Source: Nitrosophilus kaiyonis (GTDB lineage Bacteria > Campylobacterota > Campylobacteria > Campylobacterales > Nitratiruptoraceae). Taken from it: a stretch of 64,000 nucleotides of DNA. The stretch is taken from positions 248,001-312,000 of the forward strand of contig NZ_AP025696.1 in assembly GCF_027943725.1 (NCBI RefSeq). Reading direction: 5' to 3'. Made by a program: the position numbers and the translations under genes. The notes under the pieces were generated by a model, which saw only the letters and a list, made by a program, of their open reading frames with translations, was not told where the DNA came from and did no database searches. Shown in pieces: positions 1 through 64,000 of this stretch (the first letter of the stretch is position 1; every line of letters begins with the position of its first letter).

Positions 1-1
1 C

Positions 2-676
2 TTTCCAACAAAAATTAAGATAAATGCAGATCTTTTAGATATATTTTATGCTTCAAAAGCAAGATTTAAATTATATTTTAAAGATAGATTTGTCTGCTTC
101 TCTCCAGAGAGATTTATAAAAATAGAAAATAACAAAATTTATACATATCCTATGAAAGGAACAATAGATGCAAAACTACCAAATGCCAAAAAAAAGATTT
201 TAAACAATGAAAAAGAGATGGCAGAGCATATAATGGTTGTAGATCTGCTTAGAAATGATCTATCTATGGTTTCAAAAAATGTAAAAGTTAAAAGATTTAG
301 ATATATTGAAAAGATAAAAGCTGGTGAAAAAGAGCTTTTACAAGTTAGTAGTGAAATAGAAGGAGAGCTTCAAAAAAACTGGAGAGAAAATCTTGGGAGT
401 TTACTTAAAAAACTACTGCCTGCTGGAAGTATCAGCGGAACACCAAAAAGAAAAACAGTAGAAATTATAAAAGAGGTTGAAGGATATAAAAGAGGCTTTT
501 TTACAGGAGTTTTTGGCATATATGATGGAGAAAATCTTGATAGTGCTGTTATGATAAGATATATTGAAAAAGATAAAGCTGGATACATTTATAAGAGCGG
601 AGGCGGGATAACAATAGATAGCAATTTAATAGATGAATATAAAGAGATGATAGATAAGGTTTATATACCGATTTAA
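2..676 (+). CDS. pabB: Aminodeoxychorismate synthase component I (PabB), 3' part
   Basis: The gene is cut by the window edge; the reading frame is open from base 2 and no start is visible. PabB works with a glutamine amidotransferase to turn chorismate into 4-amino-4-deoxychorismate, the precursor of p-aminobenzoate and folate, in the cytoplasm. What is seen is the C-terminal chorismate-binding domain with its usual order of motifs: FSPERF, the PMKGT loop, AEHIMVVDLLRNDL, LLPAGSISGTPK, a GFFTGVFG segment and a terminal SGGGI. The SGTPK and RND motifs favour PabB over TrpE. The gene converges on the amyloid locus, with a shared hairpin between them. Confidence 0.9.
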   Translation, partial: FPTKIKINADLLDIFYASKARFKLYFKDRFVCFSPERFIKIENNKIYTYPMKGTIDAKLPNAKKKILNNEKEMAEHIMVVDLLRNDLSMVSKNVKVKRFRYIEKIKAGEKELLQVSSEIEGELQKNWRENLGSLLKKLLPAGSISGTPKRKTVEIIKEVEGYKRGFFTGVFGIYDGENLDSAVMIRYIEKDKAGYIYKSGGGITIDSNLIDEYKEMIDKVYIPI

Positions 677-695
677 CCGGCAAAAGCCGATTAAA
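672..695. terminator. Bidirectional terminator-like hairpin between pabB and the FapF-like gene
   Basis: Ten-base arms (672-681 and 686-695) pair with one mismatch around an AAAA loop. The hairpin overlaps the stop codons of both convergent genes and is bordered by A/T-rich sequence on each side, so it could terminate both transcripts. No long T-run follows it. Confidence 0.55.
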
Positions 696-1773
696 ATCTT
701 ATAGGATATCTCACTTCAAATACAAAATCTGGTGCATCCGAAGTTAGACCCATTCCAAGATTGAAGTTTAATGAACTATTTTCAGATAGTGCCCAACCAG
801 CTGTTAATTTAAATATACCAGAATTTAAGTTTGTATTTGTAACTTTCTTTTTCCCCTCTTCAGCAGTCCAAATATAAGTTGACATTGTCAAATCATCTTG
901 AAATTGAAAGCCAAGAGAAAAATTGTAAGAAACCGCATAAGAAAATCCCATAACTATAGAGATGGTATCGCCAGCATCAACTTTTTCTAACCCATGTTTT
1001 TTAGGTGGGGTAGAAGCATTTTTATCATCATCTATATAATATGTTTTATCAACATTCTCTTTTATATTATATGCATAAGAAATACCACCAAAAACAACAA
1101 CTGGATCTATTGTTTTTGCAAGATTTACACCAAACTTGACTGCATAATAACCGCTTCCTAAAGGGAGATCTTGCATCTCACCATTTTCATCAACATCGAT
1201 ATCAAATGGGCTTTTTCCATTTTTAAATTTAAAACTCAAATTTGTAATAACTGCAGGTCTAGTATCTGTTTCTCTTATTGGCTGATAACTAAGTCCTACA
1301 CTAATATCACCCAGACCAAATTGATCTTGTGTTTTTTCCTCTTCTTCATTACCAGAACCTGTTGTACCAATTTTTGAATATCTATCATGTCTATATATTA
1401 TAGGTACAGATATCTCACCTTGAAGATTATCCAAAAATCCATATCTTAGTGTCATAGTGTCACTAAAAATGTGTCTTCTAATATTTTCTACACCAAATTC
1501 ACCAACTGTTAAAAATACTGGATCAAGTATTGCAAAACTTGCTAGAAAAATCTGATTTGCAGAGTTATATGTCCAAGAGAAGTTATTTTCAAACTCTTTT
1601 TGACCCTTTTTTAATAGTATATAGTCTCTTTCAAACTGGCTTAAAACCTCTTTTGGCTGAGACTCTTTTTTTAATGCCTCTTTTAGCTCTTTTTTAGTTG
1701 GTTCCGAAGCAAATAAAGAACTAGTGAGCAATAAAGATGAAACTAATATAACTGCAAACTTTTTTATCCCCAT
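691..1773 (-). CDS. Putative outer-membrane beta-barrel protein, FapF-like amyloid exporter
   Basis: A 360-aa protein with a signal peptide (about residues 1-23, ending SSLLLTSSLFA), then a charged, probably helical or coiled segment (about 24-58, rich in K/E), then a long run of alternating amphipathic strands (VFGGISYAYNI, SIVMGFSYAVSYNFSLGFQFQDD) that closes with an aromatic C-terminal strand ending RYPIRF, typical of outer-membrane barrels. Helix-then-barrel is the layout of FapF, the pore that exports Fap amyloid subunits in Pseudomonas. The gene lies 62 bp downstream of the C39-like protease gene on the same strand and probably shares its promoter. By sequence alone it could be any MetA-type barrel; the exporter role is inferred from context. 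Confidence 0.65.
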   Translation of the reverse strand: MGIKKFAVILVSSLLLTSSLFASEPTKKELKEALKKESQPKEVLSQFERDYILLKKGQKEFENNFSWTYNSANQIFLASFAILDPVFLTVGEFGVENIRRHIFSDTMTLRYGFLDNLQGEISVPIIYRHDRYSKIGTTGSGNEEEEKTQDQFGLGDISVGLSYQPIRETDTRPAVITNLSFKFKNGKSPFDIDVDENGEMQDLPLGSGYYAVKFGVNLAKTIDPVVVFGGISYAYNIKENVDKTYYIDDDKNASTPPKKHGLEKVDAGDTISIVMGFSYAVSYNFSLGFQFQDDLTMSTYIWTAEEGKKKVTNTNLNSGIFKLTAGWALSENSSLNFNLGMGLTSDAPDFVFEVRYPIRF

Positions 1774-1835
1774 ATAATCTCCCTTAATTAAGATTTTACA
1801 TATTTTAACCTAAATAAAATTTTTTAATTCTTAAA

Positions 1836-2549
1836 TTAAAACTCTTTAGGGGACCTAAACATTTGAATCTGCTGATTTAATAGTAAACTTCTTAATTTTT
1901 CTGAATTGACCATTATTTCATCTTCTTTACTTATTTTAAGTTTATTATCTATTTTTTTACTTTTTGGTTCTATTATAAGTGCAATATTTCTAAACCATAT
2001 TTTTTTAAATTCACTTATTGATACTATAGTATTTCCTAAAGCTGGATCAGCTAAAAAAACTCTACCTTTATATACTCCTCTAAAGACAACAAAATGTTTA
2101 TATTTCCCAAGTACTATTGCTACTATAGCTGGTTTTCCAAGTTCAACAAGGCCCTCAATATCTGTTTTATATCCTAAAACTTTATAACCTTTCGCATTAG
2201 CAAATTTTTTAATATCTAAAAGAGAAAATCCTCTATTTTTTATAATATTTCTCTTATTTCCATATTTAAACAATCCTTCAACTGCTTCTTTTTCACTTAT
2301 TGGATCATTTAGGTAAAAATTAAAAAGTGTAGCGCAAGTGGCAGAACCGCAGCTAAAATCAAATTTCTGTTTTATAACATTTTTTGATTTTATCTCATCT
2401 TGAGATTTAACTTTTGGCCTTATCATTATTGAGCCAAAACCTGTATTTATGTAAACTGGTACTGTTGCATGTTTAAGTTTTTTATTTTCTGCATTTCCTA
2501 TGTTTATAATGAAAAAGAGTATTATAATAGCCTTTAAAAATTCTCTCAT
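1836..2549 (-). CDS. C39-like cysteine protease, FapD-like
   Basis: A 237-aa protein with an N-terminal signal or anchor segment (IIILFFIINIGNA) and a peptidase-C39-like domain. The motif KQKFDFSCGSATCATLF carries the likely catalytic Cys67; KHFVVFRG gives His152 and FLADPALG gives Asp168, the usual C39 triad order. In Fap systems FapD is such a protease and is needed for fibre secretion. The start at 2549 is chosen because AAGGTGG lies just upstream; an in-frame GTG at 2558 overlaps that ribosome binding site. It has its own promoter (2574-2606) and is followed by the barrel gene. Processing of the nearby amyloid subunits is inferred. Confidence 0.72.
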   Translation of the reverse strand: MREFLKAIIILFFIINIGNAENKKLKHATVPVYINTGFGSIMIRPKVKSQDEIKSKNVIKQKFDFSCGSATCATLFNFYLNDPISEKEAVEGLFKYGNKRNIIKNRGFSLLDIKKFANAKGYKVLGYKTDIEGLVELGKPAIVAIVLGKYKHFVVFRGVYKGRVFLADPALGNTIVSISEFKKIWFRNIALIIEPKSKKIDNKLKISKEDEIMVNSEKLRSLLLNQQIQMFRSPKEF

Positions 2550-2573
2550 AATGGCCACCTTTTATTTTTTTAT

Positions 2574-2606
2574 ATTATATACATAAAAAATGCAGAAATA
2601 TTGCAG
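2574..2606 (-). promoter_or_regulatory. Promoter and heptamer operator of the C39 protease-barrel unit
   Basis: Read on the minus strand: CTGCAAT (2600-2606), 4 bp, CTGCATT (2589-2595), 9 bp, then a perfect -10 hexamer TATAAT (2574-2579), with the start codon about 25 bp further on. Two direct heptamers with an 11-bp period in place of a -35 box are typical of OmpR/PhoB-type activator sites. The same layout occurs upstream of both large amyloid genes and the diguanylate cyclase gene. Confidence 0.7.
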
Positions 2607-2622
2607 AAGATAGGACTTCTGC
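2603..2622 (-). terminator. Hairpin terminator after minor amyloid gene, copy 1
   Basis: A perfect 7-bp stem (GCAGAAG / CTTCTGC) with a 6-base loop lies just after the stop codon of the 130-aa gene; downstream sequence on the minus strand is AT-rich. Its distal arm shares bases with the operator of the next transcription unit (2600-2606). Confidence 0.6.
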
Positions 2623-2626
2623 TTTA

Positions 2627-3019
2627 TCATTTAACTGCAGCATTTAGTATATTATTTACATTTATGCCGCCACCTAAATGTGAATTTAATACTATAACTA
2701 TATTTATAGGAACATTCACTGCAGAATTGACAGCATTTACTGGTACAAATGCATTTTGTTGTGCATTCCCGCTTATCATTAGCGAATCTAGCATATTAAA
2801 ATGTCTTGCATTTATCTGTACAAAATCTGTACTTACTCCACCATTACTACTTGGCAAAGAAGCACTATTTATAGCACTATCTATTGTTTGAAAATTCATA
2901 ACAAAACCTTGAGCTGAAATACTCTCTAGCTCATTATCATTTGCCAACTCTATACTGCCAGCATTTGCACCTATTATACATATTGCTGCAGTTATTATGG
3001 AGGCTATTAGCTTTCTCAT
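2627..3019 (-). CDS. Minor amyloid-like secreted protein, copy 1
   Basis: A 130-aa protein with a signal peptide (about residues 1-20, ending ICIIGANA). The mature N-terminus carries NDNELESISAQGF, closely matching SDDALGGVSAQGF in the large amyloid protein, and a later stretch (SGNAQQNAFVPVNAVNSAVN) resembles one of that protein's repeat cores. This suggests a co-secreted minor subunit or nucleator comparable to FapB or FapE, by inference from context. It has no cysteine in the mature part. It differs from copy 2 by one residue (Ile for Val in the SAQGF motif) and has a TGA rather than TAA stop. Its ribosome binding site (AAAGGT) is weaker than that of copy 2. Confidence 0.7.
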   Translation of the reverse strand: MRKLIASIITAAICIIGANAGSIELANDNELESISAQGFVMNFQTIDSAINSASLPSSNGGVSTDFVQINARHFNMLDSLMISGNAQQNAFVPVNAVNSAVNVPINIVIVLNSHLGGGINVNNILNAAVK

Positions 3020-3028
3020 GTCATACCT

Positions 3029-3367
3029 TTATTTTTTTGAAGATTTAACAACATCTCCACAAACTTGATATAAAATCACACCTTTTTCATAATTGCCCCA
3101 TTTAAATCTAATATTTATATATCCGTCAGCTTTTTTAGAATAAACTTTTCTAACTTTTTGAATAGAAGCAGTTAAGGCTCTGTTTAAAACTTTCATAACA
3201 TCTTTTTTATTTTTGATTTTGATCAAATATCCATAACATATATTATCTATTACTTTATAGGATGTAAATCCACCATTACCAAATGAAACAGCAAAATATT
3301 TAGTAGATGCATTAATACTACCTGTTAAAATAGCTAAAAATAAAATTAGTTTTAGAAATCTGAGCAT
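3029..3367 (-). CDS. Secreted 112-aa protein of unknown function in the amyloid locus
   Basis: The protein has a signal peptide (about residues 1-20, ending TGSINA) and a compact mature part with two cysteines (NICYGY and YQVCGDVV) that could form a disulfide. The segment KADGYINIRFKWG loosely resembles the GADAVVNVRF core of YbjQ/RcsF-like folds, but this is too weak to assign a family. It lies between the large and minor amyloid genes of copy 1 only; copy 2 lacks it. It could be an amyloid chaperone, a minor fibre component or an unrelated insertion. Confidence 0.65.
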   Translation of the reverse strand: MLRFLKLILFLAILTGSINASTKYFAVSFGNGGFTSYKVIDNICYGYLIKIKNKKDVMKVLNRALTASIQKVRKVYSKKADGYINIRFKWGNYEKGVILYQVCGDVVKSSKK

Positions 3368-3384
3368 ATTTATCTCCTTATAAA

Positions 3385-3405
3385 GCCAAGGGGAGTCCCC
3401 TTAGC
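3385..3405 (-). other. Intercistronic hairpin after large amyloid gene, copy 1
   Basis: Arms 3385-3393 and 3397-3405 form a 9-bp stem (one G-U pair) with a 3-base loop, directly after the stop codon and before the next gene's ribosome binding site. No T-run follows, so partial termination or protection of the mRNA 3' end is more likely than full termination. That would favour large-subunit over minor-subunit output. Confidence 0.6.
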
Positions 3406-3407
3406 TA

Positions 3408-5027
3408 TTAATAGTTAACTGCAGTTTGGATATTTGTTTGAGTCAATGTTCCGCTATATCCATTTACTAATCCCATAACATTTTGACCAACATTAACTGC
3501 AGATCCAGCCGCATTTGTTAGAGCCATTCCCATTGCATTTGCTTGTGCATTATCATTTAGTTGAACAGAACCATTATTTGCATGAACTTCGCCATAATTT
3601 AGATCAAACAAGATATCTGTATCAACATTTATCTCAAGTCCAAGTTGTCCATTTATGCTTCCATCTTCTGCATATTGATTATTTACTTGAGTAACATCAC
3701 CACCACTGCTATCGATAATGCCTGCAACATTTTGTCCAACGTTAACTGCACTTGAAGCACTGTTTGTTACAGCCATTCCTCTAACAAACATTTGTGCAGC
3801 ATCATTTAATTGAACAGATCCGTTATTCATATTTTGTCTATCAATATCAATGCTTATACCTGGGTCATCAACATCAAGGTCAACTTGTAATCCACCTTGA
3901 CCGTTAACTCCATAATTTACAGCTTCTTGATGATTTTTTTGAGTTATATCATTTGGAATAGCTTGAGTTGTAGAATCAACTACTCCAACAACATTTTGTC
4001 CAACATTTGCCGCACTGCTTGCTGCATTTGTTATTGCCATTCCAGCTGCATTAAATTGAGCATTATCATTTAATTGAGTAGAACCATTATTGATATTTTG
4101 TCTATCTAAATCAACATTGAAAGCATATACTTGTACATCAACATCGCCTTGAGCAGCTAATTGAGCATTAATTCCATTGTTTTCAGCATATTGTCTGTTT
4201 CTTTGTTCTATATCATCTACGCTGCTATCAACAACACCAAGAACATTTTGACCAACATTAGCAGCACTTGAAGCGCTATTTGTAAGAGCCATTCCTCTTG
4301 CAAATGCTTGTGCATTGTCATTTAATTGAACTGATCCATTATTTATATTTTGTCTATCAAAATCATAACTTCCCCACCACCATGTATCTATATTTACATC
4401 TACATCAGCTTGAAGAGCAAGTTGACCATTTACTCCATCTTGAACAGCAGTTTGAGAATTTACTTGTGTTACATCATGAGTATCCATAACATCAGTGCTA
4501 TTAACTAATCCAGCAACATTTTGTCCAACATTTGCCGCACTGCTTGCTGCATTTGTTACAGCCATTCCAGCAACACTCTCTTGTGCATTGTCATTTAACT
4601 GAGCTGATCCGTTATTGATATTTTGTACATCAGCTAAAATACCAAACCATAAGCTGTAATCAACATCAAGCTGTCCAGCTAATTGACCGCTTGCCTCAGA
4701 ATTTTCAGCATTTTGTCTGTTAGTCTGGCTTATTTCACCCCAACTAAAAGTATCTGTAACACCTGCAACATTTTGTCCAACGTTAACTGCACTTGAAGCA
4801 CTGTTTGTTACAGCCATTCCAGCTGCACCAATTTGAGCATTATCGTTTAATTGAACTGAGTCATTATTTATATTTTGTTCACTTCCACCAGCTACTTGAG
4901 CAGCAACTTGAAAACCTTGAGCACTAACTCCACCTAATGCATCATCGCTTAATACTTCCGCCATTACCATTGGTGAAGATACCATTCCAGCTAATAATGC
5001 AGCCGCTAAAATCTTTCTTCCTCTCAT
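3408..5027 (-). CDS. Repeat-rich secreted amyloid-like protein (FapC-like), copy 1
   Basis: A 539-aa protein starting at 5027, where GGAGG precedes the ATG; the frame is open 13 codons further upstream but without a good site. The signal peptide ends SSPMVMA, followed by EVLSDDALGGVSAQGF. The rest is six imperfect repeats of about 85 aa. Each opens with a core like QNINNGSVQLNDNAQ, continues GMAxTNAASSAxNVGQNV, then a second core (ITQxNxQxA...NGQL) and an acidic linker. There is no cysteine; Asn, Gln, Ala, Ser and Val dominate. This Q/N-rich repeat-linker layout is that of functional amyloids such as FapC. With a C39 protease and a barrel exporter next door, secretion and fibre formation in the matrix are likely. 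Confidence 0.78.
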   Translation of the reverse strand: MRGRKILAAALLAGMVSSPMVMAEVLSDDALGGVSAQGFQVAAQVAGGSEQNINNDSVQLNDNAQIGAAGMAVTNSASSAVNVGQNVAGVTDTFSWGEISQTNRQNAENSEASGQLAGQLDVDYSLWFGILADVQNINNGSAQLNDNAQESVAGMAVTNAASSAANVGQNVAGLVNSTDVMDTHDVTQVNSQTAVQDGVNGQLALQADVDVNIDTWWWGSYDFDRQNINNGSVQLNDNAQAFARGMALTNSASSAANVGQNVLGVVDSSVDDIEQRNRQYAENNGINAQLAAQGDVDVQVYAFNVDLDRQNINNGSTQLNDNAQFNAAGMAITNAASSAANVGQNVVGVVDSTTQAIPNDITQKNHQEAVNYGVNGQGGLQVDLDVDDPGISIDIDRQNMNNGSVQLNDAAQMFVRGMAVTNSASSAVNVGQNVAGIIDSSGGDVTQVNNQYAEDGSINGQLGLEINVDTDILFDLNYGEVHANNGSVQLNDNAQANAMGMALTNAAGSAVNVGQNVMGLVNGYSGTLTQTNIQTAVNY

Positions 5028-5072
5028 CTCATCCTCCTTCTGTTTTTTAGGTCTTTCAACCCTCACATTGAA

Positions 5073-5105
5073 ATTATTGCAAAGAAGATTGCAGATAAAT
5101 TGCAG
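5073..5105 (-). promoter_or_regulatory. Promoter and heptamer operator of amyloid copy 1
   Basis: Minus strand: CTGCAAT (5099-5105), 4 bp, CTGCAAT (5088-5094), 9 bp, then AATAAT as -10 (5073-5078). A third, near-matching TTGCAAT overlaps the -10. The stretch is identical to 7324-7356, so each amyloid copy carries its own promoter. Confidence 0.7.
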
Positions 5106-5202
5106 TTTATAAATTAATTTAAATAATGGAAGTAAGAATAGAAATAAGTATTTTGATATTAAATTTTAAGAATTTTAAAATGAAGTTAAATGAAGATATA
5201 AA

Positions 5203-5222
5203 GCAGAAGATAGGACTTCTGC
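5203..5222 (-). terminator. Hairpin terminator after minor amyloid gene, copy 2
   Basis: The same 7-bp stem and 6-base loop as at 2603-2622, just after the TAA of the second 130-aa gene. On the minus strand a T-rich stretch (TTTATATCTTC) follows. It separates this unit from the promoter of copy 1. Confidence 0.6.
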
Positions 5223-5226
5223 TTTA

Positions 5227-5619
5227 TTATTTAACTGCAGCATTTAGTATATTGTTTACATTTATGCCGCCACCTAAATGTGAATTTAATACTATAACTA
5301 TATTTATAGGAACATTCACTGCAGAATTGACAGCATTTACTGGTACAAATGCATTTTGTTGTGCATTCCCGCTTATCATTAGCGAATCTAGCATATTAAA
5401 ATGTCTTGCATTTATCTGTACAAAATCTGTACTTACTCCACCATTACTACTTGGCAAAGAAGCACTATTTATAGCACTATCTATTGTTTGAAAATTCATA
5501 ACAAAACCTTGAGCTGAAACACTCTCTAGCTCATTATCATTTGCCAATTCTATACTGCCAGCATTTGCACCTATTATACATATTGCTGCAGTTATTATGG
5601 AGGCTATTAGCTTTCTCAT
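5227..5619 (-). CDS. Minor amyloid-like secreted protein, copy 2
   Basis: A 130-aa protein identical to copy 1 except for Val in the mature N-terminal motif (ESVSAQGF). The start at 5619 follows AGGAGG at a normal distance; the frame extends 7 codons further upstream, but those codons overlap the ribosome binding site. It has a signal peptide and the amyloid-like stretch SGNAQQNAFVPVNAVNSAVN. It sits directly downstream of the large amyloid gene copy 2, in the order of a major and a minor fibre subunit, with a hairpin between. The subunit role is inferred from the shared N-terminal motif and the location. Confidence 0.7.
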   Translation of the reverse strand: MRKLIASIITAAICIIGANAGSIELANDNELESVSAQGFVMNFQTIDSAINSASLPSSNGGVSTDFVQINARHFNMLDSLMISGNAQQNAFVPVNAVNSAVNVPINIVIVLNSHLGGGINVNNILNAAVK

Positions 5620-5635
5620 GTTTTCCCTCCTTTGA

Positions 5636-5656
5636 GCCAAGGGGAGTCCCCTTAGC
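5636..5656 (-). other. Intercistronic hairpin after large amyloid gene, copy 2
   Basis: Same hairpin as 3385-3405 (9-bp stem, 3-base loop), here placed only a few bases before the AGGAGG of the minor amyloid gene. It may set the ratio of major to minor subunit. Confidence 0.6.
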
Positions 5657-5658
5657 TA

Positions 5659-7278
5659 TTAATAGTTAACTGCAGTTTGGATATTTGTTTGAGTCAATGT
5701 TCCGCTATATCCATTTACTAATCCCATAACATTTTGACCAACATTAACTGCAGATCCAGCCGCATTTGTTAGAGCCATTCCCATTGCATTTGCTTGTGCA
5801 TTATCATTTAGTTGAACAGAACCATTATTTGCATGAACTTCGCCATAATTTAGATCAAACAAGATATCTGTATCAACATTTATCTCAAGTCCAAGTTGTC
5901 CATTTATGCTTCCATCTTCTGCATATTGATTATTTACTTGAGTAACATCACCACCACTGCTATCGATAATGCCTGCAACATTTTGTCCAACGTTAACTGC
6001 ACTTGAAGCACTGTTTGTTACAGCCATTCCTCTAACAAACATTTGTGCAGCATCATTTAATTGAACAGATCCGTTATTCATATTTTGTCTATCAATATCA
6101 ATGCTTATACCTGGGTCATCAACATCAAGGTCAACTTGTAATCCACCTTGACCGTTAACTCCATAATTTACAGCTTCTTGATGATTTTTTTGAGTTATAT
6201 CATTTGGAATAGCTTGAGTTGTAGAATCAACTACTCCAACAACATTTTGTCCAACATTTGCCGCACTGCTTGCTGCATTTGTTATTGCCATTCCAGCTGC
6301 ATTAAATTGAGCATTATCATTTAATTGAGTAGAACCATTATTGATATTTTGTCTATCTAAATCAACATTGAAAGCATATACTTGTACATCAACATCGCCT
6401 TGAGCAGCTAATTGAGCATTAATTCCATTGTTTTCAGCATATTGTCTGTTTCTTTGTTCTATATCATCTACGCTGCTATCAACAACACCAAGAACATTTT
6501 GACCAACATTAGCAGCACTTGAAGCGCTATTTGTAAGAGCCATTCCTCTTGCAAATGCTTGTGCATTGTCATTTAATTGAACTGATCCATTATTTATATT
6601 TTGTCTATCAAAATCATAACTTCCCCACCACCATGTATCTATATTTACATCTACATCAGCTTGAAGAGCAAGTTGACCATTTACTCCATCTTGAACAGCA
6701 GTTTGAGAATTTACTTGTGTTACATCATGAGTATCCATAACATCAGTGCTATTAACTAATCCAGCAACATTTTGTCCAACATTTGCCGCACTGCTTGCTG
6801 CATTTGTTACAGCCATTCCAGCAACACTCTCTTGTGCATTGTCATTTAACTGAGCTGATCCGTTATTGATATTTTGTACATCAGCTAAAATACCAAACCA
6901 TAAGCTGTAATCAACATCAAGCTGTCCAGCTAATTGACCGCTTGCCTCAGAATTTTCAGCATTTTGTCTGTTAGTCTGGCTTATTTCACCCCAACTAAAA
7001 GTATCTGTAACACCTGCAACATTTTGTCCAACGTTAACTGCACTTGAAGCACTGTTTGTTACAGCCATTCCAGCTGCACCAATTTGAGCATTATCGTTTA
7101 ATTGAACTGAGTCATTATTTATATTTTGTTCACTTCCACCAGCTACTTGAGCAGCAACTTGAAAACCTTGAGCACTAACTCCACCTAATGCATCATCGCT
7201 TAATACTTCCGCCATTACCATTGGTGAAGATACCATTCCAGCTAATAATGCAGCCGCTAAAATCTTTCTTCCTCTCAT
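5659..7278 (-). CDS. Repeat-rich secreted amyloid-like protein (FapC-like), copy 2
   Basis: Residue-for-residue the same 539-aa protein as the one at 3408-5027: signal peptide ending PMVMA, the SAQGF N-terminal motif and six Asn/Gln-rich repeats of about 85 aa with aspartate-rich linkers (for example LDVDYSLWFG and ADVDVNIDTWWW). The start at 7278 follows GGAGG. It has its own promoter (7324-7356) divergent from the diguanylate cyclase gene, and is followed by a hairpin and the minor subunit gene. Two identical genes may double the dose of a structural protein; identity at DNA level points to very recent duplication or gene conversion. Confidence 0.78.
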   Translation of the reverse strand: MRGRKILAAALLAGMVSSPMVMAEVLSDDALGGVSAQGFQVAAQVAGGSEQNINNDSVQLNDNAQIGAAGMAVTNSASSAVNVGQNVAGVTDTFSWGEISQTNRQNAENSEASGQLAGQLDVDYSLWFGILADVQNINNGSAQLNDNAQESVAGMAVTNAASSAANVGQNVAGLVNSTDVMDTHDVTQVNSQTAVQDGVNGQLALQADVDVNIDTWWWGSYDFDRQNINNGSVQLNDNAQAFARGMALTNSASSAANVGQNVLGVVDSSVDDIEQRNRQYAENNGINAQLAAQGDVDVQVYAFNVDLDRQNINNGSTQLNDNAQFNAAGMAITNAASSAANVGQNVVGVVDSTTQAIPNDITQKNHQEAVNYGVNGQGGLQVDLDVDDPGISIDIDRQNMNNGSVQLNDAAQMFVRGMAVTNSASSAVNVGQNVAGIIDSSGGDVTQVNNQYAEDGSINGQLGLEINVDTDILFDLNYGEVHANNGSVQLNDNAQANAMGMALTNAAGSAVNVGQNVMGLVNGYSGTLTQTNIQTAVNY

Positions 7279-7323
7279 CTCATCCTCCTTCTGTTTTTTA
7301 GGTCTTTCAACCCTCACATTGAA

Positions 7324-7356
7324 ATTATTGCAAAGAAGATTGCAGATAAATTGCAG
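7324..7356 (-). promoter_or_regulatory. Promoter and heptamer operator of amyloid copy 2
   Basis: Minus strand: CTGCAAT (7350-7356), 4 bp, CTGCAAT (7339-7345), 9 bp, then AATAAT as -10 (7324-7329), about 45 bp before the start codon. A third TTGCAAT (7327-7333) overlaps the -10. The heptamer pair is an exact inverted match to the pair at 7442-7459 that serves the divergent cyclase gene. Confidence 0.7.
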
Positions 7357-7441
7357 AAATATATATTTTTCAAATTAATTTTTAAAAATTATTTTTTTTG
7401 TAAAAAATATATTATTTATTTTAATGTATATACAAAATTTT

Positions 7442-7474
7442 CTGCAATTTATCTGCAATCTTTTTATTTACAAT
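7442..7474 (+). promoter_or_regulatory. Promoter and heptamer operator of the diguanylate cyclase operon
   Basis: CTGCAAT (7442-7448), 4 bp, CTGCAAT (7453-7459), 9 bp, then TACAAT as -10 (7469-7474), with the ATG 25 bp on. There is no separate -35 box. The spacing is the same as at the three amyloid-locus promoters, so one activator probably drives all four. Confidence 0.7.
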
Positions 7475-7489
7475 TAAATATACGATTAA

Positions 7490-7664
7490 AGGAGCGGTTA
7501 TGGAACAATTTGCCCATTTCACAAACTCTTCTATAACAAACAGCCAAAATCTTGGCAATTCTCTTCTGGATGAAATCCGATACTTCTTTCAAAGGCTCTC
7601 TTTTAAAAGACCTCCTGATTCTTTTACAAAAAATGGGCAAATGACAAAGAAAAAAACCGCTCCT
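7490..7664. repeat. Inverted-repeat-bounded segment (MITE-like or long RNA stem) at the cyclase 5' end
   Basis: Outer arms AGGAGCGGTT (7490-7499) and AACCGCTCCT (7655-7664) are perfect complements, as are inner arms TTTGCCCATTT (7509-7519) and AAATGGGCAAA (7631-7641). Together they read as imperfect terminal inverted repeats of about 30 bp on a 175-bp segment. The left arm contains the Shine-Dalgarno sequence of the cyclase gene, so as RNA the stem would hide it. No target-site duplication was found. Confidence 0.6.
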
Positions 7665-8573
7665 ATTTCTAAAAATGAACTTTTGAATAGTGAAGTTTTT
7701 ATGGAGATATTTGATTTTTGTAATGAGCTTATTTATATAAAAGATTTAAATTTTAGATATATATGGTTCAATAATAAATTTAAAAAAATTTTTTTAGAAA
7801 AAGTATCAGATATTAAAAAAATAGATGATTTTGATATTTTTGATTATGATTTTGCATACAAATTAAAAAAAACTGAAAGATATGTTGTTTTAAATAAAAC
7901 ACCTGCATTATTTGATTATAACTATTTAGATAAATTTTATCATATAAAAATTGTTCCTATAAAAAAAGATAATATTCTTATAGGTATTGCTGGAATCATC
8001 GAAGATAGAACAGAATTTAAAAGAAAAGTAGATGATTTGTTAGAATTAAATGAATACCTAAAAAAAAGATGTACAATTTTTGAAAACTTATCAATGATAG
8101 ACCCATTAACTCAAGTATATAACAAAAGAAAATTCAATAACATATTAGAAAAAGAGATAGAAAGAGCAAAAAGATATAATGAACCTTTATCTTTAATCTT
8201 ATTCGATATAGATAATTTTAAAAATATAAACGATAAATATGGGCATTTAACAGGAGATATTGTATTAAAATCAATAATTGATTCGGTAAAGTCTAATATT
8301 AGAAAAATTGATATCCTATCTAGAATCGGTGGTGATGAATTTGCAATAATTGTTCCAAATACAAATATTGAAAATTCAATCAATCTTGCAAGAAAATTAA
8401 ATAGTGATATTGAAAAAATAAAAATTAAAAATATAAAAGAGAAAATTAGCTGTAGTTTTGGGGTGGCTGAGTATAAAAAAAATGAAAATTTTACAGATTT
8501 TTTTAAAAGAGCTGATAATGCTTTATATAAATCAAAAAAAGAGGGAAAAAATAGGATATCATTTATAAAATAA
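7500..8573 (+). CDS. PAS-GGDEF diguanylate cyclase
   Basis: A 357-aa cytoplasmic protein. Residues 1-60 match nothing I recognise and are encoded by the inverted-repeat-bounded segment; about 66-175 form a PAS-like sensor domain (LIYIKDLNFRYIWFN, IAGIIEDRTEFKRK); about 197-357 form the GGDEF domain. The active site is intact (RIGGDEFAI, 277-281) and an RKID inhibitory site (Arg268-Asp271) lies five residues before it, so c-di-GMP synthesis with product feedback is expected. It is transcribed divergently from amyloid copy 2 with a matching operator, and 15 bp before a histidine kinase gene. A role in switching on matrix production is inferred. Confidence 0.88.
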   Translation: MEQFAHFTNSSITNSQNLGNSLLDEIRYFFQRLSFKRPPDSFTKNGQMTKKKTAPISKNELLNSEVFMEIFDFCNELIYIKDLNFRYIWFNNKFKKIFLEKVSDIKKIDDFDIFDYDFAYKLKKTERYVVLNKTPALFDYNYLDKFYHIKIVPIKKDNILIGIAGIIEDRTEFKRKVDDLLELNEYLKKRCTIFENLSMIDPLTQVYNKRKFNNILEKEIERAKRYNEPLSLILFDIDNFKNINDKYGHLTGDIVLKSIIDSVKSNIRKIDILSRIGGDEFAIIVPNTNIENSINLARKLNSDIEKIKIKNIKEKISCSFGVAEYKKNENFTDFFKRADNALYKSKKEGKNRISFIK

Positions 8574-8588
8574 AAATTAGAGGATAAA

Positions 8589-10751
8589 ATGAAATATTTT
8601 AATGAGGAAAAACTTCCTCTTTTAAATTTTATAAGTAATATATTTATTATATTTTTATTAATGATATCCATAGGATATATTTTAATAATAAAAGAGTATA
8701 ACGATTTTAAAATCAAATCGAAAAATATAGAAAATGAATTTAAAGAAGAGTATAGAAAAAGATTAAAAACAGAAGTTGATAGGGTTGTTGACTATATAAA
8801 CTACTATAAATCTCAAACTGAATATAGACTAAAAAATGAGATAAAAAATAGAGTTTATCAAGCCAATGATATTGCCACATATATATACAACAAATATAAA
8901 AATTTAGAAGATTCAAAAAAAATAAAATCAAGAATAAAAGATGCATTACTTCCTATTAGATGGCGAAATGGTTATAGTTACTTATGGATAGTTGATACAA
9001 ATGGAACTGCTGTACTTTTTCCAATTAATCCAAATATTGAAAATCAAAATATTATTGATTATAAAGATGCAAATGGAAGATATATATTAAAAGAGGCAAA
9101 AAATATTGTTTTAAATCAAAATGAAGGATATATAACAAAAATATTTGTTACTCCTCCAAATAAAAAAGAGCTTTTTGAGCAAATAGCCTTTGTAAAACTT
9201 TTTAAACCTTTCAATTGGATAATAGGAACTGGCGAAACCTTAAATGATATAGAAAAAGATATAAAACAAGAGATTTTAAAAAGAGTTTATTATATGAGAT
9301 TTAACAAAGAGGGTTATTTTGGTGTAATAGATTTTGAAGGAAATATTTTATGTCATCCTTTTATAAAAAGAGGTACAAATATATTAAAAACAGACAATAA
9401 AAAGTATAAAAAAATTGGTGAAAAACTTATAGAAATAGGCAAACAAGGTGGTTTTTTGACATATGACTTCAGAAAATTAACATCAAACAAAATTGCAAAA
9501 AAACTTACATACACAAAATCTATAAAAGATTGGGGATGGATAGTTTATGCAGGAATTTATCTGGATGATTTGCAAAAAAAGATTTTGGATAAACAAAAAG
9601 AACTTGAAAAAGAGTTAAATGAGAAAATAAAAATACTTCTTTTTATATTTGGATCCTTTTCTTTACTTGCTCTTTTATTATCATTAGCTTTTTCTAATAA
9701 ACTTAATGCAATTTTTGAAAATTATAGAAAAAAGATAGAGTATAGAACAAAAAGACTTGAAAAATTGAATGAAGAGTTAAAAGAGAAAGAGAAGCAAGCA
9801 CAAGCTGCAAGTAAAGCAAAAACTATATTTATTTCAAATATATCCCATGATATAAGAACACCTTTAAATGCTATACTTGGTTATGCACAAATTCTTAATA
9901 AAGATGTAAATTTAGATGAGATTCAAAAAGAGAAAATAAATAAAATATTAAAACATGGAAACTATCTGCTTGAACTTTTAGATGATATTATAGAAATATC
10001 AAAAATAGAAACTGGGAAAATTGGTATAAATGAAGAAAATTTTGATCTTAAAAAATTTTTAGAAAATATTAAGGAAATGTATGAGGATAAAGCAAAATCA
10101 AAAGGACTTAAATGGGACGTAATAGGAATACCCAAAAAAGAGACTTTTGTTAAAGGTGATAAGAAAAAACTTTTTAGAGTTTTGATAAATCTTTTAAGTA
10201 ATGCTTTTAAATATACAGATTCTGGAGAGATAAAATTAATAATCACTCCTAAAGAAAATAATGTGTATGAGTTTTCTATAATTGATACAGGTATTGGTAT
10301 AGAAAAAGAGGAACAAAAAAACATATTTGAAATATTTACACAAGCAAAATCTGGGCAAGAAAGAGGAGGTAAAGGTCTTGGTTTATCAATAGCATACAAA
10401 TATATAAAATTAATGGGTGGGGAGTTAAAACTTGAATCTGAGCCAAGAAAAGGAAGCAAATTCTATTTTGAAATAAAACTAAAACCATCAATAGAAAAAA
10501 AACAAGAAATTAAAAAGAGTGAAGAAAATTATAAAAAACAAAATATTGAAAATATTTCAAATAAATTTACCATAGAAAAAAAATTAAAAGAAAAAATTAT
10601 AAATTTAGCAAAAATGGGAAATATAACAAATCTTAAAAAAGAGATAACCAATATAGAAAATCAAAATTTAAAAAATAGGCTTTTTGAATATATTAATAGC
10701 TTTGATTTAGAAAATTTGATACTTTTTTTAAATAGCATAAAGGAGAAATGA
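8589..10751 (+). CDS. Cache-domain sensor histidine kinase
   Basis: A 720-aa membrane kinase. It has TM1 at about 14-34, a periplasmic double-Cache region at about 40-345 (GYSYLWIVDTNGTAVLFP, then GYFGVIDFEGNILCHP), TM2 at about 349-369, then a coiled linker. HisKA carries FISNISHDIRTPLNAILGY with His420; the ATPase domain has NLLSNAFKYT (Asn538), DTGIGI and GKGLGLSI. No receiver follows; instead residues 660-720 form a helical tail like the C-terminus of the hybrid kinase at 12847-15042. It may therefore be a hybrid kinase that lost its receiver. Its last codons overlap the next gene (ATGATG). It probably senses a small extracytoplasmic ligand. Confidence 0.88.
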   Translation: MKYFNEEKLPLLNFISNIFIIFLLMISIGYILIIKEYNDFKIKSKNIENEFKEEYRKRLKTEVDRVVDYINYYKSQTEYRLKNEIKNRVYQANDIATYIYNKYKNLEDSKKIKSRIKDALLPIRWRNGYSYLWIVDTNGTAVLFPINPNIENQNIIDYKDANGRYILKEAKNIVLNQNEGYITKIFVTPPNKKELFEQIAFVKLFKPFNWIIGTGETLNDIEKDIKQEILKRVYYMRFNKEGYFGVIDFEGNILCHPFIKRGTNILKTDNKKYKKIGEKLIEIGKQGGFLTYDFRKLTSNKIAKKLTYTKSIKDWGWIVYAGIYLDDLQKKILDKQKELEKELNEKIKILLFIFGSFSLLALLLSLAFSNKLNAIFENYRKKIEYRTKRLEKLNEELKEKEKQAQAASKAKTIFISNISHDIRTPLNAILGYAQILNKDVNLDEIQKEKINKILKHGNYLLELLDDIIEISKIETGKIGINEENFDLKKFLENIKEMYEDKAKSKGLKWDVIGIPKKETFVKGDKKKLFRVLINLLSNAFKYTDSGEIKLIITPKENNVYEFSIIDTGIGIEKEEQKNIFEIFTQAKSGQERGGKGLGLSIAYKYIKLMGGELKLESEPRKGSKFYFEIKLKPSIEKKQEIKKSEENYKKQNIENISNKFTIEKKLKEKIINLAKMGNITNLKKEITNIENQNLKNRLFEYINSFDLENLILFLNSIKEK

Positions 10752-11164
10752 TGCTGATTTTAGAAAAAGAAAAAAGTATTTTTACTAAATTAAAAGATAT
10801 TTTGGAAATAGAAAATTATAAATTTTATAGATATAAAATCCCTTTTTGTTTATTGATAATTGAGTGTAGAGAAAAAAACTGCTTACATTTAATAAAAGCT
10901 CATATTAGAAAAACAGACACTTCTATAAAACTAAACAAAAATCTTTATGGAATTATATTTAGATATATAGATATTAAAAATGGTGGCCATAAAGCAGCTG
11001 AAAATCTTATCCATTACCTTGAAAAAAATATAACTACAACTGTTTATGGAGGATTATCTTGCAGTGATGAAAATATGGGGAATATAATAAATAGAGCATT
11101 ATTTGCATTAAAAAAAGCAAAAAATAAAAATTTTTCAAATATAGAAGATGATTATCTTTTTTAA
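10748..11164 (+). CDS. Degenerate GGDEF-domain protein with retained I-site
   Basis: A 138-aa protein whose second half follows the GGDEF fold: IPFCLLIIECRE matches the strand that normally bears the metal aspartate, and INRALFALKKAKNKN matches the final RADxALYxAK helix. Aligned to the cyclase at 7500-8573, IRKTDTSIKLNKNLYGIIF replaces IRKIDILSRIGGDEFAIIV. The RxxD inhibitory site is kept (Arg54-Asp57), while GGDEF has become NKNLY. About 14 residues of the substrate-binding region are also missing. It cannot be an active cyclase, but could bind c-di-GMP as an effector, like other degenerate GGDEF receptors. It overlaps the kinase gene by 4 bp and so is translationally coupled. Confidence 0.72.
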   Translation: MMLILEKEKSIFTKLKDILEIENYKFYRYKIPFCLLIIECREKNCLHLIKAHIRKTDTSIKLNKNLYGIIFRYIDIKNGGHKAAENLIHYLEKNITTTVYGGLSCSDENMGNIINRALFALKKAKNKNFSNIEDDYLF

Positions 11165-11165
11165 C

Positions 11166-11813
11166 TTATTTTATAATATATCCTACTCCTCTGACATTTT
11201 GGATAATTTTATTACCTATTTTTTTTCTAATATCTCTAATATGGCTCGAGATGGTTTTATAATCAATTAATTCATCTCCATATACAAAGTCAGCAATTGT
11301 GTCAAAAGTTACAACATTTCCTCTATTTTTTAAAAGAATATATAAAATATCATTCTGTTTTTTTGAAAGAATAACTGGTTCTTTATTTTTAAAAAGAGTT
11401 CTTGAATCAAAATTGTATTCACACTCTTCATCTATTTTAATGTTATCTTCTTTATGAAATTTTGATAAAATATTTTCCATTCTAAGTTCTAACTCGGCAA
11501 GCTCAAAGGGCTTTTTGATATAATCACTTGCCCCCATTTTAAAAGCTTTTTTTATATTTTCAATATCTGAATAAGCACTTATAAAAATAACAGGGGTATT
11601 TATATGTTTGCTTTTTATATACTCTAAAATCTCATAACCATTATAATTTGGCACATTTATATCCAATATAAAAAAATCATAATCATAAAGATTTGCGTTA
11701 TCTAAAAGCTCTTCTCCATCAGCAAAAGCATCAACTTTATAACCTTTTAATTCAAAATATTTTTTTATATGTTTTCTTAAAAGATGGTCATCTTCTAACA
11801 AAAGTATTCTCAT
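11166..11813 (-). CDS. OmpR-family response regulator
   Basis: A 215-aa two-domain regulator: receiver at about 1-120 with acidic pocket EDD, phospho-acceptor Asp51 (FILDINVP), conserved Thr/Ser position (VIFISA) and Lys at YIKKPF; winged-helix DNA-binding domain at about 130-215 (SKKQNDILYILLKNRGNVV, ISSHIRDIRKKIG, VRGVGYII). OmpR-type regulators bind tandem direct repeats about 11 bp apart, which is the arrangement at the four promoters of the amyloid and cyclase genes. It is the last gene of a three-gene minus-strand unit with the hybrid and REC-kinases (4-bp overlaps) and so is their probable output. Confidence 0.9.
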   Translation of the reverse strand: MRILLLEDDHLLRKHIKKYFELKGYKVDAFADGEELLDNANLYDYDFFILDINVPNYNGYEILEYIKSKHINTPVIFISAYSDIENIKKAFKMGASDYIKKPFELAELELRMENILSKFHKEDNIKIDEECEYNFDSRTLFKNKEPVILSKKQNDILYILLKNRGNVVTFDTIADFVYGDELIDYKTISSHIRDIRKKIGNKIIQNVRGVGYIIK

Positions 11814-12850
11814 TCAGTTTCTCTTTTAAAACAGTATTCAAAAGTAGTTAAACCATTTTGAGAATCTACATCAACTAATACATCATTTTTTTTACATATC
11901 ATTCTAACTATGTCTAAACCTAAACCTAATCCAATCTCATTATCATCTTCTCTATATAGCATATTAAATATTTTATCAAGATTTTTTATAGTTTTTCCTT
12001 TATCAGTTACAGATATGCATACCCTATCATCTTTATCAAAAAGCTCTATATCTATAGTACTTTTTTCATCACCATATTTTAATGCGTTAGAGATTGTATT
12101 ATCTAAGATTCTTTGTAATTCGGTAGGATTTATATAAATAACTGGATTTTTAGAATTATATTTTGTTTTAAAATTCATCTCTTTTGTTTTAGCAATAACA
12201 TTAAAATATTTAATTCTATTTTCTATCATATTTTTTATATTTACAGGCTCTGGTTCAAAACTATATATCTCTTTTTTTAATGAATAGTATATATCTTCAT
12301 AAACTGTATGCAATGAGCGAGATGCAGCTTTAATACTTTGTAGATATTCTGTATCGCCATATTCTAAAATCTGCATTTCAACTGCAGTATCTATAACACT
12401 TAAAGGAGTATATATCTCATGAAAAGCTTTTTTTATCAAATCATTCATAGCAAGTATCATTTTACTTGTATGAAGATGAGTTTTTACTCTTGCTAAAACT
12501 TCCAAATGGTTAAAAGGCTTACTTATATAATCAACTCCTCCAATTTCAAAAGCTTTAACTTTATCTTCTGGACTATTTAATGCAGATAGAAAAATAATTG
12601 GAATATCCTTAAGTTCAACATTTTCTTTGATTTTTTTACAAGTTTCATAGCCATCAATGCCTGGCATCATTATATCAAGTAAAATCAAATCTGGCTTTAT
12701 CTTTGGGGCTATTTCAAGGGCTTTTTCTCCTGAAGTTGCAACAAATATCTGATACCCTACAGGTTCTAAAGTTTCCATTAAAAGTGCCAAGTTTTCGGGT
12801 GTATCATCAACCAGCAATATTTTTGGCTTTATCTGTACATTTTCATTCAT
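11810..12850 (-). CDS. Receiver-histidine kinase protein (REC-HK)
   Basis: A 346-aa soluble protein: receiver at about 8-125 with Asp59 (LILLDIMMPGIDGYE) and Lys in ISKPFNH, then a short histidine-kinase core with FHEIYTPLSVI (His144), ISNALKYG as N-box and IGLGLGLDIV as ATP lid. There is no sensor domain, so it probably takes phosphate from the upstream hybrid kinase and relays or modulates the signal to the OmpR-type regulator. Its ATG overlaps the hybrid kinase gene by 4 bp, and its stop overlaps the regulator start by 4 bp. Similar REC-HK proteins are known as phosphorelay integrators. Confidence 0.87.
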   Translation of the reverse strand: MNENVQIKPKILLVDDTPENLALLMETLEPVGYQIFVATSGEKALEIAPKIKPDLILLDIMMPGIDGYETCKKIKENVELKDIPIIFLSALNSPEDKVKAFEIGGVDYISKPFNHLEVLARVKTHLHTSKMILAMNDLIKKAFHEIYTPLSVIDTAVEMQILEYGDTEYLQSIKAASRSLHTVYEDIYYSLKKEIYSFEPEPVNIKNMIENRIKYFNVIAKTKEMNFKTKYNSKNPVIYINPTELQRILDNTISNALKYGDEKSTIDIELFDKDDRVCISVTDKGKTIKNLDKIFNMLYREDDNEIGLGLGLDIVRMICKKNDVLVDVDSQNGLTTFEYCFKRETE

Positions 12851-15042
12851 TTTTGCCTTTCATTTTTTAATTCTTTAATAATTTTATCAAGTTCAAAATT
12901 TCTAAGATATCTACTTAAAGTCTCTTTTATTTCATCATTTCCAATCTCATCTATTAACTTTCTAAGTTCAGAAATATTTCCTATCTGAGCTAATGAAATG
13001 ATTTGATTTTTTAGATTTTCATCAATTTTTTCAAAGCTTTTCTCTTTTTTTCCAATTTTTTTTGTCTCTTTTGCAAAAAGGTCTGGAAAATATTTTAAAA
13101 AGACTTTATCAAGATCAGATATTTGAAAAGGCTTGGTTATATCATCATTAAAAACATTATATAGATAGCTATTTTTATAAAAGAATGAAGAAGCGGACAA
13201 TGAAACTATTTTAGCATTTTTATCGATATTTTTTATATCTTTAGCCGCTTCCACACCATTTTTATTTGGCATTTTTATATCCATGAAGATTAAATCTGGC
13301 CTATTTTTTTCAAAAAGCTCTACTGCTTCATTTCCATCTTTTGCTTCAATAACTTCTATACCTTTTTGCTCTAAAATATCTTTTAGTACGATTCTATTAT
13401 CTTCTATATCATCAGCAATTAAAACTTTTAATTTTTTTCCATTTTTTAAATTTAAACCATTATCAAAAGACTCATCAGATAATAATTTTACTTTTTTTAT
13501 TTCTCCACAAGGAATTTCAAAGAAAAATCTTGTACCTTCGCCTACTTTTGATTCTACTGTTAAATTTCCTCCTAATAGCTTAACATTACTATTTGCTATC
13601 GCAAGACCAAGCCCTGTACCTCCTCTTTTATAACCCTCTTCATTTTGAATAAATGGCTCAAAAATCTTTTCTAAAAGCTCTTTTTCTATACCAATTCCAG
13701 TATCTTTTACTTCAAAATAGCAAATATTATTATTTTTATATTTAAAAATAAGCTCCACTTTTCCTTTCTCTGTAAACTTTATCGCATTGCCTATGAGATT
13801 TAATAAAATATGAAAAAGTTTTGTTTTATCAGTATAAACAACAAGTTCTTCTTTTGGCATACCTTTAATTTTCCAGCCAATGTTTTTATTTTCAGCTCTT
13901 ACTTTAAAAATTTGAAAAAGACTTTTAAACATATTTGTTAAATTAAACTCAACTAAATTTACTTTATTTTTTCCCATTTCCATTTTTGTAATATCAAGAA
14001 TATCATTTATCAAATCAAGTAGATGACCGCCTGCAATAAGTATGGATTCAACCATTCTTTTTTGTCTATCATTAAGTGAGCTTTCATTTTTTAAAATTTG
14101 AGAATAACCTAAAATCGCATTTAAAAGTGTTCTAATTTCATGTGAAATATTAGATAAAAATATACTTCTTGCTCTATTTGCCTCTTCTGCCTCTTTTTTT
14201 GCTTGTTCTGCTTTTGCTTTAAGCTCTTCAGCAATTCTTTTCTGTTTTAATAGTTTTTTTTGATACTTTTCTCTATCTGTTACATCTATATCAAAACCTA
14301 ATAAATATGCACCATCCTCATCATCAATGTATATAGCATGTTCATCAAGATATTTTGTTTCTCCATTAGGTTTTTTTATTCTATATGTAATTTTATAATT
14401 TTCTTTTTCTTTTATTGAATTATCAAATACATGTGATACAAAAATCTTATCCTCTATTGCTACCATATCACTTTTTGGAAGAATTTCTGGAGTGTCTTTT
14501 CTTTTATCTAGACCTAAAATCTCAAACATCTCATCACTCCAGTACACCTTCATATCTTCCAGTCTTATCTCCCATATGCCGATTTTTGCTTCTTTTTGAA
14601 TAAGCTTAAAATATTGTTCTATTTTTTTGGTAAAGTCTTCTATTCCTAATTCTTGTTGCATAGATTTTTCAATTAAATTTTTAAGATCTTTTTTGCCATT
14701 TTTAATTCTCATGAGAATCAAACATTCCGAATTTAATTTAAATCTTATTGATTCTATTTGAGTCTCTATTTTTGCTCCATTTTGTAATTTAAAATTGACA
14801 TTGCATTCAACTATATTATCACTTTTTACAATTTTATCTAAGCAAATTTCAATTTTGGATTTATTATTTTTATCTAAAAAATTTAAAAAACTTTTTCTAA
14901 CAATATTCTCAGCAGAATATCCCAATAAATTTTTTACTTTTTCACTTAAAGAGAGTATTGTAAAATCAGGTTTTAATATAAATATATGGTCATTAGAATT
15001 TTTTAATATATTTAGAAGATAGTTTAATTTTTTATTTTCCAA
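12847..15042 (-). CDS. PAS-PAS hybrid sensor histidine kinase
   Basis: A 731-aa soluble hybrid kinase. Order: PAS at about 10-115; a second PAS/PAC at about 150-258 (KIGIWEIRLEDMKVYWSDEMFEILGL and LLGFDIDVTDREKY); a charged coiled coil; HisKA with SNISHEIRTLLNAILGY (His301); ATPase with NLIGNAIKFT, DTGIGI and GGTGLGLAI; receiver at about 538-650 with Asp588 (LIFMDIKMPNKNG); and a helical tail at 670-731 shared with the kinase at 8589-10751. In the H-box the usual Pro after RT is Leu (Leu306), which may shift the kinase/phosphatase balance. The start is a TTG preceded by AGAGG. It is first gene of the unit with the REC-kinase and OmpR regulator. Confidence 0.88.
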   Translation of the reverse strand: MENKKLNYLLNILKNSNDHIFILKPDFTILSLSEKVKNLLGYSAENIVRKSFLNFLDKNNKSKIEICLDKIVKSDNIVECNVNFKLQNGAKIETQIESIRFKLNSECLILMRIKNGKKDLKNLIEKSMQQELGIEDFTKKIEQYFKLIQKEAKIGIWEIRLEDMKVYWSDEMFEILGLDKRKDTPEILPKSDMVAIEDKIFVSHVFDNSIKEKENYKITYRIKKPNGETKYLDEHAIYIDDEDGAYLLGFDIDVTDREKYQKKLLKQKRIAEELKAKAEQAKKEAEEANRARSIFLSNISHEIRTLLNAILGYSQILKNESSLNDRQKRMVESILIAGGHLLDLINDILDITKMEMGKNKVNLVEFNLTNMFKSLFQIFKVRAENKNIGWKIKGMPKEELVVYTDKTKLFHILLNLIGNAIKFTEKGKVELIFKYKNNNICYFEVKDTGIGIEKELLEKIFEPFIQNEEGYKRGGTGLGLAIANSNVKLLGGNLTVESKVGEGTRFFFEIPCGEIKKVKLLSDESFDNGLNLKNGKKLKVLIADDIEDNRIVLKDILEQKGIEVIEAKDGNEAVELFEKNRPDLIFMDIKMPNKNGVEAAKDIKNIDKNAKIVSLSASSFFYKNSYLYNVFNDDITKPFQISDLDKVFLKYFPDLFAKETKKIGKKEKSFEKIDENLKNQIISLAQIGNISELRKLIDEIGNDEIKETLSRYLRNFELDKIIKELKNERQK

Positions 15043-15099
15043 AAAAACCTCTTTTATCTATTTTTTATTTATTATATCTTAATGTTTATACCAATTTAA

Positions 15100-15726
15100 T
15101 TAAACTGTATTGAAAGCCCTATCTCCTGCATCTCCAATCCCTGGAATAATATATTTTTTATCATTTAATTTCTCATCAATTTGAGCGATATAAATATCAA
15201 TATCAGGATGTGATTTTGAGACATAATAAAGCCCCTCTTTTACACCAACAACATTTAAAGTTATAATTTTTTTTGGCTTTTCCTTTTTTATCTCTGCTAC
15301 AGCATCATGAAGTGATCCACCAGTTGCCACCATTGGATCTAAAATTATGGCAGTTTTTCCTTCAAGATTTGGTACTCTTTTATAATATAAAATAGATTTA
15401 AATGTTGTTTCATCCCTTTTCATTGCTAAAAAACCAGCCTTTGATAAAGGCATAATCTCTATAATTCCATCAAGCATAGGCAGTCCAGCTCTAAGTATAG
15501 GTATAAAAACATAATTTTCTTCTGGCAAAAATCCAAACTCTTTTTTTCCTATCCAAGTTTCAATCTCTCTTGTTTCAAGCTTTTCACTTTTTAATGCTTC
15601 AAATAGCAATATTTTCGCAATTGCTCCAACATATTTTCTAAAAAGATTACTATCTAAATTTATATCTCTTATTTTATTTACCAGGTCTTTTATAAGAGGA
15701 TGGGTAGATTCATAAACATTTTGCAT
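15100..15726 (-). CDS. upp: Uracil phosphoribosyltransferase
   Basis: A 208-aa cytoplasmic enzyme that makes UMP from uracil and PRPP in pyrimidine salvage. The PRPP-binding loop is AIILDPMVATGGSLHDAV; other family marks are FIPILRAGLPMLDG and the uracil-binding C-terminal stretch YIIPGIGDAGDRAF. Length is normal (about 208). AAAGGA precedes the ATG. It is a single-gene unit divergent from the PA2779-family gene. Confidence 0.95.
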   Translation of the reverse strand: MQNVYESTHPLIKDLVNKIRDINLDSNLFRKYVGAIAKILLFEALKSEKLETREIETWIGKKEFGFLPEENYVFIPILRAGLPMLDGIIEIMPLSKAGFLAMKRDETTFKSILYYKRVPNLEGKTAIILDPMVATGGSLHDAVAEIKKEKPKKIITLNVVGVKEGLYYVSKSHPDIDIYIAQIDEKLNDKKYIIPGIGDAGDRAFNTV

Positions 15727-15799
15727 TATAAATCCTTTAAATATTTTTAACTATTTATATGATAACATTTATCTATAAAATCTAAATAAAGGATTTAAT

Positions 15800-16192
15800 A
15801 TGAAAAGCAAATTCTCAAAAATTGTTTTATCAGCTATGATTGGTTTATCTATTTTTACAAATACCACTTATGCTTCCTTTGTATCTACGCAAGCAGTTGT
15901 TGAAAAAAATCTTTTTAATATAGAGCAAAAAAGAGAAAAAATAAAAGCATTTATGCAAAGAAAAGATGTTATTAAAAAATTTGAAGCAATGGGAATTGAT
16001 CCAAAAGATGCTCAAAAAAGAGTTGCATCTTTGAGTGATGAAGAGATTGAAAAGATTTCAAAAAATATAGATAATATGCCAGCTGGCGGTAATGCAATAA
16101 TTGGTGCTATTGTTTTAATATTTTTGGTTCTTTTGATTACAGATATTTTGGGATACACAAAAGTATTTACATTTACAAAACCTATTCAATAA
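15800..16192 (+). CDS. PA2779-family membrane protein
   Basis: A 130-aa protein with a signal peptide (ending TNTTYASF), a helical charged middle (VVEKNLFNIEQKREKIKAF...DPKDAQKRVASLSDEEI) and one C-terminal transmembrane helix after a NMPAGGNAIIGA stretch. This layout matches the PA2779 family, which is nearly always found next to a PA2778-type cysteine peptidase, as here (3-bp gap). The function of the pair is unknown. The helix-DPxxAxxRVxxLSDEE stretch looks like a small recognition or substrate domain, so this protein may be the partner or substrate of the peptidase. Confidence 0.8.
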   Translation: MKSKFSKIVLSAMIGLSIFTNTTYASFVSTQAVVEKNLFNIEQKREKIKAFMQRKDVIKKFEAMGIDPKDAQKRVASLSDEEIEKISKNIDNMPAGGNAIIGAIVLIFLVLLITDILGYTKVFTFTKPIQ

Positions 16193-16195
16193 ATT

Positions 16196-17125
16196 ATGCT
16201 AAAAAAAGGATGGTTTTTAATTCTTATTCCCATCCTTTTTATATCATGTTCAAATAAACTTCCAAATCTTCCTAAAAATATAGAAAATAAAAAAATACTT
16301 AATGTTCCTTATGTTTCTCAAAAAGAGTATTTTTGTGGACCAGCTTCGGTTTTAATGATATTAAAATATTGGCATAAAAAAGGAGATATTAAAGATATTC
16401 CAAAATATGATGAAATTATAAAAAGGCTCTATGTTCCTTCTAAAAAAGGGGCTTATCAGATTGAGATAAAATCAGCTATAAGAGATTATAATCTTTTATA
16501 TTTTGAAAAAAAAACCAATATTGATGAAATATTAAAAGCAGTAGATAAAAATATTCCTGTTTTAGTTCTTTTAAATCTTGCCTTTGAAAACTACCCAATG
16601 TGGCACTATGCAGTGGTAAGTGGATATGATTTAAGAAAAAGAGAGATTTATCTGCATTCTAGAAAAAAATATGAAGTTTTAAGTTTTTACAATTTTTATA
16701 ATCTTCATAAAAAAGCTAATTTTTGGACACTTTTTATAGTACCAAATGATTTTGATTTGGATTTTATCTCAAAAAAAGATTTTTTAAGAACTGCAGTAGA
16801 GCTTGAAAATGCAAAAAAATACGCTCTTGCAATCAAAGCATATCTTAATTTTTTAAAAAAATATCCTAATGATAAAGATCTACTATTTGGCCTAGCAAAC
16901 TGCTATTTTCTATCTAAAAAGTATAAAAAAGCAAAAAATATTTATCTAAAAATTATTAATATCGAAAATGACCCTTTAGTTTATAATAACCTTGCACTAA
17001 CATATTTAAATCTAAGAGAATGCAACAATGCAAAAGAAGCAATTTTTAAAGCAATGAATTTAGATAAAAAAAATTCAAAAATATATAAAAGTACTTTAGA
17101 AGAGATTTTAAAAAAATGTAGATAA
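16196..17125 (+). CDS. PA2778-family C39-like cysteine peptidase lipoprotein with TPRs
   Basis: A 309-aa lipoprotein: lipobox LFISC with Cys18, then a C39-like papain-fold domain (about 33-190) with YVSQKEYFCGPASVLMI carrying the likely catalytic Cys47 and MWHYAVVSGYD carrying His137, then two to three TPR units (about 195-305). It is expected to be membrane-anchored and to face the periplasm. It is coupled to the PA2779-family gene. This is the second C39-like enzyme within 15 kb, but it has a different architecture from the FapD-like one. The TAA stop forms the first three bases of the left island boundary repeat. Confidence 0.85.
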   Translation: MLKKGWFLILIPILFISCSNKLPNLPKNIENKKILNVPYVSQKEYFCGPASVLMILKYWHKKGDIKDIPKYDEIIKRLYVPSKKGAYQIEIKSAIRDYNLLYFEKKTNIDEILKAVDKNIPVLVLLNLAFENYPMWHYAVVSGYDLRKREIYLHSRKKYEVLSFYNFYNLHKKANFWTLFIVPNDFDLDFISKKDFLRTAVELENAKKYALAIKAYLNFLKKYPNDKDLLFGLANCYFLSKKYKKAKNIYLKIINIENDPLVYNNLALTYLNLRECNNAKEAIFKAMNLDKKNSKIYKSTLEEILKKCR

Positions 17126-17151
17126 TTGGTGGAGGTGTCGGGAATCGAACC
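17123..17151. other. attL, left island boundary
   Basis: A 29-bp copy of the ssrA 3' end (acceptor stem and T-arm, minus strand), identical to 33260-33288. It begins with the TAA stop of the PA2778-family gene, so before integration that gene and ssrA ended tail to tail with almost no gap. Past the repeat the tmRNA sequence stops abruptly. Confidence 0.9.
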
Positions 17152-17279
17152 TTATATTAATAATATTTTAAATTTTCTTAATGTTATCTATTAATTTCTA
17201 ATGTTCCCCAATATAAAGTATTTCGCTAATCTTTCTATTATATAAAGTTTTCTATAATTTTAGTAAGTAATTTATATTT

Positions 17280-17302
17280 TGGGTAGCAATAGGGTAGCAA
17301 AA
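17280..17302. repeat. Left 23-bp internal repeat, probable integrase arm sites
   Basis: Two copies of GGGTAGCAA 11 bp apart form a 23-bp sequence repeated perfectly at 33171-33193, close to the right boundary. Paired short direct repeats on both sides of a core att site are typical arm-type binding sites of tyrosine integrases. Confidence 0.7.
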
Positions 17303-17332
17303 TAAAAAGATATAAATCTTGAAGGGGACAGA

Positions 17333-18430
17333 TTGGCAAGAATAAAGAGCAAAAAATATACAGGAGTATACCTCAATAAGTTATCAAATGGAGATATTAG
17401 CTACTCATTCACTTATAAAGATGAAAACGGCAAAAAGAAATGGGTCAATGTGGGTAAAAAATCAGCTGGAATAACTGAGAAATATACTTACAACAAAAGA
17501 AATGAATATATCAATAAGGTTAAACTTGGAGAAGACCCACTAGAAGTGAAAAAATTACGCAAAAGTAAACTGTTGAATGAAGCATTTGAACTCTATATCA
17601 AAGATAGAGAACTGCATAATAAATCTTTGCATAATGAGATAGCTAGATATAATAACCACATTAAACCGACATTCGGATCGATTCCAATTGCATCTATAAC
17701 TCCAGAAGCTATACAAAAACTACAAAAGCAAAAAATAAATAGCGGATATAGCTATAAAACTGTAAATCATATAATCAACCTATTATCTACAATTATTAAC
17801 GTAGCTATAGAATATGGACTATATAAGGGAAATAATCCAGCTAAAAAAGTTAAACGCCTCAAAGTAGATAATGCAAGAGAACGCTTTTTAAATGTAGATG
17901 AAATTAAACTATTGCTTGATACAGTAAAAGGCAATCCTACTCTTTATCTTTTTTGCAATCTTGCATTATCAACAGGCGGACGACTTGAAACAATATTAGC
18001 AATTCAAAAAAAAGATATAGATTTAGATAATGGAACAATAAAGCTCAAAGACTTTAAAAACAATAGTACTTATACGGGTTTTATAAATAATATTCTACAC
18101 GCTTTGCTATCAGATTTGTTGCCAAAATTAAAAACAAACGATTATATATTGAGTAATAATAGCACACCTCTAACCTCTAGGCAGATTCAATCACCTCTTA
18201 AACCAATACTAGATCGACTCTTCAATCAAGGACTGCAGCCGAACGATAGAAAAAATAGAGTAGTTATTCATACTCTTCGCCACACTTTCGCAAGCCATTT
18301 AGCTATTAATGGAACGCCTATTTATACCATCCAAAAACTTATGAACCATAAAGATATAAATATGACTTTGAGATATGCTAAGCTTGCTCCAGATAGTGGA
18401 CGTAAAGCAGTAAATAATTTATACTCATAA
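17333..18430 (+). CDS. Tyrosine recombinase (site-specific integrase)
   Basis: A 365-aa integrase that recombines the att sites in ssrA. It has an N-terminal arm-binding-like domain (about 1-70), a SAM-like core-binding domain (80-175) and a catalytic domain (185-365) with Arg217 (STGGRLE), His313 and Arg316 (VIHTLRHTFA), His339 (MNHKD) and the nucleophile Tyr348 (LRYAKL). The start is TTG, with GGGGAC upstream; length suits the phage/island integrase class. It lies next to attL and reads inward. Its product probably binds the paired GGGTAGCAA repeats. Confidence 0.95.
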   Translation: MARIKSKKYTGVYLNKLSNGDISYSFTYKDENGKKKWVNVGKKSAGITEKYTYNKRNEYINKVKLGEDPLEVKKLRKSKLLNEAFELYIKDRELHNKSLHNEIARYNNHIKPTFGSIPIASITPEAIQKLQKQKINSGYSYKTVNHIINLLSTIINVAIEYGLYKGNNPAKKVKRLKVDNARERFLNVDEIKLLLDTVKGNPTLYLFCNLALSTGGRLETILAIQKKDIDLDNGTIKLKDFKNNSTYTGFINNILHALLSDLLPKLKTNDYILSNNSTPLTSRQIQSPLKPILDRLFNQGLQPNDRKNRVVIHTLRHTFASHLAINGTPIYTIQKLMNHKDINMTLRYAKLAPDSGRKAVNNLYS

Positions 18431-18998
18431 ATTATTTTCTACTGCTTACACGGCTATAAAAATACTTTGATATATGGACATATAAAGATTAATTATGAAT
18501 AGATAATTAAAAATAATCTACATCTGTCCACATACTACTTACAACTCCATAAAAAATTAATGTAGAAAGAATATAGAAATAATGTAGATAAATGCAGTTA
18601 ATATTATGCAAATACATCTCACGAATATCTTTCAATGAAATTTAGTAAAGGTCAATGTACTTGTATTGTAAAAAAAAACTTTTTTACTAAAAATAAATAT
18701 ATTATGCAACATATAATACTTATATAAAGGATAAGTATTTGCATCTTTTTAAATCTCCTACATGCTCAAGTGGCGCAAAAATTATATTGATAAAGTTATC
18801 CTTTAAAAGGGAAAATATGCATAGAAATGTTGGAAATGTACTATTTTATAGACTATTTGTATAAATTATATAAATTCTGAAATTCATACAATACTTTCAT
18901 TAATACTTATACTGATAATACTATCTTTAATCATGAATTTTTTAATTATTGCATAATCTCATATATAAATCTAAAATAATCTAAAATGGAGGTGAAAC
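18431..18998. other. Noncoding stretch between integrase and AlpA-like gene
   Basis: No gene was found in these 568 bp. The sequence is very AT-rich. Short words recur (ATTATGCAAATAC near 18615 and a complementary GTATTTGC near 18737), which could be regulator sites, but no clear hairpin, tRNA or promoter stands out. Confidence 0.5.
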
Positions 18999-19238
18999 AT
19001 GGAAAATACCACAAAGTTGATCTACGAAGATCTCAAAAATCGATACGGTAGAACAGTTATAGGAAAAAAGGAACTAGCTAAAGAGCTAGGAGTATCCATA
19101 TCTACCATTGATAATTATATCAGTAGAGGCTATGGAATACCACCATATAAAAAGCTTGGAGCCGCGCACAATGCACGAGTAATATTTAATATTGTTGATG
19201 TAGCAAACTTCTTATCTCAAACCATCAAAACAATGTAA
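18999..19238 (+). CDS. Small helix-turn-helix protein, AlpA/excisionase-like
   Basis: A 79-aa protein with GGAGGT before its ATG. ELAKELGVSISTIDNYISRGYGIPPYKKLG is a MerR/AlpA-type helix-turn-helix with the expected wing, ending in a short helix (VDVANFLSQ). Small proteins of this type act as excisionases or as transcription activators in integrated elements. Its position between integrase and replication genes fits that role. Which of the two it does cannot be told from sequence. Confidence 0.75.
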   Translation: MENTTKLIYEDLKNRYGRTVIGKKELAKELGVSISTIDNYISRGYGIPPYKKLGAAHNARVIFNIVDVANFLSQTIKTM

Positions 19239-19266
19239 AGGACAAAAATTAAATAAGGGGTGAACA

Positions 19267-19548
19267 ATGAATCTACAAAAAATTAGAAATCAGATAAAGC
19301 AAAGCGTAAATAGAGATATGACAAAAACTCTACTAGAATATTTAGGTTATAAAATCAGCAGTAATTATATGTTTAAAATTAGAGACGAGAGAACACCATC
19401 AGCCTCTATTAGAACAGATGGATATATTAAAGACTTTGGCAGCGGATGGGGAGGCGATATAGTTGCATTTATCCACGAACACCATAACACACCGTTAAAA
19501 GAAGCTACTCTTTGGGTAGCACAATGCTTAGGGATAAGATATGAATAA
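19267..19548 (+). CDS. CHC2-like primase N-terminal domain protein
   Basis: A 93-aa protein. The pattern FKIRDERTPSASI, then YIKDFGSGWGGDIVAFI, then LKEATLWVAQCLGI follows the DnaG CHC2 domain (HxEKTPSF, FGCGxxGDxixF, EAxxxLA), but the zinc-binding Cys/His positions are lost. It is therefore a zinc-free relative that may recognise template DNA for a primase. It overlaps the next gene by 8 bp, and the two probably make one split primase. Cytoplasmic. Confidence 0.7.
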   Translation: MNLQKIRNQIKQSVNRDMTKTLLEYLGYKISSNYMFKIRDERTPSASIRTDGYIKDFGSGWGGDIVAFIHEHHNTPLKEATLWVAQCLGIRYE

Positions 19549-20386
19549 TCTACCTAATCCCATTAACCTATCCCAACCGCTGCATAACTCACTACCGAGA
19601 CAAAATTATACCAATAAAGAGGAAAAGCAAAGCTTTAATCTAAATGAATGGCATATTAATTTTAAAAAAGCATTGAAACAACAAGAAAAGACTGCAAGAA
19701 AATATATTGAATTGCCAGAAGGCTTTGTAAATACCACAAGCTTGATGTATGAGCTAATAGATAGGGATATTTGGAGACTACCAAGAGGAAAAGATGTTAA
19801 AGATAGATATTTGGGATATAGCAGTAAATATGAAAGCTTAACTATCTCATTATTTAAAGATGATGAGGTTAAGACAATTTGTATAAGAGAAGCAATAGAC
19901 AAAGAAGGAAATCCTATAAAATGGAAAACATATGGAAGTAAGAGATTTATTCCTTATAGGATTTTTGATGAAGATGACCTAAGCTTATTTGTAGGATATG
20001 GAATAGGAGAGTTTTTATTGCTGGAGCTGCTAGAATTAAATTATATGATACTTCAAAGCGATAGCATAGCTTTTAATCTTGCTATTAATCCATATACGCC
20101 AGATATTAAAGATAGATACATATTTGCACTGCTTGATAATGATGATAGCTGCAAGAAAACATTAGAGTATTTAAAAGAACATTTTAAAAGCTGCAAAGTG
20201 TATCCTATAGATTTTGAAAATATTTTGGGTAAAGAGTTGCCAAAAGGTTATGACTTTAGAGACTTTTGCAATCAAATAGCAAGAGAAATAAGAGAAAATG
20301 GCAATTTGCCTAATCCTACAAAAGTAAAAGAAGCAATTTTAAAATATTTATCAAATGAAATTAAATTAATTATAGGGGGAAAATAA
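19541..20386 (+). CDS. TOPRIM-like primase-associated protein
   Basis: A 281-aa protein. The C-terminal half looks like a TOPRIM-type domain: a glutamate in VGYGIGEFLLLELL followed by the paired aspartates of FALLDNDDSCKKTLEYL, the positions that hold metal in primases. The stretch PKGYDFRDFCNQIA near the end recurs in element-borne primases. With the CHC2-like protein upstream (8-bp overlap) and the DUF3987 protein downstream (1-bp overlap) it forms a replication module. Priming of island DNA is inferred. Confidence 0.65.
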   Translation: MNNLPNPINLSQPLHNSLPRQNYTNKEEKQSFNLNEWHINFKKALKQQEKTARKYIELPEGFVNTTSLMYELIDRDIWRLPRGKDVKDRYLGYSSKYESLTISLFKDDEVKTICIREAIDKEGNPIKWKTYGSKRFIPYRIFDEDDLSLFVGYGIGEFLLLELLELNYMILQSDSIAFNLAINPYTPDIKDRYIFALLDNDDSCKKTLEYLKEHFKSCKVYPIDFENILGKELPKGYDFRDFCNQIAREIRENGNLPNPTKVKEAILKYLSNEIKLIIGGK

Positions 20387-21945
20387 TGGCAGAAATAATT
20401 AAAAATACATTGAAAGAATTAGAGGCACAAGGGGCAAAAACCCTTGAGCCAACAAGCGAGATAACTAGTAAAAGTATAGCACAAAATGAAATGGATAAAA
20501 AGGTTGAAAAATATATTAGCAGTGTTATTGACCCCGAATTACTACCATATCCTATAAAGGAGTATTTTAAGGATGTAAGCCAACGATTATACCTACCCTT
20601 TGAAGAAGTAGCTACAGCAGGTTTTGCATTTTTGTCCAACCTAATAACAGATAAATTATGCTTAATACCAACTAATGATATATCATATAAAATAATTCCA
20701 AACCTTTGGGGATGTATCATAGCTGAAAAAGGAACGAGAAAAACACCGCTTTTTCAAGCTTTTTCTAATCCTATTTATCAAAAACATTTTAGATATGTTG
20801 AAATATTCAAAGAAGAGCAAGAACGCTATGAGATGAGAATAAAAGCCCTTGAAAGCAAAAGAAAAGCATTAATTAAAGCAGAAGCCGAGAATAATGATGA
20901 AAAGATTGAAGAGATGAAAGAAGCCATTCATAACCTCGAAAAAAAGACAAAGAATAAGCCAAAAAGCCGCTATCTTATATTAACAGATACCACTAAGGAA
21001 AAACTTACAGATGTATTATCTACAAACTCTCAAGGCATTTTGATTTTTCAAGATGAGATTACAAGAATTATTTATAGTTTTGTAAAAGACCCAGAGATGA
21101 GAAGCCTAATACTTGAAAGCTGGAGTGGTGCAAGCAAACATACTATAGGCAGAATAAACAGAGGCGATGTAAACATTGAAAAGCTTACTATTGGATTATT
21201 TGGGGGAATACAGCCAGAACTATATAAACAGCTTGTTTTAGCCCAAGAAGATAATATTGCAAGTGGTTTTAATGATAGGTTTCAGCTACTTTATGTGGTG
21301 AAAGATTTTAAATACCAAATAACCGATAAAGAGCAAAATGAAATTATCTATAATGAGTTTAAAAAGCTTGTAGATACTCTTATAGATATGAAACTGGAAA
21401 ACTATACAAAAGCAAAAGAATATCCATATATAGAAGACCTTTATTATCTGAAGCTAACAGATGAAGCAAAAAAGATATTTAAGTCCTTTATGGAAGGACT
21501 TAACAATGAACTATCTCAAGAATATCCGCTTTTAAGAGGATTTTTGAGCAAAAGTGATAAGCTTTTAGGCTCTTTGGCTTTGCTACTGCATACCATAGAA
21601 GCTATAAATGAACCAAAAGAAAATAACTATATTAATGCAGACATAATGAACAGAGCCATAGAGATAACCAAATTCTACATCTATCAAGCTATTGAGGCAT
21701 CACATATTGCTATCCATTTAGAAGAGAAAAAAGAGATTGATTTTGAAAAGAAACGCAATAGAGTTTTAAGCTATACATTGAAACAGAAACTGCCAATTAA
21801 GTTAAGAGATATTTATCGTCCTTTAAAAGGAGTTAGCAAAAAGGAAGCTTTACAAATACTTGAGCCTTATTACATAATTGAAAAAGATGGACAAAGCTTC
21901 ATAGTCAAAGAACAAAAGAATAATGCCTTTGAAGTAAAAAATTAG
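20386..21945 (+). CDS. DUF3987-type replication ATPase
   Basis: A 519-aa protein of the DUF3987 type, found in phages, plasmids and satellites beside primase genes. Seen: the N-terminal family stretch (LLPYPIKEYFKDVSQRLYLPFEEVATAGF), a Walker-A-like IIAEKGTRKTPLFQAF, a coiled coil at about 140-190 (KALIKAEAENNDEKIEEMKEA), a Walker-B-like LIFQDEI and a downstream KHTIGRINRG segment. It probably unwinds or loads at the element's origin. It shares one base with the preceding gene. A 30-bp palindrome and several GTTGAC words follow within 200 bp and could be its binding sites. Confidence 0.75.
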   Translation: MAEIIKNTLKELEAQGAKTLEPTSEITSKSIAQNEMDKKVEKYISSVIDPELLPYPIKEYFKDVSQRLYLPFEEVATAGFAFLSNLITDKLCLIPTNDISYKIIPNLWGCIIAEKGTRKTPLFQAFSNPIYQKHFRYVEIFKEEQERYEMRIKALESKRKALIKAEAENNDEKIEEMKEAIHNLEKKTKNKPKSRYLILTDTTKEKLTDVLSTNSQGILIFQDEITRIIYSFVKDPEMRSLILESWSGASKHTIGRINRGDVNIEKLTIGLFGGIQPELYKQLVLAQEDNIASGFNDRFQLLYVVKDFKYQITDKEQNEIIYNEFKKLVDTLIDMKLENYTKAKEYPYIEDLYYLKLTDEAKKIFKSFMEGLNNELSQEYPLLRGFLSKSDKLLGSLALLLHTIEAINEPKENNYINADIMNRAIEITKFYIYQAIEASHIAIHLEEKKEIDFEKKRNRVLSYTLKQKLPIKLRDIYRPLKGVSKKEALQILEPYYIIEKDGQSFIVKEQKNNAFEVKN

Positions 21946-21990
21946 GTTGACATCGACAAATATCATAATAATAAAGATTTTATGGAAGTT

Positions 21991-22020
21991 TTATTGTCAA
22001 CCTTTAAAGGTTGACAATAA
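21991..22020. repeat. 30-bp perfect palindrome
   Basis: Each half reads TTATTGTCAACCTTT, with no spacer. No T-run follows on either strand, so it is a poor intrinsic terminator; a dimer-binding operator or origin element is more likely. Confidence 0.85.
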
Positions 22021-22195
22021 GTTGACATATTGAAATGGTTAGAATCAATATGAAAAGTGTCAACTGTATCAATGAGTGTCAACCTTTTTATTACCGACAC
22101 TAAATGAACCATATTATGGGTATTTTATTAACCTTAGTCAGTGTCAGTAAAGAAGATTTTTTTTATTTTAACTCTACAATATCATTCAATATAAC

Positions 22196-22237
22196 AATTG
22201 TGGGAAACGTTCGGTTTTATGGACAAATCCCACAATT
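22196..22237. repeat. Inverted repeat AATTGTGGGA, 22-bp spacer
   Basis: Arms 22196-22205 and 22228-22237 are perfect complements. The spacer includes AACGTTCGG. It may be an operator or part of the origin region. Confidence 0.6.
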
Positions 22238-22384
22238 CCAACAAATCCTATGTTTCCTATAATTTTCACCTTATAGAAGTGTGGAAAATTTTAAATATAT
22301 ACCTTTTTATTACTAATACTTTAGATAATATATGAATAAACTTCAGGAAATACATTAGTCCAAATCATATGGCTTATAAAGAAG

Positions 22385-22717
22385 CTATTTATTTGACTTT
22401 TCTATAAACTCAATAATCTCTTTTGCCATTTTAAAACCATCAAATATTCCTTTTTTAAGTTCGCTATCTTTTAAATTTTTTAACTCTTTTTCTTTTTTAT
22501 CAATCTGTTCTAAAAATTCTTGTTTTATCTTTTTGATTTGTGTTAAATAGTATGCAGAAAGGTCTGATACCCATGTTAAAGATTTAACAACTCCTTTTTT
22601 ATATTTTTCGCTACCATAATTGATATGTTTTGCATATTTATATGGAGCAGTTTTTGAGAATGTTAAATCGCTTACTTTATCTAAAAACTCTTCAACAGTT
22701 TTTTTTCTTTTTTCCAT
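22385..22717 (-). CDS. Small coiled-coil protein of unknown function
   Basis: A 110-aa soluble, lysine- and glutamate-rich protein. After VEEFLDKVSDLTFSKTAPYKYAKHINYG comes a long helix (about 50-100) with heptad spacing (YYLTQIKKIKQEFLEQIDKKEKELKNLKDSE). I do not recognise the family. It lies 58 bp downstream of the SRAP gene on the same strand and may be co-transcribed with it. Opposite in direction to the replication genes, it begins the cargo half of the island. Confidence 0.6.
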   Translation of the reverse strand: MEKRKKTVEEFLDKVSDLTFSKTAPYKYAKHINYGSEKYKKGVVKSLTWVSDLSAYYLTQIKKIKQEFLEQIDKKEKELKNLKDSELKKGIFDGFKMAKEIIEFIEKSNK

Positions 22718-22775
22718 ACAATAATTATAAATGAATATGAAAAAATATATAAAAAATTAATATTTTGTTAACTTT

Positions 22776-23477
22776 TTAAAATAAAGATTTAACAGGCTCA
22801 ATACATTTTTCATCATTATTGTTTGGATTGTTGACATAATCTGAAACCATATATCCTTCCATTTTATTTGATGGATATGGTTTTAGAAGAGATTTAAGAT
22901 AATCATAATTTTTATAATCTGAATCAAGCCAAACATTTATATCATTAAAATCTAATATTGCTGGCATTCTATCATGCACTTCTTTTATAAGCTCATTTGC
23001 ATTAACTGTTATTATTGTAGAAGATATTATAACTTCATTGCTTTGTGGTACATTCCAGTAATCAAAAAGTCCTGCGAATGCAAATGTATCTGTATCTTTT
23101 GGTTTGTAATAGTAGGGAATCTTTTTTCTTGATTTTGGAATTCTTTGCCATTCATAAAATCCATTTGCTGGGATAATACATCTTTGTCTTTTAAATGGTT
23201 TTCTAAAGGCTGGTCTATCTTCAAGGTTTTCTGCTCTTGCGTTTATCATTTTATTTCCCATTGTGATATCATCAGTCCAAAACGGTATCAGTCCCCATCT
23301 TGTATATCTATAATGATTAAAACTCTCAAGTCCTAAAGCAGTTGCAATATCTGATTGGGGATAGATATTGTAGCTTGGGGTAAAATTTGCGCTTACATCA
23401 TCTTTTAAAGGTTTTCCTACTCTTTTTAGTTCTTCTATAATTGTTTTTGTGTTGTAAAAGGTATATCTGCCGCACAT
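22776..23477 (-). CDS. SRAP-family protein (HMCES/YedK-like abasic-site sensor)
   Basis: A 233-aa protein that covalently traps abasic sites in single-stranded DNA. The start at 23477 gives MCGRYTF, so that removal of Met exposes the catalytic Cys2, as in all SRAP proteins; the frame runs 8 codons further upstream, but starting there would bury the cysteine. Other active-site residues: Asn79 (MINARAEN), Glu109 (GFYEW) and His168 (EVHDRMPAI). Length is normal. SRAP genes are common on mobile elements, where they may protect replicating single-stranded DNA of the element or the host. Confidence 0.93.
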   Translation of the reverse strand: MCGRYTFYNTKTIIEELKRVGKPLKDDVSANFTPSYNIYPQSDIATALGLESFNHYRYTRWGLIPFWTDDITMGNKMINARAENLEDRPAFRKPFKRQRCIIPANGFYEWQRIPKSRKKIPYYYKPKDTDTFAFAGLFDYWNVPQSNEVIISSTIITVNANELIKEVHDRMPAILDFNDINVWLDSDYKNYDYLKSLLKPYPSNKMEGYMVSDYVNNPNNNDEKCIEPVKSLF

Positions 23478-23600
23478 GGTACTCCACTTAAAATGAATCA
23501 AGATTTTTAATTATTTTTTTTATTTATTATTCTCTAAAATTTTCTCATTTTCAGATTGTAATGTTTTATTTAGATATTTTTCTATTTTTGACTATTTTTA

Positions 23601-23675
23601 ATTTTCTTTCACTTCTGCATTTCTTCATATATTCTGGTAAAGTATGAAATATTACTTATATTCTTAGCCATTAAT
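23601..23675 (-). pseudogene. Possible remnant of a metK 3' end
   Basis: On the minus strand this stretch resembles the last 80 bp of the metK at 24206-25687: AATTAATGGC then CCAGAATATATGAAGAAATG, against metK AATTGATGGC and CCAGAATATACAAAGAAACG, with frameshifts between. It lies just beyond the membrane-protein gene, so that gene is flanked by an intact and a decayed metK 3' end. Similarity was judged by eye and is modest. Confidence 0.4.
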
Positions 23676-23681
23676 TTTTTC

Positions 23682-24002
23682 TTAGTATATTTTAATTATG
23701 TCTGATGAGTCTTTCGTTTTGTAATTATCTGTATCATCATTGTCTTTTTCATTAGATAAAGCTTCAAAACAATAACCTAAAATCAATAAGGATATTGGAA
23801 ATAAAATAACAGCTAAAAATAAAAAACCCATAGCTTGTAATATCTGAAAATAAAATAAACTTGATATTAATGCAAATACTGATGAAATTGCAGTTAAAAA
23901 TAATGCTATACCTATCAATCCAAGAACTAATATTCTTAATGGCTTAATAATAATGAACAATAATATTATTATTAATATAATAAATTGATCCGTATCACTC
24001 AT
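23682..24002 (-). CDS. Small integral membrane protein, unknown function
   Basis: A 106-aa protein with two to three hydrophobic helices (about 7-27, 29-52 and 53-80) and a charged C-terminal tail with an acidic run (NEKDNDDTDNYKTKDSSD). I do not recognise a family. It lies between metK and a possible decayed metK 3' end, so it may be an inserted cassette. Small membrane proteins beside nucleic-acid enzymes on islands are sometimes toxic or defence effectors; nothing here shows that directly. Confidence 0.55.
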   Translation of the reverse strand: MSDTDQFIILIIILLFIIIKPLRILVLGLIGIALFLTAISSVFALISSLFYFQILQAMGFLFLAVILFPISLLILGYCFEALSNEKDNDDTDNYKTKDSSDIIKIY

Positions 24003-24205
24003 AATAATCTTCCTATAGAGAGTATTAAATAAACTGTGTTAACCACTAAAAACCCTTTGAAATTCATCTTGTATATTTTTGCAAAATTTCACTGAAAATA
24101 TACAAAGCTTAGGATAAATTTCGCTCCAATTTCTGATTTTTGTATTACTCCATTTTAAATGTTACTTATTATTTATCTTTCTTATTCGGAAAATTATTTT
24201 CTTAT

Positions 24206-25687
24206 CTATCTTTTTTTTGATTTTTCTATCTCCTTCATCCGTTTCTTTGTATATTCTGGCGATTGATGAAAGGTAACACCTGCCATCAATTCCGCATATA
24301 CATCTGGATATTCCCTTTCTAAGTCGTCTAGTGACTTCAATTCTGTCTTATACTCTCTTAATTGCTCTAACTTTTCCAAAAACTCATCATCAAATATCTC
24401 CCATGGAAATTTGGGATTTCCCACTTGTCCAAACTTTGCAGTCTCAATATATTTTACTTTCTTTGGATCATCTAAATGAAACTTTTTAATTATTCCTTCT
24501 GGAGACATATCTATATTATCTAAAATAAACTCTTCTATTCTTTTTCTATCTACACTCTCTGTTCCAAATGTATAAAGAGTAAAAGAGATTGGCTGAGATA
24601 CTCCAATAGCATATGATAATTGAACTTCTGCTCTTTTTGCCAGTCCTGCTTTTACAATATGTTTTGCTATCCATCTTGCCATATACATTGCACTTCTATC
24701 AACTTTTGTATAATCTTTACCGCTTTGAGCGCCTCCACCTATTCTTGCAGCTCCCCCATAACTATCTACAATAAGTTTTCTTCCTGTTAATCCGCAATCA
24801 TAAAGCGGTGAATGCTTAATATAACTTCCTGCAGGATTTATAAATATTTTTGCCTTTTTTAAATCATATTTATTAAATATTCCAGATTCAACTATTATTT
24901 TTTCAATAGCTGGTTTATTGATTTCTTTAAACAGTGTTGGAATTGATACTACAATTGCATCTATTCCTGTAACTTCTCCAGTTTGACTATCCTGCACAAC
25001 TGTAACTTGTGTTTTTATATCAATACCAAATATTCTATATCTTTTATCTTTTCTATCCAGCTCATAAAAATATTTAGCAAGGCTTCTTGCTAAATATATA
25101 GAAACTGGCAAATACTCAGTATCTTCATTATCTTCAGCATATCCAAACATGATGCCTTGATCTCCTGCTCCAATTGCCCCACCTCCTTTTTCTATACCAA
25201 CTGAAATCCTATATTCCTCTTCACTTTTGCGCAGATAATAAAAAGGATCATACATCTCTTCATTTGCATATACAGGTTTTTTATAACCAGAGGATTCATT
25301 GTATGGCTCACTTTTAGCTAAAGCTCTTTTCCACTTATCAACACCTTCTGCAATCTCAGGACTTTGTGGCCTAAGATTTATCTCTACATCTATATAAGGA
25401 AGCTTTAAAGAATCTTCTTTGGGAAAAGGATAATCTTCTGAATAACCAATTTGTCGTATTGTATTAATTACAATTTTTTTTATTTCATCATCTGATAAAG
25501 TTATACTAGAATTTATTTCTCCTCCTAGAATTACTTTGTTTCCAGCAATCATAGTCTCACATGCCACTCTGCTGTTTTTATCTTTTGATAGATATGCATC
25601 AACAATAGCATCAGAAATAATATCTGCTACTTTATCTGAATGTCCAGGACTTACACTTTCGCTTGTAAATAAAATTTTATCGGCCAT
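24206..25687 (-). CDS. metK: S-adenosylmethionine synthetase with a large insertion, island-borne
   Basis: A 493-aa enzyme making AdoMet from methionine and ATP, about 100 residues longer than usual (about 385-400). Motifs: FTSESVSPGHSDKVAD (Ser where most have Pro), GAGDQGIMFGYA, DIKTQVTVVQD, and a Campylobacter-type NPAGSYIKHSPLYDCGLTGRK with GGGAQSGKDYTKVDRS. About 50 extra residues (about 118-170, including MYDPFYYLRKSEEEYR) sit before GAGDQG, and the C-terminus is extended (EYTKKRMKEIEKSKKR). The start at 25687 is preceded by AAAGGA. It is divergent from an adenine methylase gene, its possible consumer. Whether it is the cell's only MetK cannot be seen here. Confidence 0.9.
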   Translation of the reverse strand: MADKILFTSESVSPGHSDKVADIISDAIVDAYLSKDKNSRVACETMIAGNKVILGGEINSSITLSDDEIKKIVINTIRQIGYSEDYPFPKEDSLKLPYIDVEINLRPQSPEIAEGVDKWKRALAKSEPYNESSGYKKPVYANEEMYDPFYYLRKSEEEYRISVGIEKGGGAIGAGDQGIMFGYAEDNEDTEYLPVSIYLARSLAKYFYELDRKDKRYRIFGIDIKTQVTVVQDSQTGEVTGIDAIVVSIPTLFKEINKPAIEKIIVESGIFNKYDLKKAKIFINPAGSYIKHSPLYDCGLTGRKLIVDSYGGAARIGGGAQSGKDYTKVDRSAMYMARWIAKHIVKAGLAKRAEVQLSYAIGVSQPISFTLYTFGTESVDRKRIEEFILDNIDMSPEGIIKKFHLDDPKKVKYIETAKFGQVGNPKFPWEIFDDEFLEKLEQLREYKTELKSLDDLEREYPDVYAELMAGVTFHQSPEYTKKRMKEIEKSKKR

Positions 25688-25716
25688 TTTTTTTCCTTTC
25701 ATATTTATTTTGAAAT

Positions 25717-25754
25717 ATTATAGGAGATATTTTAATTTTAAAGTTTGATATAAT
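25717..25754. promoter_or_regulatory. Divergent -10 boxes for metK and the methylase
   Basis: TATAAT occurs on the minus strand at 25717-25722 (about 30 bp before metK) and on the plus strand at 25749-25754 (about 35 bp before the methylase ATG). The 26-bp gap means a protein bound there could control both genes. Confidence 0.55.
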
Positions 25755-25788
25755 TATGAATACATTATGTATTTAAATAAAGGCTAAC

Positions 25789-27453
25789 ATGAAAAGTTTA
25801 TATGATATAGCTTTATTATTAAAAAAATATCTAGGGTCTAGCTTACATGCTCTTTTATATACATTAGAGCTTGCAATAATAAAAAAGTATTTGCCCCAAA
25901 TTATTGATGATTTAAAAAAAGAAAAAGATAAAAAGAAGCTATCAGTAATATTAAATAAAGGATATTATGAGTTAAATCTGCCTCATAAAATAACTGAGAT
26001 AGAAGAAAATTTTCCTATAGATAAAATAGTAAAATATTTAATAGATGCAAAAATAGATTTTAAAAATATACAAGAGTTTATAGAAAAATTTACAATTGAG
26101 AAAAAATCAAACGATATTTACAAATATTCTACTCCTATTGAATTAAAAAAGTTAATGGTTGATATACTTGATATAAAAGAGAATGAAACTATTTATAATC
26201 CTGCATTTGGTATAGGAGGATTTTTTTTAAATATATCTAAATCAAATAAAAATGTTTCAATATATGGCGAAGATTATGAAGGTATAAATAGAGTAATTGC
26301 AGGTCTTACCGCTCAGCTGGCAGGTATTAAAAAATGCAATTTAAAAGTAGGCAATGTTATTACAAATTCATATTGGTGCAATAAAAATGAATGTAAAAAG
26401 TTTGATAAGGTAATATGCAACCCTCCAGTTAATGCTCCATTTTCTCCAGATATAATAAAAGATGATTTTAGATTTAGATACTTTGGTATTCCTTCACTAA
26501 ATGCTTCTGAATTTCTTTTTGTTGAGCATATTTTATCAACAATGAAGAAAAAAGCTGTTATTTTAATTAGAGAATCTTTACTGCAAAGAGGCTCTAAAGA
26601 AGCAAAAATAAGAACAAAAATAGCATATGAAGGATTAATTGAAGCAATTGTTCTACTTCCAAAAGGAATTATCCCTTATATAAAAGAGAATTTAGCATTA
26701 TGTATTTTGTCAAGAAATAATAAAGAGATATTTTTTGTAGATGCAAACAGACCATATTTTATTAAAAGAGTAGGAAAAAGAAATACAATTTATAGAATAG
26801 ATGAATTAAAAGATATTGTTTTAAACAGATATAAAAAAGATTTCACTTTAAATGTTCCTATTAATAAAATATCTCCGCTATCTTTATCTCCTTCATATTA
26901 TTTAAAAGATAAAAAAAGTGATGAAGAAATATATTTAAAAGATATAGCAGATTCAATATATAGAGTCCAAAGAGTTTCAAATTATAAAAAAGATTTTTTA
27001 AAATATTGTGAAATTGGTTTAAAAGATATTCCTAAATATAACTATATCATAGAATGCAACAATATTAGAAAAGGAGATAAAAAGAAGGTATTAAAATTTG
27101 CATTGAAAAAAAATGATATTTTAATTCCTTTAAGAAAAGGGGCAAATGTTATAGGGATTGTAGGTAAAACAGATAAATTATTGATTCCAAATTCTGGAAT
27201 TATGGTTATAAGGTTAAAAAATATATATGATGCTTATGGTTTGTATCTGTATCTGCAATCAGAAAAAGGGAAAAAAGAGCTTCAAAAACTGTATGATGAA
27301 GCTCCAAATAAAGCATTAAATAAAGATCTGCTAGAGACTCTGATTATTCCAAAATATATATTTACCAATGCAAAAGAGAAGTTTGAGAAAATAAAAAGAT
27401 ACCAAGAAAAAATAGAGATACTGAAAAAGCAAATAAATTTATGTCTGAATTGA
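25789..27453 (+). CDS. N6-adenine DNA methyltransferase with fused specificity-like domain
   Basis: A 554-aa HsdM-like protein. The helical N-terminus (1-110) is followed by the AdoMet-binding motif YNPAFGIGGFFLNI (usually DPACGTGGFL), YGEDYEGINRVIAGLTAQLAGI, and motif IV CNPPVNAPF (211-214), where the family normally has NPPF or NPPY. The C-terminal third (about 375-554) resembles a type I S-subunit half: EIYLKDIADSIYRVQRVS, LKKNDILIPLRKG and a final coiled coil. It would thus carry its own target recognition. No nuclease is adjacent except the helicase downstream. The NPPV motif may weaken or alter activity. It is divergent from metK. Confidence 0.78.
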   Translation: MKSLYDIALLLKKYLGSSLHALLYTLELAIIKKYLPQIIDDLKKEKDKKKLSVILNKGYYELNLPHKITEIEENFPIDKIVKYLIDAKIDFKNIQEFIEKFTIEKKSNDIYKYSTPIELKKLMVDILDIKENETIYNPAFGIGGFFLNISKSNKNVSIYGEDYEGINRVIAGLTAQLAGIKKCNLKVGNVITNSYWCNKNECKKFDKVICNPPVNAPFSPDIIKDDFRFRYFGIPSLNASEFLFVEHILSTMKKKAVILIRESLLQRGSKEAKIRTKIAYEGLIEAIVLLPKGIIPYIKENLALCILSRNNKEIFFVDANRPYFIKRVGKRNTIYRIDELKDIVLNRYKKDFTLNVPINKISPLSLSPSYYLKDKKSDEEIYLKDIADSIYRVQRVSNYKKDFLKYCEIGLKDIPKYNYIIECNNIRKGDKKKVLKFALKKNDILIPLRKGANVIGIVGKTDKLLIPNSGIMVIRLKNIYDAYGLYLYLQSEKGKKELQKLYDEAPNKALNKDLLETLIIPKYIFTNAKEKFEKIKRYQEKIEILKKQINLCLN

Positions 27454-27786
27454 ATTAAATTTATTAATATTATTAGTAATCATAAAATTCAATAAATTTT
27501 ATTGCTTGTTGAAAAGCTGTATAATCTTAATATCATAAGTCTTTTTTTATGATGTGCTTTATTGTTCGATTCCGCCCATGGCTTCCACTCTCATAATTCT
27601 ATAAAATCGAATCTTCAAAGCAATTTCAAAAGAGATTTAAGGTTTGACTTCAAATAAAAAAATAACCCATAGGTAACCAAAATTTTATTTTATTTTGAAT
27701 CATTATATATTTTATTTTACTTCTAATTCAAAATATAAAAGCTGAAAAATATTCGGCATTAACAATTGGTAAGAATTATAATGAAA
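27454..27786. other. Noncoding stretch after the methylase gene
   Basis: 333 bp between convergent genes. About the first 110 bp recur in decayed form at 31893-32016, including TATAAT (27520-27525) and a hairpin at 27532-27553 (7-bp stem ATCATAA/TTATGAT, 8-base loop). Next comes a stretch like the 3' end of a tRNA: GTTCGATTCC at 27564-27573 and CCA at 27585-27587. The remainder shows nothing recognisable. Confidence 0.5.
27532..27553 (+). terminator. Hairpin after the methylase gene
   Basis: Stem 27532-27538 / 27547-27553 with a T-rich loop, about 80 bp after the stop. A matching hairpin is kept at 31979-32000 after the decayed second copy. A TATAAT box just upstream leaves open that it belongs to a short transcript of its own. 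Confidence 0.45.
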
Positions 27787-30753
27787 TCAAGAGTTTTTAG
27801 TAATTTTTATTACTTCGAAAATTTCTTCCAAATATTTTGCTTCTTTGTAATTAATTTTTTCTCTAAGCTTTAAAGGTATTTTAAAAAAATCAGATCTTTT
27901 TATAGGTTTTTTCTCAATAAAAATATCTATCATTTCATCAGATAAAAGCGTACTTTTATCTAATGATAATTCTTTTGTAATTTTTTCTTTTAAATCAAAC
28001 AATTTCAATTTTAATTCATTATCTATGGATTTTTGATTTAAATTACTTCTTGTTTCATTACTGGTTACATTGTTTTTAACAGTTTTTTTATTTTTCTTTT
28101 TTTGAAATTGTTCTGGAATGGATGTAGTATATGTACACCTATGACTTTTAAAATTTTCACAGCCATAAAAAATCTCTCCGTGTCTGTTTTTTCTTTTAAC
28201 TAATATTCCACCGCATTTAGGACATAATAAAACTTTTTCATTATTTAAATACTTATTTTCTACTTCATAATGGTCATTTAGAAACTCTTTAATAAAAATA
28301 GATGGGTTATTCTTGTTAGTAACAATATGTACTTCATCTTTTGCCCTTGTGAGAGCCACATAAAAAAGTCTTCTCTCTTCTGCAAACGGATAATCTTCTA
28401 TATTAGACATTGCAAGTGTAACAATTGGGTCATTGCTTATCATAGAAGGAAAACCTAATATATCATGAATAACTCTATTTATAATTACAATATCTGACTC
28501 TAAACCTTTAGCTTTATGAACAGACATTGGTCTGAATTTGATATGTTGGTATTTTTTTTTAATGTCAGATAAATTAACATTATAAGAGTATTTATTTCTT
28601 CCTAATATCAAACAGCTTTTATATTTATCAATTTCAATATTATCTAAAATAAACGATATATTGCTTTCTGAATTTTCGATATCATCAAACCACCAGATAA
28701 AAATTTTGGGTTTATCTGTTTTTTTTATTGTTTGAATGTTCTTTTTTATTTGATAAGGATTTTTTTGTATAAATTTTTGTGCTACCTCATTAATTTTATT
28801 ATTGAATCGAAAAGTACAGTCTAAAGTGATTTTTTCAGTATTGCCAAAAAAGTCTAAAAAATTGTAAAAAATGGAAATATCACCTCCAGCATATCTATTT
28901 ATTGCTTGCCAATCATCTCCAACTGCTGTAAATATAGTGTCTGTCTTGTTTTTTAATGCTTTAACTAGTTTCGCTCTTGCTACAGAAATATCCTGAAATT
29001 CGTCAACAAGTATAGCTCTGTATGTTGATATGTATTTTCCAGATTCTACATACTCTACTGCCTTGTTAATCATATCCTCAAAATCTATAACATTTTCTCT
29101 TTTGTTTTTTTCTTCATACTGTTCCATTATAAGGAAGATTATTTTTATAAAAGCTTTGAGCCTATCATCGTTTTTTGCTCTTTTTTCCAATTCATTTTTC
29201 CCAATATGCGAAGATTTATAATGTGTTATGAAAGTCGCTATGTTTTTTGATAGTTCATTTACTAATCCTCTTTTATTGAGAGTTTTGAGTGCCTGTTTAA
29301 AGCTAATTGGTTTAAATTTTACATTGTAGTTTTTCAATTTATTATATAAGTTCTTTAGAAGCTGATTATATTTCTTTTCATAACTGTATGTTTCTATCAT
29401 AATAGTATTATATTTTTGGTGTATTTTTCTTTTCCATTCAATTCCTTTGATATATTTTTCTTTATCGATATAAGGGGCTGGATTATTATTTTCATCAATA
29501 CCAAAATGTTCTATATAAATATCATATTCAGGAAGATAGAAATCTGGTCTATATTGTCTATATTGTCTATTAGCAGTATTAAATTTATAAGAATATTCAT
29601 AAATGTATTTAATTTGATTAAGATAAAGAAAATTCGCTATTTCGCACTCTTCATAGCTTTTAACTTTTTCATTATTCAATGTAACGATATCATTATTTTT
29701 TAGATAGTTTTGATATTCATTTTCTGATTTAAATTCATATTTACTGATATAGTTTGCAAAAGGCCTATAAAAAAAGCTCATAAAATTTTTATAAAACCCA
29801 TTATTTGTTTTTAATAAATATTTAATAATTTCTTCAATTACTTTTGCTTTTAAAGAGTCATCTTCTGCCCATTTTGCAACTGAAGGTTTCACATCTTCAA
29901 CTTTAGTAATTATATTCATACCAAGTGAATGAAATGTAGAAATTGACATATTGTCCAAATTTAATCTTTTTTTCACTCTTTCTTTTAATTCTTCCGATGC
30001 TTTATTATTAAAAGCCATTACAAGTATTTCATTTGGTTTGAAATTATATTTTTGAATTAAATAGCCTATTTTTGCAACTATTACACTAGTTTTTCCAGAT
30101 CCTGCTCCAGCAATAACAAGGTTATTTTCTTCGTTTGTAATAACTGCTAATCTCTGATTCTTAGTTAAACGGTTTTTCTCTATAGAATCAAAGTATTTTT
30201 TATAAGTGATTAGTTCTTTATCTATGAAGTTTTTATTATGCTCTCTTCTATATCTTTCACTATTATGAACAATTTGAAATAAATTTTCAAAAATTGAACT
30301 ATTAGATAAAGATTTTGGTAGTTCATTTATGTGGTTTATCTCTGGCAATTTTTGTAATATTAATTTTTTTTTATCTTCTAGTTTTTTCTGTTGTAAGTAT
30401 TTATTATCTATTTCTTGAAATATTTGATTGAATAAATTTTTTGCTATATGAATATTTTCTTCAAGATATTTTTGAGATAAAACTGATGTCAGAGCATTAT
30501 ATAGTTTTCTCGCATCATCTTTTGCTAACCATTCAATCTTAATTATTCTTTCATTATTTAGCTCTATTTTTATTTCATTCCAAAAACCCCAGATGTTACC
30601 TATTGGAAATACTTTTCTTATTTCTTTTATAGGATATCTTTTAATACTTCCAGATTTAATAGGTACCATAGTAAGATAGTTATCATCTACAGATATTTTT
30701 GAATAACGAGTAAGTATTTTATTTACAATTCCTATTTGTAAAGTAAAATTCAT
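27787..30753 (-). CDS. Helicase-IV-type UvrD/Rep helicase with nuclease-like insert, zinc ribbon and HRDC domain
   Basis: A 988-aa superfamily 1 helicase. The N-terminal 1-190 resembles the helicase IV lead domain. Walker A is AGAGSGKTS (215-223) and Walker B LVDEFQD (584-588); later motifs are FRPMSVHKAKGLE and RRLFYVALTRAKDEV. The insert at 365-460 has E371, PDFYLP (Asp404) and IYIEHFG (Glu415), a PD-(D/E)XK-like pattern known from helicase IV proteins. After the core come a topoisomerase-type zinc ribbon (CPKCGG...YGCENF...C) and an HRDC-like helical domain at the C-terminus. It may process DNA ends or act in defence beside the methylase. It is the only gene on this strand between the methylase and its decayed copy, apart from the lipoprotein. 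Confidence 0.85.
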   Translation of the reverse strand: MNFTLQIGIVNKILTRYSKISVDDNYLTMVPIKSGSIKRYPIKEIRKVFPIGNIWGFWNEIKIELNNERIIKIEWLAKDDARKLYNALTSVLSQKYLEENIHIAKNLFNQIFQEIDNKYLQQKKLEDKKKLILQKLPEINHINELPKSLSNSSIFENLFQIVHNSERYRREHNKNFIDKELITYKKYFDSIEKNRLTKNQRLAVITNEENNLVIAGAGSGKTSVIVAKIGYLIQKYNFKPNEILVMAFNNKASEELKERVKKRLNLDNMSISTFHSLGMNIITKVEDVKPSVAKWAEDDSLKAKVIEEIIKYLLKTNNGFYKNFMSFFYRPFANYISKYEFKSENEYQNYLKNNDIVTLNNEKVKSYEECEIANFLYLNQIKYIYEYSYKFNTANRQYRQYRPDFYLPEYDIYIEHFGIDENNNPAPYIDKEKYIKGIEWKRKIHQKYNTIMIETYSYEKKYNQLLKNLYNKLKNYNVKFKPISFKQALKTLNKRGLVNELSKNIATFITHYKSSHIGKNELEKRAKNDDRLKAFIKIIFLIMEQYEEKNKRENVIDFEDMINKAVEYVESGKYISTYRAILVDEFQDISVARAKLVKALKNKTDTIFTAVGDDWQAINRYAGGDISIFYNFLDFFGNTEKITLDCTFRFNNKINEVAQKFIQKNPYQIKKNIQTIKKTDKPKIFIWWFDDIENSESNISFILDNIEIDKYKSCLILGRNKYSYNVNLSDIKKKYQHIKFRPMSVHKAKGLESDIVIINRVIHDILGFPSMISNDPIVTLAMSNIEDYPFAEERRLFYVALTRAKDEVHIVTNKNNPSIFIKEFLNDHYEVENKYLNNEKVLLCPKCGGILVKRKNRHGEIFYGCENFKSHRCTYTTSIPEQFQKKKNKKTVKNNVTSNETRSNLNQKSIDNELKLKLFDLKEKITKELSLDKSTLLSDEMIDIFIEKKPIKRSDFFKIPLKLREKINYKEAKYLEEIFEVIKITKNS

Positions 30754-31091
30754 GAAAAAGCCATTTAGATTAAATGTTTATACAATTTAGGCTGAATATT
30801 CTTTTTCATTCTTTATCTCTTTTTGTTTAATAAAGATTTATATTGGCATATTTTCTGTCGATATTATTTATTATTTGACCTTAGTATTTTTTACTCTTTA
30901 ATACCTGCTTTTTTAAATAATTTGACAATATTATGATAGCAGTTTTCTATAATTAAAAACAAAACTATTGCTTAATTATTAAAATCAAACAATTTTGTTT
31001 AATAAAGATAACTTTTTATAAATATTAGAATTAAATATTCAAATCCTGCCTCTATTAAAATACAAAGATACAAAACACAATTGAACTAATC
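30754..31091. other. Noncoding stretch between helicase and lipoprotein genes
   Basis: 338 bp, extremely AT-rich, no gene. A 17-bp direct repeat TTTTGTTTAATAAAGAT occurs at 30821-30837 and 30993-31009. The helicase promoter should be here, but no box is convincing. Confidence 0.5.
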
Positions 31092-31535
31092 CTAAAACTG
31101 AATTTTATATTTATTACCTTTGTTATCTTTTCCTACTCCATAACCATGACCTGTCCATGGATCTACTACATAAACAATATCAATTATTATTCCTTCTCCT
31201 GAAACTATAGCGCTCCCAAATTGTTTTCCTGGTTGATTAAATGAAAAACCTTGTGCTATTGCCCATGCATATTGATTGTCATTAGATGCAGCACTTCCAT
31301 TAATCAATGCATAATTATAATTAGTATCGTTTATGGTAGAATATTCTCCTTTAAGTACTGTTCCATTTGACATCTTTAAAGTAATTTCACCATGTCCAAT
31401 TCCATAGTCTTTAAAAGAAGCAGTCAAAACATTACCTGTATTTAAATTATATAATCTTGCATGTCTTGTACATCCATTAAAAATTATTAATATGATTATT
31501 GAAAATAAAAAAAGTAATATTTTATTAGAAAACAT
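31092..31535 (-). CDS. Putative lipoprotein of unknown function
   Basis: A 147-aa protein with a hydrophobic leader and a lipobox-like IIFNGC at about residue 22. The mature part is glycine- and tyrosine-rich (SFKDYGIGHGEITLKMSNGTVLKGEYSTI...SGEGIIIDIVYVVDPWTGHGYGVGKDNKG) and looks like a small beta-sandwich. Similar short lipoproteins occur scattered in Proteobacteria without known function. It lies upstream of the helicase on the same strand, 338 bp apart. Membrane-anchored, side unknown. Confidence 0.65.
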   Translation of the reverse strand: MFSNKILLFLFSIIILIIFNGCTRHARLYNLNTGNVLTASFKDYGIGHGEITLKMSNGTVLKGEYSTINDTNYNYALINGSAASNDNQYAWAIAQGFSFNQPGKQFGSAIVSGEGIIIDIVYVVDPWTGHGYGVGKDNKGNKYKIQF

Positions 31536-31682
31536 AACAATTACCTTTGATATCTTTTTAAAAAATATTTTCTAATTTAATATTACCTAATTTTTTACCT
31601 CTATACAAATCTATTCCTCATATGAAATGATATTAAGCACAATTTTTTGTTTATTAGTGTTTAAAAACTTTTTAAAACTAAC

Positions 31683-32000
31683 TTAAAAGATGCAAAAATT
31701 AATGAAGATATATATTTAAAAGATATAGTAAATTCAATATATAGAGTCTAAAGAGTTTCAAATTATAAAAAAGTGTTTTTAAAATATTATAAAATTGATT
31801 TAAAAGATATTTTTCAATGTGATTGAGAAAATAAAAAGATATCAAGAAAAAATAGAGATATTAAAAAATCAAATAAATTTGTATCTAAATTGAATTAAAT
31901 CCAATTTACTAATAACATCCTCTCATCATAAAGCTAAATAAGTTTTATTGCTTATTGAATGGTTGTATAATCTTTAATATCATAAGCCTTTTTTTATGAT
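31683..32000 (+). pseudogene. Decayed second copy of the methylase 3' end and downstream sequence
   Basis: Bases 31683-31812 align to the methylase gene at about 26898-27030 (shared TATATTTAAAAGATATAG, AGAGTTTCAAATTATAAAA). A codon CAA has become TAA, and about 350 bp are then missing. Bases 31823-31893 align to the last 70 bp of the gene, up to TGAATTAAAT, and 31893-32016 continue into the same downstream sequence with its TATAAT and hairpin. It is clearly a dead copy, lacking the first 1.1 kb of the gene. Together with the intact gene it brackets the helicase and lipoprotein genes. Confidence 0.8.
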
Positions 32001-32136
32001 GTCGCTTTATTGTTCAATTTATTTGATAAATTTTATGTAAATACTTTTCAATCATCTAATTTTTCAAGTCATTTTACTATTTTTTGACTTAAGTAATTAA
32101 AATTTTGTATTATAAAAAAAACATAAGGAATAACTT

Positions 32137-32874
32137 ATGGATTTTTCTTCTATACTCAAAAAAATATCTCTTTTTGCAATAATATTTGTAGCTAGTAACT
32201 CATTAGCCGATTTTATTGATGATGGAATAAAAGCATTAGAAGCTAGGGACTACAATAATGCTTTTAAATTTTTTAAAAAAGCATGCGATATTAGAGATGG
32301 ATTAGGATGCAATGAAATTGGGTACATGTATTTTAAAGGCAAAGGAGTTAAAAGAGATTCTTTTAAAGCTGTTGAATTTTATAAAAAAGCATGTAATCTT
32401 AAAAATGGACGAGGATGCAACAATCTTGGAGTCATGTATGAGCTAGGCAAAGGAGTCAAAAAAAATCCCTTTAAAGCTGCAAAATTTTATCATAAGGCTT
32501 GTAATTTGAAAAATGGAGGAGGATGCTATGGACTTGGACGTTTATATGAAATAGGTAGAGGGGTTAAAAGAAACCCTTTTAAAGCCGTTGAACTTTTTGA
32601 AAAAGCATGTAAACTTTGGAATGGACAAGGATGTAGTAATCTTGGTGTTATGTATTTAGATGGGAAAGTAGTAAAAAAAGACCCTTTTAAAGCTGTGAAA
32701 CTTTTCCAAAAAGCTTGTAATCTTTGGAATGGAGAAGGATGCTATAATCTTGCTCTTATGTATGAATTTGGTATAGGAGTAAAGAAAGATATTTCGAAAG
32801 CTATTATGTACTACGGAAATGCATGTGATTTAAAAGTAGAAGAAGGCTGTGAAAATTATGCAAGATTAAAATAG
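32137..32874 (+). CDS. Sel1-repeat cysteine-rich protein, Hcp-like
   Basis: A 245-aa secreted protein with a signal peptide (ending VASNSLA) and six Sel1-type repeats of 36 aa (for example FKAVEFYKKACNLKNGRGCNNLGVMYELGKGVKK). Each repeat carries two cysteines eight positions apart (AC-x7-C), the alpha/alpha disulfide pattern of Helicobacter cysteine-rich proteins. These are exported and some bind penicillin or act on host cells; in a free-living relative the role is unknown. It is the last gene before the right end of the island. AAGGAA precedes the ATG. Confidence 0.88.
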   Translation: MDFSSILKKISLFAIIFVASNSLADFIDDGIKALEARDYNNAFKFFKKACDIRDGLGCNEIGYMYFKGKGVKRDSFKAVEFYKKACNLKNGRGCNNLGVMYELGKGVKKNPFKAAKFYHKACNLKNGGGCYGLGRLYEIGRGVKRNPFKAVELFEKACKLWNGQGCSNLGVMYLDGKVVKKDPFKAVKLFQKACNLWNGEGCYNLALMYEFGIGVKKDISKAIMYYGNACDLKVEEGCENYARLK

Positions 32875-33259
32875 TTTAATATTTGACATATCATCATTTT
32901 GGTTCCTTTTAATTAAAATTTTATAAAATTTTTAAATATATATCATTTTAGCGAAAAAAAAGTTGTTAGGAAGAAATATTAGTTATTTGTTCTGACAGAA
33001 ACAATATTTATTTTAATAATAAGTAGCAAATATAATCATAAGTTAGATTGTATTCCTTATGTCAATAAATAGTGTAATTAGTTCGTATCCCACTGCTATT
33101 ATTCAAACTTCATAAAAAAATACTATAATAAATACTATTTATGTAATGATATAACTTTAATTTCCAATAATGGGTAGCAATAGGGTAGCAAAACTACTTT
33201 ATTTATTTCCTTAAAAAGCCCTATTAAGTCCTATTTTATAGAAGATTTTTGAGATTTTT
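32875..33259. other. Noncoding right end of the island
   Basis: 385 bp without a gene. It contains the right arm-site repeat (33171-33193); otherwise AT-rich sequence with no hairpin or promoter I can support. Confidence 0.5.
33171..33193. repeat. Right 23-bp internal repeat, probable integrase arm sites
   Basis: Perfect copy of 17280-17302, two GGGTAGCAA words 11 bp apart, 67 bp inside the right boundary repeat and in the same orientation. Confidence 0.7.
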
Positions 33260-33288
33260 TAATTGGTGGAGGTGTCGGGAATCGAACC
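33260..33288. other. attR, right island boundary
   Basis: A 29-bp repeat identical to 17123-17151; from 33264 on it forms the 3' end of the complete tmRNA gene. The island end thus restores the gene it entered. Confidence 0.9.
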
Positions 33289-33637
33289 CGAGTCCAGAAA
33301 CAACCGATATTAGGCCTCTACATGCTTAGTAGCGCTGATTAATCTCGATTTACAAAGGCTCAGCGCCCAAAGCCTTTGTAAATCCAGCCTAAAGGTGTCG
33401 ATAAGCAGCTAGGCAACTGCTTATCCAAGCCCTCTATTTTGTGACCCCGCAAAATCCTAACTCAGAGGGCAGAGTTAGGTGCGAGGGACCAAAATTCGTT
33501 AAACTTACGCAGCTACAGCGTAAGCTGGTCTATAATCTGTATTGTTTGCGTCTATTTTTTTGAGGAGTTTTTACGGCATTCCTCAAGCCGGCATGCAGCC
33601 TAATACCGACTGCTCCTGTCGAAGCCAAGTCACCCCC
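33264..33637 (-). ncRNA. ssrA: Transfer-messenger RNA (tmRNA)
   Basis: A 374-nt tmRNA that rescues stalled ribosomes. The 5' GGGGGUG (33637-33631) pairs with 3' CACCUCC to close the acceptor stem, followed by the encoded CCA. The tRNA-like T-arm reads GGTTCGATTCCCGA. The tag reading frame (33549-33505) encodes ANNTDYRPAYAVAA then TAA, close to the tags of Campylobacter and Helicobacter. Several stems for the pseudoknots are visible (for example AACTCTGCCCTCTGAGTT). It lies 22 bp after trpA, so its promoter should be inside or upstream of that gene. Confidence 0.97.
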
Positions 33638-33659
33638 ATTACGGGGCTTAGCTCTTAAT

Positions 33660-34397
33660 TTAGGAGTTTATCAGTTCCTTAATCTTTTCTGAAAGCTTGC
33701 ATATTTTATCAATTTTTTCTTTATTTGTCAAATCTTGTAACAAAATCTTAACAAATGCACTTCCAACAATAACACCATCTACATTTTTAGCTTTTTCTTT
33801 TGCTGTTTTTTCATTAACTCCAAAACCTATGAAAACTGGAGTTGAGGTGTGTTTTTTAATATTTTCTATAACTTCAGAAATATCCTCTTTTTTTTCACTT
33901 CCTGTTATTCCAGCATACGCAACAAGATAGATAAATTTTTTTGAATCTTTTACAATAGTTTTGATTCTATCTTCATCATCTGTTGGAGCTACAAAACCAA
34001 TCAATGCTATATTTGCTTCATCAAATAAAGCTCTATAGCTTAAAGACTCTTCATAAGGCAAATCTGGAATAATAAAACCACTAACTCCAAGTTTTTTAGC
34101 TTCATTTATAAAATAATCAACTCCTTTATGGTAAAAAGGGTTAAAATATCCCATCCATAAAGTATCAATTTTGTTAGCAATTTTTTCACTTATATATAAA
34201 GTATCTTTTATTCTAAATCCATTTTTCAATGCTCTAACATTTGCTTCTTCAATTATAGGACCATCAGCAACAGGGTCTGAAAATGGAATGCCTAGCTCAA
34301 TAGAGTCTACTCCATTTTCTTTCATAGCCAAAGCTAAATCTATTGTAAATTCTCTATCTGGAAGGGCCGATGTTATATAAGCTACTAATTTTTTCAA
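33660..34397 (-). CDS. trpA: Tryptophan synthase alpha chain
   Basis: A 245-aa TIM barrel that cleaves indole-3-glycerol phosphate to indole, which passes to TrpB. Seen: the catalytic glutamate in DSIELGIPFSDPVADGP, the second catalytic Asp in the GFIIPDLPYEES stretch, YAGITGSEK and the phosphate-binding GFGVNEK and VDGVIVGSAFVK. Slightly short but complete. No trpB lies next to it in this window. A TATAAT is present 29 bp upstream on the minus strand (34431-34426). Confidence 0.95.
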   Translation of the reverse strand: MKKLVAYITSALPDREFTIDLALAMKENGVDSIELGIPFSDPVADGPIIEEANVRALKNGFRIKDTLYISEKIANKIDTLWMGYFNPFYHKGVDYFINEAKKLGVSGFIIPDLPYEESLSYRALFDEANIALIGFVAPTDDEDRIKTIVKDSKKFIYLVAYAGITGSEKKEDISEVIENIKKHTSTPVFIGFGVNEKTAKEKAKNVDGVIVGSAFVKILLQDLTNKEKIDKICKLSEKIKELINS

Positions 34398-34425
34398 AGT
34401 TATCCTTTAAAAAATTTTTATCAAA

Positions 34426-34469
34426 ATTATACCTATTTTTTGATAAAATGAATTTAACTTAAATATAAT
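34426..34469. promoter_or_regulatory. Divergent promoters of trpA and panB
   Basis: For panB (+): TTGATA at 34440-34445, an 18-bp spacer and TATAAT at 34464-34469, 15 bp before the ATG. For trpA (-): TATAAT at 34431-34426. The two promoters lie back to back. Confidence 0.65.
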
Positions 34470-34484
34470 ATATTCAGGAAGATT

Positions 34485-35273
34485 ATGAAAAAACATACAA
34501 TATCTACTTTAAAAAGTATAAAAGGCAAAGAGCCAATTGTCATGATAACTGCTTATGATGCGCTTTTTGCAAGACTTTTTGAAGAGTATGCAGACATAAT
34601 TTTAGTTGGTGATAGTCTAAATATGAGTTTTCTTGGAAAAAGTGATACTCTATCAACAACACTTGATCAAATGATTTATCATACAAATGCAGTATGCAAT
34701 GGAGCAAAAAAGAGCTTTGTTGTATGTGATATGCCCTATGGAACATATATAGATAAAAAAGAGGCTTTAAAAAATGCTATCAAAATATACCAAGAAACTA
34801 AAGCCGATGCTGTAAAAATAGAAGGTGGCGTTGAAAAAGCTGAAACTATAAAATATCTAACTCAAAATGGCATCGCAGTAATGGGCCATATAGGATTACT
34901 TCCTCAATTTGTAAGGGCTGAAGGTGGTTATAAAATAAAAGGAAAAAATGAGGCCGAAATTGAAAATCTTCTAAAAGATGCAAAAGCTATAGAAGATGCA
35001 GGAGCTTTTTGTATTGTAATAGAAGGAGTAAAATCTGAAGCTGCAAAAATAGTTACAAAGCATGTTAATATTCCAGTAATTGGTATAGGAGCAGGAAAAG
35101 ATACTGATGGTCAGGTTTTAGTATGGTCTGATATGCTTGGATTTTTTGAAGAGTTTAAACCAAAATTTGTAAAACAGTATTTAAATGGAGCCGAATTGGT
35201 TAAAGAAGCTATAAAAAAATATGCAGATGAAGTAAAAAACAAAGAATTTCCAAGTGAAGAGTATGAATATTAG
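34485..35273 (+). CDS. panB: 3-methyl-2-oxobutanoate hydroxymethyltransferase
   Basis: A 262-aa enzyme of pantothenate (coenzyme A) synthesis that adds a hydroxymethyl group from methylene-tetrahydrofolate to ketoisovalerate. Motifs: MITAYDALFARLFEEY, VGDSLNMSFLG, VVCDMPYGTY, DAVKIEGG, GHIGLLPQ and IPVIGIGAGKDTDGQVLVWSD with the family's usual metal- and substrate-binding residues. Full length. AGGAAG precedes the start. Confidence 0.96.
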   Translation: MKKHTISTLKSIKGKEPIVMITAYDALFARLFEEYADIILVGDSLNMSFLGKSDTLSTTLDQMIYHTNAVCNGAKKSFVVCDMPYGTYIDKKEALKNAIKIYQETKADAVKIEGGVEKAETIKYLTQNGIAVMGHIGLLPQFVRAEGGYKIKGKNEAEIENLLKDAKAIEDAGAFCIVIEGVKSEAAKIVTKHVNIPVIGIGAGKDTDGQVLVWSDMLGFFEEFKPKFVKQYLNGAELVKEAIKKYADEVKNKEFPSEEYEY

Positions 35274-35330
35274 TTAAGTAGTTGAGTAGTTTAACCATTA
35301 TAACCACTCAACAATTTTAACTAATACACT
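35274..35330. repeat. Low-complexity intergenic repeat with inverted halves
   Basis: AGTAGTTGAGTAGTTTAACC is followed after ATTA by an imperfect complement, TAACCACTCAACAATTTTAAC. It belongs to a group of word-like intergenic repeats also found at 40440, 43470, 44806, 45521 and 61550-61720. Confidence 0.55.
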
Positions 35331-35351
35331 ATCTATAAGCAAAGAGGATAA

Positions 35352-36359
35352 ATGGAAAGAATAGTAGAGATTGAAAAATTTAGTGATGAGGGAGGATTTG
35401 AAAGCTCTCTTAGACCTTCAAGATGGGATGAATATATAGGTCAAGAAAAGATCAAAAAAAATCTGCAAGTTTTCATAAAAGCTAGTAAAAAAAGAGAAGA
35501 AGCTTTAGATCATATTCTATTTTTTGGACCTCCAGGGCTTGGAAAAACAACATTAGCTCATATAATAGCTCAAGAGATGCAATCCAATATAAAAATAACA
35601 GCAGCTCCTATGATAGAAAAAAGTGGAGATTTAGCTGCAATTTTAACAAATTTGGAAGAGGGAGATATTCTTTTTATTGATGAGATACATAGACTCTCTC
35701 CAGCAATAGAAGAGATCCTTTATCCTGCTATGGAAGATTTTAGACTTGATATCATAATAGGAAGCGGTCCTGCAGCACAGACTATAAAAATAGATATTCC
35801 AAGATTTACATTAATTGGTGCAACAACAAGAGCTGGAATGTTAAGCAACCCTTTAAGAGATAGATTTGGTATGCATTTTAGAATGCAATTTTATTCACCT
35901 AATGAGCTTGCAAAAATTATAAGCAATGCCTGTTTGAAACTAAATAAAACTATAGAAGAAGATGCTGCTTTAGAAATTGCAAAAAGAAGTAGAGGTACCC
36001 CAAGAGTGGCTCTTAGACTTTTAAAAAGAGTAAGAGATTTTGCTGAAGTTGAAAATGAAGATATTATAAAGATAGATAGAACAAAGATTGCTTTAAATGA
36101 ACTTGGAGTAAATGAAAAAGGTTTTGATGAACTCGATATAAAGCTTTTAAAACTTCTTGCATCATCTAAAGGAAGACCTTTAGGACTTAGTACTATTGCT
36201 GCTGCATTGAGCGAAGATGAGGGGACCATTGAAGATGTAATTGAGCCTTATCTTTTAGCAAATGGCTATATTGAAAGAACAGCTAGAGGAAGAGTTGCAA
36301 CTATTAAGACTTATGAGCTTTTGAAACTTTCACCAAAAATTCAAGATACTCTTTTTTGA
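35352..36359 (+). CDS. ruvB: Holliday junction branch migration ATPase
   Basis: A 335-aa AAA+ motor that drives branch migration with RuvA. Seen: the N-terminal family stretch [20 protein letters not shown], Walker [14 protein letters not shown], Walker [13 protein letters not shown], sensor 1 [20 protein letters not shown] and the C-terminal winged helix ([28 protein letters not shown]). Normal length. It is followed after 7 bp by the AI-2E-type permease gene. Confidence 0.97.
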
Positions 36360-36366
36360 GGAAGAT

Positions 36367-37413
36367 ATGAAACCTATACATTTTTTAGGAATATTAACTC
36401 TTATAACTGGATATTTTACATACAAAGTTTTTTATCCTTTTTTAGAAACTATAGTTATCGCAGTACTTCTTTCTATTGCTACATATAAAATAAATTTTTA
36501 TTTTCTTGAAAAATTTAAAAATAAAACTTTTTCTGCAACCTTAAGCACCATTCTTATTGCGATTTTATTTTTTGCTCCTATAGTATATCTTATTACAACA
36601 GCTGCTACTACAATAGCACATATGGATATAGATAATATAAAAGATATTTATCATAATATTTACAACTGGATAAATGAATTTATTTCAAAAAATGAATATC
36701 TTAAAAACACAAATATTACTGAATATCTTGAAAAAATTGATTTAAATGCAGCTGTAAATAAACTTGTAAATATAGCATCTTTTTTAGCTGCAAAAAGTGC
36801 AAAATTTTTAAAAGATATAGTTTTGATACTTATTTTTTACTTCTTTGCTAATATGTATGGGAAAGATGTTCTTTTATATTTTCAAAAAATTATGCCACTT
36901 AGTAAATATGAAAGTACAAAAATATTTGAATCATTAGCAAATGTAATGGGAGTTGTTTTTAGCTCTATTCTTGCAACTGCATTTTTTGAAGGTGTGTTAT
37001 TTGGAATTATTGCACAAATTTATGGATATGATGGATTAATGTTTGGAATACTTTATGGATTTGCATCATTAATCCCTGTTATTGGTGGGATTTTAATGTG
37101 GCTTCCTCTGTCAATACATCAATTTGCAATAGGAAATACTTCAGCTGCAATTATTATTGCAATTTACTCTATCGTTATAATATCAATAATTGCAGACACA
37201 TTTATAAAACCAATAATTATAAAATATATTGATACTATTTTGATTAAAAAAGAGGTTTTTATTAATGAGCTTTTGGTATTTTTTGCTATTGTTGCTGGCC
37301 TTGCAAGTTACGGATTTTGGGGTATGATTATCGGACCTGCTGTTTTAACTCTTTTTATATCTATTATAAATATATATCCAGAGATAAGTAAGAGTGAAAA
37401 TAATAAATGCTAA
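36367..37413 (+). CDS. AI-2E family membrane transporter
   Basis: A 348-aa integral membrane protein with about eight hydrophobic helices and the family's layout: two N-terminal helix pairs, a long periplasmic-type loop (about 80-140, ITTAATTIAHMDIDNIKD), then four to five helices including YGFASLIPVIGGILMWLP and a C-terminal WGMIIGPAVLTLF. The substrate is not known for most members; export of signals, sodium/proton exchange and others have been claimed. It lies 7 bp after ruvB. Confidence 0.85.
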   Translation: MKPIHFLGILTLITGYFTYKVFYPFLETIVIAVLLSIATYKINFYFLEKFKNKTFSATLSTILIAILFFAPIVYLITTAATTIAHMDIDNIKDIYHNIYNWINEFISKNEYLKNTNITEYLEKIDLNAAVNKLVNIASFLAAKSAKFLKDIVLILIFYFFANMYGKDVLLYFQKIMPLSKYESTKIFESLANVMGVVFSSILATAFFEGVLFGIIAQIYGYDGLMFGILYGFASLIPVIGGILMWLPLSIHQFAIGNTSAAIIIAIYSIVIISIIADTFIKPIIIKYIDTILIKKEVFINELLVFFAIVAGLASYGFWGMIIGPAVLTLFISIINIYPEISKSENNKC

Positions 37414-37547
37414 TTTACATCTTTTTCAGTAGGAGTTTTTCTTCCCTTTTTCTTAACATACTTTATAACAAAATATGGCATTACAGCTAAAAAAATCATA
37501 AAAATAAATGTTGCATAAGCACCAATCATATGAACATTATTATCCAT
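37410..37547 (-). CDS. 45-aa single-helix membrane protein overlapping lgt
   Basis: A small gene. The ATG at 37547 overlaps the lgt stop codon by 8 bp, and GGAGGAAAA stands just before it, inside the end of lgt, so translation is coupled. The protein ([20 protein letters not shown]...) has one transmembrane helix (about 8-28) followed by a strongly basic tail ([15 protein letters not shown]). It converges with the permease gene, overlapping it by 4 bp at the ends. I do not recognise a family. Confidence 0.65.
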
Positions 37548-38370
37548 TTTTCCTCCTTAAAACACTTTTTCTATATAAAATAATATACAAAATTATTGAA
37601 ACAATTATCATAAGCAAAGATAAAACCTGTCCCATTGTCATCCATCCACAACATATAAATCCAAGCTGAATATCTGGGGCTCTGAAAAATTCAGCTATAA
37701 ATCTAAAAAATCCGTATAAAAATCCATACAATAAAATAAGTTCACCATTAAAACGTTTTCTCTTTCTATACAGGTAAATTATCAAAAATGTTAAAAAACC
37801 TTCTAAAAGTGCCTCATATAGTTGTGATGGATGTCTTAGAGTTCCATTTACATATATTCCCCAAGGTACATCAGTTACTCTCCCTATTAATTCTTGATTT
37901 AAAAAGTTACCAATTCTTCCAAAAATATATCCTAGTGGCACAGATATTGCAACCAAATCCATTAAAAGCCAAAAATCTTTTTTAAATTTTCGAGAGTATA
38001 AATAAGTAGCAATTAAAAATCCAATTAATGCTCCATGATAACTCATACCTCTAATGCCTACAAAAACTCCATCCATAAATGGATTGAAAATTTGCCAAGG
38101 GTGTGTTAGATAATAGTATGTATGTGTATCATAAAAAATGATATATCCAAGCCTTGCTCCAAATATAACTCCAATTTCTACATAAACAAAATAGCTTTCC
38201 AACTCTTTTTTTGATATAGGAAATCTATCTTTTTTAACAATATATTCAGCAAAAAAGAGTGCAGTTAAAAGAGCTAATACATACATTATCCCATACCAAT
38301 GTACGGGATAATTAAATATATAAAATGCTATTGGATCAAAATGTTCATAAATATGCTGCCAAAACTCCAT
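37540..38370 (-). CDS. lgt: Phosphatidylglycerol-prolipoprotein diacylglyceryl transferase
   Basis: A 276-aa membrane enzyme that attaches diacylglycerol to the lipobox cysteine of prolipoproteins. Seven hydrophobic helices; motifs [25 protein letters not shown] (the usual HGGL region), the Lgt signature [13 protein letters not shown] and [13 protein letters not shown], ending with [12 protein letters not shown]. Full length. Lies 0 bp after the carbonic anhydrase stop on the same strand (adjacent bases) and overlaps a tiny downstream gene. Confidence 0.96.
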
Positions 38371-39150
38371 CTATTTTAAGATAACCCTTGCATTTAATGG
38401 CTGAATTGGTCTATTGTTTTTACCTAAAATTTTTCTCATCACATCTAATTGTGCTTTAGTTGCTATTACAGGTTTTTTAATAACTATCCATCTAACGCCT
38501 TCACTACATGGAGGAGTTGTTAAAGAACCATTAAATCTATAATAATCAAGTTTTTTTGGAAGCAAATCTCCAGGATTAAACATCTCTTTTAAAGCCTCTT
38601 TATGATGTTTTTCTTTTGGAAGCTGTTCTATTACTTTTTTTAATCCTCTATTTTCTTCTTCACCCTCTTCATACATTAAAGCTAAAACTAAAAGATTTCC
38701 ATTTTTATCTGCATGAACAAAATGGGCTTCCATAGGATATTGTTTACCATCTATTTTATTTTCACTTGGCGTATGAAAATGAAACTGTTTTAATGTAAAT
38801 TTTATACCATCCATGATAATACTATTTTTACCCAAAGTATTTACTTGAATTGTATGTCCATTATTTATTATGCTTTCTGCATTACCAGAATAGTTAATAT
38901 TTAATTTAGGAAGATTTGCTTCAACCATATTATTTAAATTAATTGGGGATTGATTTTTTCCCTCTTTACACATAAAATATTCATCTTTTAAATCTCCCCA
39001 ATATTCTGGACCACTATCTCCACTGTAACTCCAATGAGAATGATTGATTCTTTGTTGAACCGATTTTGTAGCATTTATAGCTACTTGATTTATATCAGCA
39101 TATAATAAAGATATAAAACATCCTAAACCAATTAAAAATTTTTTATTCAT
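38371..39150 (-). CDS. Alpha-type carbonic anhydrase, periplasmic
   Basis: A 259-aa enzyme that interconverts CO2 and bicarbonate. Signal peptide (MNKKFLIGLGCFISLLYA), then the alpha-class fold: HWSYSGDSGPEYWGDL, the zinc histidines in FHFHTPSE and MEAHFVH, the gate-keeping Glu-Thr network, and YRFNGSLTTPPCSEGVRW near the end. The Cys in CKEGKNQSPINL and the one in PPCSEG form the usual disulfide. Its periplasmic form helps autotrophs and vent bacteria to take up CO2. It overlaps the Fe-S protein gene by 8 bp. Confidence 0.95.
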   Translation of the reverse strand: MNKKFLIGLGCFISLLYADINQVAINATKSVQQRINHSHWSYSGDSGPEYWGDLKDEYFMCKEGKNQSPINLNNMVEANLPKLNINYSGNAESIINNGHTIQVNTLGKNSIIMDGIKFTLKQFHFHTPSENKIDGKQYPMEAHFVHADKNGNLLVLALMYEEGEEENRGLKKVIEQLPKEKHHKEALKEMFNPGDLLPKKLDYYRFNGSLTTPPCSEGVRWIVIKKPVIATKAQLDVMRKILGKNNRPIQPLNARVILK

Positions 39151-40429
39151 TATTACCCCTTTTCAAAGATTTAGCTATTAATTCAAGTGGATTTTTAAAA
39201 ACTGTATCAACTCCATTTTGATATAAAGCATTGCTTAGTTGCACTCTACAAGCACTGCACTCTGCTGCAACAATCTCAGCTTTGGTATCTTTAATCATAG
39301 CGGCTTTTGGCTTCCCCGCAGCTTGGGCTAAATGAAATTTTTCACTTTGAATAGTAACTCCTCCAAATCCACAACATCTGTTTGAATCACTCATCTCAAT
39401 AAGTTTAAAATTTTTATTTAAAAGCTCTCTTGGCTCTTTATAAATCCCTTGAACTTTTCTTGCATGACAAGGATCGTGATATGTAACGCTAATATCAAGA
39501 TTTGCACCTTTTTCTTTTAAGATATTTTCTAAATTTGTATATTTATAAAGCCATTCTGTAGCCATAAATATTTTTTTATTTAATTTTTTTGCTCTTTCAG
39601 CCCAATCTAGCATTTCTCTATTTTTAAAAAACACTTCCCAATCATGTTTGATCATAGCGCTACATGTAGCTTCTGGAACAATTATCGCTTCTACATCATC
39701 TATAAAACTCTCAAAATACTCTATATTTTTTTTAGTTAAATATTCTACAGTATCAAAATCTCCTGTAAAATATGCAGGAGCTGCACAACATTTCTGTTTT
39801 TTTGGAATAAATATCTCATATCCCAACTCTTTTAAAATATAAACTAAAGAATCGCCAATCTCTGTATAGTTATAATTTGCCAAACAGCCAATAAAAATTG
39901 CTACTCTTTTGTTCGAGTTCGGATTTCGAACAACTTCTGGATAGCTATTTAAAAAGCTTTTACTTGAAATAGATGGGAGAAGTCTATCTTTTTTTATCAT
40001 TGGAAGATTAAATCTTGGAATAAGCCCTCTTCTTTTTTTATCCTCTTTAACTGCACAACTTTTAAAAACATACCCTAGCTTACTTGCTAAATCCATAGCC
40101 CATCTATGTCTTAAAAGCCAAAAAAATGCTCTTTTATACCAAGCTATTCCATACTTTTTTGCGATATCAGCCCTAACTTCTTCAATAACCATATCTGTAG
40201 GGAGAGAATTTGGACAAACATCAACACAATTTGTACATAAAAAACAGCTCTCAAAAATATTTTTTGCATTTTTATCAAGCTCTAATTCACCTTTTTGATA
40301 ATCTCCAAGAAGTTCAATAAATCCCCTTGGACTTGTAACTTCATCTGGATTTACCTGGTGAATAGTACAAGTTGGAATACATTTACCACACTTTATACAT
40401 TCATCACTTATTTTAGTAAAGTTAAACAA
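39143..40429 (-). CDS. GlcF-like iron-sulfur oxidoreductase subunit (CCG domains)
   Basis: A 428-aa cytoplasmic-face protein with two 4Fe-4S ferredoxin motifs (CIKCGKCIPTC and CFLCTNCVDVCPN), then two cysteine-rich CCG domains (FIGCLANY...KKQKCCAAPAYF and DPCHARKVQG...NRCCGFGG). This is the layout of GlcF, GlpC and LutA-type subunits. A GlcD-like flavoprotein is encoded at 56668-58050, so the two could form a glycolate or lactate dehydrogenase although they are 16 kb apart. An in-frame palindrome sits at 39911-39931. The carbonic anhydrase gene overlaps the 3' end by 8 bp. Confidence 0.85.
   Translation of the reverse strand: MFNFTKISDECIKCGKCIPTCTIHQVNPDEVTSPRGFIELLGDYQKGELELDKNAKNIFESCFLCTNCVDVCPNSLPTDMVIEEVRADIAKKYGIAWYKRAFFWLLRHRWAMDLASKLGYVFKSCAVKEDKKRRGLIPRFNLPMIKKDRLLPSISSKSFLNSYPEVVRNPNSNKRVAIFIGCLANYNYTEIGDSLVYILKELGYEIFIPKKQKCCAAPAYFTGDFDTVEYLTKKNIEYFESFIDDVEAIIVPEATCSAMIKHDWEVFFKNREMLDWAERAKKLNKKIFMATEWLYKYTNLENILKEKGANLDISVTYHDPCHARKVQGIYKEPRELLNKNFKLIEMSDSNRCCGFGGVTIQSEKFHLAQAAGKPKAAMIKDTKAEIVAAECSACRVQLSNALYQNGVDTVFKNPLELIAKSLKRGNNE
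39911..39931. repeat. Imperfect palindrome within the GlcF-like gene
   Basis: Ten-base arms around a central G, eight of ten positions pairing, related in sequence to the perfect palindromes at 47862-47886 and 47952-47970. It stays in frame and encodes VRNPNSNKR. Confidence 0.5.
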
Positions 40430-40439
40430 ATTGCTCCTT

Positions 40440-40505
40440 TAGGTTGATAATTGGTAATTGGTGTATTGGTATATTGGTGATTTGATTTTTTCCAATAACT
40501 AATAA
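40440..40505. repeat. Low-complexity intergenic repeat with inverted halves
   Basis: Runs of ATTGGT words (ATTGGTAATTGGTGTATTGG) are followed by runs of AATAACTAATAACTAATATA, roughly their complement. The transcript between hemN and the Fe-S gene could fold into a long imperfect hairpin. Confidence 0.6.
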
Positions 40506-40520
40506 CTAATATACTAATAA

Positions 40521-41888
40521 CTAAACAGTCTTACTAAATACCTTCTTACCTTCACCATGTTTTTTAAGATAAGCATCAAAAGCCATAGCTATATTTCTAA
40601 TAAGCATAGCCCCTGTTTGACTAACTTCTATAGCATTATCAGTTATTTTTAAAAGCTCTTCTTTTTCAAACTCTTCTAACTCTTTTAGAGAGTCTTTAAA
40701 ATACTCTTTGAAATTTATATGAAAATCTTTTTCAATTTTTTTAATATCAAGCTTAAAATTTGCCATGAGCTCCATAATAACAGCTTTTCTTATTCTATCA
40801 TCTTCGCTTAATTCAACTCCTCTCCAATAAGGAAGCTTATCTTCATCTATAGCATTTTCATAATATTTCATATCTTTAAAATTTTGTGCATAATAATCTT
40901 CGCCTTCACCAATACTTGTTAGACCAATACCAATCAAATCAGCTCCACCTTTTGTTGTATAACCTTGGAAATTTCTATGAAGCTCGCCTTTTTCTATTGC
41001 TTTAAAAAGCTCATCTTCAGGTTTTGCAAAATGATCCATTCCAATCATCTTATATCCATGGCTTGTCCAAAAATCAATAATATATTTTAAAATTTTTAAT
41101 TTCTCTTCAGGAGATGGAAGAGTTGTTTCATCAATTTTTCTCATTGTCTTTTTAAGCCAAGGAACATGAGCATAATTAAAAATAGCTAGTCTATCTGGAT
41201 CAAGCTTTAAAGTAAGCTCTAGAGTCTCTTTAAAACTATCTAATGTTTGATAAGGAAGACCATAAATAAGATCTATATTTATACTTCTTATTCCTGCTTC
41301 TCTTGCTAAATCAACTGCTTTTTTTGTTATTTCAAAGCTCTGCTTTCTATGAACTGCTTCTTGAACCATTTCATTAAAATCTTGTACACCAAAACTAACC
41401 CTATTAAATCCGCCTTCTACTAATATATCCATCTGCTCTTTAGTTAAAAATCTTGGATCTATTTCACAACTAATTTCAGCATCTTTACTAAAATTTGGGA
41501 AAGTCTTTTTTATATAATCTATTATCTCTTTTAACTGCTCTGCACTAAAAAATGTTGGTGTTCCTCCACCAAAATGAAGCTGAATAACCTCTCTATCTGT
41601 TTTTAAAAATCTTTTTAAAATATCCATCTCTTTTTTTAGATATTTTATATATCTATCTTTTTTCTCCTCTTTTGAGGTAAAAACAACATTGCATCCACAA
41701 AAATAACAAGCACTTCTACAAAATGGAAGATGAAAATATAGCGATAGAGGCCTTTTAGGATTTTGAGATTTTAATTTTTGAATATATCTATCATAAGTAA
41801 ATTTTTCACTAAACTCAACTGCTGTTGGATAACTTGTATATCTTGGACCAGGTTTTGCATATTTTACATACTTTTTAAAATCTATCAT
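40521..41888 (-). CDS. hemN: Oxygen-independent coproporphyrinogen III oxidase
   Basis: A 455-aa radical SAM enzyme that makes protoporphyrinogen IX from coproporphyrinogen III without oxygen, in haem synthesis. The cluster motif is CRSACYFCGC, followed by LHFGGGTPTFF, NRVSFGVQDFNEMVQEAVHR and GLPYQTLDSFKETL. The HemN-type N-terminus (KYAKPGPRYTSYPTAVEF) and length separate it from short HemW-like proteins. It shares the window with hemB, another step of the pathway. Confidence 0.96.
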   Translation of the reverse strand: MIDFKKYVKYAKPGPRYTSYPTAVEFSEKFTYDRYIQKLKSQNPKRPLSLYFHLPFCRSACYFCGCNVVFTSKEEKKDRYIKYLKKEMDILKRFLKTDREVIQLHFGGGTPTFFSAEQLKEIIDYIKKTFPNFSKDAEISCEIDPRFLTKEQMDILVEGGFNRVSFGVQDFNEMVQEAVHRKQSFEITKKAVDLAREAGIRSINIDLIYGLPYQTLDSFKETLELTLKLDPDRLAIFNYAHVPWLKKTMRKIDETTLPSPEEKLKILKYIIDFWTSHGYKMIGMDHFAKPEDELFKAIEKGELHRNFQGYTTKGGADLIGIGLTSIGEGEDYYAQNFKDMKYYENAIDEDKLPYWRGVELSEDDRIRKAVIMELMANFKLDIKKIEKDFHINFKEYFKDSLKELEEFEKEELLKITDNAIEVSQTGAMLIRNIAMAFDAYLKKHGEGKKVFSKTV

Positions 41889-41997
41889 AAAATTTTCCTA
41901 ATTTTATTTTGAGATATTTTACTATAAAAGTATAAAGGAGTGATAAAAAAAGTATATTTAGTTTCAATGTTTAGTTAAATAATAAATAGGTTTTTAT

Positions 41998-42492
41998 CTA
42001 TTCATTTTGCTGAGAAAAGCCTAAATCTTTAAGTTTTAAGAATAGATTTGGATGATTTTTTTTAATATCTTTTATAAGTTTTTTAATATCAATATCTAAA
42101 AGATGCTTGTTTTTGCTTTTTGCTAATCTATTTTGTATCTCTTGCATTGCAACAACCCAAACATCATTAAAATCAACTGGCAAGTTTTCTAAAATAGCTT
42201 TTTCAAGCTTTAAATTAAAATTTTCATATTTTGTCTTTTTTAATGAGTTTATAAGTTCCATAATAGATTCAATTGAGGATAAAACATATACTTTATTATC
42301 ATCTCCTATTACAAACCAAGGTGCTTTTGAGTCCCAAGCTCCTTGAATAAGTTCTAAAGTTTTTTTATCTGGATCTTGAGTATTACTTATTTTAACTACA
42401 GTTATATTTTCTGGGCTTGGAATACCAAGTTCATTTGCCATTTTATTTATATTTTGTAAAAGATTTTCTCCATTTAAATTTTTTAACTGCAC
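41998..42492 (-). CDS. UPF0763/DUF2603 family protein
   Basis: A 164-aa soluble protein that I assign to the UPF0763 (DUF2603) family, restricted to Campylobacterota and of unknown function. Seen: a ELGIPSPENITVVKIS start, a short strand-rich core with APWFVIGDDNKVYVLSSIES, then helices ending PNLFLKLKDLGF. It lies 10 bp downstream of argF on the same strand. Assignment rests on remembered family features and length. Confidence 0.7.
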   Translation of the reverse strand: MQLKNLNGENLLQNINKMANELGIPSPENITVVKISNTQDPDKKTLELIQGAWDSKAPWFVIGDDNKVYVLSSIESIMELINSLKKTKYENFNLKLEKAILENLPVDFNDVWVVAMQEIQNRLAKSKNKHLLDIDIKKLIKDIKKNHPNLFLKLKDLGFSQQNE

Positions 42493-42502
42493 ATCCCCTC
42501 CA

Positions 42503-43429
42503 TTAAATTATTTTATGTTTATCCAACCAAACCATTATACCCTTTTGAGCATGCAGTCTATTTTCAGCCTCATCAAATATCTCATTTGCATGCTCTTCAA
42601 AAACCTCTTCACTTACTTCATAGCCTCTATATGCTGGAAGGCAGTGAAGAAAAATTGCATCTTTTTTTGCTAAATTCATCAAATTTTTATCAACCATATA
42701 TCCTTGAAAATCTTTTACTCTTTTCTCTTTTTCATCCTCTTGTCCCATACTAATCCAAGTATCAGTTGTAACTACATCTGCATCTTTAACAGCCTCTTTT
42801 GGATCATTTAATAAAACTATTTTAGCTCCGCTTTCCTTTGCAAAAGAAAGTGCATCATTTACAATTTCTTCTTTTGGTTCATAACCTTTAGGAGTTGCAA
42901 CTCTAAGTTCAAATCCAAGCTTACTTGCTAATATTAGCCAAGAATGAGCCATATTATTTCCATCACCAATATAAGCAACTATAGGGTTTTCGCTTTTGCC
43001 ATATTCAATCATTGTTAAATAATCAGCCATTAATTGAACCGGATGATAATCATCAGTTAAACCATTTATCACAGGAACTTTACTATATTTTGCAAACTCT
43101 TCAATCTTTTCTTGCTCATAAGTTCTAATCATAACCATATCACACATTCTTGAAATTACTCTTGCTGTATCTTTTATAGGCTCTCCTCTGCCCATCTGAA
43201 TATCATTTTTACTTAAAAAAAGTCCAATTCCTCCAAGCTGATATATTCCAACTTCAAAACTAACACGTGTTCTTGTTGAGCTTTTTTCAAAAATCATTGC
43301 AAGAGTCTGACCTTCAAGATATGGAACAAACTCGCCTCTTTTTGTTTCAGCTTTTATATTTTGGGCTATTTTTATAATCTCTAAAATCTCTTCTTTTGAA
43401 AAACTTTTGAGTGTTAAAAAATGTCGCAA
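42503..43429 (-). CDS. argF: Ornithine carbamoyltransferase
   Basis: A 308-aa cytoplasmic enzyme making citrulline from ornithine and carbamoyl phosphate, in arginine synthesis. Motifs: [14 protein letters not shown] (carbamoyl phosphate loop), [23 protein letters not shown], the ornithine loop [10 protein letters not shown] and [10 protein letters not shown]. Normal length. It is followed by the DUF2603 gene after 10 bp. Confidence 0.96.
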
Positions 43430-43804
43430 ATCCTATCCTTTGCAAAAAATGAAAATAAAATTATATCTTAAAAATTGGTCATTGGTCATTTGACATTGGT
43501 AATTGGGAATTAGGAAATTCTACACTTTCCCACTTCACTGTTTCACAGCTTCACTGCTTCACAGCTTTTCTCCTTCCACTTATTCCCTTCATCCTTCACT
43601 ATTCATCCTCAAATTTAACCGCAAACTTGTTTCGCTTTGCTTAACTTCATTTGCTTTAAGGTAAACCAGCTGTTCGTATGCTCAGGCACGAAATTCCTTG
43701 AATTTCAGCTTCACATATACTCTCAGCTTTCGCTTCGGGACGCAAGCAAAGCAGTTTGCTTGCTCAAAGCTTAGCTTTGCCCTAGCTCACTTACCCCCTT
43801 TCCA
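43430..43804. other. Hairpin- and repeat-rich noncoding stretch upstream of argF
   Basis: 375 bp without a gene, less AT-rich than its surroundings. Seen: TTGGTCATTGGTCATTTG words (43473 on); a 16-bp tandem repeat CTTCACTG(T/C)TTCACAG at 43533-43564; a GAAATTC..GAATTTC pair near 43700; hairpins at 43742-43763 (9-bp stem, GCAG loop) and 43765-43779 (6-bp stem). There is no T-run after the hairpins. It might be structured RNA after hemB or a decayed repeat cluster. Confidence 0.5.
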
Positions 43805-44773
43805 CTACTTTAATAACTTGGCAACTTCTTTCGCATGATAACTGATAATTATATCAGCACCTGCCCTTTTAAAACTAATCATTGTCTCCATCATAACTTT
43901 TTCATAATCAATTACACCGGCCTTTGCTGCCATTTTAAGCATTGAATATTCTCCACTTACATTATAAACAGCCAAAGGCAGTTTTGTATTTTCTCTTATA
44001 TCTCTTACAATATCAAGATAGGCAAGGGCTGGTTTTACCATCAAAATATCTGCACCTTCAATCTCATCTTCTAAACTTTCTAAAATCGCTTCTCTTCTAT
44101 TTGCTGGATTCATTTGATAGCTTCTTCTATCTCCAAAACTTGGAGCAGATTCAGCAACATCCCTAAAAGGTCCATAATAGCTACTTGCAAATTTTGTAGA
44201 GTAACTCATTATAGGAAGATTTACAAATCCTGCTTTATCTAAAGCATCTCTAATAGCAGTTATCATACCATCCATCATTCCACTTGGAGCAATCATATCT
44301 GCACCAGCCTTTGCATGAATAATTGCCTGCTCACCAAGTATTTTTAAAGTTGCATCATTATCAACCGTTTTTAATACAGGATCTAAAATACCACAATGTC
44401 CATGCTCTGTATATTCACAAAAACACAGATCTGTCACAACAAACATATCTGGATGAGCTTTTTTAATTTCTCTAACTGCATTTGCTATTACACCATGTTC
44501 ACATAATGCATCACTTCCAATACTATCTTTAACTTCTGGAATACCAAATAAAATAATAGCTTTTATACCAAGATCTTTTAAATTTTCACACTCTTTTAAA
44601 ATATGTTCAATACTCATTTGGTATACACCAGGCATTGAATCAATCTCTTTTTTATAATCTTCCCCTGCTTTTACAAACAGAGGATATATAAAATCATTTA
44701 CACTTAAATGAACCTCTTGAACTAAATCTCTTAAAACTGGATTTATTCTAAGCCTTCTAAATCTTTTAAACAT
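43805..44773 (-). CDS. hemB: Delta-aminolevulinic acid dehydratase (porphobilinogen synthase)
   Basis: A 322-aa enzyme that joins two aminolevulinates to porphobilinogen. It carries the zinc-type site [16 protein letters not shown] (three Cys), the Schiff-base lysines in [16 protein letters not shown] and [12 protein letters not shown], and PSGMMDG. The N-terminus [17 protein letters not shown] is typical. Length normal. Confidence 0.97.
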
Positions 44774-44805
44774 TCTTTTCCTTTTTACATTAGGTTAGTA
44801 TGGTA

Positions 44806-44905
44806 ATTGGGAATTTTGTTGAGTTGTTAAAAAGGTTAAAATGGTTGAGTAGTAATAGAATAAAGCCACTCAACCACTCAACTACTTATCTTCTCAACCT
44901 CTCAT
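44806..44905. repeat. Low-complexity intergenic repeat between hemB and ribA
   Basis: GGTTGAGTAGTAATAG words are followed by CCACTCAACCACTCAACTAC, their rough complement, forming an imperfect inverted structure in the shared upstream region of the two divergent genes. Confidence 0.55.
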
Positions 44906-44919
44906 CCAATCAACTATGC

Positions 44920-44925
44920 TATAAT
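44920..44925 (+). promoter_or_regulatory. -10 box of ribA
   Basis: A perfect TATAAT, 30 bp before the ribA ATG and right after the repeat-rich stretch. No -35 box is clear, as is usual in this phylum. Confidence 0.5.
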
Positions 44926-44955
44926 TCAATACAATTTTACCAAAAGAAGAGGAAA

Positions 44956-45519
44956 ATGAAGGTAAAAATCTCTGAAATTGCAAATCTTCCAACAAAATAT
45001 GGAAATTTTAAGATTCAATGTTTTAAAGAAAACCATAAAGAACATCTTGTTATTTTTACGCAAAATCTTCCAGAAATTCCAGTTGTTAGAGTACATTCTG
45101 AATGTCTAACTGGTGATACTCTTGGCAGTAAAAAGTGTGATTGTGGAGAACAGCTTGAATTTGCCCTAAAATATATTGCAAAAAATGGAGGTATGGTTAT
45201 ATATCTTAGACAAGAGGGAAGAAATATTGGACTTTTAAACAAAGTAAATGCTTATGCTCTGCAAGATAAAGGCTTTGATACAATTGAAGCAAATCATCAA
45301 CTTGGATTTAGTGCAGATGAGAGAACATATGAGATGGTTGAATATATATTAAACCATTTTAATATTAAAAAAATAAAACTTTTAACAAATAATCCAAAAA
45401 AGATAGAGAGTTTAAAAGATATTCAAATAGTTGAAAGAATTCCAGTCAAAGTTGAACCAAACCCACATAATAAAGATTATCTAAAAATAAAAAAAGAAAA
45501 AATGGGGCATCTGCTTTAG
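44956..45519 (+). CDS. ribA: GTP cyclohydrolase II
   Basis: A 187-aa enzyme for the first step of riboflavin synthesis, opening the GTP imidazole ring. Zinc ligands lie in [18 protein letters not shown] (three Cys); the catalytic region is [14 protein letters not shown], and [13 protein letters not shown] and [10 protein letters not shown] follow. The start at 44956 is chosen for the AGAGGAAA before it and the family N-terminus ([15 protein letters not shown]); the frame is open for 52 further upstream codons, but these run through the intergenic repeat and match nothing. It is a stand-alone form, not fused to RibB. rsmG follows at once. Confidence 0.95.
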
Positions 45520-45520
45520 A

Positions 45521-46093
45521 GTGAGAAAATTAGAAAGTGAGAGAGTGAGAAAGTTAGAGAGTAAGAAAAAAGAGGTTTTTATAGAGAAACTACTTGAGTG
45601 GAATAAGATTCATAATCTAACAGGAGCTAAAACAAAAGAGGAGATTGAAAAAAATATTATTGATTCGCTATATCCTTTAAATTTTTTAAAAAAAGATATA
45701 AAAACAGCTTTAGATATAGGTACAGGGGCAGGCTTTCCTGGTCTCATTTTGGCAATGGCTATGCCAGATACAAAATGGTTTTTGGTTGAACCAAGAAATA
45801 AAAGAGCAGCTTTTTTAAACTATATAAAAACAATTCTAAATTTAAAAAATATTCAAATTTTAAAAAAAAGAATAGAAGAGATTAAACCATTTAAAGTTGA
45901 TCTTATAACTTCAAGAGCTGTTATGAAAACAAAAGATCTTTTAAATCTTGTAAAAGATTTTATAAAAGAAGATACAACTATCATTTTTTACAAAGGTGAA
46001 AATGTAGAAAATGAGATAAAAAATCTAAAATGCAAAATCGTTGAATTTGAAAAAAGAAAATATCTAATTATAAAGGGAAAAGATGTTATTTAA
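45521..46093 (+). CDS. rsmG: 16S rRNA (guanine527-N7)-methyltransferase
   Basis: A 190-aa Rossmann methyltransferase with [18 protein letters not shown] as AdoMet site and [16 protein letters not shown], then [13 protein letters not shown]. The first 15-18 codons come from a degenerate GTGAGAAA..TTAGA repeat and encode [17 protein letters not shown]; no good ribosome binding site marks the first GTG (45521), and another in-frame GTG at 45545 is possible. The true N-terminus is therefore uncertain. It overlaps the next gene by 11 bp. Confidence 0.92.
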
Positions 46094-46307
46094 GATTATT
46101 ATTTTAATTGCTTTAATAGCGGGAGTATACTACTTTTTTATAAAATCAAAACCTATAGAATATAAAACTAAAAAAGAAAAGAGTAAAAAAGATAGTGAAG
46201 ATATTATGGTTGAGTGCGAAAAATGCAAAACTTATGTTAGCTCAAAAGAAGCTATTATAAAAAATGGAAAATATTACTGCTCTAAAGAGTGTGCAGGAGT
46301 AAATTAA
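46083..46307 (+). CDS. PP0621-type small membrane protein with Cys motif
   Basis: A 74-aa protein with one N-terminal transmembrane helix (about 3-21), a lysine-rich linker and a small cysteine domain ([29 protein letters not shown]) with CxxC and CxxxC pairs, likely a zinc-binding treble-clef-like fold. It matches the PP0621 family, of unknown function. It overlaps rsmG and touches the next gene (TAATG), so the three are co-translated. Confidence 0.8.
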
Positions 46308-46675
46308 TGCTTATATTAAACCATCCTAAAATTGAGGCCCCAAAACTATATAAAATCTCATCTATTGATGATATAAAAAGTACTCCTTCAAATTCAATAG
46401 TATGGTTTGATTTTGATTTTGATATTTTAAATTTTTGCAAAAGTAATGAAATAAAAAGTGCAGTAAATATATCAAATATAAAAGAGGCTGTATATGCAAA
46501 CTCTTTAGATGCTTACTTTTTAATATGTAAATTCCCATTGGCAAAAGATGTTCAAACAATTGCTCAAAATTATCTTTTTGATTCAAAAGTTATTGCTTTA
46601 ATTGATGAAAGACTTATTGAAAATGCTATTGAAGCAGAAATTGACGGGGTATTTTTAACAAATTATCCTTTTTAA
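46307..46675 (+). CDS. Conserved-looking hypothetical protein
   Basis: A 122-aa soluble protein starting at 46307 in a TAATG overlap with the preceding stop; an upstream in-frame ATG (46289) lies inside the previous gene and is less likely. It shows alternating strand and helix (SIVWFDFDFDILNFCKSNEIKSAVNISNIKEAVYANSLDAYFLICKF), like a half Rossmann or receiver-like fold, with no clear catalytic motif. I do not recognise the family. Its 3' end overlaps the convergent alr gene by 21 bp. Confidence 0.65.
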   Translation: MLILNHPKIEAPKLYKISSIDDIKSTPSNSIVWFDFDFDILNFCKSNEIKSAVNISNIKEAVYANSLDAYFLICKFPLAKDVQTIAQNYLFDSKVIALIDERLIENAIEAEIDGVFLTNYPF

Positions 46676-47656
46676 ATTGGGATTTAATTTTACCAATATT
46701 TCATAACTTATCGTATTTAAACTTTTTGCAACTTTTTTTGCATCATCAAATATACAAATTTCCTCTTTATTTCCTTTAACACTAAAACTATCCATACTTA
46801 CTCTTCCTAAAATATTTTTATCTTTTACAAATTTCATACCTCTAAAAATCCCATCTCCATAACCAATATCATATGTTGAGATAACCATATCCTTATCTGC
46901 TTCAAACACTCCTCCATATCCCACTCTTTGACCTTTTTTCAAAACCCTTGTTGATAATTTTTCTCCCCAAAGTGACAAAACAGGCTTTAATGGAGGATAA
47001 TCAAAAACATCATCAATTTCCAAATATCCATATGCAGCAATTCCAACTCTTACAAAATCATCTTTTATCTTTTTAAATCTAAAAAGAGCTGCAGAATTGC
47101 AAGAGTGAAAGAGAGGTTTTTTAAAATCATATCTTTTTACAAGCTCTAAACTTCTCTTTTTGACCTCATCAAAATTTCTATCTTGCCAAAAAAGCTCACT
47201 GCTTAGCTCATCTGCGCTTCTAAAATGGGTGAAAATACCGCATAATTTTAAATTTTTATCTTTTATAACTTCAAAGGCTCTATCAAGCCCCTCTATATCT
47301 ATACCGTTTCTATGCATTCCTGTATCAACTTTTAACTCTATATTTGAGCCATTTGGAAATTTTTTCAAATCTTCTAAACAATTTATCGTATAGTGAAATT
47401 TATCTTTTTCTTTTGGAATATCAGCTAAAACCAATATATAATCAAAAAGATTTTCTACTCTTTTAGCTTCTTCTATGTTTCTTACAACTGCTCTTTTTAT
47501 ACCATACCCATTTGCTAATTTTGCAATCTCTAAAAGACCATGACCATAGGCATTATCTTTTAAAACAATGGCAACTTTTTCAATTCCACCAGCTTTTTTA
47601 ACAATAATATTTAGATTATTTATAAATGCATTTTTATATAATTTTATAAAACCCAT
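46655..47656 (-). CDS. alr: Alanine racemase
   Basis: A 333-aa PLP enzyme giving D-alanine for peptidoglycan. The cofactor lysine lies in VAIVLKDNAYGHGLLE (about residue 33), the family's substrate-binding region in VDTGMHRNGID, and the second catalytic Tyr in the YDIGYGDGIFRG segment. It is a little shorter than the usual 360-370 aa but holds all core motifs. It converges on the preceding gene with a 21-bp overlap. Confidence 0.93.
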   Translation of the reverse strand: MGFIKLYKNAFINNLNIIVKKAGGIEKVAIVLKDNAYGHGLLEIAKLANGYGIKRAVVRNIEEAKRVENLFDYILVLADIPKEKDKFHYTINCLEDLKKFPNGSNIELKVDTGMHRNGIDIEGLDRAFEVIKDKNLKLCGIFTHFRSADELSSELFWQDRNFDEVKKRSLELVKRYDFKKPLFHSCNSAALFRFKKIKDDFVRVGIAAYGYLEIDDVFDYPPLKPVLSLWGEKLSTRVLKKGQRVGYGGVFEADKDMVISTYDIGYGDGIFRGMKFVKDKNILGRVSMDSFSVKGNKEEICIFDDAKKVAKSLNTISYEILVKLNPNLKRIIC

Positions 47657-47685
47657 AGTAGAATTCTATCAAAAAAAGGATTTAT

Positions 47686-48633
47686 GTGAGACTACCTGCA
47701 GAGTGGGAGAAGCAAAAAGCTCTTTTGATATCTTATCCTCATGAAAATAGCGACTGGCAGCCATATTTAAATGAGATTAGAGAGTTTTATGATGAGTTTA
47801 TAAACATTGTTAAAAAATATCAAAATCTAATCATTTTATCTCCCGAGCCTCTAAATATAAAAACTTCGAAGTCCGACTTCGAAGTTAAAATCATAAAAGT
47901 AAAGACAAATGATACTTGGGTAAGAGACTATGGTCCAATCTCTGTTGAAATTTCGAAGTCCGACTTCGAACTAAAAGATTTTACATTTAATGGATGGGGG
48001 TTAAAATATAGTGCAAATTATGATAATTTAGTTAATAGAAGAGTTTTTCATACAAAAAAGATTGGATTTGTTTTAGAAGGCGGAAGTATTGATAGCAATG
48101 GAGAAGGAGTTTTGCTTACAACTTCAAAATGTCTGCTTGAAGAAAATAGAAATCCTCATCTATCAAAAGAGGAAATTGAAACTAAGCTAAAAAATTTTTT
48201 TGGACTAAAAAAAGTTCTTTGGCTAAATCATGGCTTTTTAGAAGGAGATGATACAGATAGTCATATTGATATGCTTGCAAGATTTGTTGCTCCAAATAAA
48301 ATAGTTTATATCACTTGCGATGATAAAGATGATATTCATTATGATGAGTTAAAAAAGATGGAAAAAGAGTTAAAAAGATATGGGTTTGATTTAATCCCTT
48401 TGCCATTTGTTAGCCCTAAATATTTTAATAATAAAAGACTTCCAGCAAGTTATGCCAATTTTGTTATAATAAACTCAGCAGTAATTGTACCAACATATAA
48501 TGATACAAACGATAAAGAAGCATTAAAAATTTTTAAAAAACTTTTTTCAAATAGAGATATTATTGGACTTGATTCATCTACTCTTATAAAAGAGCATGGC
48601 TCGATTCATTGCAGTTGCATGAATATATTTTAA
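47686..48633 (+). CDS. Agmatine deiminase-type peptidylarginine deiminase family enzyme
   Basis: A 315-aa enzyme of the pentein fold that probably turns agmatine into N-carbamoylputrescine. Motifs: NDTWVRDYGPIS, FVLEGGSIDSNGEGVLLTT, DTDSHIDMLARFVAP and the catalytic cysteine in HGSIHCSCMN. The start is GTG with AAAGGA before it. Two in-frame palindromes (47862-47886 and 47952-47970) add the same SKSDFE peptide. The next step, N-carbamoylputrescine amidase, is encoded at 50987-51856, after three zinc transport genes, which suggests one operon for putrescine synthesis plus zinc uptake. Confidence 0.9.
   Translation: MRLPAEWEKQKALLISYPHENSDWQPYLNEIREFYDEFINIVKKYQNLIILSPEPLNIKTSKSDFEVKIIKVKTNDTWVRDYGPISVEISKSDFELKDFTFNGWGLKYSANYDNLVNRRVFHTKKIGFVLEGGSIDSNGEGVLLTTSKCLLEENRNPHLSKEEIETKLKNFFGLKKVLWLNHGFLEGDDTDSHIDMLARFVAPNKIVYITCDDKDDIHYDELKKMEKELKRYGFDLIPLPFVSPKYFNNKRLPASYANFVIINSAVIVPTYNDTNDKEALKIFKKLFSNRDIIGLDSSTLIKEHGSIHCSCMNIF
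47862..47886. repeat. 25-bp perfect palindrome inside the agmatine deiminase gene
   Basis: Arms 47862-47873 and 47875-47886 pair perfectly around one C. The core TTCGAAGTCCGACTTCGAA recurs 66 bp downstream. In frame it encodes TSKSDFEV. Confidence 0.85.
47952..47970. repeat. 19-bp palindrome, second copy in the agmatine deiminase gene
   Basis: TTCGAAGTCCGACTTCGAA, identical to the core of 47862-47886 and in the same reading frame, again encoding SKSDFE. Confidence 0.85.
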
Positions 48634-48642
48634 AGGAGATAA

Positions 48643-49500
48643 ATGAGATTTTTTTTGATTTTTTTACTATTTTTGGGCTCCCTTTTTGCAAAAGATATGA
48701 TAGCAGTTTCCATTTTGCCTCAAAAATTTTTTGTAAAAAAGATAGTTGAAGATAGATTTGACATAGAAGTTATGGTTCCACCAGGAAGCTCACCTGCAAC
48801 ATATAGTGTTAAACCTCAGCAGCTACTAAGTCTAAAAAAGGCAAAAATCTACTTTAGTACCGGCGTTCCTTTTGAAAAAGCTTGGCTTAAAAGATTCAAA
48901 AGTGCAAATAAAAGTTTAAAAATTGTAGATATAGGAAAATATATAAAAAAATTTCCTATGCAAGAGCATCATCATGAAGGTGAACATGAACATCATCACG
49001 AACATGAAAAGATATTAGACCCTCATATTTGGTTATCTCCACCACTTGTTATTTTGCAAGCAAGAGTAATTTTAGAAGAGATTTGTAAAATCGATCCAAA
49101 AAATAAAGATTTCTATTTAAAAAATTATCAAAAATTTTCAAATGAATTAACTAACTTAGATACAAAAATTTTTAAAAAGCTTTTCAATCTAAAAAAAAGA
49201 GAATTTATTGTATATCATCCATCTTTTGGATATTTTGCAAGAAGTTATAATCTAAAGCAGATAGCTATTGAAAAAGAGGGAAAAGAGCCAACGATAAAAT
49301 ATCTAAAAAGAGTTATAGATATTGCTAAAAAGAAAAATATAAAAGTTGTTTTTGTTGAGCCTCAATTTTCAAAAAAGAGTGCAAAATTTATAGCTTCTAA
49401 AATAGGTGGAGAGGTTTTAGAGATTGATCCTTTAAATGAAAATTGGGATAAAAATATTTTGAAGGTGGTAGAGGCAATTGAAAGAGCAAATAGCAATTGA
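48643..49500 (+). CDS. znuA: Zinc ABC transporter substrate-binding protein
   Basis: A 285-aa periplasmic protein of the cluster A-I type. Signal peptide (FLLFLGSLFA), then SILPQKFFVKKIVEDRFDIEVMVPPGSSPATYS. The loop HHHEGEHEHHHEHE (about 107-120) is the histidine-rich stretch of zinc-type members, and DPHIWLSP and YHPSFGYFAR supply metal ligands. It is followed with a 23-bp overlap by the ATPase gene. Confidence 0.92.
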   Translation: MRFFLIFLLFLGSLFAKDMIAVSILPQKFFVKKIVEDRFDIEVMVPPGSSPATYSVKPQQLLSLKKAKIYFSTGVPFEKAWLKRFKSANKSLKIVDIGKYIKKFPMQEHHHEGEHEHHHEHEKILDPHIWLSPPLVILQARVILEEICKIDPKNKDFYLKNYQKFSNELTNLDTKIFKKLFNLKKREFIVYHPSFGYFARSYNLKQIAIEKEGKEPTIKYLKRVIDIAKKKNIKVVFVEPQFSKKSAKFIASKIGGEVLEIDPLNENWDKNILKVVEAIERANSN

Positions 49501-50206
49501 GGTTAAAAATCTCTATTTTAAATATTATAAAGATTATGTTTTAGAAGATATAAATCTAAAAATTAAAAAGAATGAGTATATTGCTATTATAGGGCCAAAT
49601 GGCGGTGGGAAAAGTACATTTTTAAAACTAATAGTTGGTTTATTAAAACCAAATAAGGGAGAGATTAAAATATTTGGCAAAAATGTTCAAGATATGAAAG
49701 AGTATATAGGCTATCTACCTCAACAGATAAATTTTAATTTAGACCTTCCAATAAAAGTTAAAGATATTGTTTTGCAAGGAAGATTGAAAAAAAATAAGCT
49801 TTTTTATAACAAAGAAGATTTTAAAAAGTGTGATGAGATTTTAAAAAAGCTAAATATAGAAAATTTAGAAAATAAAAAAATATCTGAGCTTTCAGGTGGA
49901 CAAAGACAAAAGGTTTTATTATCCCGCGCACTTGTTAGTGAGCCTAAGATTTTGATTTTAGATGAGCCAACAGCTTCAATTGATATAAAGGGGCAAAAAG
50001 AGATTTATGAGATTTTAAAAAATTTAAAATTGACAAAAATTGTTGTTAGTCATGATATAAAGATACTTTTTGAAGGTGTTGATAAAGTCTTTTATATCAA
50101 TAGAAATCTTTTTGTTCATGAAAATCCAAAATTATCTATTCATCCAAAAGAGGAGCATTTTTGTGAGATGGAGCTATTTGATTATTTAAAGAGTTGCAAT
50201 GTTTGA
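49478..50206 (+). CDS. znuC: Zinc ABC transporter ATP-binding protein
   Basis: A 242-aa ATPase with Walker A GPNGGGKSTFLK, Q-loop LPQQ, signature LSGGQRQKVLLSRAL, Walker B ILILDEPTASID and switch His in KIVVSHD. The TTG start at 49478 lies within the end of znuA, so translation is coupled; an internal start cannot be excluded. It overlaps the permease gene by 8 bp. Confidence 0.92.
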   Translation: MKEQIAIEVKNLYFKYYKDYVLEDINLKIKKNEYIAIIGPNGGGKSTFLKLIVGLLKPNKGEIKIFGKNVQDMKEYIGYLPQQINFNLDLPIKVKDIVLQGRLKKNKLFYNKEDFKKCDEILKKLNIENLENKKISELSGGQRQKVLLSRALVSEPKILILDEPTASIDIKGQKEIYEILKNLKLTKIVVSHDIKILFEGVDKVFYINRNLFVHENPKLSIHPKEEHFCEMELFDYLKSCNV

Positions 50207-50990
50207 ATGGATTGAACTTTTTTCAAATTCAATAATTGCTGGAGCACTTTTAAGTATTGCTATTGGAATCATTGGCTCACTTATGCTTATAAATAGATAT
50301 AACTATCTTGCAGCAAGTATTGCTCATGGAAGTTATGGTGGAATTGGTCTTGCTTTATATTTTGGAATCTCTATTTTGCTTGGAGCTACACTTTTTGCTC
50401 TAATACTTGCATTATTTATTGCTTTTATTACATCAAAATATCCTCAAAGAAAAGATGTTTTAATTGGAACAATTTGGGCTGTTGGGATGAGTATAGGAAT
50501 AGTTTTTGTTGATTTGACACCCGGATATAATGTTGATCTGCTTAGCTTTTTGTTTGGTGATATTTTAATGGTTCCAAAAGAGGATCTTTTTTATATGGGA
50601 TTTGTTGATATTATCTTAATTATATCTATTATACTTTTTTACAATATATTTTTAGCAATTGCTTATGATAGAGATTTTTTAAAATTAAGAGGAGTAAATG
50701 TAGAATTTTTTCATTATCTTCTACTTATACTTATAGCTTTAACAGTAGTTATGAGCATAAGAAGTGTCGGTCTTATTTTGATCATCGCTCTTTTTAGTAT
50801 TCCACCATTTATCGCAGAAAAGTTTACTATATCTTTAAAAAGTATGATTTTATTATCTTCAATTATTTCATTTGTTTTTATTATTTTTGGTCTTTATATC
50901 TCATATATATTTAATATCTCTGCAACTGCATCAATAATATTAACTCTTGCAGCACTTTTTATAATCATCTTTTTAAAAGGGAAAAAATGA
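50199..50990 (+). CDS. znuB: Zinc ABC transporter permease
   Basis: A 263-aa inner-membrane protein of the ABC-3 family with about seven to eight helices; characteristic stretches are AASIAHGSYGGIGLALYFG, the conserved LLSFLFGDILMV and RSVGLILIIALFSIPPFIAEKF. It overlaps znuC by 8 bp and aguB by 4 bp, so zinc uptake and putrescine synthesis genes form one transcript. Confidence 0.92.
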   Translation: MFEWIELFSNSIIAGALLSIAIGIIGSLMLINRYNYLAASIAHGSYGGIGLALYFGISILLGATLFALILALFIAFITSKYPQRKDVLIGTIWAVGMSIGIVFVDLTPGYNVDLLSFLFGDILMVPKEDLFYMGFVDIILIISIILFYNIFLAIAYDRDFLKLRGVNVEFFHYLLLILIALTVVMSIRSVGLILIIALFSIPPFIAEKFTISLKSMILLSSIISFVFIIFGLYISYIFNISATASIILTLAALFIIIFLKGKK

Positions 50991-51856
50991 AAATAGCACT
51001 AATTCAGCAAAAATTTCATATTACCAAAGAGGCAACTATTGAAAAAAGTGTAGAGATGATAAGAGAGGCAAAAGATAAAGGTGCTGAGCTTATTGTTTTA
51101 CAAGAGCTTCATCAAGGAGCATATTTTTGCCAAAGCGAAGATGTTAACTTTTTTGATTTGGCTGAAGATTTTGAAAAAGATAAAGAGTTTTGGAGAGATA
51201 TTTCAAAAAAAGAGGATATTGTCCTTGTTACATCTTTATTTGAAAAAAGAGCTATAGGAGTTTATCATAACACTGCAGTAGTTTTTGATAAAGGAAAAAT
51301 TGCTGGAACTTATAGAAAGATGCATATTCCAGATGATCCTGGTTTTTATGAAAAGTTCTATTTTACTCCTGGAGATTTAGGATTTGAGCCAATTGAGACT
51401 TCAGTTGGAAAACTTGGAGTTTTAATCTGCTGGGATCAATGGTATCCAGAAGCTGCAAGGATAATGGCTTTGAAAGGTGCTGAAATTCTCATCTATCCTA
51501 CTGCAATTGGATGGTTTGATGAAGATAATCAAGAGGAAAAAGATAGACAGCTTGAAGCTTGGATAACAGTCCAAAGAGGACATGCAATAGCAAATGGACT
51601 TCCTCTTGTTGCTGTAAATAGAGTTGGTTTTGAAGAGGATATTAGCGGATGTTTAAATGGAATTAGGTTTTGGGGAAACTCATTTGCTGTGGGTCCTCAA
51701 GGCGAATTTTTAGCAAGAGCATCATCTGATAAAGAGGAGGTTTTAATAGTTGATATTGATAAAAAAAGAAGCGAAGATATAAGAAGAATTTGGCCATTTT
51801 TAAGAGATAGAAGAGTTGATAGCTATCAATGTTTATTAAAAAGGTTTTGTGATTGA
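50987..51856 (+). CDS. aguB: N-carbamoylputrescine amidase
   Basis: A 289-aa nitrilase-superfamily enzyme releasing putrescine from N-carbamoylputrescine. Catalytic triad: Glu in LIVLQELHQGAYF, Lys in YRKMHIPDDPGFYEKFYFTPGD, Cys in GVLICWDQWYPEAAR. The stretch FYEKFYFTPGDLGF is typical of AguB. It acts after the agmatine deiminase at 47686-48633, with znuACB between them. It overlaps its neighbours by 4 bp on each side. Confidence 0.93.
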   Translation: MKIALIQQKFHITKEATIEKSVEMIREAKDKGAELIVLQELHQGAYFCQSEDVNFFDLAEDFEKDKEFWRDISKKEDIVLVTSLFEKRAIGVYHNTAVVFDKGKIAGTYRKMHIPDDPGFYEKFYFTPGDLGFEPIETSVGKLGVLICWDQWYPEAARIMALKGAEILIYPTAIGWFDEDNQEEKDRQLEAWITVQRGHAIANGLPLVAVNRVGFEEDISGCLNGIRFWGNSFAVGPQGEFLARASSDKEEVLIVDIDKKRSEDIRRIWPFLRDRRVDSYQCLLKRFCD

Positions 51857-52737
51857 TAGAAAATATTTTATATCTTTTTCTGCTCTTCTTTTTAGGGATT
51901 TTGTTACAAAAAAAATTTGAGAAAAATATCGATGCACTTATTGATTTTATTATCTATATATCCTTGCCATCTTTAATAATTTCACATATATATAAATTAA
52001 ATATCGATATATCTTTTTTGAAATATATAGCTTTTGGTTGGTTTATTACAATTTTTGCAATATTTTTATCTTTTTTGGCAGGAAAATATCTTTTAAAACT
52101 TCCATTAAATTCTCTTTTATCATTTATAATGGTAAGCGCCTTTGCAAATACAGCTTTTGTAGGATATCCTTATGTTGAGACATTTTTGGGAAATGAGGCA
52201 TTAGGTTATGCAATAATTTATGATAATTTTGCATCTTTTTTACCTGTTGTTACTATTGGAGCATTTTTACTCTCTTTTAATTCAAAAGATAAAAAAATCG
52301 ATTTGAAAAAGATTTTTACTTTTCCTCCTTTTTTAGTTTTGATATTCTCTTATTTATTAAAAAATTTTCAAATTGATAACTCTTTTTTAGAAATATTTGA
52401 AAAGATAGGACAAACAGTTACCCCATTAGCTCTTTTTTCTGTAGGAGCAAAAATTGATTTTTCAAAACTAAAAAAGATAAAGTTGCCAATATTTTTCTCT
52501 CTAATTTTAAAAATGATTTTGATTCCATTAATATCTTTATATCTTTTAAAATTTTTATTTGGCATCAATATCGAATCAAAAGCTGTTCTATTTGAGATAG
52601 CTATGCCTCCTATGGTTTTAGCTTCAATAATGGTAATGAAAGCAAAACTTGATAGCAATTTAGCTGTAGGAAGTGTTGGATTTGGAGTAATTTTTTCTTT
52701 TTTGACTATTCCAATTTTTTATAAATTATTAGAATAA
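51853..52737 (+). CDS. AEC family transporter
   Basis: A 294-aa membrane protein with eight to ten helices and the auxin efflux carrier-type layout: two inverted halves, a conserved SAFANTAFVGYPYVETFLG and, near the end, AMPPMVLASIMVMKAKLDSNLAVGSVG. Members move small organic acids or amino acids; the substrate here is unknown. It begins with TTG overlapping aguB by 4 bp, and its end overlaps the convergent NUDIX gene by 19 bp. Confidence 0.87.
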   Translation: MIENILYLFLLFFLGILLQKKFEKNIDALIDFIIYISLPSLIISHIYKLNIDISFLKYIAFGWFITIFAIFLSFLAGKYLLKLPLNSLLSFIMVSAFANTAFVGYPYVETFLGNEALGYAIIYDNFASFLPVVTIGAFLLSFNSKDKKIDLKKIFTFPPFLVLIFSYLLKNFQIDNSFLEIFEKIGQTVTPLALFSVGAKIDFSKLKKIKLPIFFSLILKMILIPLISLYLLKFLFGINIESKAVLFEIAMPPMVLASIMVMKAKLDSNLAVGSVGFGVIFSFLTIPIFYKLLE

Positions 52738-53279
52738 TTTTCAAACCACCAGCAAAAAGCAAACAATAATCCTGGAGTTTTAGGCTTTTTTTCATCAAAC
52801 ATAAACTCTTTAGCTTTATTTATTGGAATATAAACAACCTCAATATCTTCATCATCTATACCACCACCATTATGGATTTTATCATTTTCTTCAACTTCAC
52901 AATAATAAAGAGTCTGTTTACTTCCAGCAAATCCTACAGAAGTATAAAAAGAGGTGATTTTGTAAATATCTTTTAGTTCAACATCAAATCCAGTCTCTTC
53001 TAAAATCTCCTCTTTTGCAATCTCTTTTAATGACTTATCTTTATCGACAATTCCTGCACAAAGCTCATATGAAAAATCAATATTTTGCTGAAGATAAAGA
53101 GCAGGTCTAAACTGCTTTACTAAAATAAATGAACTTTTCTCTTTATGAAAAATCAAAATTGCTACACTATCGTGAGCTTTTATAGCTTCCCATTTTTTAA
53201 TTATTCCATTTTGTTCATAAATTATTTCAACAGGTTTGATATATCTTGGATTTTTTAATTCATTTATATTTTTTATCAT
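52719..53279 (-). CDS. NUDIX hydrolase, ADP-sugar pyrophosphatase-like
   Basis: A 186-aa enzyme. The Nudix box lies in GIVDKDKSLKEIAKEEILEETGFDVEL, with Lys where the usual Arg stands. Family features of NudF-type enzymes: KQFRPALYLQQ before the box and a proline-rich FYTSVGFAGSKQTLYY after it. Likely hydrolyses ADP-ribose or nucleotide sugars. It adjoins mgtE without a gap. Confidence 0.85.
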   Translation of the reverse strand: MIKNINELKNPRYIKPVEIIYEQNGIIKKWEAIKAHDSVAILIFHKEKSSFILVKQFRPALYLQQNIDFSYELCAGIVDKDKSLKEIAKEEILEETGFDVELKDIYKITSFYTSVGFAGSKQTLYYCEVEENDKIHNGGGIDDEDIEVVYIPINKAKEFMFDEKKPKTPGLLFAFCWWFENYSNNL

Positions 53280-54644
53280 TTAACTTACCAAAATTAGTTT
53301 TGCTAATCCTAAAAATGCAAAAAAACCAACTACATCAGTTACAGTAGTTAATACAACACTGCTTCCAACTGCTGGATCTGCACCAATCTTTTTTAAAACA
53401 AGTGGAATGACTGCACCAAAAAAACCTGCTACTAAAAGATTTATAACCATAGCTAAAGCAATAACAAAACCTAACATATGATCATTAAACCATATCCAAG
53501 CTATAACACCCATAATTACTGCAAAAATCATTCCATTTATCAATGCAATCGCACTCTCTTTAAATAGAGCCTCTTTTGCATTTTCCCAACTAATCTCTCC
53601 GAGAGCCAATTTTCTAACAACAACTGTTAAGGTTTGCGTTCCAGCATTTCCACCCATGGAAGCAACAATAGGCATAAGAACAGCTAATGCTACATATTTT
53701 TGTATTGTCTCATCAAACAGCCCAATTACAACTGAAGCTAAAATCGCAGTCCAAAGATTTATAAAAAGCCACCAAGCTCTCTTTTTCGTAACAATTTTTA
53801 TATCATCTTCCTCTTCAGCTTCCTCTTGGACACCTGCTAAATTATATATCTGTTCTGTTGCTTGCTCTTCTATTAAATCAATAATATCATCTGATGTAAT
53901 TCTTCCAAGAAGTTTTCCCTGATCATCAACTACTGCAATAACTGGTAAATCATAATCTTCAAACTTTTTTATAACATCTTTTATATCTTCTCTTGCTCTT
54001 ACAGTAATAGGCTTATATCTTTCATCATAAGCAATATCTTTAAATTTTTTATTAAAATCATATATAATTAAATCGCCCAAAGGAATAATGGCTTTTAAAT
54101 GTCTGTCATTATCAACTACATAAACTTGTTGAATATTTTCAAGTTCACCTTTCTTTTTTAATTTTCTTAATCTATTTATTGCATCTTCAATTTTTTCATC
54201 TAAATTTGCCTCAAATACTTCAAGCTGCATATATGCACCAGCTTGATTTTCTTCATAAATACTTAATTTATTTATATCTTCTTTATGTTCTTCACTTAAA
54301 TTTTCATATACTTTTTTCTCTAAATTTTCATCAACCTCTTCAATATCTTTAATCAAATCTGTAGCATCATCAGATTCAAGCTCTTCAACTGCATCTGTTA
54401 ACTTTTTTGCATCTAGATGCTTTATTGCATCCTCTTTTAATGATTCTGGAAGTTCAAGAATAACTTCACCCAATAACTCATTAGGAAGCTTTTTTAAATA
54501 TTCATAAAAAGATTTTTTATCCTCTTTTTTTATCTTTTTTAGATAATCTGCAATTTCAGAAGAAGAGAGTTCAGAAGTTTCTCTGTTTTTTATAATATTT
54601 TTTACCTTTTGACTAATTTCATAAAATTTAAATTTATCCATCAC
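53280..54644 (-). CDS. mgtE: Magnesium transporter
   Basis: A 454-aa MgtE channel: acidic N-domain (about 25-130), paired CBS domains (about 135-260, with AIIPLGDLIIYDF and IAVVDDQGKLLGRITSDDI), a plug helix, and five transmembrane helices with the selectivity region LMPIVASMGGNAGTQTLTVVVR. Gated by cytoplasmic magnesium. Normal length. It sits downstream of a peptidase gene (9 bp) and upstream of the NUDIX gene. Confidence 0.96.
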   Translation of the reverse strand: MMDKFKFYEISQKVKNIIKNRETSELSSSEIADYLKKIKKEDKKSFYEYLKKLPNELLGEVILELPESLKEDAIKHLDAKKLTDAVEELESDDATDLIKDIEEVDENLEKKVYENLSEEHKEDINKLSIYEENQAGAYMQLEVFEANLDEKIEDAINRLRKLKKKGELENIQQVYVVDNDRHLKAIIPLGDLIIYDFNKKFKDIAYDERYKPITVRAREDIKDVIKKFEDYDLPVIAVVDDQGKLLGRITSDDIIDLIEEQATEQIYNLAGVQEEAEEEDDIKIVTKKRAWWLFINLWTAILASVVIGLFDETIQKYVALAVLMPIVASMGGNAGTQTLTVVVRKLALGEISWENAKEALFKESAIALINGMIFAVIMGVIAWIWFNDHMLGFVIALAMVINLLVAGFFGAVIPLVLKKIGADPAVGSSVVLTTVTDVVGFFAFLGLAKLILVS

Positions 54645-54653
54645 TTTCCTCCT

Positions 54654-55832
54654 TTATGATGGATTATTCTCTTTTTTTAAATATACTGCATACTCAAACT
54701 CCTCATATGTTTTTGGCAAATGAGCAATTTTAATAGTTTCTTGTAGTTCTTTTTTATATTTTGAAACTAATGCTAAAAATTTCTTTCTTTTTTTCCCATA
54801 AAGTTTACTTTTTGTAATCTTTACTACACTTAGTGGATTTATAGGTCTATTATTTTTATATAAACCAAAATGAAGATGTGGGCCAGTACTTAATCCTGTA
54901 CTTCCAACATATCCTATAACTTGTCCTTGCTTAACATATTTTCCTCTTCTTATACCTCTTCTAAATTTAGAAAGATGCGCATACAAAGTTTTATATCCAT
55001 CTTTATGCTTGATAATGATGACATTTCCATATCCGCCTTTTCTTCCTGCAAATATTACTCTACCACTTCCAGCTGCCATAACTGGAGTTCCACGTCTTGC
55101 TCCAAAATCAACTCCCAAATGGGCTCTATATTTATGCAGTATCGGATGCCATCTTCTTAGAGTAAATCTTGAGGTAATTCTTGCATGTCTAACTGGTCTT
55201 TTCAGCAAAAATCCTTCAATTTCTCTTCCTTTTTCATCATAATATCTTCCCTCAAAAAGATATATATAATGCTTTTTGCCATTTGTTTCAACCATTGCAG
55301 CTTCAATAACAGGGTTTCCAAAAATTTTTCCCATTCTTATTTTTTCATTATAAACAATTGCGATCTTATCCCCTTTTCTAAGGGATCTTCTAAAATCAAT
55401 ACTATTTTTAAAAGCGCTTACAAACTCATTTGCCAATTTTTTGTTGTGCGTTTTTTCCACAATATCTTGATAAGGAGATTTTTCTATTTCTATAACAAAA
55501 GAGTCTTTTATTTTTTGATATACAATAGGAATAAGTTCAAAAGCATATTTTTTATTTTTTTGGTATATATGAATCTGTAGCTCTTCATTTATAGGTATTA
55601 AAACCTGTTTAATTTCATTACTGTCTTTTAAAATATAATATCTAACACCAGCGATTATTTCATCAGCTAACTCTTTTGTTTCTCTATCTAGATCATAATA
55701 AAGTTTTTGAGGAAGTGAATTTTTCTTTAAAAAAGTCAAAAGCGTTTCACCACTTTTCCATCTATCTTCAATAAGTTCAGCTCCACTAAGATAAAAAATA
55801 AACAATAGAAAAATTATTAAAAATCTTATCAA
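54654..55832 (-). CDS. M23 peptidoglycan metallopeptidase, Csd3/Pgp3-like
   Basis: A 392-aa exported protein with a signal peptide (FLLFIFYLSGA). Residues 25-210 form the helper domains seen in Csd3; the C-terminal LytM/M23 domain (about 220-345) has zinc ligands in HLGVDFG and LHFG and His in LYAHLSKFRRG. Csd3-type enzymes of Helicobacter and Campylobacter trim peptidoglycan cross-links and set helical cell shape. A basic coiled tail follows. It is first in a run with mgtE. Confidence 0.88.
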   Translation of the reverse strand: MIRFLIIFLLFIFYLSGAELIEDRWKSGETLLTFLKKNSLPQKLYYDLDRETKELADEIIAGVRYYILKDSNEIKQVLIPINEELQIHIYQKNKKYAFELIPIVYQKIKDSFVIEIEKSPYQDIVEKTHNKKLANEFVSAFKNSIDFRRSLRKGDKIAIVYNEKIRMGKIFGNPVIEAAMVETNGKKHYIYLFEGRYYDEKGREIEGFLLKRPVRHARITSRFTLRRWHPILHKYRAHLGVDFGARRGTPVMAAGSGRVIFAGRKGGYGNVIIIKHKDGYKTLYAHLSKFRRGIRRGKYVKQGQVIGYVGSTGLSTGPHLHFGLYKNNRPINPLSVVKITKSKLYGKKRKKFLALVSKYKKELQETIKIAHLPKTYEEFEYAVYLKKENNPS

Positions 55833-55932
55833 GTTCTTACTCCAAAAAATTTTAAAAGGCTTCTATTTTATCAAAAAAGTACTTAAACCTCTGTTACTTT
55901 AGTTGCAAAATAGCAATTTAATCATTTTTTGA

Positions 55933-55938
55933 TATAAT
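55933..55938 (+). promoter_or_regulatory. -10 box of the PgbA-like gene
   Basis: A perfect TATAAT, 29 bp before the GTG start, in a very AT-rich stretch. Confidence 0.5.
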
Positions 55939-55966
55939 CACCTAAAACTATTTTATAGGAGATAAA

Positions 55967-56671
55967 GTGAAAAAGATAGCACTATTTTTAGCCATATTTG
56001 CCATATCAATATTCGCTGATATTACACCAAATAAAACGACTACAATAATAAAATCATATAGTAATGGAGCTACGATAAAAAATTTAGATGCACCTATTGG
56101 AAGCAGTGGCGTAGTTGTTCACTATTTTGATAAAATCCATTCTACAATTGTTGCAAGAGCCGAACTTATAGAAAATGATAAAATTGCTTATAGAGTTTTT
56201 GACGCATTAAAACAAAAAGCTCTTCCAACTCCAAAAATTTTGCCAAAAAATGGTGATAAAGTAATTCTTAATTATTTATATGATAGGGCCTTAATAATTG
56301 CTCCCAACTTTAAAACATATGAAAATATAAAAAATTCCCATCCAGATATTGAGTGGCTACATCCAGACCTTTTTGCAGCTCAGCTTTCAATATCAAAAAA
56401 TCCAGCACCAAACAGAGAGGATTTTAAAAATTTTTGCAATAAATACTCAGTAGGCCTTATCTATTTTGCTATTAAAAATAGAGGATATTATGTAGATTGT
56501 TATAGTTTTAAAAAAGTTGGATATGAAAACATATCAGCTCAAAAAGGTGAGATAAAGCTCCCTTTTTATTCCAGAATAAAAGAGATCCAAAGCAGTTGGT
56601 TTAATTTTTATGGAGCAAGTGAAGTAAGAGATTATACAAACTATTATACAAATCTATTGGAGTCAAAATGA
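55967..56671 (+). CDS. PgbA N-terminal-domain protein (plasminogen-binding type)
   Basis: A 234-aa protein with a signal peptide (FLAIFAISIFA) and the domain found at the N-terminus of Helicobacter PgbA/PgbB: SNGATIKNLDAPIGSSGVVVHYFD, then a mixed-strand body including DIEWLHPDLFAAQLS and IYFAIKNRGYYVDCYSF. It lacks the long C-terminal repeats of the Helicobacter proteins. Its role in a free-living cell is unknown. The start is GTG after AGGAGAT. It overlaps glcD by 4 bp, a link that recurs in this phylum as far as I recall. Confidence 0.82.
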   Translation: MKKIALFLAIFAISIFADITPNKTTTIIKSYSNGATIKNLDAPIGSSGVVVHYFDKIHSTIVARAELIENDKIAYRVFDALKQKALPTPKILPKNGDKVILNYLYDRALIIAPNFKTYENIKNSHPDIEWLHPDLFAAQLSISKNPAPNREDFKNFCNKYSVGLIYFAIKNRGYYVDCYSFKKVGYENISAQKGEIKLPFYSRIKEIQSSWFNFYGASEVRDYTNYYTNLLESK

Positions 56672-58050
56672 TAGATAAAAAACATATTAATAATCTTGAA
56701 AAATTAATCGGAAAAGAGAATGTAAAATCAGACAAGCCTCACCTTTTAGCTTACTCTTACGATGCAACAAGAGAGCACTATAAACCTGATTTAGTTGTTT
56801 TTCCAAAAAATGAAGAAGATGTAAGTAAAATTTTAAGATATTGCAATGAAAATTTAATTCCTATTGTTCCAAGAGGAGCCGGAAGTGGATTTACAGGCGG
56901 GGCTCTTCCATCACATGGAGGAATAGTACTTGCTGTTGAAAAATATATGAATAAAATATTAGAAATAGATATGGAAAATATGGTAGCAGTAGTTCAGCCT
57001 GGAGTTATAAATAAAGAGCTTCAAAGAGAGGTTGAAAAAGTTGGCCTATTTTATCCACCAGATCCTGCAAGTCAAGAGTATTCTACAATTGGTGGAAATG
57101 TTGCAGAAAATGCAGGCGGAATGAGAGCTGCAAAATATGGAATAACTAAAGATTATGTTATGGCTTTAAGAGCAGTACTTCCAAATGGAGATATCATAAG
57201 AGCTGGTAAAAAAACTATAAAAGATGTAGCTGGATATAACTTAGCTGGGATTTTAGTTGGAAGCGAAGGAACATTGGCAGTAATTACAGAAATTACACTA
57301 AAACTTTTAAGCAAACCAAAACTTACAAAAACTGTTATGGGAGTTTTTAATAGTGTAAAAGATGCGATGAATGCAGTATACAGATCGCTTGCTGGAGGGG
57401 CAAATCCAGTTGCAATGGAGTTTTTAGACAATTTAACAATTAAAGCAGTTGAGGAAAAATTTCATAAAGGTTTGCCAACAGATGCAGGAGCAATACTTAT
57501 AAGCGATATTGATGGAAATGTTGAAGAAGAGATAGATTATCAAATCAAACTACTGGAAAAATTTTTTAAAGAGAATGGATGTAGAGAGTTTAAGATCGCT
57601 AAAGATGAAAAAGAGGCTGCTGATATATGGTTTGCAAGACGTAATGCAAGTCAAAGTATAACCATTTATGGAAGTAAAAAGATAAATGAAGACATTACTG
57701 TACCAAGAAGTATGTTGCCAAAATATCTTGAAGAGGTAGAAAAAATTTCTAAAAAATATGGTGTTAAAATACCATGTTTTGGTCATACTGGTGATGGAAA
57801 TGTTCATACAAATGTTATGGTTGATGGAAATGATCCAAAACAGGTTGAAATTGGACATAAAGCAATTGAAGATATCTTTAAGATGACTATAGAGATTGGT
57901 GGAACACTTAGTGGAGAACATGGAATAGGACTTAGCAAAGCTCCTTTTATGAAATTGGCTTTTAGTCAAGAGGAGATGAATCTATTTAGAGCAATAAAAA
58001 AAGCCTTTGATCCAAACAATATATTAAATCCTGGAAAGATGGGATTATAA
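56668..58050 (+). CDS. glcD: GlcD-type FAD-linked oxidase
   Basis: A 460-aa flavoprotein of the glycolate/D-lactate dehydrogenase class. The FAD-binding PCMH domain has IVPRGAGSGFTGGALPSHGGIVLA, YPPDPASQEYSTIGGNVAENAGGMRAAKYG and VGSEGTLAVITEITL; the substrate domain ends with CFGHTGDGNVHTNV and SGEHGIGLSKAPFM. It probably gives electrons to a GlcF-like partner (39143-40429). Overlaps the PgbA-like gene by 4 bp. Confidence 0.93.
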   Translation: MIDKKHINNLEKLIGKENVKSDKPHLLAYSYDATREHYKPDLVVFPKNEEDVSKILRYCNENLIPIVPRGAGSGFTGGALPSHGGIVLAVEKYMNKILEIDMENMVAVVQPGVINKELQREVEKVGLFYPPDPASQEYSTIGGNVAENAGGMRAAKYGITKDYVMALRAVLPNGDIIRAGKKTIKDVAGYNLAGILVGSEGTLAVITEITLKLLSKPKLTKTVMGVFNSVKDAMNAVYRSLAGGANPVAMEFLDNLTIKAVEEKFHKGLPTDAGAILISDIDGNVEEEIDYQIKLLEKFFKENGCREFKIAKDEKEAADIWFARRNASQSITIYGSKKINEDITVPRSMLPKYLEEVEKISKKYGVKIPCFGHTGDGNVHTNVMVDGNDPKQVEIGHKAIEDIFKMTIEIGGTLSGEHGIGLSKAPFMKLAFSQEEMNLFRAIKKAFDPNNILNPGKMGL

Positions 58051-58068
58051 AAATTAGGTACTAAAAAT

Positions 58069-59334
58069 TTGGATACTCTAAAAGTACCTCTCTTTATAAA
58101 TTTTAAAGAGAGGCTTTTTGTATCTATTTTTATACTTTTGATATTTTCTTTAAATCTTTCATATGAATATTATAAATTTTCTAAAATTACTTCTGTTAAA
58201 TTTTATGAAACAAAAGCTAATGTATTAAATCAGTATCTTAAAAACAATCACCATGTTTTAAAACTTAAGAGTTATGATGGATTTACATTTTATACAACAT
58301 CCAAAGAGGATCTTAAAAACCTTCAAGGAAGAGATGTAGAAATTTTGCTTATTAAAACAGATAGAAAAATCTCTTTTTTACAATATTTAAAAAATTTCTA
58401 TTATGTAACTTACATAAAAAAGGTTCTGCCAGATATATCTTTGAAAAGAAAAATTTCAAATTTTATAAATTCTCAACATACAAACAAAAATATTTCATCA
58501 ATATATTCTGCTCTATTTTTAGCCACTCCTATCTCAAAAGAGATAATGGAGAAAATCTCTTTCTTTGGGCTTAGCCATCTTATTGCGATAAGTGGCTTTC
58601 ATTTTAGTCTAATTGCCTTTTTTGTTTTTATAATCTTTATATCTTTTTATAGCTTTTTTCATTATAGATTTTTTCCATATAGAAACAAAATAGCAGATAG
58701 TATCTATTTTATTTCTATAGTTACATTTTTTTATGCACTCTTTTTAGGAGAAGTTGCTTCAGTTTGGAGAGCTTTTTTTATGCTAATAGTTGGATATTTT
58801 TTTATTTTTAAGCATATAAAAATTTTATCTTTTGAAACTCTTTTTTGGGTTATGTTGCTAATTTTATCTATTTTTTCAAAATTTCTATTTTCACTTGGAT
58901 TTTGGTTTTCAGTAATTGGAGTATTTTATATTTTTCTATTTATAAAATCTTTTTCAAATTTAAAAAAGTGGCAAATTTTTATATTTTTAAATATCTATAT
59001 CTATTTTATGATGCTACCTATAATTCATTACTTTTTTGAAAATTTCTCTTATATTCAGCTATTTTCTCCAATAATGACGATAATATTTACTATTTTTTAT
59101 CCATTATCTTTAATATTTCATATTTTTGGATTTGGAGATATTTTTGATAGTATACTTAATAATCTTTTCAATATAGAGTTTACAAAATATGCTTTTAAAA
59201 CACCTTTTTGGTTTTTTGCTCTCTATTTACTTTTATCGCTATTTTCAATCTATAAAAAGAGGATCTTTTTCTTCACAATACTCATGAGTTTTGCCTTTTT
59301 TATTTATAATATAGCAAACCTTCAATCCATATAA
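58069..59334 (+). CDS. comEC: ComEC/Rec2-family DNA uptake channel protein
   Basis: A 421-aa membrane protein with the ComEC competence core: FLATPISKEIMEKISFFGLSHLIAISGFHFSLIAF, then about eight hydrophobic helices. It is short, lacking the C-terminal beta-lactamase-like domain, as in other members of this phylum. The likely role is passage of single-stranded DNA through the inner membrane in transformation. The TTG start is weakly supported. Its last 90 bp overlap the convergent BrkB-family gene. Confidence 0.85.
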   Translation: MDTLKVPLFINFKERLFVSIFILLIFSLNLSYEYYKFSKITSVKFYETKANVLNQYLKNNHHVLKLKSYDGFTFYTTSKEDLKNLQGRDVEILLIKTDRKISFLQYLKNFYYVTYIKKVLPDISLKRKISNFINSQHTNKNISSIYSALFLATPISKEIMEKISFFGLSHLIAISGFHFSLIAFFVFIIFISFYSFFHYRFFPYRNKIADSIYFISIVTFFYALFLGEVASVWRAFFMLIVGYFFIFKHIKILSFETLFWVMLLILSIFSKFLFSLGFWFSVIGVFYIFLFIKSFSNLKKWQIFIFLNIYIYFMMLPIIHYFFENFSYIQLFSPIMTIIFTIFYPLSLIFHIFGFGDIFDSILNNLFNIEFTKYAFKTPFWFFALYLLLSLFSIYKKRIFFFTILMSFAFFIYNIANLQSI

Positions 59335-60078
59335 AAAAATAATCCAAGATATATATATCCATAAAAAGAAAAACAAAACAACACTTGATGAGCCATAGAT
59401 AGTTAGATATGTTTTACTATAAATAACATAATAAACAAACAAAGATTTGCTTATATACCAAATTAACGAAGCAAAAAATGAAGATAAACCAGCTGCTTTT
59501 GTTGTAATTTTTGTGTTAGCTGATATGATATAAGTTATAAAAAATAGCCCCCAAATTATCAAATATGGGAAAATAGATAAAAAGTTTATCCAACTTGTAT
59601 ATTCAAAAAGATTTAAAAGTTTTTGAATTTCACTTGATAGATAAAATGATAAAGCTAAAGCAATTGGTCCTAAAGTTACTAAAGTCCAATATGTTGTTAT
59701 CGATTGCCAAATGCTTCTTTGTTTTGTTTTAAAAATTTTGTTAACTATAAATTCATAATTTTGAAAAAACATCAATGATGCAAAAATCACAAAAACAAAC
59801 CCTATAATTCCAAGTTTTTCACTATTTTGTAAAAAACTCTCAAGATATTTTGAAACTGTCTCTTGATGTGTTGGCATAAGATTTGAAAAAATAAACCCTT
59901 TTATCTTTTCATAATATTTACTAAATGTTGGCATCTTTATAAATAAAGAAAAAGATACCAATAATAGAGGTATAATAGAAAATATTGTATGAAAGCTTAA
60001 AGATGAAGCATATAATGTAATATTTTCATCATATACTTTTTTTAAAAAAATATAGATATTTTTAAAAATTTTTTCCAA
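59245..60078 (-). CDS. YihY/BrkB family membrane protein
   Basis: A 277-aa protein with six hydrophobic helices and the family's marks: TLYASSLSFHTIFSIIPLLLVSFSLF near the start, GIIGFVFVIFASLMFFQNYEFIVNKIF, and YGSSSVVLFFFLWIYISWIIFLYGLK at the end. Once annotated as ribonuclease BN, the family's function is unknown. The gene overlaps comEC tail to tail by 90 bp and lies 16 bp after dnaB. Confidence 0.88.
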   Translation of the reverse strand: MEKIFKNIYIFLKKVYDENITLYASSLSFHTIFSIIPLLLVSFSLFIKMPTFSKYYEKIKGFIFSNLMPTHQETVSKYLESFLQNSEKLGIIGFVFVIFASLMFFQNYEFIVNKIFKTKQRSIWQSITTYWTLVTLGPIALALSFYLSSEIQKLLNLFEYTSWINFLSIFPYLIIWGLFFITYIISANTKITTKAAGLSSFFASLIWYISKSLFVYYVIYSKTYLTIYGSSSVVLFFFLWIYISWIIFLYGLKVCYIINKKGKTHEYCEEKDPLFID

Positions 60079-60094
60079 AACTTTTCCTGTTTTG

Positions 60095-61507
60095 TTAAAT
60101 TTCAGGCATCTCTATATGAGACTCCTTCATCTCATATTCTCTTATAGTTTCAGTAGCTTCTTCAGCAAATTTTACATAATCTTTATGAAAATATAGTTTC
60201 ACTATTCCAGTTGGGCCATTTCTTTGTTTACCAATAATAATTTCAGCCTCTTCAACCTTTTTTTCAGGAATAGTAATATCAACTTTTTCGCCTTTTTTTG
60301 CAGCCTCTTTAGCCTTTTCTTTCATCTCTTTTATTTTATATACATCGTCTCTATAAACAAATAAAATAACATCAGCATCCTGCTCAATTGCTCCAGACTC
60401 TCTTAAGTCACTTAGCATTGGTCTTTTATCTGTTCTACTCTCAAGTGATCTATTTAACTGAGATAGAGCAATTATAGGGATCTCCAGTTCTCTTGCAAGA
60501 AGTTTTAAGCTTCTTGAAATCTCACTTATCTCAAGATGTCTTTCCTTATTACTTCCTCCACTCATAAGTTGTAGATAATCAATTATTGCAAGCTCAATAT
60601 CTGGATGAGTCGATTTTAGTTTTCTTAGTTTTGCTCTTAATTGATGAACATTAATAAGACCCTCATCATCAATAAAAAGTTTTCTACTTGCCATATAATC
60701 GCTAACTCTACTTATCTCACTCCACTCTTGATCAGTTAAATTTCCAACTCTAAGTCTTTGCAGAGGTATTGCAGCTTTAGCACTAAGCATTCTTAAAAGC
60801 AACTGTTCTGCTGGCATCTCAAGAGAAAATATTGCAACACCTTTATCGTGGTCTAAAACATTTTGAGCAATATTTAAAGAAAAGGCAGTTTTCCCCATAG
60901 AAGGCCTAGCAGCGATTATTATCAAATCACCAGGACTAAATCCAGCAGTTTTTAGATTTAACTCATAAAATCCAGTATCAAGGCCCACAAGTATAGAGTT
61001 GCCTTTCTCTTTCATTTTTAATATATGATTTAGGGTATCTTTTACAACTTCAAGAGATTCTTTAAAATCTTTTGCACTTGTCTCTTGTGTAATTTTATAT
61101 AATTTACTTTGAACTTCATCTATAACATCGGTAGCTGGGAGATCTTGCTCAATGGTTAGTTTTTTTATCTCAGTAGTTAAATGAACAAGCTCTCTTTTAG
61201 TAGCTTTTTCTTTTATCTCTTTTACATATGCTGAGGTGTTTGATAGAGGATTTGCTGCTAAAATCTCTAAAAACTCATTTTCATCAAACTGCTTTTTGTA
61301 TATTAATTTTTCTTTTAAAAACTCTTCATCAATTGGCTGATCCTCTCTAAATAACTCCTCCATTGCAGCAAAAATATTTTTATGAAAAGGGTGGTAAAAA
61401 TCTTGAGGTTTTAAAACTGCAGCTATCTCCTCATATAAAGAGGGGTCAAAAATTATAGAGCTTAAAACTGCTCTTTCAATATTTAAATTATACAAATGCG
61501 CTTCCAA
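60095..61507 (-). CDS. dnaB: Replicative DNA helicase
   Basis: A 470-aa hexameric helicase at the replication fork. N-domain with LNIERAVLSSIIFDPSLYEE, then a RecA-like core: Walker A IIAARPSMGKTAFSLNIA, IFSLEMPAEQLLLRML, Walker B LAIIDYLQLMSG and ALSQLNRSLESRTDKRPMLSDLRESGAIEQDAD. The C-terminus has IIGKQRNGPTG. No intein. Confidence 0.97.
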   Translation of the reverse strand: MEAHLYNLNIERAVLSSIIFDPSLYEEIAAVLKPQDFYHPFHKNIFAAMEELFREDQPIDEEFLKEKLIYKKQFDENEFLEILAANPLSNTSAYVKEIKEKATKRELVHLTTEIKKLTIEQDLPATDVIDEVQSKLYKITQETSAKDFKESLEVVKDTLNHILKMKEKGNSILVGLDTGFYELNLKTAGFSPGDLIIIAARPSMGKTAFSLNIAQNVLDHDKGVAIFSLEMPAEQLLLRMLSAKAAIPLQRLRVGNLTDQEWSEISRVSDYMASRKLFIDDEGLINVHQLRAKLRKLKSTHPDIELAIIDYLQLMSGGSNKERHLEISEISRSLKLLARELEIPIIALSQLNRSLESRTDKRPMLSDLRESGAIEQDADVILFVYRDDVYKIKEMKEKAKEAAKKGEKVDITIPEKKVEEAEIIIGKQRNGPTGIVKLYFHKDYVKFAEEATETIREYEMKESHIEMPEI

Positions 61508-61549
61508 ATAAATCCTCTTTAGTTTTTATTTTATTATAGCATATTAGAT

Positions 61550-61720
61550 ATTGGACATTAGTCATTAGGAATTGGGAATTAAGAATTAGTGTGTTAAGTT
61601 ATAAATTGTAACTATAGCAAAATTATTAAATCTTACTCACCTATTCTTATACTACTATCACTATTTTCTATGAAATTTTTTACTAATGACTAATGACCAA
61701 TGACTAATGACTCTCTCACT
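61550..61720. repeat. Low-complexity inverted repeat between dnaB and ispG
   Basis: ATTGGACATTAGTCATTAGG (about 61552) and TAATGACTAATGACCAATGA (about 61685) are near-complements, about 110 bp apart. Each arm is itself built of short tandem words. Confidence 0.6.
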
Positions 61721-61722
61721 TT

Positions 61723-62784
61723 TTAACTCTCTCCTTTAGCCATCTTTTCCACTTCTTGTAAAAATCTATCAACAAGCTCGTTTTCTGGCAGTTTTGCTAC
61801 TACTTCTCCTTTTACCATAACAAGCCCGCTTCCCTTTCCATATGCTATAGCTACATCAGCATGTTTTGCTTCACCTATCGCATTAACAACACATCCCATT
61901 ACCGATATATTTAAAGGCTTTTTTATATGTTTTGTTTTCTCTTCAACTTCAGCTACAGCTTTTACTAAATCAGCTTCAATTCTTCCACATGTTGGACAAG
62001 ATATGATATTTACTCCCTCTTGGCTTCTTCCAGTATCTTTTATTATAGCTCTTGCAACCTCAACCTCTTTTTCAAGCTCCCCCGTGATAGAAACTCTTAT
62101 AGTATCTCCAATTCCATCAAGCAAAAGTGAGCCAATTCCTATAGCAGATTTTATAGTTGCATGAAAAATTGTTCCAGCCTCAGTTACTCCAAGATGAAAT
62201 GGATAAGGTACCAATGGTCTTAATTTTCTATAAGCTTCAACAGTCCTCTCAACATCGCTTGCTTTCATTGAAACTTTTATATTTGTAAAATCTAAATCCT
62301 CTAAAAGTTTTATATGATAAAGTGCGCTTTGAACCATAGCTTCACTTGTTGGTCCATATTTTTCTTCTATCTCTTTTTCTAAACTTCCTGCATTTACTCC
62401 TATTCTAATAGGAATGTTTCTTTCTTTACAAGCTTTTACGACCTCTTTAATCCTCTCTCTATTTCCAATGTTTCCAGGATTTATCCTAATACAGTCAACA
62501 ACCTCAGCAGCTATTAAAGCAAGGCGATAATTAAAATGGATATCAGCAACAAGAGGAAGGCTTATCTGCTTTTTTATCTCTTTTAAAGCCAAGGCATCTT
62601 CCATTTCAGGTACAGCAACTCTTACAATATCACATCCTGCAAAATGAAGCCTTTTAATCTGTTCCACTGTCTCCTTTACCTCTCTTGTTTTAGAGAAAGT
62701 CATTGATTGAACAGAAATTGGAGCATCCCCTCCAATTGCAACATCTCCTACATATATCTTTTTTGTTGGATATCTATTTTCCAT
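61723..62784 (-). CDS. ispG: 4-hydroxy-3-methylbut-2-enyl diphosphate synthase
   Basis: A 353-aa 4Fe-4S enzyme of the non-mevalonate isoprenoid pathway. TIM-barrel start [22 protein letters not shown], then [16 protein letters not shown], and the cluster ligands in [13 protein letters not shown] and [17 protein letters not shown] near the C-terminus. Bacterial short form, normal length. Confidence 0.97.
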
Positions 62785-62825
62785 CTATACCTCTAAAAGT
62801 TTAAAATTTTTTTAAGGTTATTATA

Positions 62826-63998
62826 TCAAATAATATTAACTGGATCCATATCAACTTCAGCTAAAGAAGTTTTCGAAACATTTATAGCAACTATCAAAGC
62901 TTTTGCAGAAGAGCTTCTAAGAAGTATATTGAATCTAAATCTATTAGCAATTTTTTCAATAGGAGCTTCACCAAAACCAACTATCTCAATATCTTTAAAT
63001 TTTTTTAGACTGTTTAGCATATTTTGCATATTCTCTTTTGCAAATTCTCTATTCTTATGTGAAAAATTTATAAGTGCCAATCTTTTAAAAGGCGGATAAA
63101 AATCTTCTCTAAATTTTAACTCATCTTTTATAAAATCTTCAAAATCAAGATATTTTTCAAAGAAATCTCTATTTTTTGTCTGAATGATAACTTTTCCCTC
63201 CTCTTTTCTACCACTTCTTCCAGCAATCTGAATAAAAAGGTTAACTGCTCGCTCTCTCGCTCTAAAATCAGCCATATTTAAAATATAATCGATTCCCAAA
63301 ATCACAGAAAGTGATACATCAGGATAATCATGCCCTTTTGAGAGCATCTGAGTTCCAACTAAAATATCAATCTTTTTTTGAGAAAACTCTTTTAAAATTT
63401 TTTCCAATTTTTTTTGAGTAGTTATCACATCTTTATCAAATTTTTCTATTTTTGCCTCTGGAAAAATCTTTTCAAGCTCCTCTTTAATCTCAGTAGTCCC
63501 TATTCTACATGTTTGAAGATTTGGTGAGTGGCACTTTGGACACTCTTTTGGAATTCTTTGGGCAAAATTGCAATAGTGACAAACAAGAGCATTCTTATCA
63601 AAATGCAGACTCATCCCAACATCACAAAATGGACATTTAACACTCTCACCACAATCTTGGCATATTAGATATTTAAAATTTCCTCTTGTTGGCAAAAATA
63701 TGATAGCTTGTTTTTTCGCTTTCAATGTTTTTTCTATATTTTCTAATACTATAGGTGATAGGGTAAAAGTTGAGTTATCCCAAATAAAATCTTTTTTTCC
63801 TTTATAAAAGCTCCCCTTTAACCTAAAACGAGGATAATTTTTATATGAAGATAGCGATGGTGTGGCACTTCCTAAAACAACATTTATATTTAATTTTTTC
63901 CCAAAATAAACAGCCAAATCTTTTGCATTATATCTTGGTCTATTGTGAGCTTTATAGCTATCATCATGCTCTTCATCAACTATTATAAGTCCTAAATT
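62826..63998 (-). CDS. priA: Primosomal protein N' (PriA helicase), 3' part
   Basis: The gene is cut by the window's right edge; the frame continues open to the last bases, where IIVDEEHDDSYKAHNRPRYN (Walker B DEEH and a PriA-specific stretch) is read. Other marks: GSATPSLSSY, the eight-cysteine zinc module (CQDCG...CPFC...CHYC...CPKC), GTQMLSKGHDYPDV and IQIAGRSGRKEEGKV. PriA restarts stalled replication forks by loading DnaB, encoded nearby. Confidence 0.96.
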   Translation of the reverse strand, partial: NLGLIIVDEEHDDSYKAHNRPRYNAKDLAVYFGKKLNINVVLGSATPSLSSYKNYPRFRLKGSFYKGKKDFIWDNSTFTLSPIVLENIEKTLKAKKQAIIFLPTRGNFKYLICQDCGESVKCPFCDVGMSLHFDKNALVCHYCNFAQRIPKECPKCHSPNLQTCRIGTTEIKEELEKIFPEAKIEKFDKDVITTQKKLEKILKEFSQKKIDILVGTQMLSKGHDYPDVSLSVILGIDYILNMADFRARERAVNLFIQIAGRSGRKEEGKVIIQTKNRDFFEKYLDFEDFIKDELKFREDFYPPFKRLALINFSHKNREFAKENMQNMLNSLKKFKDIEIVGFGEAPIEKIANRFRFNILLRSSSAKALIVAINVSKTSLAEVDMDPVNII

Positions 63999-64000
63999 TT

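Follow-up and report, generated by a model that had tools for sequence, protein, structure and literature searches.

In the Fap system of Pseudomonas (fapABCDEF) a large and a small Sec-exported, Asn/Gln-rich repeat subunit are encoded in a single operon together with FapD and FapF, and the fibre formed by FapC is a stacked solenoid. Unfolded subunits pass through the barrel of FapF. Pseudomonas FapC contains three repeats of about 38–52 aa, and in about 94% of the known Fap systems three repeats are present in both FapC and FapB (PMC12392863). Which protein FapD cuts, and at which site, is unsettled in work on the Fap system; FapB and FapC of Pseudomonas appear intact, without N-terminal processing, and cleavage is presumed to affect FapE, or possibly FapF (PMC5557850). 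A survey from 2018 reported FapD+FapF pairs in five further phyla with the subunits left unnamed (PMC6173800). Another survey, carried out on GTDB v226 and searching by the FapB/C repeats, names neither Campylobacterota nor Aquificota in its text, as distinct from its figure (PMC12822426).

In the 64,000-nt window of the Nitrosophilus kaiyonis genome analysed here, seven minus-strand genes span positions 691–7317 in the transcription order FapC-a, FapB-1, FapC-b, SP110, FapB-2, FapD, FapF (Table 1). An earlier note on this DNA had proposed a variant Fap-like locus in a campylobacterotal genome, consisting of six genes and comprising four Fap parts: a repeat protein, a small secreted protein, a C39 protease and a barrel. 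All four parts were found where expected, and the gene count had to be raised to seven. The Fap-like identification is supported, as FapF and FapD were matched and the operon recurs in relatives. The locus is likely to be an operon for Fap-type secretion of fibres that comes with regulators of its own, and it probably secretes long Asn/Gln-rich fibre proteins. Like the Pseudomonas system it has FapD and FapF homologues and a large and a small subunit; unlike it, FapE and the long coiled coil of FapF are lacking, the subunits are not matched by the FapB/FapC models, and SP110 is present, as are a resident two-component system, duplicate copies of the fibre genes and, on every subunit, an AQ leader of C39 type.

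Table 1. Features of the fap-like locus and its surroundings (positions within the window)
Feature	Position	Strand	Basis
fapF-like outer-membrane barrel + plug, 360 aa	691..1773	-	NF058560 FapF 1.8e-52; PDB 5o67/5o65 FapF 1.2e-38
fapD-like periplasmic C39 cysteine protease, 240 aa	1836..2558	-	PF03412 1.4e-18; NF058616; NF050078; residues
FapB-2, FapB-like minor subunit, 130 aa, leader ELANDNELESISAQ followed by GF	2627..3019	-	repeat profile; leader alignment
SP110, Sec-exported conserved 112-aa protein	3029..3367	-	orthologs; co-occurrence with FapF; AF2 model
duplicated segment, gene + promoter	3384..5105	.	identical to 5635-7356
FapC-b, FapC-like major subunit, 539 aa from ATG 5027	3408..5066 (starts 5027/5066)	-	six repeats; AF2 model
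tandem box TTGCAGATAAATTGCAG, 62 bp upstream of fapC-b ATG	5089..5105	+	17-mer genome count
FapB-1, FapB-like minor subunit, 130 aa from internal ATG	5227..5640	-	DNA identity to FapB-2; leader
FapC-a, FapC-like major subunit, 539 aa from ATG 7278	5659..7317 (starts 7278/7317)	-	identical to FapC-b
tandem box TTGCAGATAAATTGCAG, 62 bp upstream of fapC-a ATG	7340..7356	+	conserved in four genomes
tandem box TTGCAGATAAATTGCAG in divergent promoter of diguanylate cyclase gene	7442..7458	-	17-mer genome count
PAS-GGDEF diguanylate cyclase, divergent from fapC-a	7500..8573	+	PF00990 1e-45
dCache sensor histidine kinase	8589..10751	+	profile; orthologs
OmpR-type response regulator, candidate binder of TTGCAG boxes	11166..11813	-	profile; orthologs
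receiver + histidine-kinase protein, same cluster	11810..12850	-	synteny
hybrid PAS histidine kinase/receiver, same cluster	12847..15042	-	synteny

An operon of the composition subunit–SP110–FapB–FapD–FapF occurs in Aquificota as well as in four genomes of one Campylobacterota family (the source genome and three others), and was absent elsewhere among the 397 sampled Campylobacterota. Because the same gene content recurs in the three other Campylobacterota and in Aquificota, the arrangement goes far beyond chance. The locus links Aquificota with one Campylobacterota family, and to such FapD+FapF pairs it adds subunits, a regulator and an accessory protein that is new. Weak FapF matches in other Campylobacterota (L004, L006–L008) were rejected as instances of this system; these consist of short barrels, short C39 proteases and GG-leader proteins. 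A literature search on Fap or functional amyloid in Campylobacterota, Aquificota, Aquificales, Sulfurimonas and Nitratiruptor returned nothing relevant. Surveys that search by the FapB/C repeats, as the GTDB-based one does (PMC12822426), would miss such subunits.

The FapF-like barrel matched the FapF model NF058560 with 1.8e-52 and 178.6 bits, which is under the strict equivalog cutoff of 700, and the solved Pseudomonas FapF (PDB 5o67/5o65) with 1.2e-38 over residues 35–360. Both matches bear out the assignment of the barrel to FapF and not to an unrelated porin. The match to the crystal construct begins about 12 residues past the signal peptide, and comparison of the N-termini did not reveal the N-terminal trimeric coiled coil that comprises about 80 residues in Pseudomonas FapF. 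FapF of Vibrionaceae is likewise short and devoid of the coiled coil. The Fap-like loci of Vibrionaceae and Cupriavidus (L027, L029, L030) also have FapD+FapF and small proteins with RGG leaders, but their subunits are different ones, they show a weak FapE resemblance, and their barrel is 26–31% identical.

The FapD-like protein matched the FapD model NF058616 with 1.3e-30 (under cutoff) and the FilB model NF050078 with 8e-48 (under the equivalog cutoff), whereas bacteriocin-transporter proteases reached 6e-13 at best; its matches are thus not limited to the bacteriocin proteases. The complete C39 triad pattern that had been claimed is indeed present: Q64, C70, H155 and D171 of the triad/oxyanion pattern are all in place, and they are invariant among three relatives. 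By Pfam profiles the 240-aa protein holds the C39 domain alone, with no fusion to an ABC exporter. It therefore differs from the bacteriocin PCATs, with which it shares the C39 domain and a leader with hydrophobic positions −12/−7/−4, in being a separate, Sec-exported protease without ABC transporter and in the use of AQ for GG.

The higher score of FilB over FapD could mean that the nearer relation of the locus is not Fap but Acinetobacter Fil, whose FilA-F carry the annotation of a putative pilus system, and that its fibre is a different one about which little is known. Both have a pair of C39 peptidase and barrel (FilB, FilC in Acinetobacter) and a small leader-bearing protein, the leader of FilA is similar (DDAALSAATGQDG), and in trees Acinetobacter FilB/FilC fall inside the Aquificota/Campylobacterota group, although unstably and on long branches. 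The barrel, however, favours FapF over FilC (1.3e-37, under the equivalog cutoff), and no FilA-, FilD-, FilE- or FilF-like gene was recognised in the operon with the NCBIfam models, whether or not these include one for each. Moreover, SP110 and the repeat subunits are missing from the Fil locus read, which has other substrate proteins and extra downstream genes. We regard a Fil-type fibre as very unlikely.

What counts against the Fap-type operon is the lack of FapE, which is needed in Pseudomonas (PMC5557850): the FapE model NF058559 had no match among the seven operon proteins, whereas the Aeromonas FapE control scored 2.3e-12. No match to FapA, which is often missing in known systems, was seen in the operon in a search run without a FapA control. 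Curli (Csg) resemble the system predicted here in having a secreted Q/N-rich solenoid fibre and a minor nucleator-like subunit, but a Pfam scan of the operon's proteins together with three flanking regulatory proteins detected no curli family (CsgG/CsgE/CsgF/CsgA).

The FapC-like protein has six long repeats of about 85 aa, as the earlier note had claimed, spaced by 84, 91, 84, 88 and 83 residues. In its mature form Asn and Gln make up 24%, with one Lys and no Cys. FapB-2 matched the repeat profile at residues 82–113 (7e-5), corresponding to one half-repeat. Compared with the three repeats of Fap, there are thus six in the FapC-like and one in the FapB-like protein; by strict motif count the relatives have 3–13. 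The FapB/FapC models NF058557/NF058558 matched no subunit at E<=1, whereas the Aeromonas controls gave 8e-22 and 1e-50, so that of the expected profile matches those to FapF and FapD were obtained and that to FapC was not. The conserved Fap repeat motif GNxGxNxaaG..NqQN is absent from the subunits, and a profile-profile comparison with the Aeromonas FapC repeats scored within the range of shuffled columns, which counts against a Fap-type reading; homology of the repeats to canonical FapC by sequence was rejected on this ground. A PDB sequence search with the FapC-like protein returned no match. Matches to the exonuclease VII small subunit were sub-threshold, fall on the repeats and were discarded. 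Judged by sequence, the fibre subunits are a separate subunit family.

The AF2 model of the 539-aa FapC-like protein consists of regular all-beta repeats forming a stacked solenoid (mean pLDDT 62; core 70–87 in the C-terminal half), in agreement with the structure envisaged earlier. Over 150/150 residues its C-terminal half can be superposed on 9u4u, the FapC fibre structure of Pseudomonas (Z 8.5, rmsd 2.7), a fit that at this modest pLDDT is not well above that of unrelated beta-helices. The best match was the beta-helical adhesin EtpA (Z 9.1), which counts against a Fap-type reading, with other beta-helices at 5–7; Foldseek found nothing at E<=0.001. The EtpA match and the dissimilarity of the subunits to FapC would fit a non-amyloid beta-helical surface adhesin that uses a Fap-like route and whose repeats fold as a soluble solenoid without polymerizing. 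We consider this quite unlikely, given that the paired small subunit holds one half-repeat, as for a nucleator, that the model spans the whole FapC fibre core, that amyloid export is the known role of FapD/FapF homologues, and that the composition is Asn/Gln-rich with one Lys and no Cys. In the amyloid fibre that we infer for the FapC-like subunits, each repeat would form one Asn/Gln-rich beta-solenoid layer outside the cell, the layers would stack into an amyloid-like fibre, and the one-repeat FapB would act as nucleator or cap.

The motif SAQGF, previously taken for the mature N-terminus, is indeed common to both subunits, but the leader alignment places it at the end of a C39-type leader (AQ/GF); it is probably part of a protease leader. 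In 23/23 full-length subunits a leader follows the Sec signal, with Leu, Val, Ile or Ala at −12, Leu at −7, Val or Ile at −4, Ala at −2 and Gln (one Lys) at −1. It ends in Ala-Gln (one Ala-Lys) in place of the Gly-Gly of bacteriocin leaders; that of the FapC-like protein comprises 14 residues (E-V-L-S-D-D-A-L-G-G-V-S-A-Q). Hydrophobic residues at −12/−7/−4 are the C39 recognition rule in LahT/ComA substrates (PMC10885120). In other Campylobacterota smaller C39+barrel pairs adjoin Sec-exported proteins whose leaders are true GG leaders of matching register. Since the leader is found on all 23 subunits, we predict the fibre subunits to be the FapD substrates here, whereas in Pseudomonas the substrate is unsettled and FapB/FapC are seemingly uncut. 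FapC and FapB would reach the periplasm by Sec, as their signal peptides suggest; periplasmic FapD would recognise the second leader and cut after Ala-Gln, the mature proteins starting with Gly-Phe, and the unfolded subunits would then traverse the FapF barrel.

Two points count against this cleavage: Ala-Gln is undocumented as a C39 cut site (PMC10885120), and Pseudomonas FapB/FapC are apparently not processed (PMC5557850). Instead, FapD could be a chaperone or have a different target, for example the barrel, and the AQ leader could be a FapF docking signal that is never cut, in line with FapE, possibly FapF, as the cleaved component in Pseudomonas. This is unlikely though far from negligible: the hydrophobic spacing read by C39 proteases is exact in every subunit, the catalytic residues are intact and the operon has no FapE. 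As the predicted cleavage site is present in every fibre subunit, the FapD step is testable by N-terminal sequencing.

SP110 and FapF co-occur in exactly the same 3/397 Campylobacterota; SP110 was found only with the fap-like operon, and its orthologs are present in all longer fap-like loci. Searches against Pfam and PDB sequences gave nothing. The AF2 model (pLDDT 85) predicts a beta-alpha-beta-beta fold like that of the YbjQ/DUF74 proteins 3qkb, 1vr4 and 1y2i (Z 8.4–9.5, 3qkb being best with 9.5). SP110 differs from these, to which it is 11–16% identical, by its export and two conserved Cys. It is a candidate periplasmic chaperone or adaptor, perhaps keeping the subunits unfolded or bringing them to the pore, and it may stand in place of FapA. 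Our tentative proposal, for which we would claim somewhat less than even chances, is that the subunits are a new amyloid family unrelated by sequence to FapC that uses a general route from Sec via a periplasmic C39 leader protease to an outer-membrane barrel, that FapD cuts each of them at Ala-Gln to license passage through FapF, and that in SP110 the YbjQ fold serves a new periplasmic chaperone or adaptor.

The segments 3384–5105 and 5635–7356 are identical over 1722 bp with zero mismatches, the promoter lying within both copies, and the FapB-1 and FapB-2 genes are 98.2% identical across 434 bp. The exact repeat would reflect a recent duplication or gene conversion. Two fibre genes are found at the same place in the relatives' genomes, mutually diverged; therefore the doubling of the fibre gene is old. 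The diverged pairs argue against assembly duplication as the sole origin of the two fapC copies, while the exact identity of fapC-a and fapC-b may come from it.

The 17-bp box occurs three times in the 1.77-Mb genome, always at the fap-like locus, with 0.002 copies expected. The diguanylate cyclase gene is in the same position in genomes G057 and G386 and absent in G399. Among 22 genomes a full-length ortholog of the dCache kinase was found in just the four fap-bearing ones. Orthologs of the OmpR-type regulator with 74–81% identity were restricted to the same four, the next best being 44% identical. In this family 4/4 fap-bearing members have the kinase and regulator orthologs, as against 0/18 of the others, these related genomes being non-independent samples. 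As the two-component system is restricted to the fap-bearing relatives and the TTGCAG repeats are conserved, dedicated control of the fap-like operon by the neighbouring two-component system is suggested; kinase and regulator would jointly turn on fapC and the divergent diguanylate cyclase gene via the tandem TTGCAG boxes.

Seven open reading frames, separated by short gaps, run in one direction along the minus strand (gene order in the table). The earlier note had read this region as a Fap-like amyloid export locus of six genes; this was correct overall, but the genes number seven, the two large ones are exact copies, and the note drew no attention to the 112-aa gene. The genes for the 539-aa FapC-like major subunits, FapC-a and FapC-b, agree at every position of a 1722-bp stretch that takes in about 40 bp of upstream region, and the genes for the 130-aa FapB-like minor subunits are 98.2% identical. 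The genome is a single 1.77-Mb contig. The fap block follows pyrB-pabB; in relatives lacking fap, other genes come after pabB.

Positions of the features in the window and in related loci (L handles)
Feature	Position	Strand	Remark
FapC-a, FapB-1, FapC-b, SP110, FapB-2, FapD, FapF	7317-691	minus	operon
tmRNA gene	33264-33637	minus	Rfam RF00023, 2e-81
Fourth TTGCAG-N5-TTGCAG	60758-60774		within ORF 60095-61507
Second SP110 copy	L010:7194-7478		fap-bearing relative G057
GGDEF gene between fapD and fapF	L020:7105-7992		Hydrogenothermaceae genome
PilZ-sigma54 activator and PilZ cellulose-synthase-like gene beside FapF	L022:9190-13456		Aquificaceae genome
Short C39 protease and Sec-exported GG-leader proteins (LSSNQMKEVVGG, LNNSQMSDVKGG, LNPEQMSEVRGG)	L048:6591-7636, L049:3714-6561, L050:5490-9983

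The 360-aa barrel had been taken for FapF from layout and motifs, and profile and structure-sequence matches confirmed it as a homologue: E-values were 1.8e-52 with the NCBIfam model of FapF and, over almost the full length, about 1e-38 with the solved FapF of Pseudomonas (5o65, 5o67, 5o68). Since its N-terminus coincides with the start of the crystal construct, plug and barrel are retained and the long N-terminal coiled coil is absent, as in FapF of Vibrionaceae. The 240-aa protease is a C39 peptidase of the stand-alone kind, and Q64, C70, H155 and D171 are all present. Its assignment to the FapD type also held, as it scored far better against the FapD and FilB models than against ABC-exporter proteases. 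Both proteins stay below the strict equivalog cutoffs and are therefore homologues, not orthologues, by the NCBI standard.

FapC contains six repeats, 83-91 residues apart, with the core QNINNGSVQLNDNAQ..GMAVTNSASSAVNVGQNVAG; it comprises 24% Asn+Gln, one Lys and no Cys, with a net charge of about -43. In FapB one half-repeat was detected with the repeat profile. Neither subunit matched the FapB/FapC models at E<=1, whereas the controls, Aeromonas FapB and FapC, gave 8e-22 and 1e-50, and in a profile comparison with the Aeromonas repeats our repeat profile did not rise above shuffled columns. For FapC, AlphaFold2 run on eight sequences gave an all-beta model whose strands recur regularly (mean pLDDT 62, 70-87 in the core of the C-terminal half). 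Residues 289-533 superpose on the 2025 cryo-EM FapC fibre 9u4u (150/150 residues, Z 8.5, rmsd 2.7 Å), but an unrelated beta-helical adhesin superposes about equally well, so that the modelled fold is compatible with a Fap-like solenoid without proving it.

The operon probably works like Fap but is not a canonical member, by its subunit sequence, repeat number and missing FapE. A 2013 survey found Fap restricted to Beta-, Gamma- and Deltaproteobacteria (PMC3792158), and a 2018 review gave FapD and FapF pairs, without subunits, in five further phyla (PMC6173800). In the GTDB screens of 2025 a match to the FapB/C repeats was a requirement; they give the repeats as almost invariably three, and the phyla named in their text are Pseudomonadota, Desulfobacterota, Nitrospirota and Bacillota (PMC12392863, PMC12822426). 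We found no report of Fap for Campylobacterota or Aquificota in the open-access literature.

We aligned all 23 full-length subunits, both FapC and FapB, of the window, of three relatives and of the Aquificota loci. Following Sec signal peptides identified by eye, they share a leader with a hydrophobic residue at -12, [DE] at -10, Leu at -7, Val/Ile at -4 and Ala at -2 (the last three in 23/23), and Gln at -1 in 22 (Lys in one). The next residue is mostly Gly and in two sequences Phe; hence AQ, not G, is the fixed leader end. C39 proteases recognize hydrophobic residues at -4, -7 and -12 ahead of a GG, GA or GS end (PMC10885120). As the leaders keep this pattern, FapD is predicted to cut FapC and FapB after Ala-Gln. 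Work on Pseudomonas did not settle what FapD cuts; it favoured FapE and found FapB/FapC intact (PMC5557850). Here, in contrast, the operon lacks FapE, and it is the fibre proteins that bear the leader.

In three other Campylobacterota (G347, G246, G344) shorter C39 proteases and short barrels adjoin Sec-exported proteins with textbook leaders, e.g. LNPEQMSEVRGG. This gives independent support for the leader reading and suggests a broader route from Sec via a periplasmic C39 protease to a barrel. The gene sets at L048, L049 and L050 look like an undescribed secretion set; a short FapF-like barrel is also present in the latter two. Fap-like loci with unusual subunits and small-protein leaders ending in RGG occur on Vibrio, Cupriavidus and Photobacterium replicons (L027, L029, L030).

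SP110, the 112-aa Sec-exported protein, is kept in every locus long enough to show it, and among 397 sampled Campylobacterota it occurs in exactly the three genomes with operon-type FapF. Its two conserved cysteines are lost together in the second copy of G057, which fits a disulfide that they may form; from its first ATG this copy has no obvious signal peptide. No match was obtained in a sequence-family search. The AlphaFold2 model (pLDDT 85, beta-alpha-beta-beta) resembles YbjQ/DUF74 structures (3qkb, Z 9.5; 1vr4, 9.2; 1y2i, 8.4), followed by the periplasmic RcsF family (Z 6.9-7.1). From position and export, our guess would be a chaperone or adaptor.

The operon is adjoined by genes for a diguanylate cyclase, an OmpR-type regulator and three kinases (a dCache histidine kinase, a receiver-kinase and a hybrid kinase). 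Within the family, 4/4 fap-bearing members and 0/18 others have a full-length orthologue of the dCache kinase and a close orthologue of the regulator (nominal p=1e-4, the relatives not being independent samples). The 17-mer TTGCAGATAAATTGCAG has three genomic copies, all at the operon region: 62 bp upstream of each fapC and 42 bp upstream of the cyclase gene. Variants lie at the promoter of fapC or at the divergent promoter in the three other fap genomes. The simplest reading is that one regulator couples the fibre genes with c-di-GMP synthesis. A fourth TTGCAG-N5-TTGCAG in the window, with a different spacer, is probably due to chance. The Aquificota loci L020 and L022 also have c-di-GMP genes nearby; no fapC was seen directly upstream in the L020 operon.

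FapF is present in 4/22 genomes of the host's family, and in other sampled Campylobacterota none was found apart from the short C39-barrel pairs. One fap-bearing relative, G399, is a partly contaminated MAG (6%), so its place in the set could be a binning error. The closest relatives outside Campylobacterota are Aquificota: in the FapD tree Hydrogenothermaceae are sister to Campylobacterota (support 93/98), a relation that the FapF tree resolves less well. A transfer from one phylum to the other is likely. Gene-order comparison suggests an ancestral unit C-SP110-B-D-F as in Aquificota, a doubling of C-SP110-B in Campylobacterota with differing losses per genome, and in the window genome a recent duplication or gene conversion of the fibre genes.

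What the first reader, a model, noticed from the sequence alone, without database searches (positions are those of the whole stretch)
26898..32016. Decayed copy of the methylase 3' end brackets the helicase and lipoprotein genes
About 130 bp of coding sequence, a 350-bp gap, the last 70 coding bp and 120 bp of downstream sequence, including a TATAAT and a hairpin, reappear at 31683-32016 in the same orientation. The 4.2 kb between the copies looks like an insertion that came with, or was made by, duplication of a gene 3' end. The same kind of 3'-end duplication may exist at metK.
Basis: seen in the sequence. Interest (0 to 1): 0.65.

Follow-up and report, generated by a model that had tools for sequence, protein, structure and literature searches.

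The report
Fossil island junction behind duplicated methylase end
A broken copy of the end of a DNA-methylase gene lies 4 kb from the intact gene because both copies look like the ends of mobile gene islands that once stacked one behind the other, with a scrap of a tRNA gene still marking the old joint.

Summary
26902-27030 and 27383-27571 recur at 31683-31811 and 31823-32019 (90% and 84%), far above shuffles. Copy 2 is a decaying pseudogene fragment: 13 of 13 changed codons in its first block are non-synonymous, one a stop.

Homology stops at 27571, inside a scrap of the tRNA-Phe gene's 3' end (27564-27587). That scrap is followed by about 100 bp resembling the DNA downstream of tRNA-Phe in own, G016, G007 and G009 (0 of 500 shuffles each). 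The block lies inside an ssrA (tmRNA) island (17123-33288) with a tyrosine integrase and a 29-bp att repeat. GTTCGATTC, the T-loop core, occurs three times in 64 kb: at the two ssrA ends and at 27564.

Best reading: the copies are the distal ends of two related islands integrated head-to-tail by site-specific recombination. The first kept metK-methylase, the second kept the helicase, and copy 2 is the second island's decayed end. Tandem accretion is a known process, so this is a decayed member of a known kind. The right-hand core lacks tRNA sequence, so the final step is inferred.

The parts
17123..17151 (-). distal att site of the island: 29-bp exact copy of the ssrA 3' end, ending in the T-loop
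   Evidence: exact repeat of 33260-33288; sequence read
17280..17302 (+). integrase arm-type repeat GGGTAGCAAtaGGGTAGCAAA near the distal end
   Evidence: exact 23-bp repeat of 33171-33193; same repeat at both ends of the G001 island
17333..18430 (+). tyrosine integrase of the ssrA island
   Evidence: Pfam PF00589 E 3e-24; 88% identical protein in G001
23575..23649 (-). possible decayed metK 3' end (weak)
   Evidence: 70% over 77 bp; 21 of 1000 DNA shuffles as good; protein score 47, 0 of 500 shuffles, but 45 elsewhere in the island
24206..25702 (-). metK, 498 aa; the genome also matches at two other metK loci
   Evidence: TIGR01034 above cut-off; own-genome matches at C1:229307 and C1:1617281
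25789..27453 (+). intact N6-adenine DNA methylase, 554 aa (copy 1 at its 3' end)
   Evidence: PF02384 E 7e-37
26902..27571 (+). copy 1: methylase 3' part, downstream hairpin, up to the tRNA-Phe T-loop core
27564..27587 (+). fossil tRNA-Phe 3' end (T-loop to CCA), 21 of 24 bases as in the genome's tRNA-Phe gene
27588..27690 (+). fossil tRNA-proximal island arm with CATAGGTAACCAAAA
   Evidence: resembles the DNA after tRNA-Phe in own L006, G016, G007, G009 (0 of 500 shuffles each); near-identical CTATAGGTAACCAAAA in G007
27787..30753 (-). UvrD/helicase IV-like helicase, 988 aa, cargo of the second unit
   Evidence: PF00580, NF008276 below cut-off; 5 of 398 genomes of the order at E<=1e-60, own included
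31092..31535 (-). 147-aa protein with a lipoprotein-like start, no family match
31683..32019 (+). copy 2: decayed methylase 3' part plus hairpin, 345 bp lost inside, ending at GTTCAATT
33171..33193 (+). arm-type repeat at the ssrA-proximal end
33260..33288 (-). ssrA-proximal att site
33264..33637 (-). ssrA (tmRNA), the island's target gene
   Evidence: ARAGORN

Best explanation
The two copies are the distal ends of two related genomic islands that were integrated head-to-tail by a tyrosine integrase crossing over in a tRNA T-loop core (GTTCRATT). Order read from the sequence: island A distal end (metK-methylase-hairpin) | tRNA-Phe T-loop core and 3' end | island B proximal arm - helicase - small protein - island B distal end (methylase 3' end-hairpin) | GTTCAATT. 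Shown: the repeat, its end at the core, the tRNA-Phe fragment, the arm, and the decay of copy 2. Inferred: that A and B were sister copies of one element (possibly a dimer) which then lost genes in a complementary way, metK-methylase kept in A and helicase kept in B, and that B's right end was joined to a non-tRNA site inside the ssrA island, because no tRNA sequence follows GTTCAATT. The block runs opposite to ssrA, so it is a passenger in the ssrA island and not a plain tandem insertion at ssrA.
For: The repeat ends at 27571, inside the tRNA-Phe match that starts at 27564; beyond the core the copies share nothing (343 of 500 shuffles as good). 27564-27644 matches tRNA-Phe plus downstream DNA, 79%, E 2e-12, next-best window hit 2e-5. 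Arm similarity: own L006, G016, G007, G009 0 of 500 shuffles each; none of 13 control tRNA-Phe flanks better than 37 of 500 (groups assigned after reading). Cargo after the arm is on the minus strand in G007, G009 and here. GTTCGATTC occurs 3 times in the window, at both ssrA cores and 27564; 0 of 200 shuffles reach 3. A sister integrase (88%) in G001 sits in an island at tRNA-Pro, its att repeat also ending in the T-loop, with a right-end-like sequence outside the att (68% over 108 columns), as tandem accretion would leave. Decay is similar for copy 2 (86-90%) and the tRNA scrap (87.5%). The methylase and the helicase are found in different genomes.
Against: No tRNA sequence follows GTTCAATT at the end of copy 2, so the right-hand att site is only 8 bp. 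No left-hand arm of island A was found: the best other arm-like score in the window is 21, around 50551-50776, outside the island. The tRNA-Phe repeats in G016 and G001 start in the anticodon arm, not the T-loop. The G001 tRNA-Phe flank shows no arm similarity (407 of 500), and the ssrA-proximal arm only weakly resembles the fossil (54 of 500). No intact A or B element was found. The possible metK 3' remnant is not explained.
Confidence: 0.6

Rival explanations
1. Homologous single crossover: a circular element carrying metK-methylase-attP-helicase integrated into a resident methylase gene, giving two methylase copies around the circle; the second then decayed to its 3' end.
For: The order methylase-core-arm-helicase is also what an opened circle with an attP would show. 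It needs no integrase action at 32019.
Against: It predicts a second near-complete methylase and metK on the right; only the 3' end is left, and DNA 5' of copy 2 (31536-31682) shows only weak AT-rich-type matches to the metK-methylase unit, on the opposite strand for the best ones. It does not explain why resident and incoming DNA stop being alike exactly at the T-loop core unless the resident was itself an island end.
Confidence: 0.17
2. Plain segmental duplication of the methylase 3' end, with the cargo and the tRNA scrap inserted between the copies later.
For: Direct repeat with decay in one copy.
Against: The downstream edge of the repeat falls inside the tRNA-Phe core, a coincidence under this reading.
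Confidence: 0.13
3. One reading: an insertion mechanism that copies a gene 3' end as part of its own chemistry.
For: Possible second instance at metK.
Against: The repeat does not stop at the gene end and its limit is an att core; no transposase or IS among the ORFs between the copies; the metK case is weak.
Confidence: 0.05
4. The tRNA-Phe scrap and what follows are just native DNA downstream of a lost tRNA-Phe gene, not an island arm.
For: Own tRNA-Phe is followed by similar DNA with ordinary chromosomal genes beyond.
Against: 13 other tRNA-Phe flanks in the family, some from the same genus, lack it; G016 shows a second tRNA-Phe 3' end 3 kb away, the mark of an island.
Confidence: 0.05

Closest known systems
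Tandem accretion and CIMEs (cis-mobilizable elements) of streptococcal ICEs/IMEs (PMC7563491, passages seen)
   Same: Integrase-less, decayed units between att sites, arising by integration of one element next to another plus deletion
   Different: Here the right-hand att site is reduced to 8 bp, the internal core is from another gene (tRNA-Phe) than the outer one (ssrA), and the order is inverted; that paper reports no tandems of same-family elements among its own
ssrA genomic islands of Dehalococcoides (PMC3146451, passages seen)
   Different: Those carry a serine recombinase; here a tyrosine integrase
Composite island CGI48 of Shewanella putrefaciens (PMC8978831, abstract and outline seen)
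   Same: An island with one target site captured inside an island with another
   Different: CGI48 and its inner GI21 still excise; here the inner block is a fossil
T-loop island with 88% identical integrase in G001
   Same: Same integrase clade, same arm repeats, att repeat ending in the T-loop
   Different: Target is tRNA-Pro, cargo is different

Membership tests
[quoted passage not shown]
   29 bp exact, 17123-17151 and 33260-33288
ssrA-integrated genomic island with tyrosine integrase | Integrase gene next to one att site | tested here: met
   17333-18430, PF00589
ssrA-integrated genomic island with tyrosine integrase | Excision and transfer | not testable with these tools
   needs experiment
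Tandem-accreted / CIME-like unit (27564-32019) | Att core at the left boundary | tested here: met
   tRNA-Phe T-loop to CCA at 27564-27587 and island arm
Tandem-accreted / CIME-like unit (27564-32019) | Att core at the right boundary | tested here: inconclusive
   only GTTCAATT; no tRNA sequence beyond
Tandem-accreted / CIME-like unit (27564-32019) | No recombination or transfer genes of its own | tested here: met
   the two ORFs taken as genes match helicase families or nothing
Tandem-accreted / CIME-like unit (27564-32019) | Mobilised with a neighbouring element | not testable with these tools
   needs experiment
Transposon or insertion sequence | Transposase gene inside the insertion | tested here: not met

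The most novel reading that the evidence does not exclude
A family of islands in these bacteria uses only the near-universal T-loop core, so that one integrase clade can use ssrA, tRNA-Pro, tRNA-Phe and even non-tRNA GTTCRATT sites; tandem sister copies then lose genes in a complementary way, turning a dimer into two integrase-less cargo units carried inside another island.
Probability: 0.2. Interest if true: 0.5.

Novelty: new member of a known kind. Interest (0 to 1): 0.36.

Why it matters
A foreign tRNA scrap and a decayed gene end inside an island record earlier rounds of integration at another site. Such fossils show how islands gather cargo (here metK-methylase and a helicase) and how integrase-less units may form. 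It also warns that 'gene 3'-end duplication' around cargo can be an island end in disguise.

Tried and rejected
Rejected: transposon insertion (no transposase; repeat limit is an att core); background similarity (0 of 200 shuffles). Looked for an att core and arm to the right of copy 2 and found none, and for a second arm on the left of metK, none above background. Looked for helicase or small-protein remnants left of metK: only AT-rich-type matches, the kind that this BLAST setting also gives elsewhere. The metK remnant was tested three ways and left as weak.

Led nowhere: methylase scan of genome contigs (none confirmed), helicase scan of viral contigs (none confirmed), plasmid searches (only distant homologues, all below 60% identity), metK search of the order (1 of 398 at E<=1e-75, the window's own). 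Helicase neighbourhoods in G271, G084, G098 and G313 show no link to this methylase by ORF reading.

Literature: four full-text searches; passages of PMC3146451, PMC9723563 and PMC7563491 and the abstract and outline of PMC8978831 were seen; other listed papers only as search listings. I make no claim that this composite is absent from print.

Full report
Observation. The repeat is as described. BLAST of the window against itself gives 26902-27030 with 31683-31811 (90%) and 27383-27571 with 31823-32019 (84%), both direct (ungapped families D2, D3 and D10). The local alignment score is 126 against a maximum of 39.5 in 200 dinucleotide shuffles. Copy 2 lacks 345 bp (27038-27382).

Copy 2 is decaying. 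In the first block 13 codons differ, all 13 non-synonymous, one CAA to TAA; by codon position 7, 7 and 2 differences. In the last 22 codons 6 differ, 4 of them synonymous. Both coding blocks show more G/C in copy 1 changed to A/T in copy 2 (10 and 6 sites) than the reverse (4 and 1); the non-coding tail shows the opposite (4 against 9). The different pattern of the two coding blocks is not explained.

The frame: an ssrA island. [quoted passage not shown]), and GGGTAGCAAtaGGGTAGCAAA repeats lie near both ends (17280-17302, 33171-33193). A tyrosine integrase (17333-18430) lies at the far end. Of 22 family genomes, own and G001 hold this integrase at E<=1e-20; G001's is 88% identical. In G001 the island lies at tRNA-Pro: its att repeat ends in the T-loop, as the ssrA one does, and the arm repeats are kept. 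Outside G001's att lies a sequence resembling an island right end (68% over 108 columns), read here as a trace of tandem accretion. G001's length equals that listed for one Nitratiruptor strain in PMC9723563 (1,877,931 bp, passage seen); from recall it is SB155-2, and the name is my inference.

The joint. From 27564 the window matches the tRNA-Phe gene of the same genome (L006) from the T-loop to CCA (21 of 24 bases) and some 60 bp of what follows it (79% over 82 columns, E 2e-12). The own-genome search with the tRNA-Phe region gave this place and the full gene, plus only weak AT-rich hits that lie beyond the tRNA part. The homology between copies 1 and 2 ends inside this core, and beyond it the copies are unrelated. 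GTTCGATTC occurs three times in the 64-kb window: 17142, 27564 and 33279, the two ssrA cores on the minus strand and the fossil on the plus strand; shuffles average 0.06 and none of 200 reaches three.

The arm. The 125 bases after the fossil CCA resemble the DNA after tRNA-Phe in own L006, G016, G007 and G009 (0 of 500 shuffles each), weakly that after tRNA-Arg in G015 (7 of 500), the G001 tRNA-Pro island (6 of 500) and the G016 distal copy (19 of 500), and not significantly the ssrA-proximal end (54 of 500) or G001 tRNA-Phe (407 of 500). Of 13 control tRNA-Phe flanks the best reached 37 of 500. With the window as query, BLAST found the match reaching beyond the tRNA in own L006, G016, G009 and G007, while G004, G010 and G002 matched over about 26 to 32 bases only. 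G007 also shares CTATAGGTAACCAAAA, against CATAGGTAACCAAAA here. In G007, G009 and the window a minus-strand gene follows the arm. tRNA-Phe is a used island site in the family: G016 and G001 hold a second partial tRNA-Phe 3' end about 3 to 3.5 kb away, though there the repeat starts in the anticodon arm.

Reading. The sequence order is island A end | tRNA-Phe core | island B arm, helicase, small protein, island B end | GTTCAATT. That is what tandem integration leaves. A and B share their distal end and may be sister copies that lost genes in a complementary way; this is inference. GTTCAATT followed by non-tRNA sequence suggests that the pair sat at a secondary site inside the ssrA island.

Cargo. 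The methylase (PF02384) has strong relatives in G007 (52%) and G013 (56%, truncated) next to ordinary chromosomal genes, and in 31 of 398 genomes of the order at E<=1e-30, own included. The helicase matches 5 of 398 at E<=1e-60, own included; the other four (G271, G084, G098, G313) are not among the methylase-bearing genomes. The two genes therefore travel separately, which fits independent cargo. PADLOC profiles match the helicase to GajB- and RT-associated helicases, and NCBIfam helicase IV below its cut-off; no partner gene of such systems was seen between the copies.

Known context. Tandem accretion, decayed integrase-less units (CIMEs) and composite islands are described (PMC7563491 and PMC3146451 passages; PMC8978831 abstract). 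This is a decayed member of that kind, with a tRNA-Phe joint inside an ssrA island as its distinctive point.

Noticed in passing
3384-5105 and 5635-7356: Perfect 1,722-bp tandem duplication of a repeat-rich secreted-looking protein gene, with a further 98% copy pair at 2588-3021/5188-5621.
   Followed up: no
24206-25702: A 498-aa metK sits head-to-head with the methylase in the island; the genome matches at two further metK loci and no genome of 398 but its own matches at E<=1e-75. A private SAM supply for the methylase is a guess.
   Followed up: partly
23575-23649: Possible decayed metK 3' end; weak. If real, both flanks of the metK-methylase unit carry an outer remnant.
   Followed up: partly
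21991-22150: Perfect 30-bp palindrome and several GTTGACA-type repeats just after the DUF3987 gene; could be a replication origin of the island.
   Followed up: no
L149/L150 (G001:C1 about 1687600-1708200): The sister island at tRNA-Pro carries a relaxase-like ORF and a PAPS-reductase/ATPase pair that looks like a phosphorothioation (dnd-like) system, from reading ORFs only.
   Followed up: no
L107 (G001 tRNA-Phe), L106 (G016 tRNA-Phe): Small islets without an evident integrase ORF between two tRNA-Phe 3' ends: carbonic anhydrase plus a SulP-like permease in G001, small ORFs in G016 (names from reading ORFs).
   Followed up: partly
32137-32874: Sel1-repeat gene with four 108-bp direct repeats next to copy 2.
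   Followed up: no
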